Positions 1-64,000 of a stretch of DNA of 64,000 nt are shown here, in pieces. The stretch comes from Quercus robur (taxonomy: Eukaryota; Streptophyta; Magnoliopsida; Fagales; Fagaceae). The DNA lies in the NCBI RefSeq assembly GCF_932294415.1, contig NC_065536.1, forward strand, positions 40,322,354 to 40,386,353, read 5' to 3'. The first letter of the stretch is position 1; each line of letters begins with the position of its first letter. Both the position numbers and the translations under genes were made by a program. Below the pieces are notes generated by a model. That model had not been told where the DNA came from, did no database searches, and was given only the letters and a program-made list of their open reading frames with translations.

Positions 1-202
1 TCCTTCCTCTCTATCTCTGCCTTTACTTTATTTGCTGTGGTTTATTTTGTTATGGCTTAGATAGTTGTTTAACCAATTCCATATTATAGCATATGTTAAG
101 TTTCCGCACACTAGTTGTTTAACATATTGCTTGTGTTGATTAAGTTGGTTTTTGGGGGTCTAAACGTTCAAAAGTGTTTTTGTACACGTTTTTGAACTTT
201 CA
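1..202 (+). repeat. 3' end of a copia-type LTR (fragment)
   Basis: The tract ends with the string GGGGGTCTAAACGTTCA, a repeat around a GTTTTTGTACACG core and a terminal TTCA. The 3' ends of the Element B LTRs (up to 3743 and 8959) show the same layout, including the TTCCGCACA block about 90 bases before the end. No primer-binding site follows, so this is an LTR end without internal sequence. The rest of the LTR lies outside the window. Family assignment is by eye. Confidence 0.6.
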
Positions 203-215
203 ACAGGGTTACTAA

Positions 216-284
216 TTATTAAATTACAAGCAAATTTGGCATGGAATAAAGCCAATAAGATGGTTGATTAAATTCAACCTTACA
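216..284 (-). repeat. 5' start of an Element B type LTR, inverted fragment
   Basis: Read on the minus strand, the block starts TGTAAGGTTGAATTTAATC and continues through the first ~65 bases of the Element B LTR (compare 2662 and 7858). It sits head-to-tail with the LTR end at 1-202 but in the opposite orientation. That points to a rearranged or recombined LTR, not a simple solo LTR. Confidence 0.7.
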
Positions 285-1129
285 ATATCAATTCACAATA
301 TAGCTTTTTTTTTGCTTTGGAGTAAAAGAAACTTAGGAATTATCAATTTAAAATTTTAGAGGTTGTAAAATTATTCAAAACGAACCAATATTCCTTACAA
401 AATTTTCTTATCATTTGTGTTTGTGGACCCCATACATTTGGTAGGCAATAAACTTACTCCTTATGAAAATAAGGTTGTGAATAGTAAGAAGTGATCGTAT
501 TTGGATTGGGAGCAAAGCTATCCTTTGGTAAAGGAAAGGATATAAGGTATAAAGAAAATGCGTAGGATAAAATGAAATTACTCTTGTCTTGACTAGGGGA
601 GATGGTGCTATTTCTCACCTTTAACTCGAGAGACAATGTTTTTCATAATTATTAATAACGATTGACATGATCTGTTGGGATTAGTTCATAATAAAATTAA
701 TATAAGTGTTGAATTCAGATAAATATTGTCAAGAATTGTGAAAAAGTAGCGAAAAATATTGTCTCCATCCTTGTTAATTTCTCACTCATTCTTAGTGACA
801 TGTATCCTACAAGTTAGAGATAATAACCACCATCAAGTGGGAACCTAGGAGGGATAGTCTCACCATAATTGTTGAATTAATTGGGTTCATTATCCACAAT
901 ACTGAGTTTTTAGAAAGATGTCAGCATGTTGTCATGTAATTGTAATGTAGTGCATTCTTTGATTTTTATTTATTTATTTAGGCTTGAATCTCAAGGAAGA
1001 AAAAGTCTATATTTATATCAAAATATTAGTTTATTGAAATAATCAATAGAGTAAATGCATATATTAATTATCTATAATTGTGTATTAATTATTTATATAA
1101 AAAAAATTTATATGATTATTTTTTTATAA
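285..1129. other. AT-rich intergenic DNA, no gene seen
   Basis: No convincing open frame, RNA gene or repeat was seen. Local TTAATTATTTATATA runs lie near 1040-1110, next to the Element A insertion point. Confidence 0.6.
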
Positions 1130-2129
1130 TGATATGCCAAGAATGTATTGACTCCTTATGATAAATTAACCAATTAATTAGCCAAGTGAATTAATTAAGT
1201 TAATTAACATGCAATATACATGGTAGTATAAAAAAATCACCAACTAAGTTAATATGCAGCAAAAAATAAAGTTGACACGGTGATTTGTTTACGAATTGGG
1301 AAAACCTCAAAGACAAAAATCTCACCAGGTGATTTTAAGATCACCACTCCCGAGAATCCACTATTATCACAACAAGCGGTTACAAGTAAAGGAATCCCAA
1401 TACCTTATACCAACCTACAATTGAACCCTTACCCCAATACCCAATTGGACTTGTTCTGTAGTGACAATCTCTCCTTTTCAATGCATGGCTCTCAGTACGT
1501 GACTAACCAATTAATGCATGAATCCAAATACGTGACTAACCACCAATTTGAGAAGGATATTGGCTGCAAAATTCTTTAATTCATGAACACGATAAAGATC
1601 ACGAAGCTCCTTGGATACAAAACCCTATGGCGTAGCAGCTTCTTGAAGAGGAAGATGAACTAGGAAAAATTGTCTCTAGTCACAATATGCTTATGAATAA
1701 CCTTTGCATCAAGTTGCACTTACTTGCATCATATGTGACAGCCCTTAAAATAATCATTATATATGTTTAGGGTTATGAGAAAAGAAAGCCTAAACATGCA
1801 TACACGGATTGAAGTGAAATCAAATCTGAAAATCTGATTTTCTTAAATCTTGATAGATAGGATATCTATTGAGCAGCTGTCGAGCATCGAGCAAAAGCTG
1901 TCTTTTAAACCTCGATAGATGCTATTTGTCAAGCTTTAAAATCCAACACTTCTTCACTTGATTCTTGGACATATTTACATGGTTTTAACACTTGGACTTG
2001 AAATCTTGTGCCTTGAAGTATTAAACACATCCTAGATCTACCCAATTACAAGTAAAGTGTGTTTTGTCAAAGGATTAGCCAATTTTACATTGACATATGT
2101 TCCTAACATGATTCACATATGTCCTAACA
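1130..2129 (-). repeat. Element A 3' LTR
   Basis: Aligns by eye along its whole length with 14241-15244, with scattered substitutions. Near 1845-1925 it holds the family motif cluster (forms of CTATCGAG, TCGATAGAT and GTCGAGCATCGAG). A TATA candidate reading CATATATAATG on the minus strand follows at about 1757-1770. The same order recurs in the element's internal promoter. Confidence 0.9.
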
Positions 2130-2143
2130 ATCTCCTCCTTTAG
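2130..2143 (-). other. Element A polypurine tract
   Basis: On the minus strand CTAAAGGAGGAGAT directly precedes the TGTTAGG start of the 3' LTR. This is the expected plus-strand primer position and confirms the element runs on the minus strand. Confidence 0.75.
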
Positions 2144-2407
2144 TAATCCGTGACAAAACCATAACAAACAAATGAACATATGAGAGAAGTAATAAATCAC
2201 TCAATTCATATTCACTTGTTGAATACAATAAAATCTATCATAACACAAGCTCTTGAAAAACTTTGCAAGAAGTGAGTTCATAACAAGGAAGACTTTGACA
2301 ACCTGTATTTCTGAAATACTTTAAATAAAATGCATCACGGCATCTTAGTGTGAAATAGAAATAAAAGATTGCATACAATATATAAGAAACATGTGCATTA
2401 AAAAAAA

Positions 2408-2482
2408 ACACACACACACACACACATAAAGAGATAGGTGAAACTGTAATAAAAACCTCAATATATATATATATATATACAC
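2408..2482. repeat. (CA)n and (TA)n microsatellites
   Basis: A CA run at about 2408-2426 and a TA run at about 2462-2480 lie in the noncoding 3' part of Element A, just before the Element B insertion. Confidence 0.85.
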
Positions 2483-2661
2483 ACATAAAAAATGAGTACA
2501 AGGTTTGTTATCACAATGTAAGAACAATGTATCTAAAAAGTAAAGAAAAGAAAAGAAACAAAAAGTCCTCACTACAACCCTCATAAAAAGAAAACACACT
2601 CCCCCTAACAAAAATATCTATCTCCTATACAAACTCTCCCCTTAAGAATATGACTACTCTC

Positions 2662-3743
2662 TGTAAGGTTGAATTTAATCAACCATCTTGTTGGCTTTAT
2701 TCGGTGTCAAATTTACTTATAATTCAGCATTTAGAAACCATGTATTTAGGTAGGAATCATGTAAGGGTAATGTGTGGGAGAGTGTGAAGAAAAAGCTCAA
2801 GAGTGTGCTCTCAACAAGGCCTCACGACTGGCTTGCAGCTGGCAAGTCGCCAAAACTGACACACGTGTGAAGCATGTAAAGAAGCTGAAGAGTCACGCCA
2901 GCTGGAGCACTACAGGACAAAACTTCCAATCTGACCAAGGAGTTAGCTCTCGACTTAAACTCGCGACTCAGTCAAGTCGCAAGGTCAAGTCACCAGACCA
3001 CTTTGTTTGAGAAAAATTGACCTTTCACATTCCAAACACACACCAGTATAAATACCTCTTATACCCACGTATTGTAGAGAGCTTCCAGAGAGAATTTTGA
3101 GAGAGAAACCTTAGAGAAAAACAGGATTGACTCATCCACAATCTTCATCCTTTGGTTCTCCAAATTCCTCTACTCTCACCCTCTCCATTGTTACATCCTT
3201 GAGAGGTACATTTAGCCAAACCCTTTTCTCACTATACCCATATCTGTGAGAAGGTTATTTGGTACTTGGGAAGCAATTAGAAAGGGACCAATTGATATTG
3301 GTTGATGCTATGGGTTATAACGGAATCCGGTAAGCTAGAGAAGACAAAGGTTTGGCGTAACCTCATTGGAACAAGAAGCTTGGAAGGTTTAGGTACACTT
3401 GGTAGATTAGGCTTGGAGGGTCTTTTGCTGTTCATGTATCCCAACTTCATTCTCTAGTGGATTATTGACCGCTTGGAGGGTGGTAAAGAGGTTTTGAGCC
3501 AAGGACTTCGATTTCCTCTTCGAGAACATATCGTTGTGTTGTCTTTATATTTGCATCTCTCTTCCCTTAATCTTTTCCAATTAATTTCTGCTGTGGTTGT
3601 GATTTTATTTGGTTTAGATTGTTTTATCAATTTTGTTTTAGCTTATTTTCATATTCCGCACATACATTGTTTGATAATAAGCTTGAATTAGTAATTTGGG
3701 AGTCTAAACGTTCAAGGTGTTTTACACACTATTTGAACATTCA
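2662..3743 (+). repeat. Element B 5' LTR
   Basis: A 1,082-bp LTR. A cluster of TCGCGACT-type motifs and their CpG-decayed forms spans about 2820-3000. A TATA box (TATAAATA, about 3047-3054) follows, then a GAGAGAAACC-rich transcribed region. The canonical TG...CA ends are present. Confidence 0.92.
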
Positions 3744-3760
3744 ATTGGTATCAAAGCGGG
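3744..3760 (+). other. Element B primer-binding site
   Basis: ATTGGTATCAAAGCGGG directly follows the 5' LTR. It matches the complement of the 3' end of plant initiator-Met tRNA (TGGTATCAGAGC) with one change, as usual for plant copia-type elements. Confidence 0.85.
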
Positions 3761-3802
3761 TACACTTGTTGGTGTGATCCTTGACCCCTTGTGTTATTTG
3801 TC

Positions 3803-4838
3803 ATGGATAGTGATTTGTATGCTTCTATGCATGTTTTGGATGTTGATGAATGTAACGTGCCACGTGTTTGTGAAAATGCCTCTATGGGTTATAATCCTCA
3901 TGATTGTGATGCTATATTACATGAATCCTTGGATGCTGTTGATATTCCTAACATCCAATTCTTCAAGAAAAATGCTAAGAAGTTTAATAAGGATTTGAGC
4001 AAGTTATTTTGTGAAAATTATGATTTGATTGCTAAGCTCAATGAATCCAACAAATTAGTTGAAATATATAAGAAACTTGCTGAAAATTCTCTTAAAAAGC
4101 TAAAAGAGTTTGAATGTTTGAATATAGCATTGGATACTAAACTTATTTTGTCTAACAAACTTAATGATGAGCTAAAATGTGAAAATGAATTTCTTAAGAT
4201 GCATGCCAAATGTTTGATTACTGAACCTATTGCTAAAAGGGATGAAAATATTTATTGCAATCATGTTGCGGTACCCGATTTTGTGTTTATTGTGTGTTCT
4301 ACCTCAAAGGATAAATCGGTGTACATTCCTCCACATAAAAGAAATCAAAAGGTGGAGAGAAAAGCTGTTAAGTCAAAGCCTCCGTTTAGGTTTTAACCTA
4401 AGGTTTTGAATGGATCTAAGTTTGTTCCAACTTGTCACCATTGTGGTGTGATTGGTTATATAAGACCTCAATGTCATAAGTTGAAAAGAGAACAAAATCA
4501 TGATGTTAGATCCCTTCCCAAAAAGCCTAGTGGACCTAAACACATTGTTTGTCACCATCGTGGTGATATTGGTCATCTAAGACCTCATTACTCTAAGTTT
4601 CATGCTCTTAAAATAATCAAAAGAAAAGAGAAACTTGAGCTTCATGGAAATTATGCTCAAAAAGGGTAAACCGGATTTGAGTGAAAATAGCATGTTGTTA
4701 AAGAAAGTATTTAATGCTCTTAACTCCTTATCTATGTGCATCTCCGGTTCTCATTCTTCCAACCCTAGTCTCAATTCTCATGAGAAACTCATTCCAAACA
4801 ATAGTTCTGTTTGGATGAGGAAGGGTTCCTATGGTTGA
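3803..4838 (+). pseudogene. Element B gag-like ORF (coiled coil plus two zinc knuckles)
   Basis: The frame from ATG 3803 encodes an acidic start (MDSDLYASMHV), a lysine-, leucine- and asparagine-rich coiled-coil stretch, then a knuckle of form CHHCG-x4-RPxC, and a second knuckle whose terminal Cys is lost (CHHRGDIGHLRPHY). One in-frame TAA (4394-4396) lies in a PF-basic linker. A one-base shift near 4667 moves the last ~55 residues to the next frame, which ends VWMRKGSYG-stop. Element C gag ends in almost the same motif (WVKKGSYA-stop), so termination here looks ancestral and not due to decay. The N-terminal UBN2 domain seen in A and C is absent. Presumed role: particle or RNA binding. Confidence 0.75.
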
Positions 4839-5924
4839 ACCTTTGCTCTTTTGGTCCTTGATCTAATTCTTTCGATCTTTGTAGGACCCTTCATGCATTA
4901 AATGTCATATCTTCATGCATTTTGTGCATCTTGCGCATCTTGCATTTCTTTATATGCATTGTTTTGTTTTGATCTTACTTTTATATTTTAGTTTTGTGTG
5001 AATAAAAAATTCAAAACCACATAAAAAGTGAAAAATTCAAAAAGTTTGATTGTATATGTTTGAGCACATTTCACATGTGAGTTTGGCCTAGTACCTTCGT
5101 ACTAATGGCGTAGTGCATTTACAAGTTTAGCTTATTATGTATGCACATTTATCTTTGTGGGAAAAATATTGAAATCTATGTGTGATTGTTATAAATCGAT
5201 CTTCAAGCTTGTCATGAATGATTGGTCAATAGTTTTGATGGTTTTGATACTTACATAGACTAGTGTCTATATATCTTCCCACACTTTTTATTTTTATTTT
5301 TTGCTTAAAGAGCTCAATAAATGTAAATCTCAAAATGAAAAGAGATAATGAGCTCCAAATTTTGACTAGGAAAAAGAGAAAGCAACTTTTTATGAAAATG
5401 TATAATTCCCAAAAAGCCAAAGGCTTGCTCATCAAATTGAAATATAAAAAATTTCAGGCATCGATCTCAAAATGAGATATATTGATTCAAAATGATTAAA
5501 TGTTAAGATGTGTATGAAGCCAAATGAAAAGTTTCAAAGTTATGTAATCATTTTATTGTGGGAGATCATATATGTTTATTTCTATAATTAAGATAGACCA
5601 CTTAACTTAGTACTAGTACTGTTTGACTTGATTGAATTGATCATTGAAACTTCATTCTAGATTAGGGACTATTCCATACTTGATACACACACACAACACA
5701 CATGCCTAATGTTTAATGAATGTCTTATTTGTTTGTTCGATTGTACTTATTTAAATGTGATGTGTGTGTGTTCATCTTTATATGGATCAAACCAAAAAGA
5801 TTTTTGATCATTTTATATGTATTTGGAAGTGATTTTTATCACTCTTTGTGTTCATGTTTAGTGCTTACTTTGTTTTTCATTATTTAAACATATTCTGTGT
5901 TAAAAAACAGGTGTCAGAGTTTTT
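4839..5924 (+). other. Conserved noncoding block of Element B
   Basis: No usable frame is present, yet 5080-5270 and the following ~550 bases align well with 23629-24380 of Element C. Examples are the shared GTGAGTTTGGCCTAGTAC and CTTGTCATGAATGATTGG strings. Such conservation between different families suggests a cis function (RNA structure, packaging or regulation) or recent common origin. Confidence 0.6.
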
Positions 5925-6226
5925 CGCGACTCACGCGACTTGTGAAATTTTCGTGACTCATCTCGCGACTTGTTAGTCAGTCATGCAACGCAAGTTGCGT
6001 GTTCATCCAGAAGCTTTTACGACTCATCTCACGACTCGCGAAAATGTTTGCGACTTACTTTACGAATTGCTCAGTTACGAAACGCCTAGAAACAGCTTTT
6101 TAAAGGGCTTTTCATGGGTAACTTCTTTTAAACATTTCCCATCCTCTTTTTAACCCCTTTTTCAATATTTTTATATCAAAACCCAATCAATTTAAATGGT
6201 TTTTCATTCTATTAACATCTCTAAGG
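5925..6226 (+). promoter_or_regulatory. Element B internal motif-array promoter
   Basis: From about 5928 to 6090 there are roughly ten copies of TCGCGACT or one-step CpG-decay variants (TCGTGACT, TCACGACT, TTGCGAC). A TATA-like TTTTTATATC follows near 6168-6177, then a C/T-rich leader and a splice-donor match AAG|GTAATT at 6226. Element C has the same order upstream of its accessory ORF. In B the downstream ORF is gone, so this is an orphan promoter. Confidence 0.55.
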
Positions 6227-7844
6227 TAATTTTAAACTCTTTTCATTGTTTTGGATTCTTAGATTATGTTTTGAAGAGTTTTGTACTCTTGGTTGGGATT
6301 TCTTCATAGTGGCTAGGAAAACTTATTTTTTTGTCAAATTTTTGTATGGGATTGGTTTTTTTGATGATTTGTTTTGGTTGTTGGTTCCTTGTGGCAAAAA
6401 GAACATGTATTAATGGTGGATTTCATGTTGTTCATGCATTGTTTTACATTGTTGTTCATAGCGTGCATGCTAGGTGTTTGATAAAATGCCTCTTAAGCAT
6501 TTTCTCACTTGTTTGGACTCCGATGAGTACCAAACTTTGAGAATTCTCATGTTTCCTCATAAGGAACATGTTTGGTTCATTAGTTGTGTATTTATCACAT
6601 CTTGCACCACATGTACATTTTCCATACATTGGTCATGCATTGCACATAGCTACCTCTTGCACACACCTTTTGCTACCCTTGTCATGCATTGGTCTATACC
6701 TTGTTCATTCTAGCATGTTATGTTTACCTTATGCTTTGTAGCAATTTGCTTTGTCTTAAGATTGAGTTTCATCTTCTCATTCATCTCGCACCCCTCATGC
6801 ATCATTATCATTGTTTGTACTTTCATCTCTTGCCCTCGTTTTTCCTTGACCCTTTGTCTATACCAAAGAGCTTTTGTCATTTCTTCATGGCTCTTATGCA
6901 TATCCTTTGGGGGAGAAACTCTATTTCTTATGCACATTTTTGTAGGGGGAGAAATATTTCATAAGGTAGATGCATATACCAAAGGGGAGAAAATATTGTG
7001 TTAATAAAAAAAACTTTGTTTTGTTTGTTTTTCTTTATGATTGTTTTGGTGTATGATTAAATTGCTCATATATTTTACATCATGTTTACTTGATTGCAAT
7101 TTACTTGTTACATTATACTTGTCTTTTTATTTCTTACTTTACCTTGAGAGTCTAATGTGTTTTGTACAAGTGTTTCAGGTTACAAGTATATATATTCCAA
7201 GTTTATCATAGCTCCTATGATTCATGATAGGGGAAGAGATATGATAGGGGAAGAGATATGATAGGGGGAGAAAGAAAGAAAGAGCTTTGTGTTATATTAA
7301 CTATGTTTTTGCTTTGCTCATAATTCATAATTATACTAAGCTATTTAAAATATTTTTTTTGTACCCATACTTTGTAACTTAGTACTTGTTGTTAAATGTT
7401 ATGCATTTTCTTTAAGTACATCACTCTTGTGCCCTTGTTAGATTTTATATCCTTTATGCAATTACTTTGAGTTGTTGTATCGGTTAAGTGTTGAACATAC
7501 AAATGATACTTTACATTGAGCTTATTAGCTTGCATGTCCGGATGTTCATTCCTTGTGTGAATGAGCATTGTGGTCACTATTTATAATGATTGTTCATTTT
7601 TTTGGTCAAGTCATGCTTTATTGCTTTATTCTATACTGCTTGATCGCAATGTGCTTGCTCCATATGCATTACAAGTTTTCTGCATACAATGACTATATTG
7701 TGTTGTTATTTTTCAGGAGATACTTGTTCTTATAGTTCAAGAGCTTCACAGATTCTAGAGTTAGGTGTGAATGAGTTTTATTCAACTGTTCCCAACTCAC
7801 ATGTTAAGTCTAGAGTTTGTTTTAGGGTTTTGTCACGGAATAGC
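6227..7844 (+). other. Element B noncoding 3' interior, accessory ORF deleted
   Basis: The tract matches the intron start and the post-ORF region of Element C in layout, including repeated GGGGGAGA purine strings (6908-6990, 7230-7275). It has no PF20167-like coding sequence. Short open frames here are low-complexity and unsupported. Confidence 0.55.
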
Positions 7845-7857
7845 CAATGGGGGAGAT
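7845..7857 (+). other. Element B polypurine tract
   Basis: CAATGGGGGAGAT sits directly against the TGTAAGG start of the 3' LTR, as expected for a plus-strand primer. Confidence 0.85.
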
Positions 7858-8959
7858 TGTAAGGTTGAATTTAATCAACCATCTTGTTGGTTTTATTCCA
7901 TGTCAAATTTGCTTGTAATTCAGCATTTAGAAATCCTGTATTTAGGTAGGAATCATGTAAGGGTAATGTGTGAAAAAGTGTGAAGAAAAAGCTCAAGAAT
8001 GTGCTCTCAATAGGGCCTCGCAACTGGATCTCGCGACTGGCTCACGACTAGCAAGTCGCCAAAGCTGGCACACGTGTGAAGCATGCAGAGGAGCTGAAGA
8101 GTCATGCCAGCTGGAGCACTACAGGACAAAACTTCTAGTTCGGCCAAGCAATTAGCTCGCGACTCAAACTCGTGACTCAGTCAAGTCGCAAGGTTAAGTC
8201 ACCAAACCATTTTGTTTAAGAAAAACTGACCTTTCGCATTCTAAACACACACCAGTATAAATACCCCTCATTTCCACGTATTGTAGAGAGCTTCCAGAGA
8301 AAATTTTGAGAGAGAAACCCTAAAGAAAAATAAGATTGACTCATCCACAATCTTTATCCTTTGATTCTCCAAATTCCTCTACTCTCACCCTCTCCATTGT
8401 TACATCCTTAAGAGATACATTTAGCCAAACCCTTTTCTCACTATACTCATATCTGTGAGAAGGTTATTTGATGCGTGGGAAACAGTTAGGAATGGACCAA
8501 TTGATATTGGTTGATGCTATGGGCTATAGCGGAATCCGGTAAGCTAGAGAAGACAAAGGTTTGGTGTAACCTCGTTGGAGCAAAAAGCTTGGAGGGCTTA
8601 GGTACACTGGGTAGATTAGGCTTAGAGGGTCTTCTATTGTTCATGTATCCCAACTTCATTCTCTAGTAGATTATTGACCGCTTAGAGGGCGACGGAGAGG
8701 TTTCAAGCCGAGGACTTCGGTCTTCTCTTCGATAACACATCGTTGTGTTGTCTTTGTGTTTGCATCTCTCTTTCCTTAATCTTTGCCATTTAATTTCTGC
8801 TATGGTTGTGATTTTATTTGATTTAGATTGTTTTATCAATTCTGTTTTAGCTTATTTTCATATTCCGCACATACATTGTTTGATAATAAGCTTGAATTGG
8901 TAATTTGCAATATGGGGGTTTAAACGTTCATGGTGTTTTACACACTATTTGAACATTCA
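7858..8959 (+). repeat. Element B 3' LTR
   Basis: Full-length partner of 2662-3743 with many single-base differences. Its motif cluster (about 8018-8200) keeps some intact TCGCGACT copies where the 5' LTR has decayed ones, and vice versa. TATA is at about 8255-8264 and the LTR ends in TTCA followed by the CTCTC duplication. Confidence 0.92.
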
Positions 8960-9014
8960 CTCTCATATCAAAACTACTCCCCTTTTTTGTCACGGATGAC
9001 AAAGGGCAAGTAAC

Positions 9015-10355
9015 TCAAGCAGTCATCACGTTGCCACCGAAAGAACTAGCATCCTCATCCTCATCATCATCATCGTCGTCGAAGTCACCATCATCATCAT
9101 CATCCTCGTCCTCAGATACCTCTGGAGAAGAAGAGGAAGACTCTACAAAGCCACCAAGGCAAGCCTGTTGTCGGGCAATACAACCAATATAGGTGTTCAC
9201 TTGACACAACTCATCACTAAGTGTGTCAAGGCGAGCATCCATGCGCTGAAACTACGCCATGACCACCTCGAGGGTCACACCATCCGCCAATGAAGAAGGA
9301 GTGGATGTAGATGGAGCGAAAGAAGTCGAAGGAGTTACTGTCTCAATCCGTGGCCACTTCGATCGAAGTTAGGCCTCGCTTCGTCTAACGGTAGCTATGC
9401 TGAAGCTGCGCCATGACCACCTCGAGGGTCACACCACCCACTGATGAAGAAGGAGTGGATGTAGAGCGGAAGAAGCCGAAAGAGTCATCGTCTCAATCCG
9501 TGACTGCTTCAATCGAAGCTAGGCCTCGCTCCTTCTAATGGTAGCAATGTCTATGGCATACATAGCAAAAAAGTGTGTAGAGTTAAGATAGGAGATAGAA
9601 AAATGGCAAAGAATTCACGTGATAGCCGAAAGGAAAATGAGCTTATCACGGGTCGCCATATCTCTATAGACATCTATAAGGGAGAGAATGAAGTGAGAGG
9701 GAAAATCTATAGTAAGTCCCTCAAGTATGGATAACAAAAATCGAGCACGTGGCTCAGTAATGGAGTTATAGTGAGACAAAGAATGAAGAATGAATGTCAT
9801 CACCATGTTAAGAAACCTCAGACTTTTTGCAAAGCCCAAGCAAAGGGTGTTTTGACAATCACCCCAAAATGAATGTGTCTTATAGAAGCGAGACGAGAGT
9901 TCATCTTTGGACACAATCCTAAGGCGCTCACAACCGAGGTAGTCAGTAAACTCTACCCTCGGTATGTGTAGCACCTCAGATATAAGATTCGTAAAGACTA
10001 CAATGCGTGTACCTTAGACGTGAGTGATAAACTAAGGTATATAATAGTCAAATCCGTGCATGTTGGAGTAAAACTCCTATATGATCATGGAAGGATAGGT
10101 AACCAAGATGCCATACAGTGACTCCTAACCCCTATTGTAGATGATACTGGGAAGGTCAGTATCGGAAAAGTTCGATAGAACGACTTAGCGTTTCAAATGA
10201 ATGCTGCATTGTGAAAAGTTCTCTGAAAAGTCCTTACGGGCTTTATCATCACAGAACCAAACGTGGGATGGAGTAAGATCAGCAGAAGGAGAAGAAGAAG
10301 ATGCCCCAAAACAAAGAGAGTTTCGGGATGGAGTGGATTTCTGTTTAGATGCCAT
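9015..10355 (-). pseudogene. Element A accessory ORF (PF20167-like plant transposon protein), broken
   Basis: The minus-strand frame opens MASKQKSTPSRNSL at 10355. It continues through several stops and shifts to a well-conserved middle part (9974-9615) containing FLNMVMTFILHSLSHYNS and FLLSILEGLTIDFPSHF, then an acidic Asp/Glu-rich tail (9242-9015, SEDEDDDDDGDFDDDDDDE). I recognise this as the family annotated as putative plant transposon protein domain, which occurs in gag-only elements; its biochemical function is unknown. Neighbours: it lies 3' of its own TATA box and leader intron and upstream of the LTR in element orientation. The copy cannot make a full protein. Confidence 0.7.
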
Positions 10356-10362
10356 AGAGCAA

Positions 10363-10368
10363 CTAACG

Positions 10369-10411
<43 letters not shown>

Positions 10412-11170
10412 CGTAGAAAAGAACCAAAACAGTTTAATATCAATATGATAGAAACAAAATTGGTACGTATGCATGAAAAATGAATGAACATATGACATGC
10501 AAAAGTAAAAACATCATGGGCTTAGCCCAATCCAAACCTACCAACACACATCATTTCAACATAGTAATCACACATCTAAAATGCATGAATCATTGATAAA
10601 ATGCAAATGTGATGCAATGCATGATCATTTAAAATCATTTAAACAAAAAACCTATCCCAAAAACTTCACAAAAACCTCGACAATTTTGAAAAACCCCAAA
10701 AGTTAGGTCAAAAGGATGAGAAAGGAGATCATACTAGAGGAAGAAATCACCTTTGAGGCCGAAGATTAAGTGAGGAAGATGTTTTGAGTGAGAGAAGGGA
10801 GTTTGGAGAGGTGAGGAGTCAGAAAGTGTCGAGAGAGATTGGTGAGAAATGAAGAAAAATCGCGTTGACTTTATATATAGACAAATACGCAGCTCGATGG
10901 ATTGGTAGGTATCGAGAAGTGTCAAGGATTAAAAATAGCTAGATGGAGTTATCGAGAGGTGTCCACAACAATTTGACCTCAATGGATCGAGAAGCTATCG
11001 AGAATCTATCGAGCATATAAAAACTTCCTCGATGGATCGAGAAGTTGTCAAGCAGCTATCGAGACTAATTTTCAAAAACCTCAATGGATCGAAATTGTGA
11101 TAACAGCTATCGAGAAAAGAAGCACAAGAGGCTCAATAGATAGCCTAGCTGTTGAGAGGTGTCGAGATTG
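10363..11170 (-). promoter_or_regulatory. Element A internal promoter: motif array, TATA, leader intron
   Basis: In element orientation, about a dozen TATCGAG, ATCGAGAAG or TCGATGGATCGAG motifs (11170 down to 10885) are followed by a strong TATA box (CTATATATAAAG, 10880-10869). Then comes a C/T-rich leader ending CCTCAAAG|GTGATTTC (donor at 10750) and an intron of about 390 bases. The acceptor is TTTCGTTAG (10363-10364), just before the accessory ORF start at 10355. The TCGAG/CTATCGAG motif type matches the cluster in this element's own LTR, not those of Elements B and C. Confidence 0.6.
10375..10407. repeat. (AG)n microsatellite
   Basis: About 16 AG units. They lie in the polypyrimidine part of the presumed leader-intron 3' end of the accessory ORF, read CTCTCT on the minus strand. 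Confidence 0.95.
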
Positions 11171-11306
11171 CTTAAAACAGTTTTTCAAAGAAGAGAAAAA
11201 CACAAACATGAATGCAATCAAACATTCTACTTAACCAAAGATCCAAACAACCTTTTAAGCTCTCAAAAACATCTTTCAACAAGAAAAATGTCAAGCATTT
11301 AGATCC

Positions 11307-11309
<3 letters not shown>

Positions 11310-11349
<40 letters not shown>
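11310..11349. repeat. (CA)n microsatellite
   Basis: About 19 CA units in the noncoding interior of Element A. Confidence 0.95.
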
Positions 11350-12264
11350 CAAGTCTAACCAATTTTGTATTTCAAAAACAAATCAAGACAGTTTAGTGAG
11401 CATACATTAACACATGTATTCCTTGTGATGGTCAAATCACATTGTACCTGCACATGTATCAAGAGTAGCAAAGAATATTGTGTGTTGTGTGTGAAAATAT
11501 CGCAAGATTGCATAAGTGTCTTCATGGTATGACGATTTGAGATATGAGAAAATCACTTTACTCACACACAATCATAACTGCTTAATGGAGACTATCACCT
11601 TTGAGGTACATCCTATAACTCCTACATCTCCTAGAAGACAAGCTTGTAAAGCATTTTGATTCTTTTTGCTTTTATTTTTCTTTGATATTTTCTTTTAAAC
11701 AAACCATGCATGGGCATATAGGAGAGAGAAAAGAAATACCCAATGATGTTAAGTATTTAACATTGCACTTTTACTATGCCAAAACATATAGATGTCATTT
11801 CATGATTGACGGGCAATAATGGTGAGATGGTTATTTATACCTTTCTCTTAGGATTTTCTAGTCCTTCACATCATAAAGAGTGATACGAGTGTTAAGTACA
11901 AGAGATTGCTTAATCTTACTCATCACAAACATGAGCCACAAAACTCACTTGCTTAGTTGATCATAGAGATGCTCATCTAAGCTACAAAAGATACAAAGTT
12001 TAGAAAACTTTGTTTCAACGGCCATCCAAGGTACACAATTACCAATGTACACAAAATACACACTGTTTTTGTATTTGTCTGATTTTTCAAATTTTTTTTT
12101 ATTTTTATGAAAAGCAAAATAGAACAAAATTGAAAATAAACAAACAAAAACATGTTAAACAAAACAAAGCATAAAACTAGACTAACTTAAAACAAAAAGG
12201 CAAAACACACAAGTAATGCATACTCAAACACAAGAAGGGGAGAGAGAGAGAGAAAAAAAAGTGA

Positions 12265-14170
12265 CTAAATCACTTGGATCATTTTTCCTTCCACACCTTG
12301 GAAGAACATTTCCATTTGGTAAACCCTTAATCCAGCGCCGGGGGGAGAATTGAAACCGTTCAAGTTCGAAAGGAACATGAGGGCTTTAAATAGATCTCCA
12401 AGAGAAGCAAAAGAGGATAGAAACTGATTCTGATTTCTCGATGAGATCATATTATTGCTCTGTTGAGTGGCTAACCACTTATAGCAATTTGGTCGAGTAT
12501 GTCTAGCTGCTCCACAGCGATGACAGAGATGTTACTTCTTCTGTTTAGATTTTTGAGTATTTCCCTTCTTAGCCCTAGGGTTTTTAGTCTCTTTCTTATC
12601 AAGCTTAGGGGGGTGCTCCTAAGATAGATTTACCCTTGTCTATGTTCTCACTAGCTAAAACAATTTTCACATCATTGTTCTTAGATTCTACATTATTAGC
12701 AGGTGAAACAAAAACAGTAGTACTAGTAGAAGCAATACTAGGAGAAGAGAAATCATATCCTAAACCGGTTCGATCAAAAGCAGATTTCTCAAGGTTGAGC
12801 ATCTTGTCAAGCTTTGCACTTGAAGTTCTTTCCAACTAAGCTCTGACTTGGAACAGCTTTGCCTCAAGCTTCTTGATCTTCTCAACCAAGAAATTATTTT
12901 CAAACCGCAATGCTCCAATGGTTTGATTAGCTTCATCAAACTTTGTGGAGATTTCTTCTCGTTTAAGCTCCACATCACTGAGCTTCTTGGTGGCCAACCT
13001 ATACAACTTCTCACACTTTTTCGAGACCTTGTATAATTTTGCATAGATTGTATGGATGTCATCTTGTTCATCCATCTTCTCAAATTTAGACTCCACCAAG
13101 TCCTTTTATTCATCCATATCTTCAACAATCCCCTCAGTAGGATTTATAGTGGTAGTGAAGGTATTACGGATTCCATCATCCTCATTATCAGAATCATCTT
13201 TAGGCTCGGTGTCGCTTAAAGTAGCAGCAAGTTTCTTGCTCTTCCCAATGGTCTTGAGATACGTAGGGCACTCTTGTTTCAGGTGACCGAAACCCTGACA
13301 CCCAAAGCACTTTGGTCCTAAGGGAATAGTGTACTGACCGCTATTCTTAGCATCCTTCTTTCCTTTGTCTTGGTTCTTGAACTGAGACGAACTGGACTAC
13401 TTGTAGTCTTTGTCAAATCCTTTAGCATTGGCATTCTTTATAAACTTTTTGAATTGCCTAGTGATATAGGATTTCATCTTAGAATCTTCATCATCTAAAG
13501 ACTCATCAGTGTCACTGCTCTTAATCTTCAATGCCATACTCTTGCCCTTACTAGAATTCCCAATCCTTGTCAAACCCAACTCATAGGTTTGCAGATTGCC
13601 AACCAGCTCTGTCAAAGGAATTTTGTCAATATCTTTTGATTCCTCAATCGCAGTGATCTTGGCATGAAATCTCTCCGGTAGAGATCTGAGCACCTTTCTA
13701 ACAATCTTGGGTTCGAGAATGGTTTCCCCAAAATTAAAGGCTAAGTTCACTATATCCTTGAGCTTGGCATAGAACCCATCCAATGACTCATCCTCCTCCA
13801 TCTTAATCTCTTCAAAGCTTGTGGTAAGCCTCTGAAGCTTTAAATCCTTGACAACCTTGGTTCCTTCATAGGTTGTCTACAGGATGGTCCATGCTTTTTT
13901 TGCAGTTTCAGTGGAAGATATCTTCTTGAACTCCTCATTCGTGACTGTACTGAATAAGGCATTCAATGCCTTGCTATTGAAATTAGCCGCTTTGATCTTT
14001 GCATTATCCTAATCAACCAGCGCTTCCTTAGGCTTGGTCCAGCTTATCTCCACAACCTGCCACACTTTTTCATCTAATGATTGCAAGAAAACTCTCATGC
14101 ATACTTTCCAGTATGCAAAGTTAGTGTCATAAAATAAATGAGGTATAATTAAAGATTGTCCTCTATCCAT
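12265..14170 (-). pseudogene. Element A gag (UBN2, two zinc knuckles, coiled coil), broken
   Basis: The start MDRGQSLI (14170) matches MDRSQSF of Element C. Domains in order: a UBN2-type copia gag domain (NFAYWKVCMRVFL; AWTILxTTYEGTK; SLPERFHAKITAIEESKD), a CCHC knuckle CFGCQGFGHLKQEC near 13270-13320, a long charged coiled coil (13099-12605), and a second knuckle CHRCGAARHTRPNC near 12500-12530. In-frame stops lie at 14009-14011, about 13876 and 13397; further breaks follow. No protease or integrase frame follows, and the next recognisable coding sequence is the accessory ORF. Known family role: capsid and RNA binding of virus-like particles. Confidence 0.85.
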
Positions 14171-14224
14171 GACAATAGGGGTCAATAAATCACACAGCAA
14201 AAATTAACCCTAATCAGAGTATGC

Positions 14225-14240
14225 CTACTCTGATACTACT
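14225..14240 (-). other. Element A primer-binding site
   Basis: On the minus strand AGTAGTATCAGAGTAG directly follows the 5' LTR. It is close to the initiator-Met tRNA complement TGGTATCAGAGC. Confidence 0.75.
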
Positions 14241-15244
14241 TGATAGGCCAAGAATGTATTGACATCTTATGATAAATTAACCAATTAATTAGTCAACTGA
14301 ATTAATTAATTTAATTAACATGCAATATGCATGGTAGCACAAACAAATTATTAATTAAGTTAATATGCAGGAATAAAGTTGACACGGTGATTTTTTTACA
14401 AATGGGAAAAACATCCAAGGCAAAAACCCCACCCCATGATTCTAAGGCCACCACTCTTGAGAATCTACTATTATCACAACAAACGGTTACAAGTAAAGAA
14501 ATCCTAGTACCTTATACCAACCTACAGTTAAACCCTTACCCCAATACTCAATCGAACTTGTTCTGTAGTAACAATCTCTCCTTTTCAATGCACGGCTCCC
14601 AGTACGTGACTAACCAATTGATGCATAGATTCAAGTACATGACTAACCACCAACTTGAGAAGGATGTTGGCTGCAAAGTCCTTCAGTTCATGAACACAAT
14701 GAAGATCACGAAACTCCTTGGTTATAAAATCTTATGGTGTACAAATGCAACAGTTTCTTGAAGAGAAAGATGAACTAGGGCAAATTGGCTCCAGTCACAA
14801 TATGCTTGTGAATAACCTTTGCATCAAGTTGCACTCACTTGCATCATCTGTGACGGCCCTTAAAATAATCATTATATATGTTTAGGGTTATGAGAAAAGA
14901 AAGCCTAAACATGCATACACAAATTGGAGTGAAATCAAATCTGAAAATCTGATTTTCTTAAATCTCGATAGATAGGGTATCTATTGATCAGTTGTCGAGC
15001 ATCGGGCAAAAACTGCCTTTTAAACCTCAATAGATGCTATCTGTCGAGCTTTAAAATTCAACACTTCTTCACTTGATTCTTGGACAGATTTGCATGACTT
15101 TAACACTTGGACTTGAAACCTTATTCCTTGAAATACTAAACACATCCTAGATCTACCAAATTACAAGTAAAGTGCGTTTTGTCAAAGGATTAGTCAATTC
15201 TACATTGACATATGTTTCTAACATGATTCACATATGTCCTAACA
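14241..15244 (-). repeat. Element A 5' LTR
   Basis: A 1,004-bp partner of 1130-2129 with TG...CA ends. The motif cluster (about 14955-15055) and a TATATATG TATA candidate (near 14875) are in the same order as in the other LTR. The outer flank is TATAG, against TATAA at the other end. Confidence 0.9.
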
Positions 15245-15939
15245 TATAGTTTATAAAAGAAACTATTTTTTGGAATATGTCATTGTTCCTCACATTCAGT
15301 TTCTTTGACAACAATTTGAAACAAAAACCATCAAAAATTATACTTATGTGAATTCATTAAAATCAATCTTAACCATTTAGATTTCCTAACTTGTTTTAGT
15401 GACATGTAATATATATATAACCAACATTATAGTATTTATTCTATGTACTTAAAATGAGTATTAATTGGATAAATACATTTATTTATTTATATTAATTATT
15501 TTAAGTGGTGCATTAATTATTTAAGTATAATGAAATTTTGATGTCATTTTTCTAATATTTATATAAGAAATAGTTGATTTGAAATATGACATTGTTTTTG
15601 AAATTTAGTTACTTTTACAATAATTGAAACTTAGTCCAAAAATAAGTAAATAAATAGTTGTCAATTCAAACAAGCAATAGATTCATATTTTTAACAACTT
15701 TCTATTTAGTTGATTTTTAATCATTGTAACACATAATAAATATTACACAAGATCCTTATAAAGTTTAGAACTACGTGTTTGGGGTGCATATAAAGGGAAA
15801 ACAAATACCCTAGGTTGAACAAGTGATGTGAAGAGATGAGAATAAAACTAAAATAATAAAGTTTAATTGAAGAGATTTTTTATGGTTTAGTAAAGTTAAT
15901 TTAAATTGAGAGAAAATGACAATATATTAAGGCGCTAAG
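15245..15939. other. AT-rich intergenic DNA
   Basis: No gene was seen. A weak internal duplication is possible: GAAACTATTTTTTGGAATATG near 15260 resembles GAAATAGTTGATTTGAAATATG near 15568. The part from about 15780 may still belong to the gypsy LTR fragment that follows, but the matching end lies beyond this window. Confidence 0.5.
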
Positions 15940-16630
15940 GTTTTGGGATTCACACACAACACATCTATTGGTAGTTTTAACAATATTTATTTTATAACTC
16001 AACTAAAATTCATACGAATGATGATCTTAGTCAGATGATTTAACAATAAAAACTCAAGAATTAATTGTCTAAGGTAGTTTCATGAAATTGATTGATTTTA
16101 GGCAAAACAAAACTAGTGAATTAGTTCGCAAGAAATACTAAGCCTTTAATGTGACTGGAGTCTACGATAAATCAAAGAATTATACAAAACTAAACATTTT
16201 TCTAGATGAGTAAATCAATCAAAAACATAATAAAATAAGCATTAAAACAATAAAATAATTGTTAAGAACATACCAATAAATGATTAGGTTTCACTCTTTT
16301 CCTTAGCAAGGCAAGCAAGTCATAACACAAATAAAACTCTAAAATTGGTAAAGAAACTTTAAGAAAACCTAAATTACGGTCTATGGCAGCTCTCCCCTAA
16401 ATTTTTCCCTAAAGATTCTTTAAATAGGTCAAAGAATTCTATTACAAGTTGAATTTCCGTTTGGAGAAAATCTCAGGTTTTTAGGTTTCACTTAACTGAC
16501 ATTTTTGGCCTATTTAACTTCAGAATTCAGACTTTTGGTAAACTACAAAGTTGTAGCCCTTTAAGTTAACTTTACAGCCCAACTTGAATCATCTTGATTG
16601 AACATCTGAGCCAAAAGTTATGCTCCAAAT
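15940..16630 (-). repeat. Truncated Athila-type gypsy LTR
   Basis: The reverse complement matches the 3' LTR at 61043-64000 from about 61393 to the window end, skipping the two insertions in that LTR. Shared strings include TTTGGCTCAGATGTTCAATC-like and TTGATTGATTTTACTC-like stretches. The first ~345 LTR bases are missing, and the break falls exactly at 16630, where a 24-bp repeat begins. The copy shows the uninterrupted target sequence of the MITE and hAT insertions at 61656 and 63012. Confidence 0.85.
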
Positions 16631-16786
16631 ATGGCCCAGCCCACAAGGCCAACAATTATGTGGGGAAGAGGAAGAGGAATGGTACCGGGTGAGATAAAAA
16701 TTGGGCTTGAAATGGTATAGTGAATAGTGATTACTGATTACAGAGCCCGGAGTCACCACAACATGGCCCAGCCCACAAGGCCAACA
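16631..16786. repeat. 24-bp direct repeat flanking 108 bp
   Basis: The 24-mer starting ATGGCCCAGCCCACAAGG occurs at 16631-16654 and again at 16763-16786. The first copy abuts the truncated gypsy LTR, suggesting repair or template switching at that breakpoint. The GGCCCA-type core is common in plant promoters. Confidence 0.85.
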
Positions 16787-16806
16787 GTGAGACACAGACA
16801 GTAATC

Positions 16807-17016
16807 TTGATCTTTTTGTTTCCTTTCCCCGCTCTTGCCTCTCTCGGAGAGAGAGAGATCCGAGTTTTTGATTCAAAACATGATGATGATGATGATGAGT
16901 TTATGTGTGCAGTGGTAGATGGTTTCTCTTTGATGATTGGTCTCGGAATTTCTGCCTTTATTGCCTCCATTCTTTGCTCTGGTGCTTTCTTCCACAACGC
17001 CAAGGAAGTCTTTTAA
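16807..17016 (+). CDS. Possible small host ORF with one membrane segment
   Basis: The frame gives 69 residues with an Asp run (DDDDDE), then a hydrophobic segment (LMIGLGISAFIASILCSGAF) and a short tail ending NAKEVF. It follows GGCCCA elements and a CT-rich leader-like stretch, and an AAG|GTATTT donor-like sequence comes shortly after the stop. I do not recognise a family. It may be a first exon of a small unknown protein or chance. The ATG codons in the GATGAT repeat make the start ambiguous. Confidence 0.3.
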   Translation: MIFLFPFPALASLGEREIRVFDSKHDDDDDEFMCAVVDGFSLMIGLGISAFIASILCSGAFFHNAKEVF

Positions 17017-18294
17017 TTCCATTTCAAGGTATTTAATAGTCTTTTTTGGTAGAATATAGTGATTTACCATCGTTATCATCTCCTAAACTCAACAAAATAT
17101 ATTGCTTTTTCTGTAGCCATTAATTAGAGGACGGTTGATTTCCAATTAGGCTCACAAAATGCTATGACAATAATGTTATTAGGCCTTGCTAATTCATTAT
17201 ACGGCAATTTGTATATAAAGGACCCAATGAACATTGAAATGCTCATTAATCCAACAAATGAGAAACTAACTATCACTTGAGATCTTCTCAGATGAAGCTT
17301 CCATTGTATGGTTGATGGAGGTGTAGCTGCAGAAGAACAATTGCTCTGGATGGCATGCTAGATATGTACTCCTCATTATGAGCAAAATTCATCGGTACAA
17401 AAAAGATATTTATATATATTAGATTTTTTTTTAGAAGAATATAGATTAGAAGTTATTTTAAGCTTTTATGGGTTTTAGATTTCTCTACTATTTAGACCAG
17501 TTCTCTGTTTTGGTAAATCCCAAACTTATTAGATACTTGTTGATCTGATAATATGATAGGACATCTCTTCCTTTTAAATGTTAATTTCAATTGGTACTTC
17601 TTTGTGTTCAGGTCCCTCATCCTCATTATAATTATCGAATTATCAAAAAATATATATATAATAAGAAAGAAGTTTTTTTTTTTTTTTTTTTGTAACTAGT
17701 GCTAACTTTGCAAAACAAACACATTATAGTACATAAGACAAGGATAATAGCTCACATAATTTTGACTTATGAACAGGTTGCTTAGAAACAATATTGTCCA
17801 ACATTTTTAATATATTGCAAGATTAATATGTCAAGTGCAGTCCTAGTCAAAACTACTTCGAGTTCTCTAAGTGCAATAGTTGCTAATATGTCTGGGACTT
17901 GGGGTGCCCAAACTAGTGCCATGAAACGCATACATTGAAAATCCAAATATGGATTTTCATTCTTGTATTAGAATCTACAAGATGAATATGCAAGCAGAGT
18001 ATAAGTTTATTAATCTCATGGTCTACGTTGGTTGTTTCAGACTATAATTTGTAGTATGTTGATTGTAAACAGGTTTGCAGGAAATTAATTGTTACTGATT
18101 CAATGATTAGCACTTATTAGATATCCCTTTGCAGTTGGCCAACTTTATATTTTCATTACAATTTGCTTTTGTAGCTTTGTGGTAGTCTGTTTTGTTATAA
18201 ATGATTGCGAAAAGTGTACATTCAATTACTACTTACTACAAGGATGTGAAATATAATGTATCTGTATTACAGTGAAAAATGCATTTTTGAACAG
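17017..18294. other. AT-rich DNA, no gene seen
   Basis: It could be intronic if the exon-like pieces at 16807 and 18295 belong together. It contains a T run near 17671-17690. Nothing else can be supported. Confidence 0.4.
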
Positions 18295-18432
18295 ACCAAG
18301 TCTTTTGATAAAAATATGATTTCATCAAACAGAACAAGTAACGGCTTTATTCATCCAAGCATCTCAAACACTGAGATGGAAAGATTTATTACCAACCAGA
18401 ACACTTATGTGGCACAACAGGCTTTAAGTTGA
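18295..18432 (+). other. Exon-like 46-codon open stretch
   Basis: It follows a good acceptor (TTTTGAACAG) and reads TKSFDKNMISSNRTSNGFIH and onward to NTYVAQQALS-stop with no interruption. This looks like a terminal coding exon of an unrecognised gene. A polyadenylation-like AATAAA (about 18662) lies downstream. The linked upstream exon, if any, is not certain. Confidence 0.3.
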
Positions 18433-18959
18433 ATGGGAATGTAATTTTCTTTTTACTACACTCTTTTCAGGTTTTTACTTGTTATACTGTCATTTTAGTG
18501 CTTTTCACAGACTAATATGGATATAATAACTTGTGTATTGAATTAATATTTTTAGGTGTTCCTGGAAGTACGGAAGGAACTTCTAACTATTATGGAGTGA
18601 CACTATGTTTCCACTCGCCTGTATGTACTCAAAGAATGTAGCATTTTCCCCACTATTGAGCAATAAAAATCTGGCAATTTTGATATTTACTAGACTTTTT
18701 TCAGCATTTTTTTTTTTCAATTTAATATTCTTATGTATCTTTTAGGTTGCCCTTCCATATAAAATCTAGAGGTTGAACATTTTGGCTTACAAATTTGTAT
18801 ACTGTAGCTTGTAGCAAGGCTGGCACTAGGCTTAGGCCTAAAGCCTCCCATGGCCTCTCATACAAAAAGACCCCAAAATTATATTCTCACCCAAGGGAGC
18901 CCCTTAATTCAGTTTCAAGATATTGATTTTCTACCCCTTCAATATCCAAAGTCACCTTC

Positions 18960-20294
18960 ATCTTCATGAACGGGTTTTAGAGAGCTGGAGTATGGCAATC
19001 TAGCTTTGTTAGCCAAGCAAGGTTGGCTTCTAATCCACAATCCACAATCATTAAAATTCCAAGTACTGAAGGCTAAGGTTTTTTTCTTACATATCATTCC
19101 TAGAAGCCCCAATGCCCACCCAATCATCTTACACTTTGTATAGTATTGCACAGGCAAGACATGTTATTATTGATTTATTGTGGGAACACGTTAGGGTATT
19201 GGCAATTGGGATAGCATGCAAGTTTGTCAAGATGGAAAACTCTATAGACATCCATTTACATGCCAAAATCCAAACATACTTAAGTGACAACTTGTGATTG
19301 GTGCACCAAAATCAAGTTTTTCATTAAGTTACAAATGGTGGTCCCATGTACAAGTGTCGATATCCAACCAAAAATTGTCACCCAAGCATGTAGTAGATTT
19401 GAGTGTGGAAATAGTTTTGCCTGTAGGTGGACTGTTGGCAAGACCAATGGTTATCGACCCCGACCACTTATCATGTCTAGCTCAACATGTCAGCCAATGC
19501 TACCCTTCGCTCCTTTTGGAATTCACTCTAGTCTCTACAAATGCAACCGAAAGTCAACTTCATATGGAGGATGTGTAATGGAATCTTGTCCACTTAAACA
19601 ACTCTGTTTAAGAGAGGAGTCATCTCTAAGAGTTATGTGTGTTTTGTACCAAGGGTGTAGAGACTGATATTCATTCATGTCTAAGGGGTCTAGAACATAA
19701 GTACTATTACATCAACTACAGGAATAGCCCAAGACTAGATGGGATTCTGTGAAGATCATCGTGACAAAGTTTTAATCGCCTGACATTGAAATCTCTATCT
19801 TAATCCTATGCAATGCATGGAGGCTGGGTGATACACACAACAATTTGGAGTCATAGTGCAGCAAAGCAAAGATGGCAAAATTACAATTTCATGAGATCAG
19901 AGCTATGCAAAATCATAATGTTGTTCTGGGCCTTCTGGCTTCCAAAATGGTCACATCCTCTCTAGCAGATTGATATGTAAGTTTAGTTTGGCCAATGCCT
20001 CTACCAAATTAAGACTCTTAGGAGGAATTGAAGCTGTGATCTGTGATGCAGCTAGAAAAATGTTGGTAGCAATAGTGGAATCATTACGACAGTGATTGCT
20101 CCTTCCATAAGCATGTTATATTGTTATGCACTACTTCAAGATCTCCTCTACTGCAAAGATATGGGTTTTTGGGCACTGAAAGTTGACTGTGGTAATAGGC
20201 TGTTTTACCCTTTGCTGACAGTTGTGGCACCATGTTTCTCCAAACTGGGTCTGCTAGTTGATTCAATCTCTACTCACGGGCTTTCAAAAGGTTT
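18960..20294 (+). pseudogene. Decayed L1 LINE ORF2 relic (RT C-terminal region and RNase H)
   Basis: Near 18975-19085 the plus strand reads NLALLAKQGWLLIHNPQSL and LKFQVLKAKVF. This is clearly the same segment as NLAMLVKQAWRLLNHQNSL of the L1 at 34752-40542 (35993-35900). A weak continuation PSYTLYSIAQARHVI follows. Near 20005-20090, GGIEAVICDAARKMLVA matches the plant L1-type RNase H core seen at 30450-30500. Many stops and shifts are present. Confidence 0.6.
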
Positions 20295-20323
20295 CTTTCT
20301 GTTAGGACATATTTGATTCACTT

Positions 20324-21395
20324 TGTAAAATTGTAATTTACAACTATATGTTTTGTTGGCTTTAATTCCGTGTCAAATTTGATTGTAATTATGTTCAATC
20401 TTTTGTACCCTGTATTTAATGTGGGATTTAATTGTAAGGGTTATGTGTGAGAGAGAGAGAATGTGAAGACTCAAGCAAATTGAAGACTGAAGAGTTTTCG
20501 CGAGTAGCTCATGACTAAGCATCCCGCGAAATGATGCATGTGCCCTGCACATGACTGGAATGCGAAGAGTCAGAACAGGATGGAAACAACTGTGTTTCAC
20601 GAGTAGCTCACGGGTAAGGCCTTCCCGCGAGACACTCGCGAAACATTCTGTTTTGTCAGATTGTCCTATCTGATACACACTTTTTGTACCCACACTATAT
20701 ATACCCACATTACCCACAGATGTTGAGGAGTGCTTCTAAGAGAAAACCCTAGCCACAAACCTTGAGAGTTAGAAATTGTTATACCCACATTTTTCTACAC
20801 AATTGCTAGTGGATTTTCCTCAACTCCTATCTCTCCATTTCCATACCATTGAAAGATTGATAGCCCAAACACTTACCACACCCTTTCAGAGTGTCAAGTG
20901 AGGTTTTGGTACTGCTGGAAAGTATTGGAAGAAGCTAGGCTTTGGCGGATGCAATCAGGTGTATTGCGAGATCCGGAGAGCTAGACAAGACATGGTTTTG
21001 AGAAGCCTTGTTGGAGTAGGAGCTTGGAAGGCTTAGGTACATCGAGTAGATTAGGCTTGGAGGGTCTCTTGCTAACCCATGTATCCCAACTGATTGTTTA
21101 GTGGATCGATTACCACTTGGAGGGCAGCGGAAAGGTTTTTCGTCGAGTTCTTCGATTTCCTCTTCGATAACATATCGACGTGTTATCTTGTGTTTGCATT
21201 CTTCTTCCCTATTCTTTTACCTTTCATTTTATTGCTGTGTTATAATGATTATGAGTTAGAGTAGCTTGTTTGTTTATCTGCTCGCATTTACTCTATTCCG
21301 CACTTAGTATTAAGTTAGAGTAAAATCAATCGAGCCGTAACTTTAATTTGGGGGTCTAAATAGCTATTGTGTTTTCACACATTTTCAAGGATTCA
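20324..21395 (+). repeat. Element C 5' LTR
   Basis: A 1,072-bp LTR. The motif cluster at about 20497-20645 contains TTTTCGCGAGTAGCTC, ATCCCGCGAAATG, CTTCCCGCGAGACACTCG and decayed forms. TATA (CTATATATA, 20694-20702) follows about 50 bases later. The long transcribed part is shared with the 3' LTR. Confidence 0.92.
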
Positions 21396-21412
21396 ATTGG
21401 TATCAGATCAGA
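21396..21412 (+). other. Element C primer-binding site
   Basis: ATTGGTATCAGATCAGA directly follows the LTR. Ten bases match the initiator-Met tRNA complement TGGTATCAGAGC. Confidence 0.85.
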
Positions 21413-21461
21413 TACACTCGCTGTGGTTTAATTACTTGAGTGTGATCCTTGACCTTTTGTG

Positions 21462-23382
21462 ATGGACCGGTCACAATCTTTCAATGCTCCACCAGTCTTT
21501 GATGGGGGCAATTATGCCTTTTGGAAGGTCCATATGAGGGCTTTCTTGTGTGCTATAAATGAGTTCGTATGGAATTCTGTTGAGAATGGGTATGTTAAAC
21601 CCACAACAGCTAAGTGCGAATGGGACAAGGCAGTTCTTTCATTAGCTAATGCGAATAGTAAGGCCATTAATGCTATATTATGTGGTGTCCCCTGATGAGT
21701 TTCACAAGACATTGCATGTGGAGACAACCAAGGAAGCTTGGACGATTCTTGAGACTACCTATGAAGGTACCAAGAAAGTCAAGGACACGAAGCTCCAAAT
21801 GCTTACCACCAGATTTGAAGAGCTTAAGATGGGTGATGATGAAGCTTTCAATTCATTCTATGGAAAGCTCAATGAAATTGTAATTGCTAAGCTCAATCTC
21901 GAAGAGAATAATGAGGATTCTAAGGTGGTGAGAAAGATTTTGAGGTCTTTACGAGAGGGCTTCCGAGCAAAAGTTACAATTATAAAAGAGAGTAAAGACT
22001 TGGATAAGATCAAAATCCAAGAGCTAATTGGATCTCTCCAAACATATGAGTTGAGACTGTCTTCTCATAAATCGAGCAAATCTCTTGCTCTTAAAACCAT
22101 CACCGAAAGAATGGACGACTCCTCTGAAGAGGATGATGTGGAGAAGGAAGTAGCATTCCTTGTAAAGAACTTCCGAAAATTTCTGAAGATGAAAAACAAT
22201 GGGAAGCCTTTCAACAAAGGAAAGTTTACATCCTCTAAGGGTGATAGGAAGGAGTTTAAGAAGATGGGAAGGAGTTTCAATCCCCTCAAGGAATTGTGTG
22301 TTACGAATGCAATGGCCATGGGCATCTCAAGAAGGAGTGTCCTAACTACCTAAGAGGAAAGGGTAAAGTGTTTGCCACTACCCTTAGTGATTCTGACAGC
22401 TCAAGTTCAGACACTGAAGGAGAATGTGACAGTGAAGGGAATTATAGGGCTTTTATGGCTATTGCCTCAGTTGATTCAAAAGATGATTTGAGCAATTTGG
22501 TTGATGAACTTGGTAATATTTTTGAGGATGAGAAAATTGAAGAATCCGAAGATGAAGACGTATGCCAAATGAAGGGGAGAACAACTTTTAAGAAGCCTAT
22601 GATTCTCTGCTGGAAGATTGTGGCAAATACGCCAAAGTTGCTAACCTTGCTGTGAAAAAGATGAAAAATGTTGAAAAAGAGCATAAGGGTATACTTGTGC
22701 AACTTAAGGAATCAAAGTGTATAGAAGAAAGACTCAAAGGAGTGTTGGTTGCATCTTACTCTAAGATCAAGTTTCTTAAACTTGAAATTATTCAAGCAAA
22801 TGTCAAGGTTGAGCGCATCTCCACCAAAAAATTTGACAATGTGCTATTTTCTCAAAATCTTCACATGATAAGACCAGTTTGTGTTATACTGGAGAAGGAA
22901 GTTCGAGCAGCGAACCCAAGAAGGAAGTGAAGTTCGTTTCAACCAAAAATGTTAAGAAACTTAAAGAAGTGAAGCCTGAGATTGAGACCCCTGCTGTAGT
23001 AAAGAGAAACATTGGTGCAAAACCAAAGGAAAAATGGAAGTCATTACCCAAAAATCAAATGGGACCTCAAGTAAAACACTTGTGTCATCATTGTAGAGTA
23101 CAAAGACACACAAGGTCGAATTGTTTCAAGCTTCATGCACTTAAGAGGGCTGATTCTATGCGTGGCCAAGAAAATTCAAGGAGAAGACCAAGGGAAGCAC
23201 AAGCTAAGGAAGATAGTGAAGGACATCTCATTGGAGACGTGATGGAAATGCTGAAAAACATATCATTGTGCCTTACTAGCTTTACTTTGAGGTTTGAAAG
23301 TTATGTTGGTCGTATCCCGCCATCTAAGGCTCTCACCCAAAATACTCGTAAAGAGTGGGTGAAGAAGGGTTCTTATGCATGA
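21462..23382 (+). pseudogene. Element C gag (UBN2, two zinc knuckles, coiled coil), frameshifted
   Basis: It starts MDRSQSFNAPPVFDGGNYAF (ATG 21462). The UBN2 gag domain runs to about 22100 across a frameshift near 21690: FWKVHMRAFL in one frame, AWTILETTYEGTK and SLQTYELRL in the next. After another shift near 22290 comes a CCHC knuckle (CYECNGHGHLKKEC), an acidic Ser/Asp/Glu stretch, a Lys-rich coiled coil (from 22652), and a second knuckle CHHCRVQRHTRSNC near 23080-23125. The ORF ends NTRKEWVKKGSYA-stop at 23382. Full copia polyproteins continue from such a basic motif into protease and integrase; here nothing follows. At least three shifts make this copy non-coding as a whole. Confidence 0.87.
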
Positions 23383-23599
23383 TCACCCTCTATGCCCATG
23401 CATTAATACTTCCGATGTTTAGGGTCATAGGTTCATGCATCATGACATGCATAATTCATTGTGTGTCAATTGCTTTCGGTTTTTAGCATGTTTCTTTTAC
23501 AAGTTTTTGTTTTGTTCTTGTTTTTGTTGATCTTACTTTACTTGTTCTATTTTTGAGTGTGTTCAAAAATTCAAAAACCCATAAAAATTGAAAATTCTT

Positions 23600-24390
23600 C
23601 AAAAAGTTTAATTGCTTGTGTTATGTATATCACATGTGAGTTTGGCCTAGTACTTTCGTACTAATGACGTAGTGTATTTACGAGCTTAACTTGTTATGTA
23701 TGGACATATATCTTTGTGGGAGAAATCTTGAAAACTATGTGTGACTGTTGTAAATAGATCTTCAAGCTTGTCATGAATGATTGGTCAATAGCCTTGATGG
23801 TCTTGATACTTGCATAGACTTGTACCTATATATCTTTCTACTTTTATTTTTTATGTTTTTGCAATAGAGCTCACCAAATGTAAATCTCAAAATGCAAAAG
23901 AGATTATGAGCTACTAGTATTGACTAGGAAAAAAGGGAAAGCGACTTTTGTATTGAAATGTATGGTGCTCAAAAAGCCAAAGGCTAACTCTCAATGTTGA
24001 AATATAAAAAATTTCAAGCACTGATCTCAAAAAGGAGATGTATTATCTAAAGAGGATCAAATGTTATGATTTATACAAAAGCCAAATGAAAAGCTTCTAA
24101 GTTTTGTAATCATTCTCTTGTGAGAGGTCATATATGTTTATTTTCATAATTGAGATAGACCTTTTGAATTAGTAACAGTTGTGTATGACTTTATTGAATT
24201 GATCATTGAAGTTTCACCCTAGTTTAAGGACTATTCCACATTTGGTACTCACCCACAACACACAAGACTTTGATTCAATTAATGCTTATCTCATTTGTGT
24301 GATTATACATGTTCAAATGTGATGTGTATGCTCAATTATTTGTTGATCAAACCCAAAAAGATTTTTGAGTGTTTTATATGTTTTTGAAAG
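23600..24390 (+). other. Conserved noncoding block of Element C
   Basis: It aligns with 5040-5840 of Element B almost without large gaps, while having no shared open frame. It includes GTGAGTTTGGCCTAGTAC at 23636 and GGTCAATAG near 23783. The block lies between gag and the internal promoter in both elements. Confidence 0.6.
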
Positions 24391-24461
24391 TGATTTTATA
24401 ATTTCGTGCTTTTTAGTTTTTGTTCAAAATGCTTTTTGTTTTTTTCTTCAAAAACTAATTC

Positions 24462-25595
24462 AGAGGCAGTTTCACGAGAAGCTCGCGACTTAGAGCTTCC
24501 CGCAAAACCAACTTAAGGGAAATAATTTTTTTCTTTAGTTTTATACAAAGAGTCTTGCTACTGTCTTGTGGGTATTTCGCTACTAAACCTTTCTCGCGAA
24601 ATGCTTTTTAGGAAAAAACTGGAAATTTTTCAATTTCATACAGAGGCTATCGCGACTGTCTCACGACTATTTCGCGACTAATAGCTTCTCGCAAAAGCTT
24701 TTGTGCTTCTTGAGACTAATCTCGTGACTGTCTAACCTGCGAAAAATGCGTGTTTTCGGTTTTATATAGCAAATGTGACAGTTTTTCAAACTCACTTCAT
24801 TTCCCTCGCACTACATCTCTTGAACCCCTCTCAACCCAAAATCATTTTTCACTCAAACCCCTTCACTCTCAAGCTTGTTTTCTGCATTTTCATCTTCAAG
24901 GTATGTTTTCTAAAACATTTTCTTCTCTTTTGTCTTAGTTTATGTAGAAATTAAGTTAGGGTTTCCAAAATTGGGGATTTTTTCAAAAATGGGTTGGGAT
25001 TTATGTTTTTGTGAAAAAATTTTCAAAATTTTCGATTGGGCTGAGTCCCATTTGATCTTTGTGCATCTATGTTGGCCCTTTGTGGCAATCTAAACATGTA
25101 TTGAGGCAGATTTCATCATGTTTATGCATTGTTCATTTGTGTTGTTCACTGTTGCATGCTATGTGTTTAACAGAATGTTCATATGACATTCTTGTGTTGA
25201 ATTGAACTCAACTGAGCTCCATTCCTTGGGCATACCCTTGATTAAATTTGGGTAACATGTTTTAGTCAAAGGGTGTGTTTTACACATTTTTCCCTTTTTG
25301 TGCCATGCCATGCACCTCCTAGGCACACAATAGGCACTCTCTAAGCACACCCCATGCATCACCTACTGCACACATATGCACAACACATACACACACATGC
25401 ACAGTTGCTATTTTCTTGCATTTTGCCATTGTTTACATGTCTTAGCACTCATTACATGTTACTTTTAAGTTTGTTGTGTTATGTTTTAAGTGTTTTTACT
25501 TCTGTTTTGGACTAATTTGAATCTAATCAAGTTTTATGTTCTGTTTTGTGTTTGTGCACCTGTTTCTTTTCTTGGTTATCTGTGTAAATGTGCAG
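24462..25595 (+). promoter_or_regulatory. Element C internal promoter: motif array, TATA, leader intron
   Basis: About eleven motif copies (TCGCGACT, TCTCGCGAAA, CTTCCCGC and CpG-decayed versions) fill 24465-24750. A TATA box TTTATATAGC (24761-24770) follows, then a C/T-rich leader with ACTACATCTCTTGAACCCC, and a near-perfect donor TTCAAG|GTATGT at 24901. The intron of about 695 bases ends TGTAAATGTGCAG at 25595, and the accessory ORF ATG is the next base. This reads as a complete plant promoter plus 5'-leader intron inside a retrotransposon. The motif set matches the Element C LTR, which also has it directly upstream of TATA. Promoter activity is inferred. Confidence 0.65.
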
Positions 25596-26519
25596 ATGTC
25601 TCCTACCAAACATTCTGCGACCAAGAAGTCATCAAAACGTGCTTGCACAGATTCTGACAACTTCAAGTCTATTGAGGCAGATTTAAAGTATAATGACTGC
25701 TGCAAAAGAGCAACAATTATCATGGAAAGGGTCGTGAAATTGGATACCCTTGAGGACACCTTCATACTTGAAGTGTTCAAGGAAAGGACAAAGACAAAGC
25801 TCCTGAATCTAGCTGGAGTTGTATACTCGGAGATCATAAAGGAATTTTTCTCCAATGCAAGTGTAGAAGAAGATCATATAGATTGCTGGGTGAGACACAA
25901 AGAGTTTGTGATTACAAGGGAAAGCATACAAGAATTTTTGGAGATTCGTCCCCCCTCACAGCCAATCACAGTCCAATGTGAGGATCGCTTGGACCCTACT
26001 GAGGAAATGGTGTTAACTCTTGGTGGTACATTTAAGAAGACCTCCATGAACACAATTCCATTCAATCCGGAGATGAGGACTCTTGCTCATGTGATGATCC
26101 ACAACTTATATTCGGTTACCAACCTCACGACATTGTCCGCTCCAATGACAATTTTTTTGTACGATCTCTTTACTCGCAAGGAGATTGATATATGTGGACA
26201 CATCTTCCATCTGTTGAAGAAGAGCATAGAGAAGCAGAACTCCAGAACAATCATGCCATTCCCCTCACTCATAATGGGCCTCATTGCAAAGTCAAGGCTC
26301 AAACTTTCGAGTGGTCTTACTGTGGTTCAAAGAGACTATCCCATTGGTGCACATATAGTTACTCAAAGCATAGCCCACATCAAAGGCTCCAGAACTGGCG
26401 TGTCTTTAATACCACGGGATAGTGTTGAGGAGGGGGGTGGCGATACAGAGGATGAGATTGATAAATTCACTTCTGCACCAGAGACTTCAGCTCAGCCATC
26501 TTCTTCAACACCAGCATGA
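25596..26519 (+). CDS. Element C accessory ORF (PF20167-like plant transposon protein)
   Basis: An uninterrupted 307-residue frame from MSPTKHSATKKSSKRA (ATG 25596) to a TGA at 26517. A Lys/Ser-rich N-terminus suggests nuclear or nucleic-acid binding (inference). The middle carries the family pattern, including LEIRPPSQPI, FNPEMRTLAHVMIHNLYSV, TIFLYDLFTRKEIDICGHIF and a Pro-Phe-Pro-Ser-Leu-Ile block. The C-terminus is Ser/Pro/Thr-rich and acidic (EEGGGDTEDEIDKF). In-frame sequence extends 5' of this ATG through the intron acceptor, so I prefer the ATG right after AG 25595. It corresponds to the broken minus-strand ORF of Element A. Function is unknown; candidate roles are binding the element's own motif arrays or aiding mobilisation. 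Confidence 0.75.
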   Translation: MSPTKHSATKKSSKRACTDSDNFKSIEADLKYNDCCKRATIIMERVVKLDTLEDTFILEVFKERTKTKLLNLAGVVYSEIIKEFFSNASVEEDHIDCWVRHKEFVITRESIQEFLEIRPPSQPITVQCEDRLDPTEEMVLTLGGTFKKTSMNTIPFNPEMRTLAHVMIHNLYSVTNLTTLSAPMTIFLYDLFTRKEIDICGHIFHLLKKSIEKQNSRTIMPFPSLIMGLIAKSRLKLSSGLTVVQRDYPIGAHIVTQSIAHIKGSRTGVSLIPRDSVEEGGGDTEDEIDKFTSAPETSAQPSSSTPA

Positions 26520-27414
26520 GGACCAGACAGACTTGATCGCCTCCTAGCTAAAGTGGACCTGATGTTTACCATGCTTGACTCCCATGTGTAGCACACTGCA
26601 GACCAGTTTGCATTCAGGGTCAGATCATGGCATTATCTTCTCAGATCGAGGACTTATCCGTAAACCATGGTATAGATTCAGAGTCCGACCAATTCTAACC
26701 TCTTTGGCCATTTCTGGTCAAAAAATGGGAGAAAATTTTGAGGGGGAGCTTGTACAGTTAAGGGGGAGCATAGCTTAGGCTTAAAAACAATTGGTTCATA
26801 CAGGCGGTTTAGCATTATTTATTTTAACTTTTATAATTGTTTGTTTAGATCTCTTTATTGCTTTCTTTTAAAACTTTAGTATTCTGTTTTTAATTTCGGT
26901 TTATATTCAGTAGTTGTGTTTATCTCAATGCTTTGTAGCATTTTTTAGTACTTTTAGATGTTGATTATATATCTTTAGTACCTCTCACTTGTACCCTAGT
27001 AGGATCTTGTATCTTAGATGCAAATACTTCGTGTATTTTGTATTGGTTTTGTGTTGGACATGCAATTGATCCTTGTGAGTGATCTTAATTGCATTGCATG
27101 TTCGAATGAGCATTTACTAGTTAAATGTTCATTGTAGTCATTTTTTAATGATTGTTCTTGTATGATCAAGATATGCTTACATGTTTTATAGTGTTTACAA
27201 ACTTGATCGCACTTTACTTGCTCATGTATGTACCATGTCTTTAACTTGTCATAAGCTTAATGAAAGTTTTGTTTGTGTGCAAGTGTTTCAAGTTACAGGT
27301 ATATAAGTGCAAGTGCTTCACAGCTTCTAAATTAGGTGTGAGTGAGTTTTGCCACTGTTCACAAACTTACGTTTAAGTCTAGAGTCTATTTTAGGGTTTT
27401 GTCATGGAATAGCC
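26520..27414 (+). other. Element C 3' noncoding interior
   Basis: It contains GGGGGAGC purine strings (26743-26776) and no supported frame. The last ~90 bases (from CACAGCTTCTAAATTAGG) match the end of Element B (7748-7857). Confidence 0.5.
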
Positions 27415-27426
27415 AAAGGGGGAGAC
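27415..27426 (+). other. Element C polypurine tract
   Basis: AAAGGGGGAGAC directly precedes the 3' LTR start. Confidence 0.85.
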
Positions 27427-28482
27427 TGTAAAGTTGTAATTTACAACTATATGTTTTGTTGGCTTTTATTCTGTGCCAAATTTGATTGTAATTATGTTCA
27501 ATCTTTTGTACTTTGTATTTAATGTGAGATTTAATTGTAAGGGTTGTATGTGAGAGAGAGAAAATGTGAAGACTTAAGCAAATTAAAGACTGAAGAGTTT
27601 TCGCGGGTAACTCGCGACTAAGCATCCCGTGAAATGATGCATATGCCCTATACATGACTGGATTGAGAAAAGTCAAGATAGGATGGAGACAGCTGTGTTT
27701 CGTGAGTAGCTCGCAAGTAAGGTCTTCCCGTGAGACACTAGCGAAACATTCTATTTTGCCAGATTGTCCTATCTGATACACACTTTCTGTACCCACATTA
27801 TATATACTCACATTACCCACAGATGTTGAGGAGTACTTCAGAGAGAAAACCCTAGCCACAAACCTTAAGAGTTAGAGATTGTTATACCCACATTTCTCTA
27901 CACAATTGCTTGGGGATTTTCCTCAACTCCTACCTCTCCATTTTCATACCATTGAGAGGTTGATAACTCAAACACTTACCACACCCTTTAAGAGTGTCAA
28001 GGAGGTTTTGGTGCTACTAGGAAGCATTGGAATAACGGCTTTGGAGAATGCAATCGGGCGTATTGCAGGATCTGGAGAGCTAGACAAGGCATGTTTCCGA
28101 GAAGTCTTGTTGGAGTAGGAGCTTAGAGGGCTTAGGTATATCGGGTAGATTAGACTTGGAGGATTTCTTGCTGACCCATGTATCCCAACTGATTGTCTAG
28201 TAGATCGATTACCACTTGGAATGTGGCGGATAGGTTCTTCGCTGAGTTCTTCGATAACACATCAGCATGTTATCTTGTGTTTACATTCTTCTTCCCTACT
28301 CTTTTACCTTTCATTTTACTGCTGTGTTATAATGATTATGGGTTAGAGCAGCTTGTTTGTTTATCCGCTCACATTTATTCTATTCCACACTTAGTATTAA
28401 GTTAGAGTAAAATCAATCGAGTCGTAACTTTAATTTGGGGGTCTAAATAGCTCTTGTGTTTTCACATATTTTCAAGCATTCA
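27427..28482 (+). repeat. Element C 3' LTR
   Basis: Partner of 20324-21395, with differences concentrated at CpG sites of the motif cluster (27598-27750), for example CCCGTGAAATG where the 5' LTR has CCCGCGAAATG. It ends AAGCATTCA, followed by the CACTT duplication. Confidence 0.92.
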
Positions 28483-29476
28483 CACTTGTTAGGAACATAT
28501 GTCACTATTTTATGTAATTGACTAATCTTTTGACAAAACGCACTTTACTTGTAATTGGGTAGATCTAAGATGTGTTTAATACTTCAAGAAACCTTGTTTC
28601 AAGTTCAAGTGTTAAAGTTATGCAAGTCTGTTCAAAATTCAAGTGTGAAAAGTGTTGTTTATTAAAACTCGACAGTTAGCTCAACAACTAGCATCTATCG
28701 AGTTTTGAAGAGCTATTGAAGCCCGTGGCTCGACAATAACTCGATAGATAGGTATCTGTCGAGATTTATGAAAAAAAGAGTTTCAAGTCTATTTTGACTC
28801 CAATCCGTGATTGTATGTTTGAGTTTTTCTTTTTCTCACAACCCTAGACATATATAAATCTTATTTTAGAGGCCGTCACACAAGAGAATACAAGGAGAAC
28901 GAATGCAAAAGGTGACCGATGCCTTATTCTCTCTGAAAGAAGTTACTGCATTTTTGCGCCATAGGGTTTTATAACCAAGTGCTTCTTGATCTTCGTTGTT
29001 AATGAAGTGAAGAACTTTGCAGCCAACATCTTCTTCAAGTTGGTAAGTTAGTCATGTACTAGGAACCATGCATCATTGGTTAGTCACGTACTAAGATTCG
29101 AGCAAAAATGGTGGTGTTTATATATTGAAGAATTCAGAAGTTCTGAAGCGGTAGAAGGTTTTTGCTGTAAGTTCATCTACAAGGATTGTAGAGTCTAAGG
29201 ACAAAGGTTTCGTACTCGATCTGAAACTTCTCTTTACCATAGTGGATTGTTTTTGGGGAAGGTTTCCCCCTAGGTTTTTTACTGTGAAACTTATTTGTTT
29301 TATTGGTTTTCATGGGTTATCACATCTTGTCTTATTTATTTTTCCGCTACATGATTTTAACATGATATTGATGTTTATTTGTTATAACAAATTTTATTAA
29401 TAATAAATTTAATAAACAACTTGGATTTAAAACTTGTTAATTCTATCAACCGGAGTCTAAATTTTCCAATACTTTC

Positions 29477-29694
29477 ATGTGCATCCAAAAGAAATGTAAT
29501 TGAGTGGATTGTGCTCTTTTCCTTCTTACCATTGTAAACTTTGATTTATAGTTCAATAATATTTCTGGGGTTTAATTCAAAAAGAAAAATTATAGGATTA
29601 TAATCGTTTTTGTTTGGTAAAAACTTTGAACTATTATTATAATTGATTAGTTTTTAAATTTTTTTTTTATTTTATTTTTTCTATCTACTAGAAG
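29477..29694. other. AT-rich host DNA
   Basis: No feature was seen apart from T-rich runs near 29660-29685. Confidence 0.5.
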
Positions 29695-31045
29695 ATACAA
29701 GACCTGGAAAAGCTACAGAGGCATGAAAAAGTGAGAGGGGTTGAATGTGAAGGAGAAAAAAGTATCGATGATTTGGTTGAAAAATTAACTGGAAGTCTAC
29801 ATCAATGGATTTCATTATCTGCCTCATGCAAAGAACCAACAAAGAAAAATTGGCGAAGGGGCTAATGACTTAACCAAGGAGAGACAACCAGTGCCTAACA
29901 AAGAAGAAATTCAAAGACAAGAAACAGAAACCACAATTGATGGAGCCAAAACAGATTAAGACGAGAGAGATGAACACAAAAGGACAGACACAGGCTATGA
30001 TGCTCAGGTCATGGTAGAAGCCTCTAAAGATATAGATGCTAAGGTTGTGCATAATTTAATATCCTGTCGGGAGTTGGCTCAAAGGTCAAGCTGTGACTTT
30101 GCTCTATCGGTGTGGTCACTTTGGCAAGATTGCCCTTTAATATCCCTGCTGAATGCAAAAGACTTTACTGGTCTGCTGCACCAAATTTGTTCAAACTCTG
30201 ATGGAGTTTCATTAGAATATTTTTTTGCAATATCCTGGTCCATATGGTATAACCGAAATCAGATAGTTCATAATGAGCGTGGTCTTTCCCCTCTGCAAGT
30301 CTGGGAAATGGCGAAGAGAGTTGTTGATGACTTCCAAGAAGCTAACTTGCTGCATTTGTCCTCGACACAACCATCAAACAGTGGCTGGGCAGCGCCTCCC
30401 CCAGGTTTTTTCAAAATTAATGTTGATGGTGCGTCGTCCTTGGATGGTCAGGGGGTGTCGGGAGTGGGAGTGATCATTCGGGATGCTAATGGTGGTGTGC
30501 TTGCTGCTCTCTGTAAAGCCTTGCCTATGCACTATTCAGCTGAATGGACTGAACTCTTTGCTATGGAGCAGGGTGTCCTCTTGGCTCAGGAAATGGGTGT
30601 TCAGCAGGCAATCTTTGAATCTGATGCTTCCGCTGTCGTTCAAGCCATTTCTCAAGACCTCTGTGGTGGTGAATCAGGCCACTTGATCCAAGGAATACAG
30701 AACGCGAAATTGCGCTTCTTGAGTTGCTCATTTCGACATGTGAAAAGGGACTCCAACAGGGCTGCCCATGAGCTTGCCCAATATGCAAAATGTAAAAATG
30801 TCAGCTGTGTATGGAAAGGTGTTTCTCCGCCTTTCTTAGATTCTCTGTTTCATTCGGGTATAGGCTGATTGCTGTATGTTGTTTGACTGTTGTTTGTTGT
30901 AGGCTAAGGCCCTGTTGTACCCCTTTTCTTATGTTAATGATATTACACATTTTCTCTTCAAAAAAAAAAAGGTCAAGCATTCAATTTCCAAGGTGAAGAA
31001 GGCTATTATTGGTAAGTCCTCTCATCAAAAGACATCACCAAAATA
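29695..31045 (+). pseudogene. Decayed host coding remnant, interrupted by an L1 fragment
   Basis: From about 29698 the plus strand reads QDLEKLQRHEKVRGVECEGE and on to TKKNWRRG before a stop. One G fewer in a G4 run (about 29860) would continue it as ANDLTKERQPVPNKEEIQRQ. A TAA at about 29957 follows, then VEASKDIDAKVVHNLIS. Beyond the L1 insert the frame resumes near 30979 with SISKVKKAIIGKSSHQK. The composition is charged and coiled-coil-like. I do not recognise the family. Since the coding trace continues on both sides of the L1, the gene or exon predates the insertion. Confidence 0.4.
30092..30967 (+). mobile_element. 5'-truncated L1 LINE 3' end
   Basis: It encodes the last ~260 residues of an L1 ORF2, up to the stop at 30868, and ends in an A-rich tail at 30957-30970. 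The 11-bp target duplication AAAGGTCAAGC is at 30081-30091 and 30968-30978. The plant L1-type RNase H domain (RVT_3-like) is clear: FKINVDGASS (first Asp), GVGVIIRDANG, AEWTELFAMEQGV (Glu), FESDAS (Asp), and FRHVKRDSNRAAHELAQYAK (His, Asp). The frame is intact, so the insertion is fairly young or short enough to have escaped decay. Confidence 0.9.
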
Positions 31046-31348
31046 AAATACTAGGATAGATGATTCTGTCAGTTGCAAGAAGTCGGATCAGATGAAAAGA
31101 TAATTATGTGCAAGGGCTTGTTATTGGTAAGTCCTTGATAGCTAAATTAACCCAAAAAACTTCACTTTATTACTTTAGCTAATGCATTTTTACAACAAAT
31201 GCATTAACTTCAATATTCTATTCCTATTTTATTAAAATATTATTTTTTTCACTCAAATATTTTTTTTACCTCTTTCTTTTCCATTTCACTTCTACAATCA
31301 TTGTGAAAACTCATATCAACTATAGCAAATTCACATCAAACCTATATA
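31046..31348. other. AT-rich host DNA, no gene seen
   Basis: Nothing could be supported besides T-rich runs. Confidence 0.5.
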
Positions 31349-31960
31349 TGTTTGGTGTACATGTGTGAATGGAGACCTATATTTAATAATAATAAGAAGA
31401 ATGAGTAGTTAATATAACATAGTTGAGCTCATACTTATAGGGTTTAGGCCTTTGGGTTATGTGTGTCTCTAGTCTTTCCAATGTGTATATCTCCCCAACA
31501 AGTGGTATTAGAGCACATGGTGGTGTGGGGCAAAAGGTGGCAAGGTTATCAAGGTTCCTTTTGCAATTGGAGCAGGAATGGGGTGTATACTTGGCTCCCT
31601 TTTGCAAATGGAGTAGGGACGAGCCACTTTCTCATTTGGAGTGGGGACAATATTTCGCACAAGGCAAACCCATAAAAGTCCACACAAACTATCTTGGAAA
31701 AAAGTCCAACAAATGAGTATTGTCAATAGTGCTAGACAATGATGAGGTGTGAGGTTTCCATGGATAAAAGACGTAGGACTTGTTTATGGTCCAAAGAGAG
31801 GCAGAGACTCCCACGTGAGGGGGAGATTGTTGAGTATAGATGTGTGAGTGAAATCCCACATTAAATAATGATAATAAAAATAAGCGGTTAATATAACATA
31901 TATAATTGAGCTCATACTCATTAGGCTTATGTTTTTTGGGTTAAATTTGGCTATGTATGT
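31349..31960 (+). mobile_element. TRIM-like miniature LTR element
   Basis: Two ~150-bp repeats, 31349-31500 and from 31828, share GTGTGA-x(2)-GA, the TTAATATAACATA-GAGCTCATACT stretch and TTGGGTTA. After the first comes AGTGGTATTAGAGCACA, a primer site close to TGGTATCAGAGC. Before the second comes the purine tract GAGGGGGAGAT (31817-31827). The 3' edge of the second repeat is diverged and no target duplication could be fixed. The interior is non-coding, as in TRIMs. Confidence 0.75.
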
Positions 31961-32000
31961 TATATTAACTACTCAAGGTCAAGGAGTCTCAAATCCAACA

Positions 32001-32245
32001 CCAAATATCAACAAATCTCAAAACCAACTAGCAAATCCAAAACCCAGTTGACTTGCAAGGAACACCAAATCTCAACAAATCTTATAACCAACTAGCAAAT
32101 CTAAAACCCAGTTGACTTGCAAGGGCCAGCTCAAATTAAGGCTCAAAGGGCTCTTTGCCACTTTATTAAAGCTTACTCAAACTCTCACATCATTTCACAC
32201 TTTATTAAAGCTTACTCAGACTCTCACATCATTTCATCTTATTAA
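32001..32245. repeat. Two short tandem duplications
   Basis: A ~62-bp unit containing AACCAACTAGCAAATC and AAACCCAGTTGACTTGC is repeated twice at 32001-32125. A ~43-bp unit containing TTATTAAAGCTTACTCA and CTCTCACATCATTTCA is repeated twice at 32158-32245. Both lie downstream of the AKR gene's last exon. Confidence 0.85.
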
Positions 32246-32385
32246 AGCATATTGCAACTAGCGAACTATCTTACAGATGATTAACAATAAGGAAAGGTAG
32301 ATTCAATTCAATGCATTAACCCGACCCCCATTTCACTCTTATTAAAATATACATTAAACACGTGCCTGCAATGGCTACAAGTACG

Positions 32386-34708
32386 TTAAAGCTCTCCATC
32401 CCACATCTCTTCAATGGACTTGTATGGTCCATGAGCGGAAACAAGTTCCTCTTTAAGCATCATTCGGTGCTGCTTGATTTGACCAATCTTGTAATATTCG
32501 TCCTCTGATAGTTCCCAATCAAATATCTGCAGGTTCTCCTTCAACCTCTCCTTGTTGTAGCTCTTGGCTATAGGAGCCGCCCCTTGTTCATAAACCCATC
32601 TGAGACAAACCTGTCAATGAACCAAACAATCATAAAGTTAGTTGAACATATTGGGACACGCACACACATGTATATATAGCTATGGTTTCTGTATATATAA
32701 TTGGGTGTCTAGGTGAAATTATGTCCATAACATATGATCTGTTTTTGAACTTTCTTTGTATTTATTCTCTCCAATACGTATTTTTTTCCATAACACATCC
32801 ACCAAATCAGTCTTTTGTGTATGAAACTTGACCCTCTGCAATCTTTAAAACTACATAGTAGAACCTGAGCAACAGTCTTTCCGTGAGTTTTCGCAATCTC
32901 TTTGAGCACTTCATTGTCCACAACATCGTTGGTGCCCCAACTACTCCCTTTTGCTCCCAAAGGGGAGAAAGCAGTGACAATGATACCATTTGCCTTGCAA
33001 AACTCTGTCAGCTTCTTCTGTTGCCAAACTGGGTTCATCTCCACCTATACAAACGATCATATCCTAATCATCATTGTTTATCTATAGGCCAAATTAAATT
33101 TGTGAAAATCATTGTCCAGAATTTTTAAGTTGCTGCAATGACTCACTTGATTCACTGAAGGTGGCATAGTAGCAAAGGAGAGTAAGTTTTCAAGCTTCTT
33201 ACAAGAGAAGTTGCTGACTCCAATGGACTTGGTAAGGCCAAGTCTCTGGCACTCTTCCATGGCTGCCCACACAGACTAGAAGTCCATTGGCATAAGGTCC
33301 TGTTTATCAAAAGGGAATTCCCTCTTTCCAGGAGTAACAGTGATGGGCCAGTGGATCAGATAGAGGTCTAGGTATTCCAGCTGAAGAGTCCTATACAAAT
33401 TAGTCATTCAAAAACATGATTTGCTTGAATAGGTATTTAATTACTTGATTTTCCATATATGATTGTAAATTATTCCTGGAAAGTTAAGATGCAGTTGTGA
33501 TACCATAAAAGAGGTTCATGTCAATCATAAAGTCCCAAAATATTTTAATCCTTGACCATGGCCAAGACTAAGTTTGCAATTTCCCAATTGGAAGTTTCAT
33601 AAATGTTACACCAGAAAAGGAAATTAATCTCTCTACTTAAATTGTATGATTGAATTCCAACTTCTTTTCAACAGATTTTATAGATACATGAAAATAGTAC
33701 TTTTTTTTTTCAGAAAATTAGAAAACTCATATCCAATTTTAAACAGGGAAAAAAGGGGGGTGGTTTGTACGCAAGGAGTTCCCATTATTTTATTTTACTA
33801 GCCTCACAAAAATGCTCTATATAGGTGTTGCTCGGAAGAAGAAGAAGATGAACAAGAAAAGGATCATTTTGTGGCAAGTGTTTTAGATGGTACATATCTC
33901 AAAGTGAATGGACAAGTTGCTTACTTGAAGATAGTCTTGCTTTAAATGTCATCTAGTTGGTATATATATTTTCTGTTTTGTACACCTGTACTGACTAAAG
34001 AACAGAAAGACATGGACAAACATGTCCGTGCAAATTCTTTACTTCTTGGTAAACATTCAAAAATGTTGAAACCAATCCACATGAATAAAATTCTCAAATC
34101 ATTAAAAATAAATCCAAACGAATAAAGGAAACAAAATTGCGAACATGAGATGGACAATATAAATGCTAATTAATCAAAAAGAGGACCTAAAAGGCCAAAA
34201 GAGTTTTTGCTTTAAACATCCCTAAAATATAAAGTTCTTCCCATTTGGTTACTAGGGTCCCACCAGGCACAAATTCTAAACGTAAAAGTAGGAATGTTTA
34301 GCTTGATCACAATGTAATTCAAGGCAGTGTGCTTTGGTTCAGGTTGACAAGACAAGAGAAGACTCACCGAAGTGATTTCTGTAAGGAAGGAAGAACAAGA
34401 TGAGCATGAGCTTCACTAGGCCAAAGCTTGGTAGTAATGAAGAGGTCATCCCGAGAGGGAATTAGACCAAGTCTAAGTGCTTCAGCAATAGCTTCTCCTA
34501 AAGCCTGTTCCGACCCATATGCTGAAGCAGTATCGAAGTGTCTGTAACCAAGCTTGATTGACTCCAGCACAACTGAAATCAAGGTGGCACCGTCGTTGTT
34601 GTCAGCCGCCGTGCCGAAGCCAATCACGGGCATGGACACCAGGCTGGAGGAGGAGCTCAGCTCCATTTTTGGGATTTTGGTAACTGAATTTAGCGTAGTA
34701 GTAGCCAT
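32386..34708 (-). pseudogene. Aldo-keto reductase (chalcone reductase / methylecgonone reductase-like), nonsense copy
   Basis: Four exons on the minus strand: 34708-34368, 33390-33147, 33044-32865, 32610-32386. All have GT-AG borders and together give a 330-codon frame, normal for plant AKR4-type enzymes. The family reduces carbonyls with NADPH in the cytosol. The catalytic tetrad is present: Asp59 and Tyr64 (FDTASAYGSEQ), Lys94 (ITTKLW), His127 (YLIHWPI). Also seen are [13 protein letters not shown] and [12 protein letters not shown]; the C-terminus ends SIEEMWDGEL. A TAG at codon 152 (33276-33278, after LMPMDF) replaces a sense codon and would remove over half the protein. Everything else is intact, so the mutation is recent, allelic, or a sequence error. 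The 5' leader is split by an L1 27 bases upstream of the ATG. Confidence 0.88.
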
Positions 34709-34991
34709 GTGTGGTGAGAGAGAGAGAGAAACTGAGAATGCACTGAACCTTTTTTGACTGAAGAAGGTAGAATTGATATATTAAAAAATGGCAAGAGTAC
34801 AAAAGTATAAGAATAGGGTCCTGAGCCACAACAGGCCTATCCGCCTAGCCTACCGGACAAGAAGCAGGCCAAACACTGCCACAAACAGAAGACATGACTA
34901 AAGGAAATAAATAAAAATTAAAAAAGTGCAGCAGGCCAAGACAATGACTAAAGCAAAGAATTAAGAACTTAAAAAGCTGCCTTAGGCCAAA

Positions 34992-37900
34992 TCAAGTTCT
35001 CTGGTTGGCCACCAACATTTGATACTCATGCATGAGAGACCTTGCATTACGTAAAATAGCCGTTGGGTGAGCTTGGCTATCCTCAAAACAGAACTTGTTC
35101 CTAGCGTTCCATATAGCCCAAGTTATCATCGCCCACTCTGTCAACTCATCCCGAGTCAGCCGCTGCAGCATGCTACGAGTCAACAGGAAAAAATCAGGGA
35201 CCACAGTTGAGCTCTTCTGTATTTTGCCTTTCACCAATGCCCAGACATTGCAAGCAAATGGGCATTCCCAAAGGATGTGCACACCTGTTTCGGCTTGCTG
35301 GTTACACACGCTGCATGTCGAAGCTACGTGCACTCTCTTCATGTGAAGGTTGTCACGGGTAGGTAGTATGTTAGAGCAATCCCGCCACAGGAACGTACGC
35401 ACTTTTGGAGGAGCATTGAGGGACCACACTGCCTTCCACAGTTTTCCATCAGCTATAGCATTTGAGTGGTCACCAAATGAGGGGTGTAGCACACGCAGAG
35501 CCACCAGGTACGCCGATTTAACAGAGAATACATTGGCTTTATTCTCCTTCCAAACTAGTGTATCGTTCGCCTGCATGTTTGGCATGGGTATGCTTAAGAT
35601 ATCAGCGCAAGTATGGGGCTCAAACCAGTATGCCAACTTAGCTCTGTCCCACTGACCCGTTTCCAAGTCCACCAACTCCCTTACTTTCATCGGCCCTGGT
35701 CCATCCCTGTAAAGGCACGGGGGTCTTGGTAGCCATTGGTGACCAAAAATATTTATTAGGGCTCCACTTCCCACCTTCCATATAGACCCTGCCAAAATGA
35801 TATCCCTAGCTTTCAGCAAACTTCTCCACACATACGACGGATTACTTCCTAGTTCAGCTTCCACAAAGGAGACACTAGGGAAATACCGAGCCTTATACAC
35901 TCTGAAGAACAGGGAGTTTTGGTGGTTGAGCAACCTCCACGCCTGTTTCACCAACATTGCCAGGTTGAAGGCATGAATATCTCGAAAGCCCATACCTCCA
36001 GTTTTCTTTGGATCACACAGTCGCTTCCAATTAATCCAGTGTATTTTCTTCTCGTTACTCGTCTATCCCCACCAGTACCTTGCCATGATTGAGTTAATAT
36101 CATTACAGAGAGCTTTCGGCAGTTGGAACAAACTCATCGAATATGTCGGAATCACCTGTGCTACAGTTTTAAGCAAGACCTCTCTCCCTGCTTTCGAAAT
36201 AAACTTTTCTTTCCATCCCGTGACTCGCTTAGCTATCCTTTCCCGGAGGTCTTTAAAGGTGCTCACTTTGTTTTTACCCCCCACCATCGGCAACCCCAGG
36301 TACTTCTCAAATTCTGTCACGACCTGGGCATCAAACATGGCTCGAATATCCTCCCTCAATCCTGGCTCGGTATTAGGGCTGAAGAATAGAGCCGTTTTTT
36401 GCCGATTGATCGCCTGTCCTGAGGCTTGCTCATATGCCGCCAGTATGTTTAGAAGGCGAGTACACTCGATTGGGGTGGCTGGGCAAAATAATAGGCTATC
36501 GTCAGCGAAAAGAAGGTGAGAAACATTTACCCCATTGCGGCAAGATTTGATCCCCTGAAGCTGCTGAGTCTCTATAGCTTTCCGAAGTAAGGCGGAAAGG
36601 CCCTCCACACAGAATAGGAATAGGTAAGGTGACAGAGGGTCGCCCTGTTTTAATCCCCTGGTCGGAGAGATGAATCCTCGTGGTTCGCCATTGATCAACA
36701 CCGTATAGCTTGCTGATGACACACATTGCATAGTTAGGCCCACCCACCTGGCTGAAAAACCCATTTTCAACATGATCTTCCTTAAAAACTCCCACTCCAC
36801 GCGATCATAAGCTTTACTAATATCCAGTTTAACCGCCATATGCCCCACCCTTCCTTTTCTTCTGTTTCTCAGTCTGTGAAGCATCTCATAAGCCACCGCC
36901 GTATTGTCAGTGATGAGCCTGTCTGGGACAAAAGCGCTCTGAGCATCTGAGATGATGTACGGTAGGATGCATTTTACTCTATTTGCCAATACTTTGGATA
37001 CCACCCTACTAACCACATTACTCAGGCTAATAGGGCGATAGTCCGACATAGATTGGGGGTCCTTTTTCTTTGGTATGAGTAAAATATGGGTGAAGTTCAT
37101 CTTGGTTAAAATATGGCCTGAGTTTAAGACAGAAAGAACTGCCTCTGTGACATCCCCTCCAACCACATGCCAATATTTCTGAAAGAAAAAAGGCGACATG
37201 CCGTCTGGTCCCGGCGACTTCGACGGGTGCATTTGGAACAGGGCTAGCCGAACCTCTTCACCCACAAACGGTCTGAGAAGGGATTGGTTCATCTCTTCCG
37301 TCACTACCCCGTCTACCACGTCCAGAACCCTATTGACATTACTTGGGTTTGACGTAGCAAAGATATTTTTGAAATACTCCTCAGCTATCTCACCCACGTT
37401 CTGCTCACCCGTCCTCCAAACCCCTTCTCTATCCATCAACCCCTCTATCTGGTTTTTTCTTCGGCGTTGGCTGGCCCGTTTATGGAAAAAAATTTGTGTT
37501 CTTGTCGCCTGCAGGGAGCCATATTGCTCTAGAACGCTGTCTCCAAAACACTTCTTCCTGGTGTAGCAAAGTATTTATTTCCTCCCGCAGTCTGTTAATT
37601 TGTGCCAGGTTGTTTCCGTATCCGGTGTTGGCTATAGCCGTGAGTGCATCTTGTTTTTCCTCAATTCGAATTCTAGCATTGCCAAACACCACTCGGCTCC
37701 ATGCCACCAGTTTCATTCTGCAACGCTTAATCTTCTCGAAGAGCTTGAACATAGGGCTTCCATTGGGTGGTTGGTAGCTCCATGCATCCCTGATCACCTC
37801 CTCACATCCCTCGTGTGCCACCCAACGTTCCTCAAAACGATGGAGGCGCTTACGCCTGGTCTGTCCCTGTTGAGCAAAGCATTGAGTATTTAGCATCAGT

Positions 37901-38577
37901 GGGTCATGATTAGAGTAAGATACCTGCAGGTGAGCTACTTTTGCCGATGGGAACACGCTCCGCCACTCCGACGATGCGCATGCTCGATCCAATCTTACTT
38001 CTACAAAGGCCTTACCGGGTCTACCATTACGCCAAGTGAAAGGGTACCCATGGTACCCTAGGTCTTCCAGCCCACAGTGCAACAAGGTTTCTTTGAAAGC
38101 CAACATAGGCGCTAAGGGTTTTGGGGTACCTCCGTTCTTCTCAAAAGAGTGAAGTATTTCGTTGAAGTCACCTATGCAAACCCATGGCAAGGAAGCCCTT
38201 GCATGAAGGTGTCTAAGGATTCTCCATGATTCATGCTTTCGGTGTCCTTCTGGTCGCCCATAGAAGCCCGTTATCCTCCAAGGTGGTTTATCGGTAGACC
38301 TGATGTGTGCATCGATATGGTTTGGAGAGAACGTCTGAATATGAAGGTCACACTCAGCCTTCCAAAATAAGCCCAAACCTCCATTTTGGCCATCACTCGG
38401 AACAGCCATGACTGCTTGAAAATTCAGGTCATAACAGAGTTTACGCATTTCCGTGATAGACCGTTTTGTTTCCATAAGGAACAAAACGGTGGGTTCTTTA
38501 CTTCTCACCATATTAGTGAGTACATCCACTACACGTTGGTTCCCAAGCCCCCGGCAGTTCCAGCTTATAATAATCAT
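34992..38577 (-). pseudogene. L1 ORF2: endonuclease and reverse transcriptase
   Basis: The start ATG 38577 overlaps the ORF1 stop as ATGA. Order: AP-type endonuclease (IISWNCRGLGNQ; METKRS; GFYGRPE; CIGDFNEIL; RLDRACAS; SNHDPLML), then reverse transcriptase (SKSPGPDGMSPFFFQ; LIPKKKDP; DYRPISLSNV; KLDISKAYDRVEW; GLKQGDPLSPYLF; LLFADDSLLF), then a zinc-binding zf-RVT region (HVASTCSVCNQQAETGVHIL, WECPF). One extra A in an A7 run (37486-37492, plus strand) shifts the frame after DKNTNFF. A TAG at 36063-36065 follows ARYWWG. The ORF ends at 34992 with no RNase H domain, unlike the L1 fragment at 30092. About 1,195 codons in all. Confidence 0.92.
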
Positions 38578-40118
38578 TGCGTTCGGCGGGGCTGCTTCGC
38601 AACCTCCACCATTGGTGAGGTTGGATAGGGAGAGCCCACATCCAATCTGGTTTTCTTTTCTTTTCCATGAGTTGCATCGTTGATCTCCACTCCACTCTTG
38701 GCCCACTCTCTCTTGAGGCCCACCTTCATTAGCGTCTCTCTTTCATGTTCCATGACATCCCGATACGGTCCTCGTGCAAGTCTAGTCCACGTTGTTTGCT
38801 TTGTTTGAGAGTGTGGCTTAGTAACCACGTGACTTGCATGTTCACTAATAATACTCCCCTCCACGTGAGTTGCATGGTTCTTTAAGAATTGTGGCTTAGT
38901 ACCCACGTGACCTGCATGTTCACAACTCATGCTCCCTTCCACACCATGCATGTCCGTTGATGCTTCGGTAATGGGTAATGGGTCAGTGTGGTGCTCAGAC
39001 ACTTGACGTGTAGCGGGAGGTTTCATACATAACTGTGGAATGGTAGGGACAGGCTCCGGGATCGTGGACGTAGACTTGGTAGGAACCTCATATTTTTTGG
39101 TTACCATATTCTCCATACGATCTTGTTTTGCTGTCAGGTTCACCTTTCCAAGTGGGTACACAGGTTCCGAAGTCGGTGATGTGACCTGTGGGTACACAGG
39201 TTCCAAAGTTGGCGATGTGACCTGTGATGTAACCGTAGCTGAGACTACGGCTGAGCCCCGAGATTGTGCTGGCTGCCTAGTTGGTGTAGGTTCACTTGCT
39301 GAGTCATCCCGTCGGTGTGGTGGACTATTCGTCTTGTTATTAGCGGGGTCCCCACGACGTCTTGCACCGGCCTTCATCCACTCACCATACGGGTTGGGTT
39401 GTTGTTCCGGGTTGGGGTCATGCAAGGTGCAGTTTTTCTTCTCATGGCCCAAGTGACCACATGCGTAACAAAGGCCCACCAATCTTTCGTATTTGAATGC
39501 CACCACAAATCTATCACCTTCTGGGTTAGTGACCGGACTTCCTCGCCGGAGCGGTTGGTTGAGGGGAATGCTAATACGAATGCGTAGGAACCTTGCTTGA
39601 TCAGACTCAAACGGCTTGCTATCCACCATAAGCACGGTCCCAAGTTTTGACCCGATGTCCCTAGCAGTTTCTTCTGTCATGAGATCGAAGGGTAAACCCC
39701 AGACTTGGACCCATAGTGGGACATGCGTGAAAACAATGTTGTGCGCCGCCATACCGATTTCCCATCTCCACGTCACCAGAAGGTGATTATCGAAACTCCA
39801 AGGGCCGCTATCCTACACCCACTGGAGTTGGCTTTCAAGTTTAAAGCGGAATAGGTATAATCCCTCACCCACATCAACAATCCGGAGATCGTTACCGAGT
39901 TTCCATGCGGAGTGCAGCAGGTTCTTCGCCGCCCTATGGTTGACGTCTCTCGTCGTAAGAAAGCGACCAACAAGGCTGAGAGAGCAGTCGTCCAGTGTCT
40001 GTGTTCTGCGGCTGGGATTCAGAGCAATCGCCTTGCCCTCTGTCTCAGTGAGTGAGATACTTTGGAGTCTCTCGATGACCTCGGAATCCATGGGAAAAAT
40101 GGTTACAGGGGTATACAA
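38574..40118 (-). pseudogene. L1 ORF1: DUF4283-like and CCHC nucleic-acid binding protein
   Basis: The likely start is MDSEVIERLQ (ATG 40091); an upstream in-frame ATG is at 40118. The N-terminal DUF4283-like region includes WSFDNHLL and VWGLPFDLMTEE. A CCHC knuckle CYACGHLGHEKKNC lies near 39470. The Pro/Ser/Thr-rich C-terminal half has two internal duplications: VTSPTLEPVYP with VTSPTSEPVYP, and HVEGSIISEHASHV with an earlier, similar VEGSMSCEHAGHV. One TAG (39813-39815, just before DSGPWSF) interrupts the frame. The ORF ends PRRTQ-stop, its TGA overlapping the ORF2 ATG by one base pair of codons (ATGA). Role: chaperone and RNA binding for L1 RNPs. Confidence 0.88.
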
Positions 40119-40566
40119 AGAGGGAGTGGGGGGTAGTGTGAAGAGGGAAGGTGAGAAACGTATCCTTGTCCGTTAGCTCCTCACTTGAAGACGTGCCAGG
40201 GAGAGATATGGCTGAAGAAAAAACTGTAACCCACCCTCTGGGGTCTACGTATTTTAGTGTTTGTTTTGTTTTTTTTTTGTTTTTTTTTTTTTTTAGTCAA
40301 ATAGTTGGACCCACCACCGATTCACTTCGGTCAAGGCTGTCCGGGTCCACTCCTGTAGCAGTTTATGAGCAAGGTTGAAGATGAACTGAGTGGGTGGTGG
40401 GATGGGTTTGCTAGGGTTGGATAAAAATAAGGGTGGTGAGGTCCACTGCCGACGACCAGCGCCTCAGTGGAAAGAAAGAAACTCGCCCCTGGCGAGAGGA
40501 AAAGCTCCTACGAGAGCGAGGAGAAAAATTATAGACTGATATGAATGCACTGAACCTTGAATGTTG

Positions 40567-40722
40567 AATGTTAGCAACTTTGGGGTACTCTTACTTATTA
40601 TTAGTCTTATATTCTATATTCTATATTCTATATTTATATAGTCTGCCATCAATCCCAATAATTCATACCGAGTGACGATAGTGATGACAACTGATTAAAA
40701 CAGTGAAAAATATTGTGAAAAT
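40567..40722 (-). promoter_or_regulatory. Displaced AKR core promoter (copy 1 of a tandem pair)
   Basis: Read on the minus strand toward the gene, CTATATAAATATAG (about 40630-40643) is a good TATA box about 85 bases before the L1 target site. The L1 target site itself continues into the AKR leader and ATG at 34708. Removing the L1 would put TATA about 115 bases from the ATG. The same ~175-bp unit recurs at 51216-51356. Gene-promoter assignment is inference from position and motif. Confidence 0.55.
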
Positions 40723-40793
40723 AGGTAAAAATAGCCAAATATCATGTTTTGGCAAAACTTGTGCTTAACTAGCATTGTTTTGGAAATATTTAG

Positions 40794-41358
40794 TGTTGGA
40801 TTGTGTGGCCAAATAGCCCACAATATAAATGTTGAATTGCGTGGTTAAATAACCCACAATGTGTATGTGTGTAATTCTCAAAAGAAATTACCTTTCACAG
40901 TATTGTACATGAGATGATTATTATTAATAAAATTGTTTGAATAATGGAATTGCATGTTTTGGCCATGATTGGCTATGTGGGGTTTGACATGGTCAAATAT
41001 GCAGTTGAGATTTCTTAGGGATATTGAGTTGTGAATAGGAGCAATGAGATGGATAAGACATCTGATTTTAACGTTTAAATAAACATTAGAGACTTGAACG
41101 TTCATGTCCTAATTTGTAGGAATTGAAATGAATTTTGGCAACTTTTGTGAGTCTTTAAATATCCCACTTTAGATCTCTAGATAAGATAACCACACAAAAA
41201 TCTTGTAGAGTAAAAAAACCCACTGCAACCCAAATACTATTTGACTCTTATCTCTTCCATTTGAATATATGTTTAAGATATCTACTCTCTTAGTGTCTTA
41301 GTACGTTTCAGATATAAGTGTTTTAGTTGAATAAGAGTTCTATTTCAATTTTGCTTCA
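40794..41358 (+). repeat. Copia 5' LTR
   Basis: A 565-bp LTR with TG...CA ends that aligns throughout with 49759-50343. The transcribed part contains the CTTAGTGTCTTAGTACG stretch common to both. Confidence 0.95.
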
Positions 41359-41637
41359 TTGGAATCAGAGCTTTGAAGCAAGTCTACTTTCCTAGTAAAG
41401 CCGTGCAACTCTTTTTCTGATTGGGTGGGACTCTTGCTACGTGGTGGAAGGCAATTCAAATTACCCCAACATACAAAGGATTTCTTCATTTTAACGTGAA
41501 AGCTTGGCTGAGCCAAAAAGGGAGTGTTGGAGCAAACATCAGTACAAATTTGGTACACACAAATTTATTTTTTGGGTTTCTCCATCACGGTCAGCTTTCT
41601 AAACTAAAATCCTTTTAATTCTTATTGATTGATCATG

Positions 41638-42445
41638 ACTAGTAAAGCTGTTAGTCAAGAATTAAGCAAAATTGAAAATCAAATGGGGCTAAACATTCTG
41701 TTTGGAAACATCGTATCCGTCACATAGTCTTTCAAGACAAGGTTGAGTATGTTATTGATATCGACATTCCAACTCCACCACCTGAAAATTCTAATGCTGC
41801 TGCAAAAAGAATGTATGAAAAACATGTAGAAGATAAAACTGCTAGAAATATTTTGCTTACATTCATGGAACCTAACATTGAAATTCTTTTTGAAGAATAT
41901 ACACATGCTAAAACCATGTTTGATGCTATTACTGAAGCATATCGTGCATCTTTTGAAACATACATTCAACTTTTAATTGAGAGATTTAATGGAACCATGA
42001 TGAATGAAAGTGATATTGTCATTGAACATGTCAATAAAATGTTAGTAATTGCAAAAGAGTTAGCTGTCTTAGGAAATCTAATTCCTGATAAGATGCAAAT
42101 GTCTACTATTTTGCATAGTTTGTCTGACTCATGAGATTCTGTAGTGGTAGCTCTAAACTATTTTGCAACCCCTGTAAACATGAAAAACTTACCAACTCTT
42201 TTGGGGATAGAAGCAAAAAGAAGAAATAAAAAAGAATACATCTAAATCTCTCTTTACCATTGCTTCCACTAGTCAACCCCAAAAAATGAAACTCCTAAAA
42301 ATGACAAGAAAAACTTTTCTAAAAATTTCAAAGGCAAAGGAAAGAATTTCAAGAACAATGATAAGAATAAAAGGGGTAAGGGAAAGTGTTTTAAGCGTGG
42401 AAAAATTGGCCATTATCAAGCTAATTGTCTTGAAAATAAAAACAA
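41638..42445 (+). pseudogene. Copia gag (UBN2 and decayed zinc knuckle)
   Basis: ATG 41638 begins MTSKAVSQELSKIE. A shift near 41685 moves to HRIRHIVFQDKVEYVIDIDI, and the 41811-42134 frame continues YEKHVEDKTARNILLTF through IPDKMQMSTILHSLSDS. The TGA at 42132 sits where the family has Trp (SLPxSWD). Further on, KGKCFKRGKIGHYQANC is a CCHC knuckle whose second Cys is Arg. The sequence stops at CLENKNN, where foreign DNA begins. Family role: virus-like particle and RNA binding. Confidence 0.85.
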
Positions 42446-43873
42446 CTAGTCGCTAATCCGTACGATGTATAGGAAAGTTCTTAGAAATGCTAAATAATTT
42501 TTTTTAATCAAATTAAATGCATTTTTTGTCGGGTTGAGAGAAATTTAGTCAACTTAAATGAACCTTTTCGCTTTGGATTTTAAGGAATAACTCACACAAA
42601 AGGGAATATACAAATTTCATAAGGATTTGAGTTGGTCAAACAAGGTAGGTGTATGTGTGTGTCTCTCTCTCTATATATATATATAGTGACCTTGTCAAAT
42701 ATTTCTTAATTTGCCAACAAAGCAAATTATTGCTCATTTGAAGCAATTTACAATGTTCATTCTAGGCAGAAGCTTACATAATTTTTGTTGTTGTGATTTA
42801 CAATTTGAGTAGATGAAAAATAGTATGATGTTCTGTCACTAGTTATTGCCTTCACAACAAAAAGGGTAAAATTTCAAATCAAAAGATTACATATCACATT
42901 TAAAATAAATACTAACAGAAAGTAAAATATATGACATGCACTAATAACAAATGATCATAATATTCAAAGAGTTTTGTAAATCAACAACAAAATCTTATTA
43001 AATTACTGGGGGCAGCTTCACTAACTATATTTTTATCAATAAAAATAATTTTCTTCATAAGACATGTTTAAGTTATCATATTAAATATGAGAAAACAGAT
43101 GCAAGCATATTGTTGTTGACTCTACACTGTATCACAAAGAGTCTCTCTTGGATTGCTTCATTCTTCTCTCTACTCTACAACTAAAGCTCCCCCATCATAA
43201 GCTTCCTACCTTGCAAAACTATGCAGACAAAAGCATAATTCTAGAATTTTCTTCCATGCCTTTATTATTAAAATTCTCAATATATACACCATTAGCATAG
43301 ATACAAATTGATTCAAAAGTAGCCTTTCTTTTAAAAACACCATAATGCATAAATATCACCAACAAATAATCGTAATATTTGAAGAGAGATGAATGAAGCA
43401 AAATAAAAATAATTAAAATTCACAAAGTGAAGAACCAAATATCAAGAACATAGAGGAAGATTGTTGGAAGCAGAATTAACAAACCTAGCATAAATTGTTA
43501 AGATTTTAGACTTGATTGGAAAGGAAGTAACTCTAAAAGTTTTAGCTTACCAAGCTTTCTTGCGTTGTTTTATACCTCCTGGAGCAAGGATATCAAGGGA
43601 GTTACAGGATGAGCGGATAACAGACCAAACAAATCGGCATGTATATCAACCATCAATAACACACCCAAAATTATAAAAATCTAAATAGATTAAAATGTTA
43701 GATTGAGAAAGAACTTAATTGTTTATTTATAACTACCAAAAATGTTTAAGGACTTCCAAAACTACTAAAGTTTGTCAGGGTTAACAAATTTTATACACCT
43801 ATGGGAATCTAATTCTTTTCAATCCAGTCAAAGAATTAGATAAACAAACAAAAAGAATAGAAAGATATAATAC

Positions 43874-44000
43874 CTGTTTTCAAAGTTTTCAAGGGCTTTA
43901 ACTAATTCCTCATACTTATATTTCTTTCTCTCCACGTCTACCTCTACTTTCTCCACCACTCCTTTACCTTTTGGAATGCCAAAATAACCCAACGACGTCG
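43874..44000 (-). other. Exon-like stretch inside the Helitron-like insert
   Basis: The minus strand is open for about 42 codons: SLGYFGIPKGKGVVEKVEVD, then a lysine- and glutamate-rich run ending EELVKALENFEN. It is followed by a good donor (AAAACAG|GTATTA, 43873). Immediately upstream lies the palindrome-like ACGACGTCGT. It could be a captured exon; the family is not recognised. Confidence 0.25.
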
Positions 44001-45087
44001 TTTAATGCAATATCTTTTAAATTAAAGCATGGACACAATAAAAATGAGTGAAAAAGATCATAAATTTATCTAAACATTCAAAAATTTGGGAATTTTGATT
44101 CAGATTCTGTAATAAGAACAAAACAGTCAGGTATATTTTCTTAAAGGTGTTGTCTAACAAAACAGATTGGGTTGCCGAGTTGTTTGGTTTTTCCTTTGCA
44201 GATGATGTACGGTAGCTGTTTTTCCTTTCTTTCCCACTAACAAAAGTAGTGTTGTTTATGAGAAAAAGTTTGAGTTGAAGCCAAGAGAAGAATTTTTATA
44301 GATACAAAATATTCAAGGGCAGGTTGTATGATTGAAATCAAATATTTTACCTTCCAACCATTTAAAAGAAATATTTTACCTTCTCACAATGAATTATTGG
44401 AAAAACAACTAAAAACAATTATAATGAGTATAACAATCGCAATAAACAATATGTTCTAACCGTTTAAAAGAAATATTTCTTTTATTTTGTATAACAACTT
44501 AGTTGAGTTAAATATACTTTTAAAAAAATTTTAAAATGAAAATAGTCTAAAAACAAAAGAGTCTTTTTTTTGTTTCTCTTTTTTCTTTTATTTAGCAAGT
44601 AAACAAAATAATGAACAAATATAGATTCCATAAACAAAACTATCTACATCAGACAAATAGTGCAATACATGTATTAGTGGCAAAGCAGTAAATGATTTGA
44701 TTAATGGTTTTATATTGACTATTTATATATAACTTTTATGCAACAGGAACTTTTTAAAAAAAAATTTTTACAAAAATTGTTAACAAACCTTGAGTCGATG
44801 CAGAACCTGCAAAATAAGTATTTTTTTAGTTTTTTTAATTAAAATAATTTGTAAAAAACAAAATAACGAAGATCAATAATAGTGCAATAAATGAACACCT
44901 AAATCAAGTTAATACCTACTCACAAAAGCAACAGCGAGAGAATTAACTCCTACATCCTTTGCAACTCCAAGCACGCAAAAAAGAAAGTAACATAATATAT
45001 ATTTCTAAACCTAGACATGGATCAATGTAGGTTTGTTTGTTTGTGTGTAGTACCAAAATGTTCAGTTTCTCAGAGAAAAGAAGTACT

Positions 45088-45290
45088 GGCTTTGCAATCT
45101 TTAATAGTTGGAAACTGATTCACATGCTCAGGTGCATTATGATTTTAGAGGTACAGAACTACAGAGATTGCAATCTTTAGGAGGTAGCAAACAAATGTGC
45201 AAGATCTGGAAGACAACATCAAAAACAGGTCATTCTAAGCTTTAGTAGTTGGAAACAGATTCACATGCTCAGTAGCTAATGTGATATTAG
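45088..45290. repeat. Short direct repeat in the Helitron-like insert
   Basis: A ~45-bp block with TAGTTGGAAAC-GATTCACATGCTCAG occurs at about 45103-45133 and again at about 45245-45275. A similar tandem pair containing GTCCAACAT-AGAAAC and AAGGATCCAAATTC lies at 46073-46141. Confidence 0.8.
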
Positions 45291-46190
45291 AACTAAAATC
45301 AAAAGTCATATCAAGCATAATTTAACATGAAATAAAAATTGCAAAGTGGAAACAACATTAGAAATTAAGATACCATAAACAAAAATATAATCAAAAGAAA
45401 TCATAATACCATCACTTAACTGGGAAGAAGCCCAAGTTTGAAAAACCCCACTAAAGTATTCGATTTGTACCACAATAAGACAAAAACAATAAATATATTA
45501 GTAAGTATATGAAAATTGATAATCACAATCAAATTCAAAAATCAAATGGAAAGACATGTCAATCTCACTGTCCATAGGACTGTTTTTGTAAAGAGAAATG
45601 CATGTTTTAATTTGCTGTGTAGTTTTAGAGAAACAAAAAAGAAAAAAAAATAGTTCTAGACAATATTAGAGGACCTTAAACAATCATATATTATGAACAT
45701 TCTCTGTTAACAAAAAGAATTTTTCTTTCAAAAAATCACATGCCCAAACATAAGCCTAAATTTTTGATAAATCCAAACATAAGTCTAAATTAAAACAAAT
45801 TCAAATAAAAAATGATATTAAAAACTCCAGCAACCCGAAACTGAAACAAACCCTAGCAGCAACCCAAAATAAATTAATTAAACAAACCCCAGCAGCAACC
45901 CATAACTATTTGCAACACACAGCCTATACATAATTGAAGACATATAATTAAAACATAACTTTGAGGCTCTGTTCCATTTAAATCAATTTCAATATTAATT
46001 TTAACCCATATCAATCAAATAAAATTGAAACTTGAAAAAGATCAGATTGGAATTCTTCATACCTGAAAAATCGTCCAACATCAGAAACAAAAAAGGATCC
46101 AAATTCGTCCAACATTAGAAACGGAAAAGGATCCAAATTCTTCAAGTCAGTCCTGAAAATCAAATGCCCAGAAAAGGGGCCAAAAAATAA

Positions 46191-46421
46191 TCAATGCCCA
46201 AATGATAAAAACTCAAGAACAAAATAACCATGAATCAAAATTGACATCAGCCAGAGGAGTTGTGGCTGAGAAAAGGAGGGAGCTGCATTGAATGAGAGAG
46301 TTAAAGAAGAAGAAGGAGATGGGAGTGAGTTTGAAATAGAGAGAGTTTGATCAAGGGTTTTGTTAGGGCTGAGTTTGCGTTTGAGAGATAGGTTTAAGAT
46401 AGTTGCGGTTGAAACTTGCAT
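46191..46421 (-). other. Possible captured first exon with transit-peptide-like N-terminus
   Basis: The minus-strand frame MQVSTATILNLSLKRKLSPN continues for 76 codons. It is rich in Ser, Thr, Leu and basic residues with almost no acids for 50 residues, as in plastid or mitochondrial targeting peptides. It lies about 130 bases inside the putative Helitron 5' end and reads in the same direction as the insert. No homologue is recognised; a captured host gene start is one explanation. Confidence 0.3.
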
Positions 46422-46575
46422 TTAGGCTCCTCTTGTAGTTGGGTTTTAATAAGAATCGGGTTTGTAATTTGTATTTGGTGAGAAAAAAAAAGATTTATTA
46501 TTATTTATATAAGTATTGCTAACATGGAAAATTGTGGGAGTTTCAAAAGTTTCGGATATATATATATATATAGCA

Positions 46576-49500
46576 AACCTAATTATGGAGGTTCCAAGGA
46601 TATTAATTTGTGTGGTATCTGAATCTCTGTTAACTGATGTTGACTCCGGAGCAAGGTGGGTAGACTCTGCATCGTCACGCCATGTGGCAAAGATGAGAGA
46701 TTTCTTTGTTGACATGAAAAGGTTAAAGCCGGTGATCATCGTTTGTACATGGGAAATAACAAATATTGTGATGTGTTAGGTATTGGAACTGTGAAGATCA
46801 TGATACCTGGAGAAAGAAACCTCTATCTGTCAGATTTACTTTTTGCACCCACCATGAGACGTAATCTCATTTCTATCCCTTGCTTGGATGAAAAAGGTTT
46901 TGAGATTCGTTTTTGTTCTGGAAAAGTGTCAATTGGAAAACATGGTAGAATCTTAATGTGGGGAAATAAGATGGATGGTTTGTACTATCTTAATGACATT
47001 TCTTTTGCTAAAAATAATGCAATAGTTGGTTCTTTTGCTTACTTTGATACGCCTATTAATCATTCTTATGCTTATGATGATGCTTGTTTATGTATGGATG
47101 ATCCTTATATATGGCATATGAGATTAGGACACATTAATAAAAATAAAATGAAAAGGAAGATTAATATGGGGTTAATTCCAAACATGAACATTGTTTTTCC
47201 TTCTTGTGAACCTTGCATATCTAGTAAAATGGCTAAACTTCCTTTTCCTAAGGGACAAAGATCCAATGAATTATTAGCTATTGTACATTTTGATGTATGT
47301 GGTCCATTAAATATTAAAACTCATAGGGGTATGTTATATTTTGTCACATTCATTAATGATTTTTCTCGATATGGACACATATACTTGATGCATAAAAAAT
47401 ATGAAGTTTTTGAAAAATTTCAAGAGTACAAAAAGGAAGTTAAAAATCAATTAGGAAGAAATATTAAGATACTAAGATTAGATCGTGGGGGAGAGTATAT
47501 GTCAGATCTATTTAGTGATTTTTTGAAAGAAAATGGAATAATACATCAACTTACAATGAGCTATACATCACAACAAAATGTTGCTGCTGAAAGACGTAAT
47601 AGAACCTTGTTGGATATGGTAAGGTCTATGTTAAGCCATTCTTCATTAGGTTCTATTTTTTGGGGAGAAGCTATTGTAACTGCTATGTTCTTGCTTAATC
47701 TAGTTCCTACAAAAATTCATAGTAGAACACTACATGAATTATGGATTGGAAGAAAACCCAATCTACAAAATTTAAAGGTTTGGGGTTCTTCAGCTCATAT
47801 ATTAATCCCATCACATTTAAGAAGTAAGTTAGATAGTAAAACTATCAAAGGTACATTTATTGGATATCCTGAAAATTCTAAGGGGTATAGATTTTTTGTT
47901 CACCATAGTGGTGGAACTATTAGTGTAACTGAAAGTAGAGATGCAAGATTCTTAGAAGAAGAAATTGATACAAGAGATCCCAATAAATTAGTAGAATTAT
48001 TTGAAATTTCTAAGGAGAAGGAAGTGGTTAATAATGAATATGTTATTGTTCCTAATAGTGAAAATCCTCATGATACACTTAGTAGGATTCAAAGAGAAAG
48101 AAATCCCCCTACTAAATTAAAAGATTATTTCACTTTTAAAAGTGAAGGGGATGTTGAAGACCCTTTAACAATTGAAGAAGCTTTGTCTGCCCCAGATTCA
48201 TTGAAATGGAAAGAAGCCATTAAGGAAGAATTAGATTCAATAATTAAAAATAATGTGTGAGAATTAGTGGAATTGCCTACAAATAGGAAAGCAATTGGTA
48301 GTAAATGGATATTAAAGAGAAAGTTTAAGTGTGATGGTAGTATTGAAAAATATAAAGCTAGATTAGTGGCAAAAGGATTCACACAAAAACCTAGTATAGA
48401 CTATGAGGAAACATATTCTCCTGTTGCTAAATTCACTTCCATTAGAATTTTAATGTCCATTATTGCTGCCTTAGATTTAGAATTATATCAAATGGATGTT
48501 AAAATTGCATTTCTAAATAGAGACCTAAAGGAAGAAATTTTTATGCAACAACCTGATGGTTATAAAGTTAAGGGTCAAGAAAACAAAGTGTATAGGCTTA
48601 AGAAATCATTGTATGGTTTGAAACAAGCATCAAGACAATGGTATTACACTTTTCATAATGCAATTGGTAAATTTGGTTTTAGAGCTAATGATTATGATCA
48701 TTGTGTATATCATTGGAATAGTGGGAGTGATTTTATAATTTTATCTTTGTATGTTGATGATATTTTGATTGTTGGTAATCATGTTGAATTTATATGTGAA
48801 GTTAAAGATTTTCTAAAATCCCAATTTGAAATGAAAGATTTGGGTGAAGTTTCCTATGTGTTAGGAATTCAAATTATTAGAGATAGAAAATCAAGAATAC
48901 TTCAATTATCTCAAGAACAATATATTGATAAAATTTTAAAAAGATTTTATATGGATAGTTCAAATCCAATTGATACTCCTATCCATAAACAAACCAAATT
49001 GTCTAAGAAAATGTGTCCTATAAATGATGAAGTGAAAAGAAAAATGGAGCACAGACCTTATGCTCAAGTTGTTGGTAGCATAATGTATGCTATGCTATGT
49101 ACTAGACCTGACCTACGCTTTGCTATAAGACGTGTGAGTAGATTTCAAAGGAATCCAGGTGAGGCCCATTGGGTAGCTGTTGAAAGAATTTTGAGATATA
49201 TTAAGGGTACAAAAAGTCATAAAATGACTTATAGTGGGAAACATTTGAAAGTTATTGGAAATTGAAATTCTGATTTCTCTGGTGACACAGATGATGGGAA
49301 ATGCACATCAGGTTATGTATTCCTCCTTGGAGGAGGAGCTATTTCCTAGTGTAGTAAAAAACAAAGTTGTGTAGCTAAAAGGACTATGGAAGCAGAATAT
49401 ATAGCATGTAGTAGTGTTATATCAGAAGCTGTTTGGATAAAATGCTTTCTTAAAAGTTTAAATATAAAAGAAATACTAGATGAGCCTATAAAAGTTATGT

Positions 49501-49721
49501 GTGATAACCAAGCTGCAATATGCACCATAAAAACCGGTGAGCTTGGTACAAGAGGTAAACATATTGAACGTCAGTATTATTATATTTTTGATGTGGTACT
49601 GAAAAATGAAATTCTTGTAGAATATGCATCATCAAAGGAGATAGTGGCGGATCCGTTGACAAAGGCAGCTGCTGCAAAGAGTTTCAAGGGACATGTCCGT
49701 ACTATGGGAGTTATTGAATAA
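46576..49721 (+). pseudogene. Copia pol: protease, integrase, reverse transcriptase, RNase H
   Basis: Protease: RWVDSASSRHVAK has the catalytic Asp but not the usual Gly of DSGA. A one-base loss near 46737 shifts the frame. Integrase: WHMRLGHI with CEPC; catalytic Asp in VHFDVCGPL, Asp in DRGGEY, and Glu in AAERRNRTLLD. RT: KARLVAKGFTQK, SLYGLKQASRQWY, LYVDDILIVGN. RNase H: TMEAEYIACSS, VMCDNQAA, RGKHIERQYY. Stops: TGA 48258 (VWELV position), TGA 49263, TAG 49347 (AISW position). Apart from these the frame is open from 46743 to 49721, so the copy is recently disabled. Confidence 0.93.
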
Positions 49722-49758
49722 TTATTGTACATCTCAAATTATTTGGCCAAGTGGGAGA

Positions 49759-50343
49759 TGTTGGATTGTGTGGCCAAATAGCCCACAATATGGATGTTGA
49801 ACAGTGTGGTTAAATAACCCACAATGTGTATGTGTGTAATTCTCAAAAGAAATTATCTTACATGATATTGTACATGAGATGATTATTATTAATAAAATTG
49901 TTTGAATAATGGAATTGCATGTTTTGGCCATGATTGGCTGTGTGGGGTTTGACATGGTCAAATATAAAGTTGAGATTTCTCAGGGATAATGAGTTGTGAA
50001 TGGAGGCAATGAGGTGGATAAGAAATCTGATTTTAATGTTTAAATAAACGTTAGAGACTTTAACGTTGATGTCCTAATTTGTAGGAACTGAAATGAACAT
50101 TGGCAGCTTTTGTGGGTCTTTAAATATCTCACTTGTGATCTCTAGATAAGATAACCACACAAAAATCTTGCAGAGTGAAAAAACCCACTACAACCCAAAC
50201 ACTATTTCACTCTTATCTCTCAATTTGAATATATGTTTTAGATATTTACTCTCTTAGTGTCTTAGTACGTTTCAAATATCTCTTAGTGTTTTAGTTGAAT
50301 AGGAGTTTTATTTCAATTTGAGTTCTATTTCAATTTTTCTTCG
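49759..50343 (+). repeat. Copia 3' LTR
   Basis: Partner of 40794-41358. Extra material near the end arises from a short duplication of TATTTCAATTTGAGTTC. The last dinucleotide is CG. Confidence 0.93.
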
Positions 50344-50885
50344 TTTAGTAAACTAACACTTTTTTAGTACTCGAATTCAGTGAACTCGAGTTCCTAGTGA
50401 GTCGCTAGCGTGACACTCGATATTATTGAAATCAAGTACTTCTTTATAGTACTCGAGCTTCATACAGTCAAGTACCTTGTTTTTTTTTTTTTTTTTAATC
50501 TCTCGTAGGAACTCACTCTCACATCTTCTCTCAAATTCACCAACTATTTATGGCCAAAGTTCAGCCGAAATATCAATAGTTACACCGACATGAAACTTGT
50601 CAAGTCAAAGAAAATGGCAAGCATTTATGGCCAAAGTGTCATCCATTTCGGCCAAAAAAGAAGAAGCATGAATTTGGTTTGCATGTCAGGTGTTGGTCCT
50701 GGCCATCTTCTTTGACAATTCATGAAGAAGATTTAATGCAAGCTCTTGCATTTCTTCACACAAGAAACTTCTTGAATATCATGCATCTTCCTGACATGGG
50801 CATGCAAGCCATTTAATGGTTTGTTGGCTAATGTCAAGCCACTAAGTTTGATTATTTAAGCCATTCCAATAGAAATAAAAAGTAG

Positions 50886-50927
<42 letters not shown>
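50886..50927. repeat. Poly-A run in the foldback element
   Basis: About 41 A residues. They mark the inner end of the right arm; the left arm has the matching T run at 50481-50497. Confidence 0.95.
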
Positions 50928-50928
<1 letters not shown>

Positions 50929-51215
50929 AAGATACTCGACTGCACTAAGCTCAAGTACTATAAAGAGATACTCGATTTTGCTAATATCGAGTACTATATT
51001 TTTTTTTTAATTCTAGGTCAGTAGTTCCACGTTGGCGACTCACTAGGAACTTGAGTATTATTTAGAACTCAATTTTGTGGAACTCGAGTATTAAAAAAGT
51101 GGTAAATTTCTAAATATTTTCGAAATAGTGTTAGTTTGCCACAAATTTTGCCAAAACGTAGTATTGGGCTATTTTCACCTTGAAAATGTGTAACCAACAC
51201 AAAAGGTTCAAAAAG

Positions 51216-51390
51216 AATGTTAGCTACTTTGAGGTACTCTTACTTATTATCAGTCTTATATTCTATATTTATATTTATATAGTCTGTCATCAATCCCAAT
51301 AATTCATATCAAGTGACGTCAGTGATGACAACCGATTAAAACAGTGAAAAATATTCTGAAAATGTGTAACCAACACAAATGGTTCAAAAA
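51216..51390 (-). repeat. Second copy of the AKR promoter-like tandem unit
   Basis: It aligns with 40567-40722 followed by 51181-51215. Shared features are GGTACTCTTACTTATTAT, the ATATTCTATAT repeat, a TATATAAATATA TATA box on the minus strand, and CATCAATCCCAATAATTCAT. This copy has a perfect bZIP-type TGACGTCA (51313-51320) where copy 1 has TGACGATA. A partial third repeat (TGAAAATGTGTAACCAACAC) starts at 51357. The foldback element inserted into copy 1. Confidence 0.85.
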
Positions 51391-51589
51391 TTGCATATTA
51401 CGTCCAAAAGTTTTGTGTTTGTTTTTCAAATTTTACTTTTTAATTCCCCACCTTTTCCAAACCAGCTTACCCCCACCATTAAATATAAATATATATATAT
51501 ATATATATTTATATATATCTTTTTTGATAAGTATAACCAAACCTTTCATAAAAAAAAATAAAAAAATAAAATAACCAAACCTTGCCAAA

Positions 51590-52727
51590 GGACAAAGTTT
51601 AACTACAAAACCAGTTGTAGCCTATGGCTACAAACTGCTCTAATAAACTCACATGTGTACAAAATGGCATGTGCATTGTACAAGATTACTTAAGTAAACT
51701 TAACCCAACTAACCCTAATTAACTACACCACCTATTAAAAAAATAAAAAAATAAAGACTAAAAAACTAAAACACCTTTCTCTCTCTCTTCGACTTCTCTG
51801 TAAACCCAAAAACACAATCCCTCTTCTTTATAAACCAAAAACCCAGTCCCTCTCTCTTTCATCGACTTCTCACCACCGATCATCCTAATGCCTCTTCTCC
51901 CTCCACCGCCGGTCACACCAATCCATATATTTTAAATAGATGAGACTTACTATTGTGCAATCATCAGAGAAAAAAAATGTCAGTAAGAATTATTAAACCA
52001 AAGCACTGATTTCCATACCTTAAAAATGAACTGTTGTTTGTACCTCATCAAAATCTTTGTTTGGTTGGTTGTAGGTTCTACACTCTTCTTAAGGTGGTGA
52101 TTATATTTGATGGGTTGAAGCTTGTAATTGAATTAGTTTGGTCACAACAGCGAGTATGCCATAGAACCTGATTACTTTAATACTGATTTGAAATTTTATT
52201 GGAATTCTTGAAAGCAGTTCCACGTGTGATGGAGGATTTAACAAATAAACTACATGGGCATTCTTTATCGTAAGGATTTCAGTGCCATTGTCTCTTTTCT
52301 TCTATTTCGTCCACCATAAGCACTAATATTGAAACAATTTCAGGGCTGATCTAAATTGATGACAAAAACAAATATCTAAAGAAAATTAATTTAGATATTC
52401 AAATTTATCCCAATTATAATTTAAACAAGTACCTTTTCTTTTATTTAAGACCTACTACCATTCAAATTTTTCTGAATGGCGAAATAGGGTTCATGCAGCT
52501 CACTCAAAATTGTTTGGATCTTAGTTTCCCTTTCAATCTTCCTTCGATAATAATAGTTGTAGAATGGTGACTACAAAATTCCACATTTTTGGACTACTTT
52601 AGAATGGTATTACCGTATTATTGCATTGGAGGGAGGAGGGATTAAGGTGACCAGTGGTGAGAAGTTGATGAAAAAGAGAGGGATTCGGTTTTTGGGTTAT
52701 AGAGAAGAGGGATTGTGTTTCTAGGTT

Positions 52728-52791
<64 letters not shown>

Positions 52792-52971
52792 GTATAGGTG
52801 TTTTAGTTTTTATTTTTTATTTTTTTAATAGGTGGTGTAGTTAACTAGGGTTAGTTGGGTTAAGTTTACTTAAGTAATCATGTGCAATGCACATGTCAAT
52901 TTTTACACGTCATTTTATTAGAGCAGTTTGTAGCCTTAGGCTACAACTAGTTTTGTAGTTAAACTTTGTCC
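51590..52971. mobile_element. MULE-type MITE with long inverted repeats
   Basis: Inverted arms of about 340 bases (51590-51930 and 52620-52971) begin GGACAAAGTTTAACTAC. Both contain AGTTGTAGCC, TTACTTAAGTAAACTTAACC and AACTACACCACCTATTA stretches. The 9-bp target duplication is CTTGCCAAA / CTTACCAAA (51581-51589, 52972-52980; one mismatch), the classic MULE size. The interior has no transposase frame. Each arm carries C/T-rich and CACCG-type sequence resembling leader DNA; the right arm also has a long GA repeat. Confidence 0.9.
52731..52788. repeat. (AG)n microsatellite
   Basis: About 29 AG units in the right arm of the MULE MITE. The left arm has only a short CTCTCTCTC at the mirrored site, so the repeat expanded after insertion. 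Confidence 0.95.
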
Positions 52972-53982
52972 CTTACCAAATGCAAATCTGTCAACAACAA
53001 TAATAGAGGTGGATATCCAAGTATCCAACTATAGTTTGTTATTATATAAATGCTTCTTTCTAAATTTGTGAAGTAAAATGTTACTCTTGCATACCTTATT
53101 ATATAAAACCGAATCCTTTAACTTTTGGTTGACCTTTCCACAATTTTCCACATCAGCATTTTTTATTTATATTTTTTAATTTGATTTAGTCCTTTCGATT
53201 TTATAGCACCAAATTGTAGAAAATTAATTAAATTTCTTTAAAAAAAATTAAATTTAGTTATTTGGTGTCATACAATCACTATACTTAAAGGAGACCTAAA
53301 TTATCACCTAATTGGGGAATTTTTAGATAATTCTAACAAACTATATAATAACTCCATTAATATAAAATCTATCCTAAAAAATGGAATATATCTCTATTAT
53401 TTTGATAATTTCTACATTGATAACATTTTTTTTTTTTTTTTAAATCTATCATATTTCCTTATATCTATCAATCACGTTTTCTTTCTCTTCTTTTTCATTT
53501 TTTTATATTAACATTCATTATTATAATTTCAATAGGATTTAAACTCTAGAATTATATCAAATGAGACTCAACAAATATATATCATTTTTAATTTCAATAG
53601 GATTTAAATTTTATATCAAAAGGACTCTACCAACATATTCATCCTTTAAAAAATAAATTATATAACCAAATTTGATTAGGAATCCATAACCCTATATTAT
53701 ATTATAAATAGTTTTCTTTTAGGGATTATTTGTTACAATTTCAACTCGGCTTTTCATTCCTATATTATATTTTAAATAGTTTTTTTTTTTTTTTTGGGAT
53801 TATTCTTCCAACACCACTCTGATGTTGCATTGATTTTGGTTCTTGGATCGCCTTCAAAACAAAAGGTATGTAAATTTTTCTTATTAGGTTTAATGTTAAC
53901 ATATATGAGAGATATTTTGGTCAATTATAAAAAGTTTGATGAAATTAGGCAAAGACTTTTGGAGATCATTGATTTTTTTTGT

Positions 53983-54013
53983 GGGGGGGGGGGGGGGGGG
54001 GGGGGGTGGGGGG
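53983..54013 (+). repeat. Poly-G run
   Basis: 24 consecutive G, one T, then six G. It is flanked by T8GT on the left and ATTC on the right. It could form G-quadruplexes, or its length could be an assembly or sequencing artefact. Confidence 0.9.
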
Positions 54014-54138
54014 ATTCTTTACATTCATGTATATATATATATGTGTTGGGTTTAATTAAATTGGAATTATCTTTGAAACTTTGGTTTTGATTGAATAATG
54101 AAAATGACAAAAGAAGTATGTTCCAATATTTGGAGTCT

Positions 54139-54195
<57 letters not shown>
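54139..54195. repeat. (TA)n(TG)n compound microsatellite
   Basis: About 12 TA units pass directly into about 16 TG units. Confidence 0.95.
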
Positions 54196-54198
<3 letters not shown>

Positions 54199-54986
54199 TG
54201 TAGTTTAAACTTGGTATTTGAATTGTTAAATTGTTAATTCACAGTTTCATTATTCATCTATTAATCATGAATAATAACATTGCTATTTGCAACCATCATG
54301 ATATGGTATCAATGATGTGATCATTCTGAATGCTTTCCTTTAGAGTTTAGATAGAGTCTATTTTATGATTAAAAAAATTTACAATTAAAAGACTTTTGAA
54401 ATTACATTTTTTTAAAGAAAATTTATTGGATATGTTGGATCTTAAATGACTTCTATTAAACTTCATCTTTTATGGCATTATTAAAAAGAAAACTCATATA
54501 GATAGGTATTAGGATATTATTTGGAACTATCAATGGACTAACGTATTGCACATGGTATAGATCTAACTGTAACATCCTATGCTATAAAATAAAAATTGGG
54601 CCTATGGTTATCTTCTCTTTGCCAAAAATGGTTAAATTCTCATTAATTGTGATAGTTCACTTTTAGGTAAAATAGAAACTTTATTAACTAAATTTTAAGA
54701 AAATTAAAATTATGTTTCAAAAAATTTCCAGAACATTAGATTTTATTTTAATTATTTTAATAATTTTGTATTGTAAAAGAATAAAATTTATACATTATAT
54801 ACAATCATTACTTCAGTTACTTTCTAAATGATAGAGTATATGAGAATGCAATTTGTAGATCTACTATCAAGATAATATAGATTAGATTGGTGGTGGTTAG
54901 TAGATTTAATTGCAATTGAGTATTGTGTGAAGTCATTACTATAAAATAGCACACGCCAAGATGTGTTATGTGGAATCAATAATATG

Positions 54987-55023
<37 letters not shown>
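54987..55023. repeat. Poly-A run
   Basis: 37 A residues about 120 bases before the first gypsy codon. No LINE or SINE body was recognised upstream. Confidence 0.9.
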
Positions 55024-55028
<5 letters not shown>

Positions 55029-55140
55029 AAACCATTATATTGAACAAAAAATTACTTATTTTCATTCATTTTCAAGTTATACATTTTTTTAAGTCAAGTT
55101 GTAGACACTTGATTTTGCACCCATAATTTAATCTTGGAAG

Positions 55141-57482
55141 ATGACTAGAGTGACCAATGTGGTTGCACCTCCTACACATGATTCTTCAAATTTTGTTCCC
55201 TATAATCCCCCTCCAAAGAAGAATCTTGAGGACACTTTGCAACAATTCATGCAGACTCAATCCACTATTAATAATTAGACCTCACAAGCCATAAATGACA
55301 TTAGGAGCACTCTTACTAAATTGACAACATCCTTGAGCACAATAGAAAAGGGTAAGTTTCCATCTCAACCACAACCAAACCCCCAAGGTCAATTTTGTGT
55401 TGATGATTGTACTTCCTCTAAAAATAAAGTGAGTCAAGTTAAATCTGTAACTACTCTTCGTAGTGGGAAAATCATTGAAAAAAATATTCCTAAAAGCAAT
55501 ACACATGATGAGTCTTCCAAAATAAAGAGTAATGATGAAGTCCTTGAGCCTAAATCTAATGAAATTGAAAGGTGTCCTATCCCTGCTCCTTTTCCCCAAA
55601 GGTTGATTCCCCCTCAAAAAGTAAATCAAAATTTTGAAATCCTTGAAGTGCTTAAGCAAGTTAAAGTGAGCATTCCTCTTTTGGATGCCATAAAGCAAAT
55701 TCCATCATATGCTAAATTTTTGAAAGATTTGTGTACTGTTAAGCGTAAGCTTAATATACATAAGAAGGCATTTTTTACTGAACAAGTTAGTGCAATCATT
55801 CAAAACAATAGACCTCTAAAGTTTAAAGATCCAAGTTGTCCCACTATTTCATGTGTGATTGGTAATTCAAAAATAGAGAGAGTTTTGCTTGATCTTGGGG
55901 CAAGTGTGAATCTTTTGTCATATTTAGTGTATGAGCAATTAGGTCTAGGCGAGTTAAAACCCACTTCCATAATTTTACAACTTGCCGATCGATCTGTGAT
56001 TGTTCCAAAGGGTGTTGTTAAGGATGTTTTGGTTCAAGTGGACAAATTTTATTTTCTTGTTGACTTTATTATTTTGGACATGCATCCTGCTTCGAATGCT
56101 AATTCTCAAATATTTGTGATTTTAGGATGCCCATTTCTTGCAACTTCTAATGCATTGATAAATTGTAGAAGTGGAATCTTAAAATTATCTTTTGGCAATA
56201 TGACCTTTGAGCTTAATATTTTTAATACTTGTGAGCAACCTAGAGATGAAGAGGATGTGCATGAAGTTGACTTAATTGAAACACTTTTTCAAGAATAATT
56301 CAACAAAACATGTTTTTTAGATCCATTAGAAGCTTGTCTAGTCAATTCATGTGATTTTAATTTTGATGAGAATTCTGAAATTGCATACATTCACTGTCTT
56401 TTGGAATCTACGCAGGAATTGGAAGTGAGCAATTGGAAATTGAAATATGAGGAGTTGCCACCTCATGAGATAAAGTTGTCGCCATCTAGTGAGCAAGTAC
56501 CAAAATTGGAGTTGAAGCCCTTGCCCGTTGAACTCAAGTATGCTTTTCTAGGAACTGTCATGACTTTTCCTGTGGTAATTTCTTCTAAACTTGACTCTTT
56601 GCAAGAAGGTAAGTTATTAAATGTTTTGAGAATACATAAGAGTGCCATAGGAAGGAACATAGCTGACATTAAAGGAATTAGCCCATTGGTTTGTACTCAC
56701 AAGATTTATTTAGAGGACAATGCTAAACCATCTAGGGAGATGCAACATAGGTTAAACCCTACAATGAAAGAGGTAGTTAGGACTGAAGTGCTGAAATTGT
56801 TAGATGTGGGTATCATATACCCCATCGCAGATAGTAAATGGGTAAGTCCTACTCAAGTGGTGCCTAAGAAATCTGGAATAACTGTGGTAAAAAATGAGAA
56901 CAATGAGTTAATTCCAACTCATATCACCACAAGTTGGCGCATGTGTATTGATTATAGAAAATTGAATGCAGTCACTAGGAAAGATCACTTCCCTTTACCT
57001 TTCTTGGATCAAGTTTTAGAGAGAGTATCAGATCATGAGTACTATTTCTTTTTAGATGGGTATTCTGGGTACTATCAAATTGAAATTGCATTTGAAGATC
57101 AAGAGAAAACCACATTTACTTGTCCTTTTGGAGGATGCCATTTGGTTTATGTAATGCACCTACCACTTTTCAAAGATGCGTGATAAGTATTTTTAGTGAC
57201 ATGGTTGAACATTATTTAGAGGTTTTCATGGATGATTTTTCTGTGTTTGGTGACTCTTTTGATGAATGCCTTTCTAATTTGCAAAAAGTCTTAACTAGGT
57301 GTGAAGAAAAAATTTACTACTAAATTGGGAAAAGTGTCATTCCATGGTCACAAAAGGGATTGTATTAGGCCACATTGTTTCTTCAAAAGGCATTGAGGTG
57401 GATAAAGCAAAGATTGAGTTGATTGCTAATTTGCCTACACCTAAGACTGTTAAAGATGTGAGATCATTCCTAGGACATGCTA
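55141..57482 (+). pseudogene. Gypsy gag C-terminus, protease and reverse transcriptase
   Basis: The frame opens MTRVTNVVAPPTH at 55141. A TAG (55276) and a TAA (56296) interrupt what is otherwise one frame to 57125. Gag/linker: CPIPAPFPQRLIPPQ and AIKQIPSYAKFLKDL. Protease: VLLDLGASVNLLS. RT: SWRMCIDYRKLN, HFPLPFLDQVLERV, FLDGYSGYYQI. A small deletion at about 57130 (CPFG-GCH, where CPFGTxAxRRMPFG is usual) shifts the frame. FMDDFSVFG (57226-57250, YxDD site) is intact. Another break near 57320 and a ~45-bp deletion near 57487 (GHARFL then NLLTNN) finish RT. Confidence 0.9.
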
Positions 57483-57489
57483 GATTTCT

Positions 57490-59343
57490 ATGTGTAACCT
57501 CTTAACAAATAACACTCCCTTTGAATGGACCCAAGCTTGCCAAGAAGCTTTTGATAAGCTAAAAGGCATGCTTACCACTGCACCTATCATGCAACCACCA
57601 AATTGGACTTTACCTTTTGAAATTACGTGTGATGCAAGTGATTATGCGATTGGAGCTGTTTTAGGGCAAAGAAAGGATAAAAAATCTCATGTAATTTATT
57701 ATGCAAGTAAGACTTTGAATAAAGCTCAAATGAATTATTCTACAATTGAAAAAGAGTTACTTGCTGTGGTATTTGCCTTAGATAAATTCCGTTCATATAT
57801 TCTTAGCTCTCTTGTTGTTGTTTTCACTGACCATGCAACTTTAAAATATCTTCTTTCAAAGAAGGATGCAAAGCCAAGGTTGATTAGATGGATTCTTCCA
57901 CTACAAGAATTTAATGTCACCATTAAAGATAAAAAGGGAGTAGAAAATATGGTGGCAGACCATCTGTCGCGCCTCACTTTTAATGAATCCATGGATGCAT
58001 TGCCCATTAGGGATTCATTCCCTGATGAACAATTGTTTTCCATCTCTACTTTGCCTTGGTATGCTGATATTGTCAATTTTCTTGTCACAGGCCAAACACC
58101 ATCACACTGGAGTGCTCAAGATAAGAAACGCTTCATGGTTGAGGTACGCAATTTTTTCTATGATGATCCTTATTCATTTAAGTATTGTCCAGATCAAATC
58201 ATTAGGAGATGTCTCCCTGATAATGAAATGTTTAGTGTCATCTCCTTTTGTCTTAATGAAGCTTGTGGAGGCCACTTTTCTTCAAGGAAAACTATTGCAA
58301 AGATTTTGCAATGTGGTTTTTATTGGCCTAATATGTTTAAAGACACTCATCATTTTTGCAAATCTTGTGAGTCTTGTCAAAAGTTGGGAGGAATAACTCA
58401 TAGAAATATGATGCCTTTAAACCCAATTTTAGTTGTTGAAATTTTTTATTGTTGGGGCATAAATTTCATGGGTCCATTCCCTCCTTTTGGATATCTTTAC
58501 ATTCTAGTGGCTGTAGCTTATGTTTCAAAATGGGTTGAGGCTATTCCTTGCAAAAAGAATGATCACAAAATTGTTTTGAAATTTTTAAAGGAAAATGTTT
58601 TGTCAAGGTTTGGCATCCCTAGGGCAATTATTAGTGATGGGGGCTTACACTTTTGCAACCGACCTTTTGAGGCATTAATGAGAAAATATTTCATAACACA
58701 CAAGGCTGCCACCCCATATCACCCACAAATAAGTGGACAAGTTGAGCTTACCAATAGGGAGATTAAAAAAAATTTGGAGAAGACGGTTAACCCAAATCGT
58801 AAAGATTGGTCTTTGAGGTTGAATGATGCACTTTGGGCATATCGCACTGCCTATAAAAATATTCTTGGTATGTCTCCCTATAGACTTGTTTATGGTAAAG
58901 CTTGTCACTTGCCTATGGAATTGGAACATAAATCATATTGGGCAATAAAGATGTTTAACTTTAACTTAGACAAGGCTAGTTCATTGAGAAAATTGCAATT
59001 GAATGAGTTGGAAGAAATTCGGCGTGATGCATATGAGAATTCTAGGATTTCTAAAGAAAGAATGAAGATTTTTCATGACCAAAAAATTTTAAGGAAATCA
59101 TTTGAACCATCTCAAAAAGTTCTCTTGTATAATTCTAGGTTACATTTGTTTCCCGGAAAACTGGACCTTTCATTGTTAAAAATGTTTTCCCCCATGGTGC
59201 CATAGAAATTGAAAATCCTAAGAATGGTAACATATTTAAGGTGAATGGACAATGTCTTAAGCCATTTCTTGAGAATTTTTCGCAAGAGAAGGAATCCATT
59301 AATTTGGAGGATCCCATTTATGAAGACTTGCCAAGCAATTAGC
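57490..59343 (+). pseudogene. Gypsy RNase H and integrase
   Basis: Open for 571 codons to 59205. RNase [50 protein letters not shown]. Integrase: HHCC zinc site ([22 protein letters not shown]), then the core. The first catalytic Asp is replaced by Asn in WGINFMGPF (codon 58462-58464). The second Asp (ISDGGLHF) and the Glu ([11 protein letters not shown]) are kept. A deletion near 59155 shifts the last part ([19 protein letters not shown] to LPSN-stop) to another frame. Confidence 0.9.
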
Positions 59344-61042
59344 ATAAGAGTTTGTGTCATAGTTTATATTGTGTTTTTTTCTTTTTCTTTTTCTTTTTTT
59401 TTTTTTTTTTGTTTTCTAACCCCTTTTGTAGGTGTTAAAAGTTTTTTTTTTTTTTCATTTATGTTCATCTCTTCAAGGTACTCTCTGTAATCTCTACTCT
59501 TTATTGTTTTTCCTTGTTAACATTGAGGACAATGTAAGTTTTAGGTTAGGGGGAGGAACTTGAGATGATTTGAATTTGGTTTTATTTTATGTTAAAAAAT
59601 TTTTTTTTTTGGGTTGTTTTTAGTGATTTTTGTTTCTGTTTTTGTTTTTAGTCCAATTTTCAAAACAAAAAAAAAAAGTGTTGCTTTAGCAAGAGTTTTA
59701 AGTCAAAGTTCTTTATGCTATTTCTATCTAAAGAATTCCACTATTTTTCATGCTCAACTAGTATGCACATGCACTTTAGCCACATGAACAAGTTTCTTGG
59801 ATGAGAGATAGAGATGACTTTGAAAATCTTGAAAATAAAATGTAGAGACTATAACCCAAGTGATTTCTTGAGCCATTCATTTTTTTAGAGGGTTATTTTC
59901 TTTTGACCTCATTTTTCATTTGGAAGAACATAACTTTTTTGTTGTTTAGTCTCATTATCATTTGATTTGGTCAAATGATAAGAATTCATCAAATTTTATG
60001 CCACACCTAAATATGTTAAAGTTGTGGATTTTGAAAAACTATCCCAATCCTTAAGAGATGATTTTAGGCCATCTTTGTTAATTTTGAGCCTTTATTATTT
60101 TCTTTCTTGATACATTACCTCTAGTCACCCATTTGAGCCTATTATTTTAGTCGTTCTTTCTCAAACCCTTTCCTAAGGTGTTCCAAGAATGAATGAAATC
60201 AAATTGTTTGATTACGATAAATTTGTGGTGAAATATTCAGAAGAAAATGAGGACTCACTCAAAAAAAAAAAAAAAAAAGAGTCATAAACAAAAAAGGAAA
60301 AATGTTGAAAAAAAAAAACGAATGTGAAAGTGGAAGAAATAGAGAATGAATTTGTTGATGAAATTTTGAAGAAAAAAGAAAAAAAAAAAAGTGAAAGTGC
60401 GATATTCAAGAAACTTGAGAGAATAAATTAATTGGCATATATTCAAAAGAAGTTGTCTCTCTAATTATTCTTTGGAACACTTTTTATTTTTACCTATACC
60501 CTTTGTTCTAAATTCCTCCTCTTTACCCTACATTACATCCCAATGAAAGTCCTATTTGATCTTAAGAAAGGAATGGTTTGGATCTTGACATGACTAATCA
60601 ATGTGTGTGGTGTAATATTCTTAGTGTTTGGCATCCTTTCATGAGACTATAAATATCCTTTATTTTGCTTCACCGTTCTTCATCTTATTTATATGTGAGA
60701 TATTAGTCTTTGTTCTATATTATTTTGCTCACATATGTTTGAGAGTGTTACACCCTTTTCGGAATGATTTTATTTGTTGAGTGTTAACAACTGTGAGATT
60801 TGAGTTGAAGCATAACTTTGGATAGAAATTCAAGCCATATTTATCTCAAGACTAAGGTTGTGTTTGTGTTGGCTAAACTATTCACACACTAAGTATTGAT
60901 GGCATGTGGAATATCTTTGATGGTTGTTAGTGTTTTGACCTTTGATTAACTATTTCTACTAAAGTAATAATTTTTTGTTATTTTGTGTCTTTGTCTCGAG
61001 TCGCTTAAATTGCTAGAGGCTGGCAATGAGCTGGTTGGGGAG
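59344..61042 (+). other. Gypsy 3' noncoding interior
   Basis: It begins with T-rich runs (59381-59412, 59443-59456), then AACATTGAGGACAATGTAAG (59519) and GGTTAGGGGGAGG, a block typical of Athila-type elements downstream of integrase. No env-like frame is readable. It ends with a purine-rich GGTTGGGGAG (61034-61042) that serves as the polypurine tract. Confidence 0.7.
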
Positions 61043-61655
61043 TGTGATAATAGCTTAATTTTGCACATTTATATCATTATTAGAAATCATTATCATACTT
61101 ATTTTGAGTTAATTCATGCATTTTATAGTTGATTTTGGAATAATGCTGAATAATCAATTTTGTGCTTAGTTGAATTTTAATGCGTGAATTTGTCTTTTGT
61201 AGGATAATCAAATTAAATAAGTGGATTTGTGCAAAGAAAAAAGCTAATAGACTTTAATTTTACAAGGGCCATGATAAAGTCAAAGAAAGCCAACCCAATT
61301 AAATTCAAGTCCAATTGGAGGAAGGAATCAAAGAAAATTTGCACCTAATCCAAGTCCAATTCAAATTAGGATTCCAGCTTGCGCACCAGTTAGTATTTGG
61401 AGCATAACTTTCAGCTCAGATGTCTAATCGAAATGATTCAAGTTATGCTGGAAAGATAACTTAAAGGGCTACAACTTTTTAGTTTACCCAAAGTCCGAAT
61501 TCTGAAGTTAAATGGGCCACAAACGTCAGTTAATTGAAGCCTAAAAACCTGGGATTTCCTCCAAATGGGAATTCAACTTGTAATAGGATTCCTTAACCTA
61601 TTTAAAGGCTCTTTAGGGCAACATTCAGAGGGGAGCTCCTGTAGAAGATAATTAA

Positions 61656-62811
61656 GGGTATTTTTGGTACACTGAATAGAGATTACGACATGAATTGTAA
61701 TATTTATTACTAGTAATAAAATGTGTTGTAATGTAATAACTAAACATATTCATTAGTTTGGTTGTAAGTTATAACATTAAAATGAAACTTAACATTTATT
61801 TTAGGAAATATCTTACTCATACAATTATATCTCCTTAAAAATTATTATTTTTGAATTTAAGAGAGATATGTGTTATTTTTTATGATTTTTTATTTTTATA
61901 ATTGTTAGATGTATATAGAAAGTTTGTTTATTTGGAAATATATTAAGTTTTGAAATTATTACTGTGGGGCTAGAGAACTTGTGACCCCGGCCCACTTTAC
62001 GTTAGGGCCCAAGGCCCGAGCTAAGGAGGGACATTGCGAGGACATACAATGAAAATCCAAATGGCCTAGAGATATGACCGAGGACGATTCTGTCATCGGC
62101 ATCCCAAAGCGCTCTTGGAAGAAAGGGCAAGTACGGTATAGGAACCCTCCGCATTGATGGAGAAAGGACCCCTAAACAGTGTGGCGATGAAGGACAAGGG
62201 ACAGGCTGCCATTACTGCAATTAAATACTCTGTGCCTGACAGAGCAATGCTTTTCAGTTTTTGCAACCACCCCCAACCACTTTGGGTATGGGCTGATAGG
62301 ACAAGTATCAGCCCTAGAAAACTGAACTTACACGTGGACGTTAGAGAGAGGGTAAAGGTTAGTATAAAAAGAGAAGGAAGCAGTCCAGAACAGGGGACGG
62401 GGAGGAGGGCCAAGAACTAGAGCCTCCCAGGCCGTGCCGAGGAGAAAACCTTCTTGGGCAAGCACGGTTCATCCTTGTGCAATTACCATGAACGCCATGA
62501 CTAACCACTGTCTGGTGACCAAGACCTAACCTTTTAGCCCACTCTCTACAAATTTATTATTTGGGCCTTAAACGTTCGAACCCAATAAAACCAATTTGGG
62601 GTCGTTACAAATTGAGTCCTTACAATTACACTTACTAAGGAATAGCTAATACAACCTTTTAAAGAGGAATAGTTATTCCTCATTTTGAAGAATAGCTATT
62701 CATAAAAAATGCTTATTCCTTGTAATAAAAACATAACCAAACTAAAGAATAACTAAACGATAGGAATAACTATTACATTACAGCGCTTATTACAGTCTAC
62801 CAAACATGCCC
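61656..62811. mobile_element. PIF/Harbinger-like MITE (Tourist type), split by a solo LTR
   Basis: Terminal inverted repeats: GGGTATTTTTGGTACACTG at the left and, inverted from the right end, GGGCATGTTTGGTAGACTG. The flanks TAA and TTA fit a 3-bp TWA target. The empty-site copy (around 16390-16400, reverse) lacks the whole unit. Inner inverted pairs around TTAGTTTGGTT (61756 and 62737) support foldback. Without the solo LTR it is about 490 bp and non-coding. Confidence 0.8.
61963..62624 (+). mobile_element. Solo LTR inside the MITE
   Basis: A 662-bp unit TGTGGGGC...CCTTACA with a perfect target duplication ATTAC (61958-61962, 62625-62629). It is G/C-richer than its surroundings and has no primer site or coding content. 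A TATAAAAAG box (62363-62371, in AGTATAAAAAGAG) suggests a plus-strand LTR promoter. The family is not identified. Confidence 0.9.
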
Positions 62812-63011
62812 TTAGGTTTTCTTAAAGTTTCTATACAATTTTTAGAGTTTTATTTATGTTATGGCTTGCTAAAAGCCTTGCTAAGGTAAGGGGTGAAACC
62901 CAACCGTTTATTGGTATGTTCTTAACAATTATTTATTATTTTTAATACTTATGTTTTTATGTTTTTGATTGTTTTACTCATCTAGAAAAGAGTTTAGTTC
63001 TATATAATCCT

Positions 63012-63788
63012 CAGTGGCGGCCCCAAGATTTTTTTCTAGGGGGGTCAATAAGAAGATACATCTTAGGTAAAATATGAATCTTACGGTTTACACGATTTCT
63101 TTATTACAAATTTGTCTATAGTACATACTAGTAGTAGAATAAAAAATATATTACAGGTTTAATTGACATATTTTTTCTTAATATAATGAACATGTTAATT
63201 ATGTTAAGTAAATTTTAATTATTAATACTTAAAATACTTTTATTTATTAGTTTAGGACAACTATATGTTCACATTGTACTATCAATGTAAAATTTACATT
63301 GCAAACAATTATACTTACACGTTTGTTTAGAATCAATGTAAGATTTACATTATAGATAATGATACTATATACATTTGCAAAAAATATACAATATTGTACA
63401 CATTTGTTTAGAAACACTATAAATATACAAGGTAAACTATGTATTTTCTATTAGTTTATTTCAAATTTGTTAAGATCTAAATGATTTATTTTATTTAAGA
63501 TTTAAGATTTTTAAAAAAATTACTTTTGTTGTTGGGCTTACTATTTCTCCCAAATTTTAGATAAAATTGGTTTATTGTTAGGCCTTTTTTGTGTTTAAAA
63601 AGATCAAAACATTATTAAGAGAATCATAATTAAACTTATTTCAAGTGGGTTTTAAAAAATTTAGTGTCATAGTGTTCAAATTTTTATTTTAGGAGGGTAA
63701 ACTAACAAAAAAAAAATTATATATATTAAAAAAAAAAATCTCATGGGGTTCATTTGAACCCCCTAAACTATGCATGGCGCCGCCCATG
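63012..63788. mobile_element. Non-autonomous hAT element
   Basis: The 8-bp target duplication ATAATCCT is perfect (63004-63011, 63789-63796). The ends are CAGTGGCGGCCCCA and, inverted, CATGGGCGGCGCCA, fitting the CAGTGGCGG-type hAT terminus. A subterminal AGGGGG(G/T)TC pair also mirrors. The 777-bp interior is AT-rich and non-coding. The related LTR copy (near 16180-16190, reverse) shows the empty site. Confidence 0.92.
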
Positions 63789-64000
63789 ATAATCCTTTGA
63801 TTTATCGTAGACTCCTAGTACGTTAAATGCTTAGTATTCCCTGTGAACTAGCTAGTTTTGTTTTGCCTAAAATCAATCAATTGCATGAAACTACCTTAGA
63901 CAATTAATTCTTGAGTTTTTTTTTTGTTAAATCATCCTACTAAAATCATCCTTCGTATGAATTTTAGTTGAGTTACAAAATAAATATTGTTAAGACTACT

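Follow-up and report, generated by a model that had tools for sequence, protein, structure and literature searches.

Paired arrays of family-specific words at the LTR and at a putative internal promoter of oak LTR elements that carry a PF20167 accessory gene

TR-GAG elements are non-autonomous elements that consist of LTRs and gag without pol. In the VANDAL transposons of Arabidopsis, the VANC proteins are described, in the available parts of PMC5735166 and PMC10398659, as sequence-specific anti-silencing proteins whose words differ by family along with the protein. The foamy virus transactivator Tas drives both the LTR and an internal promoter (accessible parts of PMC4929722 and PMC8670036). 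Among plant LTR retrotransposons, maize Grande carries the accessory gene gene23 with its own promoter and a nuclear product (PMC7264820), the TRP28 genes of Retand are associated with predicted DNA binding, tandem repeats and the domain PF04195 (PMC11963269), and a sense accessory ORF with PF20167 (Transposase_32) and a predicted nuclear product is reported from sunflower Athila (PMC11728184), all according to the accessible sections of these papers. The last was the one paper among the matches listed that names PF20167 by accession. A plant retrotransposon in which LTR and internal arrays share words was not found among the literature matches listed, which lay outside subscription papers and preprints.

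The window analyzed here is a stretch of 64,000 nucleotides (64 kb) from Quercus robur. Element C is a whole LTR insertion on the plus strand (20324-28482) with an LTR pair (5' LTR 20324-21395, 3' LTR 27427-28482), TG...CA ends and the 5-bp duplication CACTT on each side. It contains a copia-type gag (21462-22353; PF14223, 3.6e-15), and in the same orientation a 307-aa accessory ORF (25596-26519; PF20167 Transposase_32, 69.9 bits against a cut-off of 45). When a copia pol from the same window was used in tblastn, no match in C was obtained at E up to 1; the sense ORFs scanned gave copia gag and PF20167 as the only families, without pol, and the single antisense ORF (161 aa) had no family match. 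Element C thus has the LTR pair, the target duplication and the gag of a copia-type element, but none of the integrase, reverse transcriptase and other pol domains of an autonomous copia could be detected in it. It resembles TR-GAG elements in its LTRs, its gag and its lack of pol, and differs from them in having an accessory gene and paired arrays.

Column identity of the LTR pair averages 94 %, i.e. about 88 % identical columns, so this copy is old. Its gag is broken across reading frames, yet the accessory ORF is open. The closest named proteins to the accessory protein are from Quercus suber (83 % identity), with Lithocarpus lower (74 %). Grande and Retand are gypsy elements with antisense accessory genes, whereas C has a copia-type gag and a sense PF20167 gene, and words shared with the LTR are not described in the available parts of PMC7264820 and PMC11963269. 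The sunflower case concerns an Athila element, and the accessible text of PMC11728184 mentions neither shared arrays nor an internal promoter.

The LTR array of C (20497-20645) has TCGCGA-type cores at 20498, 20524, 20597, 20625 and 20636 and lies upstream of the LTR TATA box, TATATATA (20696-20703); the 3' LTR has cores at 27601, 27612, 27700, 27711 and 27739. The internal array (24462-24760) has nine cores, several of them 11 bp apart, and is followed by the TATA-like box TATATAG (24763-24769), a C/T-rich leader (24790-24900) that would begin at the putative start site, and a GT-AG intron (24901-25595; GT at 24901, AG at 25594-25595) with the ATG at 25596. All of these lie on the plus strand. 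Arrays, intron and the ATG as the next base lie where the first-pass annotation had put them; both of its TATA boxes exist, two bases away from its positions (now 20696 and 24763). The start site and the splicing in C are predicted from this anatomy.

The nine matches (up to one mismatch) in the 299 bases of the internal array compare with 0.31 per 300 bases expected from the composition of the window and an average of 0.50 seen. Exact TCGCGA occurs 13 times in the 64 kb, each time inside an array of C or of its relative, element A. The number of 7-mers common to the internal array and the two LTRs of C was reached by 0 and 1 of 300 dinucleotide shuffles, respectively, and the internal array matched the LTRs of A as well. 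Two control copia LTRs (40500-41100 and 49500-50060, approximate limits) had no TCGCGA-type match, and the control regions (a copia interior and a gypsy region) had 0.4 per kb.

Element A (LTRs from 2662 and 7858) is a diverged relative of C with its own paired arrays on the plus strand, one internal (5924-6053) and one in the LTR (2822-2982, with the 3' LTR copy at 8018-8191). An 892-bp alignment at 81 % identity and a splice donor are common to A and C, and no PF20167 match or accessory ORF remnant was found in A. Element A (2662-8950) appears nested in element B (1130-15240, minus strand) and is a PF20167-less relative of the family of element L034 (LTR 79 % identical). Element B has a different word, CTCGATAG/CTCGAC, in its internal array (10883-11182, minus strand), upstream of TATATATA near 10879, and the CTCGATAG word recurs in its LTR array region (14876-15175, minus strand; other LTR 1765-2064). 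The accessory gene of B (9018-10355, minus strand) is broken by stops and gives 43.8 bits with PF20167, just below the cut-off of 45. A further B-type LTR with CTCGATAG words (28487-29480; 74 % identical over 646 columns) adjoins the 3' LTR of C.

When the genome (785.7 Mb) was searched, copies were picked as best protein matches, which favours intact genes, and the overlapping sets of first-look candidates were scored for 129 of 4658 (C protein), 150 of 6384 (PF20167) and 126 of 7137 (B-type protein). A total of 37 elements were compared: 20 C-type stretches, eight from other PF20167 groups, three B-type, three of a third type, and A, B and C. Internal and LTR-side regions were cut by uniform rules, with those of A and B of the window set by hand. 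The repeated word was found to depend on the family, being TCGCGA, CTCGATAG or CGACCGATCGAA; the third word class has TTTTCGACCGATCGAAA in the internal array and CTCGACCGATCGAAG or GGCTCGATCGATCGAA in the LTR. The CG-containing 7-mers that internal arrays have in common with LTR sides gave a block-diagonal pattern over classes I/Ib, II and III. The first-pass annotation had asked whether the motifs are enriched upstream of TATA in other family copies. Its observation is confirmed and generalizes: the own pair exceeded z = 3 in 28 of the 33 elements of these classes and in 29 of all 37, with the score of L019 inflated by an LTR piece. The C-type U3 was found downstream in 16 of the 20 fetched C-type stretches, but not in L010, L017, L018 and L028; L010 and L018 pass z = 3 despite this.

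With classes I and Ib merged, all 33 internal arrays of these classes fitted best the LTR sides of other elements of their own class when L017, L027, L028, L029, L030, L035 and L036 were dropped as LTR references and kept as internal arrays. The outcome was the same with the same merging and no row dropped (25/25, 4/4, and 5/5 with L036). L027 carries a C-type LTR. The two class IV elements have internal arrays that match class III LTRs (mean z 6.9), these LTRs containing AATCGAGTT; the internal array of L029 matches no class; and in L036 the internal words recur on the element's downstream side (z 5.9), though no LTR was seen there.

The word classes follow the clades of the accessory protein in a PF20167 tree of 33 rows, which carries a long-branch warning and leaves out L012, L014 and L017 (ORF pieces shorter than 300 aa) as well as A (no protein). 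In addition, the internal unit AGCTCGCGACTTAGAGC has 45 exact occurrences genome-wide, whereas its reversed control has none, and at no fewer than 20 of the 45 sites a scored PF20167 start follows in the same orientation within 1.0-2.2 kb downstream; the 20 gene matches were chosen by eye, two with an assumed query start, and most candidates are unscored. In L033 an accessory protein of the L034 type accompanies LTR and internal arrays of the C type. Modules are thus exchanged between elements, and this sole exchange seen stayed inside the TCGCGA group.

Class I cores are spaced at 11 bp (one helical turn) far above random placements in both LTR and internal arrays; over all 23 rows, 17 of 42 LTR core pairs are at 11 bp, the first LTR counts of spacings and variants having been made without L017, L027 and L028. 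In class III, spacings of 4, 17 and 21 recur in LTR and internal arrays alike, though the numbers are small and have no null model, and class II has no clear common spacing. In a fixed window the class I/Ib arrays have a CpG observed/expected ratio of 1.28 against 0.31 around them (24/24); an earlier count with the densest array window, which favours high CpG, agrees with this fixed-window count, in which element A was left out. Of the 116 single-mismatch cores in class I internal arrays, 83 carry CpG transitions, though these make up 4 of the 18 possible variants, and this suggests from base changes that inserted copies become methylated and then decay. The corresponding figure in LTR arrays is 13 of 38, or 14 of 40 with all rows.

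The first-pass annotation had read the internal unit as a separate spliced gene with its own promoter and the same words as the LTR; the anatomy kept in the copies and the differing words of three families support this part of its interpretation, with transcription as an anatomical reading. The donor AAG/GTAYG is conserved in 21 of 21 C-type copies (C included), and 19 of them have an AG immediately ahead of the start-codon position. Conservation is weakest in the internal TATA box: TATATAG occurs in 6 of the 21 copies and the weaker form TATGTAG in 7, while 8 have neither. In class III a GCCG/GTAAG donor was observed in three of four elements and in L036, and all five have an AG shortly before the ATG. 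In class II all three fetched copies have a TATA-like box, and the donor was read by eye in element B only.

The C-type accessory protein is under purifying selection (median dN/dS 0.15), and seven pairs of the other classes gave 0.30-0.47, one further pair being saturated. In 10 of 10 copies identity to C is lower in the ORF than in the non-coding block, in the 3' untranslated part or in the U3 of the 3' LTR, so the accessory module seems to be older, or to evolve faster, than a large part of the backbone. Third positions of the ORF are 56-78 % identical in three copies of equal alignment. Identity of gag to C is patchy across copies, with some parts near 70 %. The non-coding block itself (23627-24405, plus strand), between gag and the internal array, is 88-93 % identical to C in 10 copies, one of which has a coverage of only 41 %, and exceeds in this the neighbouring intron and ORF.

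All 41 members of the accessory-protein alignment (A3) match PF20167 at E up to 10, and two members found 523 and 3433 clustered proteins at E up to 0.001, in sets that may overlap. A scan of viral contigs for the accessory protein gave 10 pattern matches and no relative. An AlphaFold model of the C protein itself was too poor for use (pLDDT 40). With 92 sequences, a good model of the L034 protein was obtained (pLDDT 80.7). When this model was compared with 350,542 PDB chains, VANC21 with its target DNA ranked first and was the only one among the matches listed to cover the PF20167 region, the other rows covering essentially the C-terminal coil. The score and TM are moderate and no match reaches E 0.001, so a common fold of the PF20167 accessory protein and VANC21 is likely on the model comparison, not proven. 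Because the first-pass annotation had named VANC beforehand as a comparison, a first rank by chance is less plausible. No sequence homology between the accessory protein and VANC was found in searches of PDB chains by profile and single sequence: VANC21 was not among the matches listed, which held nothing relevant.

The analogy with VANDAL drawn in the first-pass annotation thus gains moderate independent support, from the fold match and from words that differ with the protein clade, with the reservation that C is not a DNA transposon. In both systems, as far as the available parts of the VANC papers go, the element encodes a protein and also contains dense non-coding arrays of short words that are specific to its family, and words and proteins differ together between families; the best fold match, predicted from the model, is VANC21 with DNA. 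However, VANDALs are DNA transposons, whereas C has LTRs, a 5-bp target duplication and gag, and the VANC words given in those parts (YAGTATTAY, AGTTGTCC) are without CG, whereas the words here contain it. The likeness to foamy virus Tas, on the accessible text, is a functional comparison only (an LTR promoter, a second promoter inside the element, and a protein of its own that would drive both), Tas being another protein from an animal retrovirus.

We propose that these gag-bearing LTR elements form a set with a second, internal unit of array, TATA-like box, C/T-rich leader, intron and accessory ORF, in which a family-specific CG-containing word would precede the LTR promoter and, a second time, that of the accessory gene. 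The PF20167 protein would most likely be a VANC-like sequence-specific DNA binder. By binding at the internal array it may sustain its own expression, and by binding at the LTR it may turn on the genomic transcript, through activation or release from silencing, in copies that carry the matching word, so that the most economical model would be a feed-forward switch with the protein acting on its own promoter and on the LTR. That such an element-encoded protein acts through the arrays of both promoters to activate or de-silence the family it belongs to is the reading toward which we lean, somewhat beyond an even chance. The direct basis of this model is the shared arrays, the class I spacing, the one word group per protein clade, and the conservation of the splice sites and the ORF. 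What we infer is that the accessory protein binds, that it activates as opposed to represses, and that it affects methylation, as well as any role of CG methylation.

Arrays upstream of TATA-like boxes in both places would also be seen if one or more host transcription factors read them and the accessory protein does something else. E2F-like strings do occur in class I; TTTCGCGGG resembles the E2F consensus, and we take an E2F-like factor to be conceivable for TCGCGA arrays. However, the word changes between families in one genome, yet is equal at the LTR and the internal promoter, and follows the accessory-protein clade, so host factors could account for this only if every family had its own; the best fold match of the accessory protein is moreover a DNA-binding protein of transposon origin. 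We consider reading by host factors, the strongest of the alternatives, unlikely, and a single one such as E2F was rejected as the sole reader because the word differs by family. An element-encoded reader would also repress rather than activate if the accessory protein were an autorepressor that binds both arrays and limits copy number or toxicity. Negative autoregulation fits the same anatomy, and purifying selection is compatible with either sign. The resemblance is to VANC, which removes silencing (accessible parts of PMC5735166), and the 4658, 6384 and 7137 first-look candidates (overlapping and mostly unscored) fit a successful activator better; repression appears to us improbable.

About as improbable is that the arrays are neutral and have no functional reader, an LTR piece having seeded the internal promoter or recombination or template switching having homogenized the two. 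LTR and internal array can indeed be aligned in ordered units of ~34 bp, and recombination among the elements is evident (L019, L033, A nested in B). However, internal-LTR matches at E < 0.01 lie inside the arrays in five elements besides L019 (one match in L038 starts ~25 bases outside), and duplication of the LTR is not favoured as the full origin of the internal promoter because the strong similarity is in the arrays. CpG also remains high in the arrays, and the class I core spacing is kept. Compared with C, the neighbouring block is 88-93 % identical and the array 76-88 % (10 copies), and the words still persist.

Own-word arrays at both promoters, together with the gene of a probable DNA-binding protein, suggest a self-switching system like one known from another class of transposon. 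Anti-silencing by a sequence-specific protein is described for VANDAL DNA transposons, and a case in an LTR retrotransposon, if true, would give the large protein family PF20167 a testable role; the model would also explain why elements keep an extra gene intact without pol. The three words and their proteins in one genome already provide a swap experiment. Tentatively, and with a good deal of doubt, PF20167 could be a superfamily of VANC-like element-encoded readers, each with a private CG word on the promoters of its family that changes together with the protein; the CG may allow methylation to be sensed, making the silencing mark of the host the input of the switch.

Further observations concern individual elements. 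In the window, a minus-strand ORF (36066-37574) within a run of minus-strand ORFs (34992-39812) encodes a non-LTR-like reverse transcriptase domain (RVT_1). L025 has a second PF20167-like stretch (480-1217, oriented coordinates; 34 % identity to C) upstream of its own copy. L044, L030 and L043 (G000 C4, about 1.421-1.434 Mb) represent a young class IV element, and 29 further genome matches were found at 97-99 % to most or all of its 4.7-kb query including the PF20167 gene (32 of 740 candidates scored). One class IV copy that was read further out has a B3 DNA-binding gene too, and tandem arrays with AACTCGAT words precede both genes.
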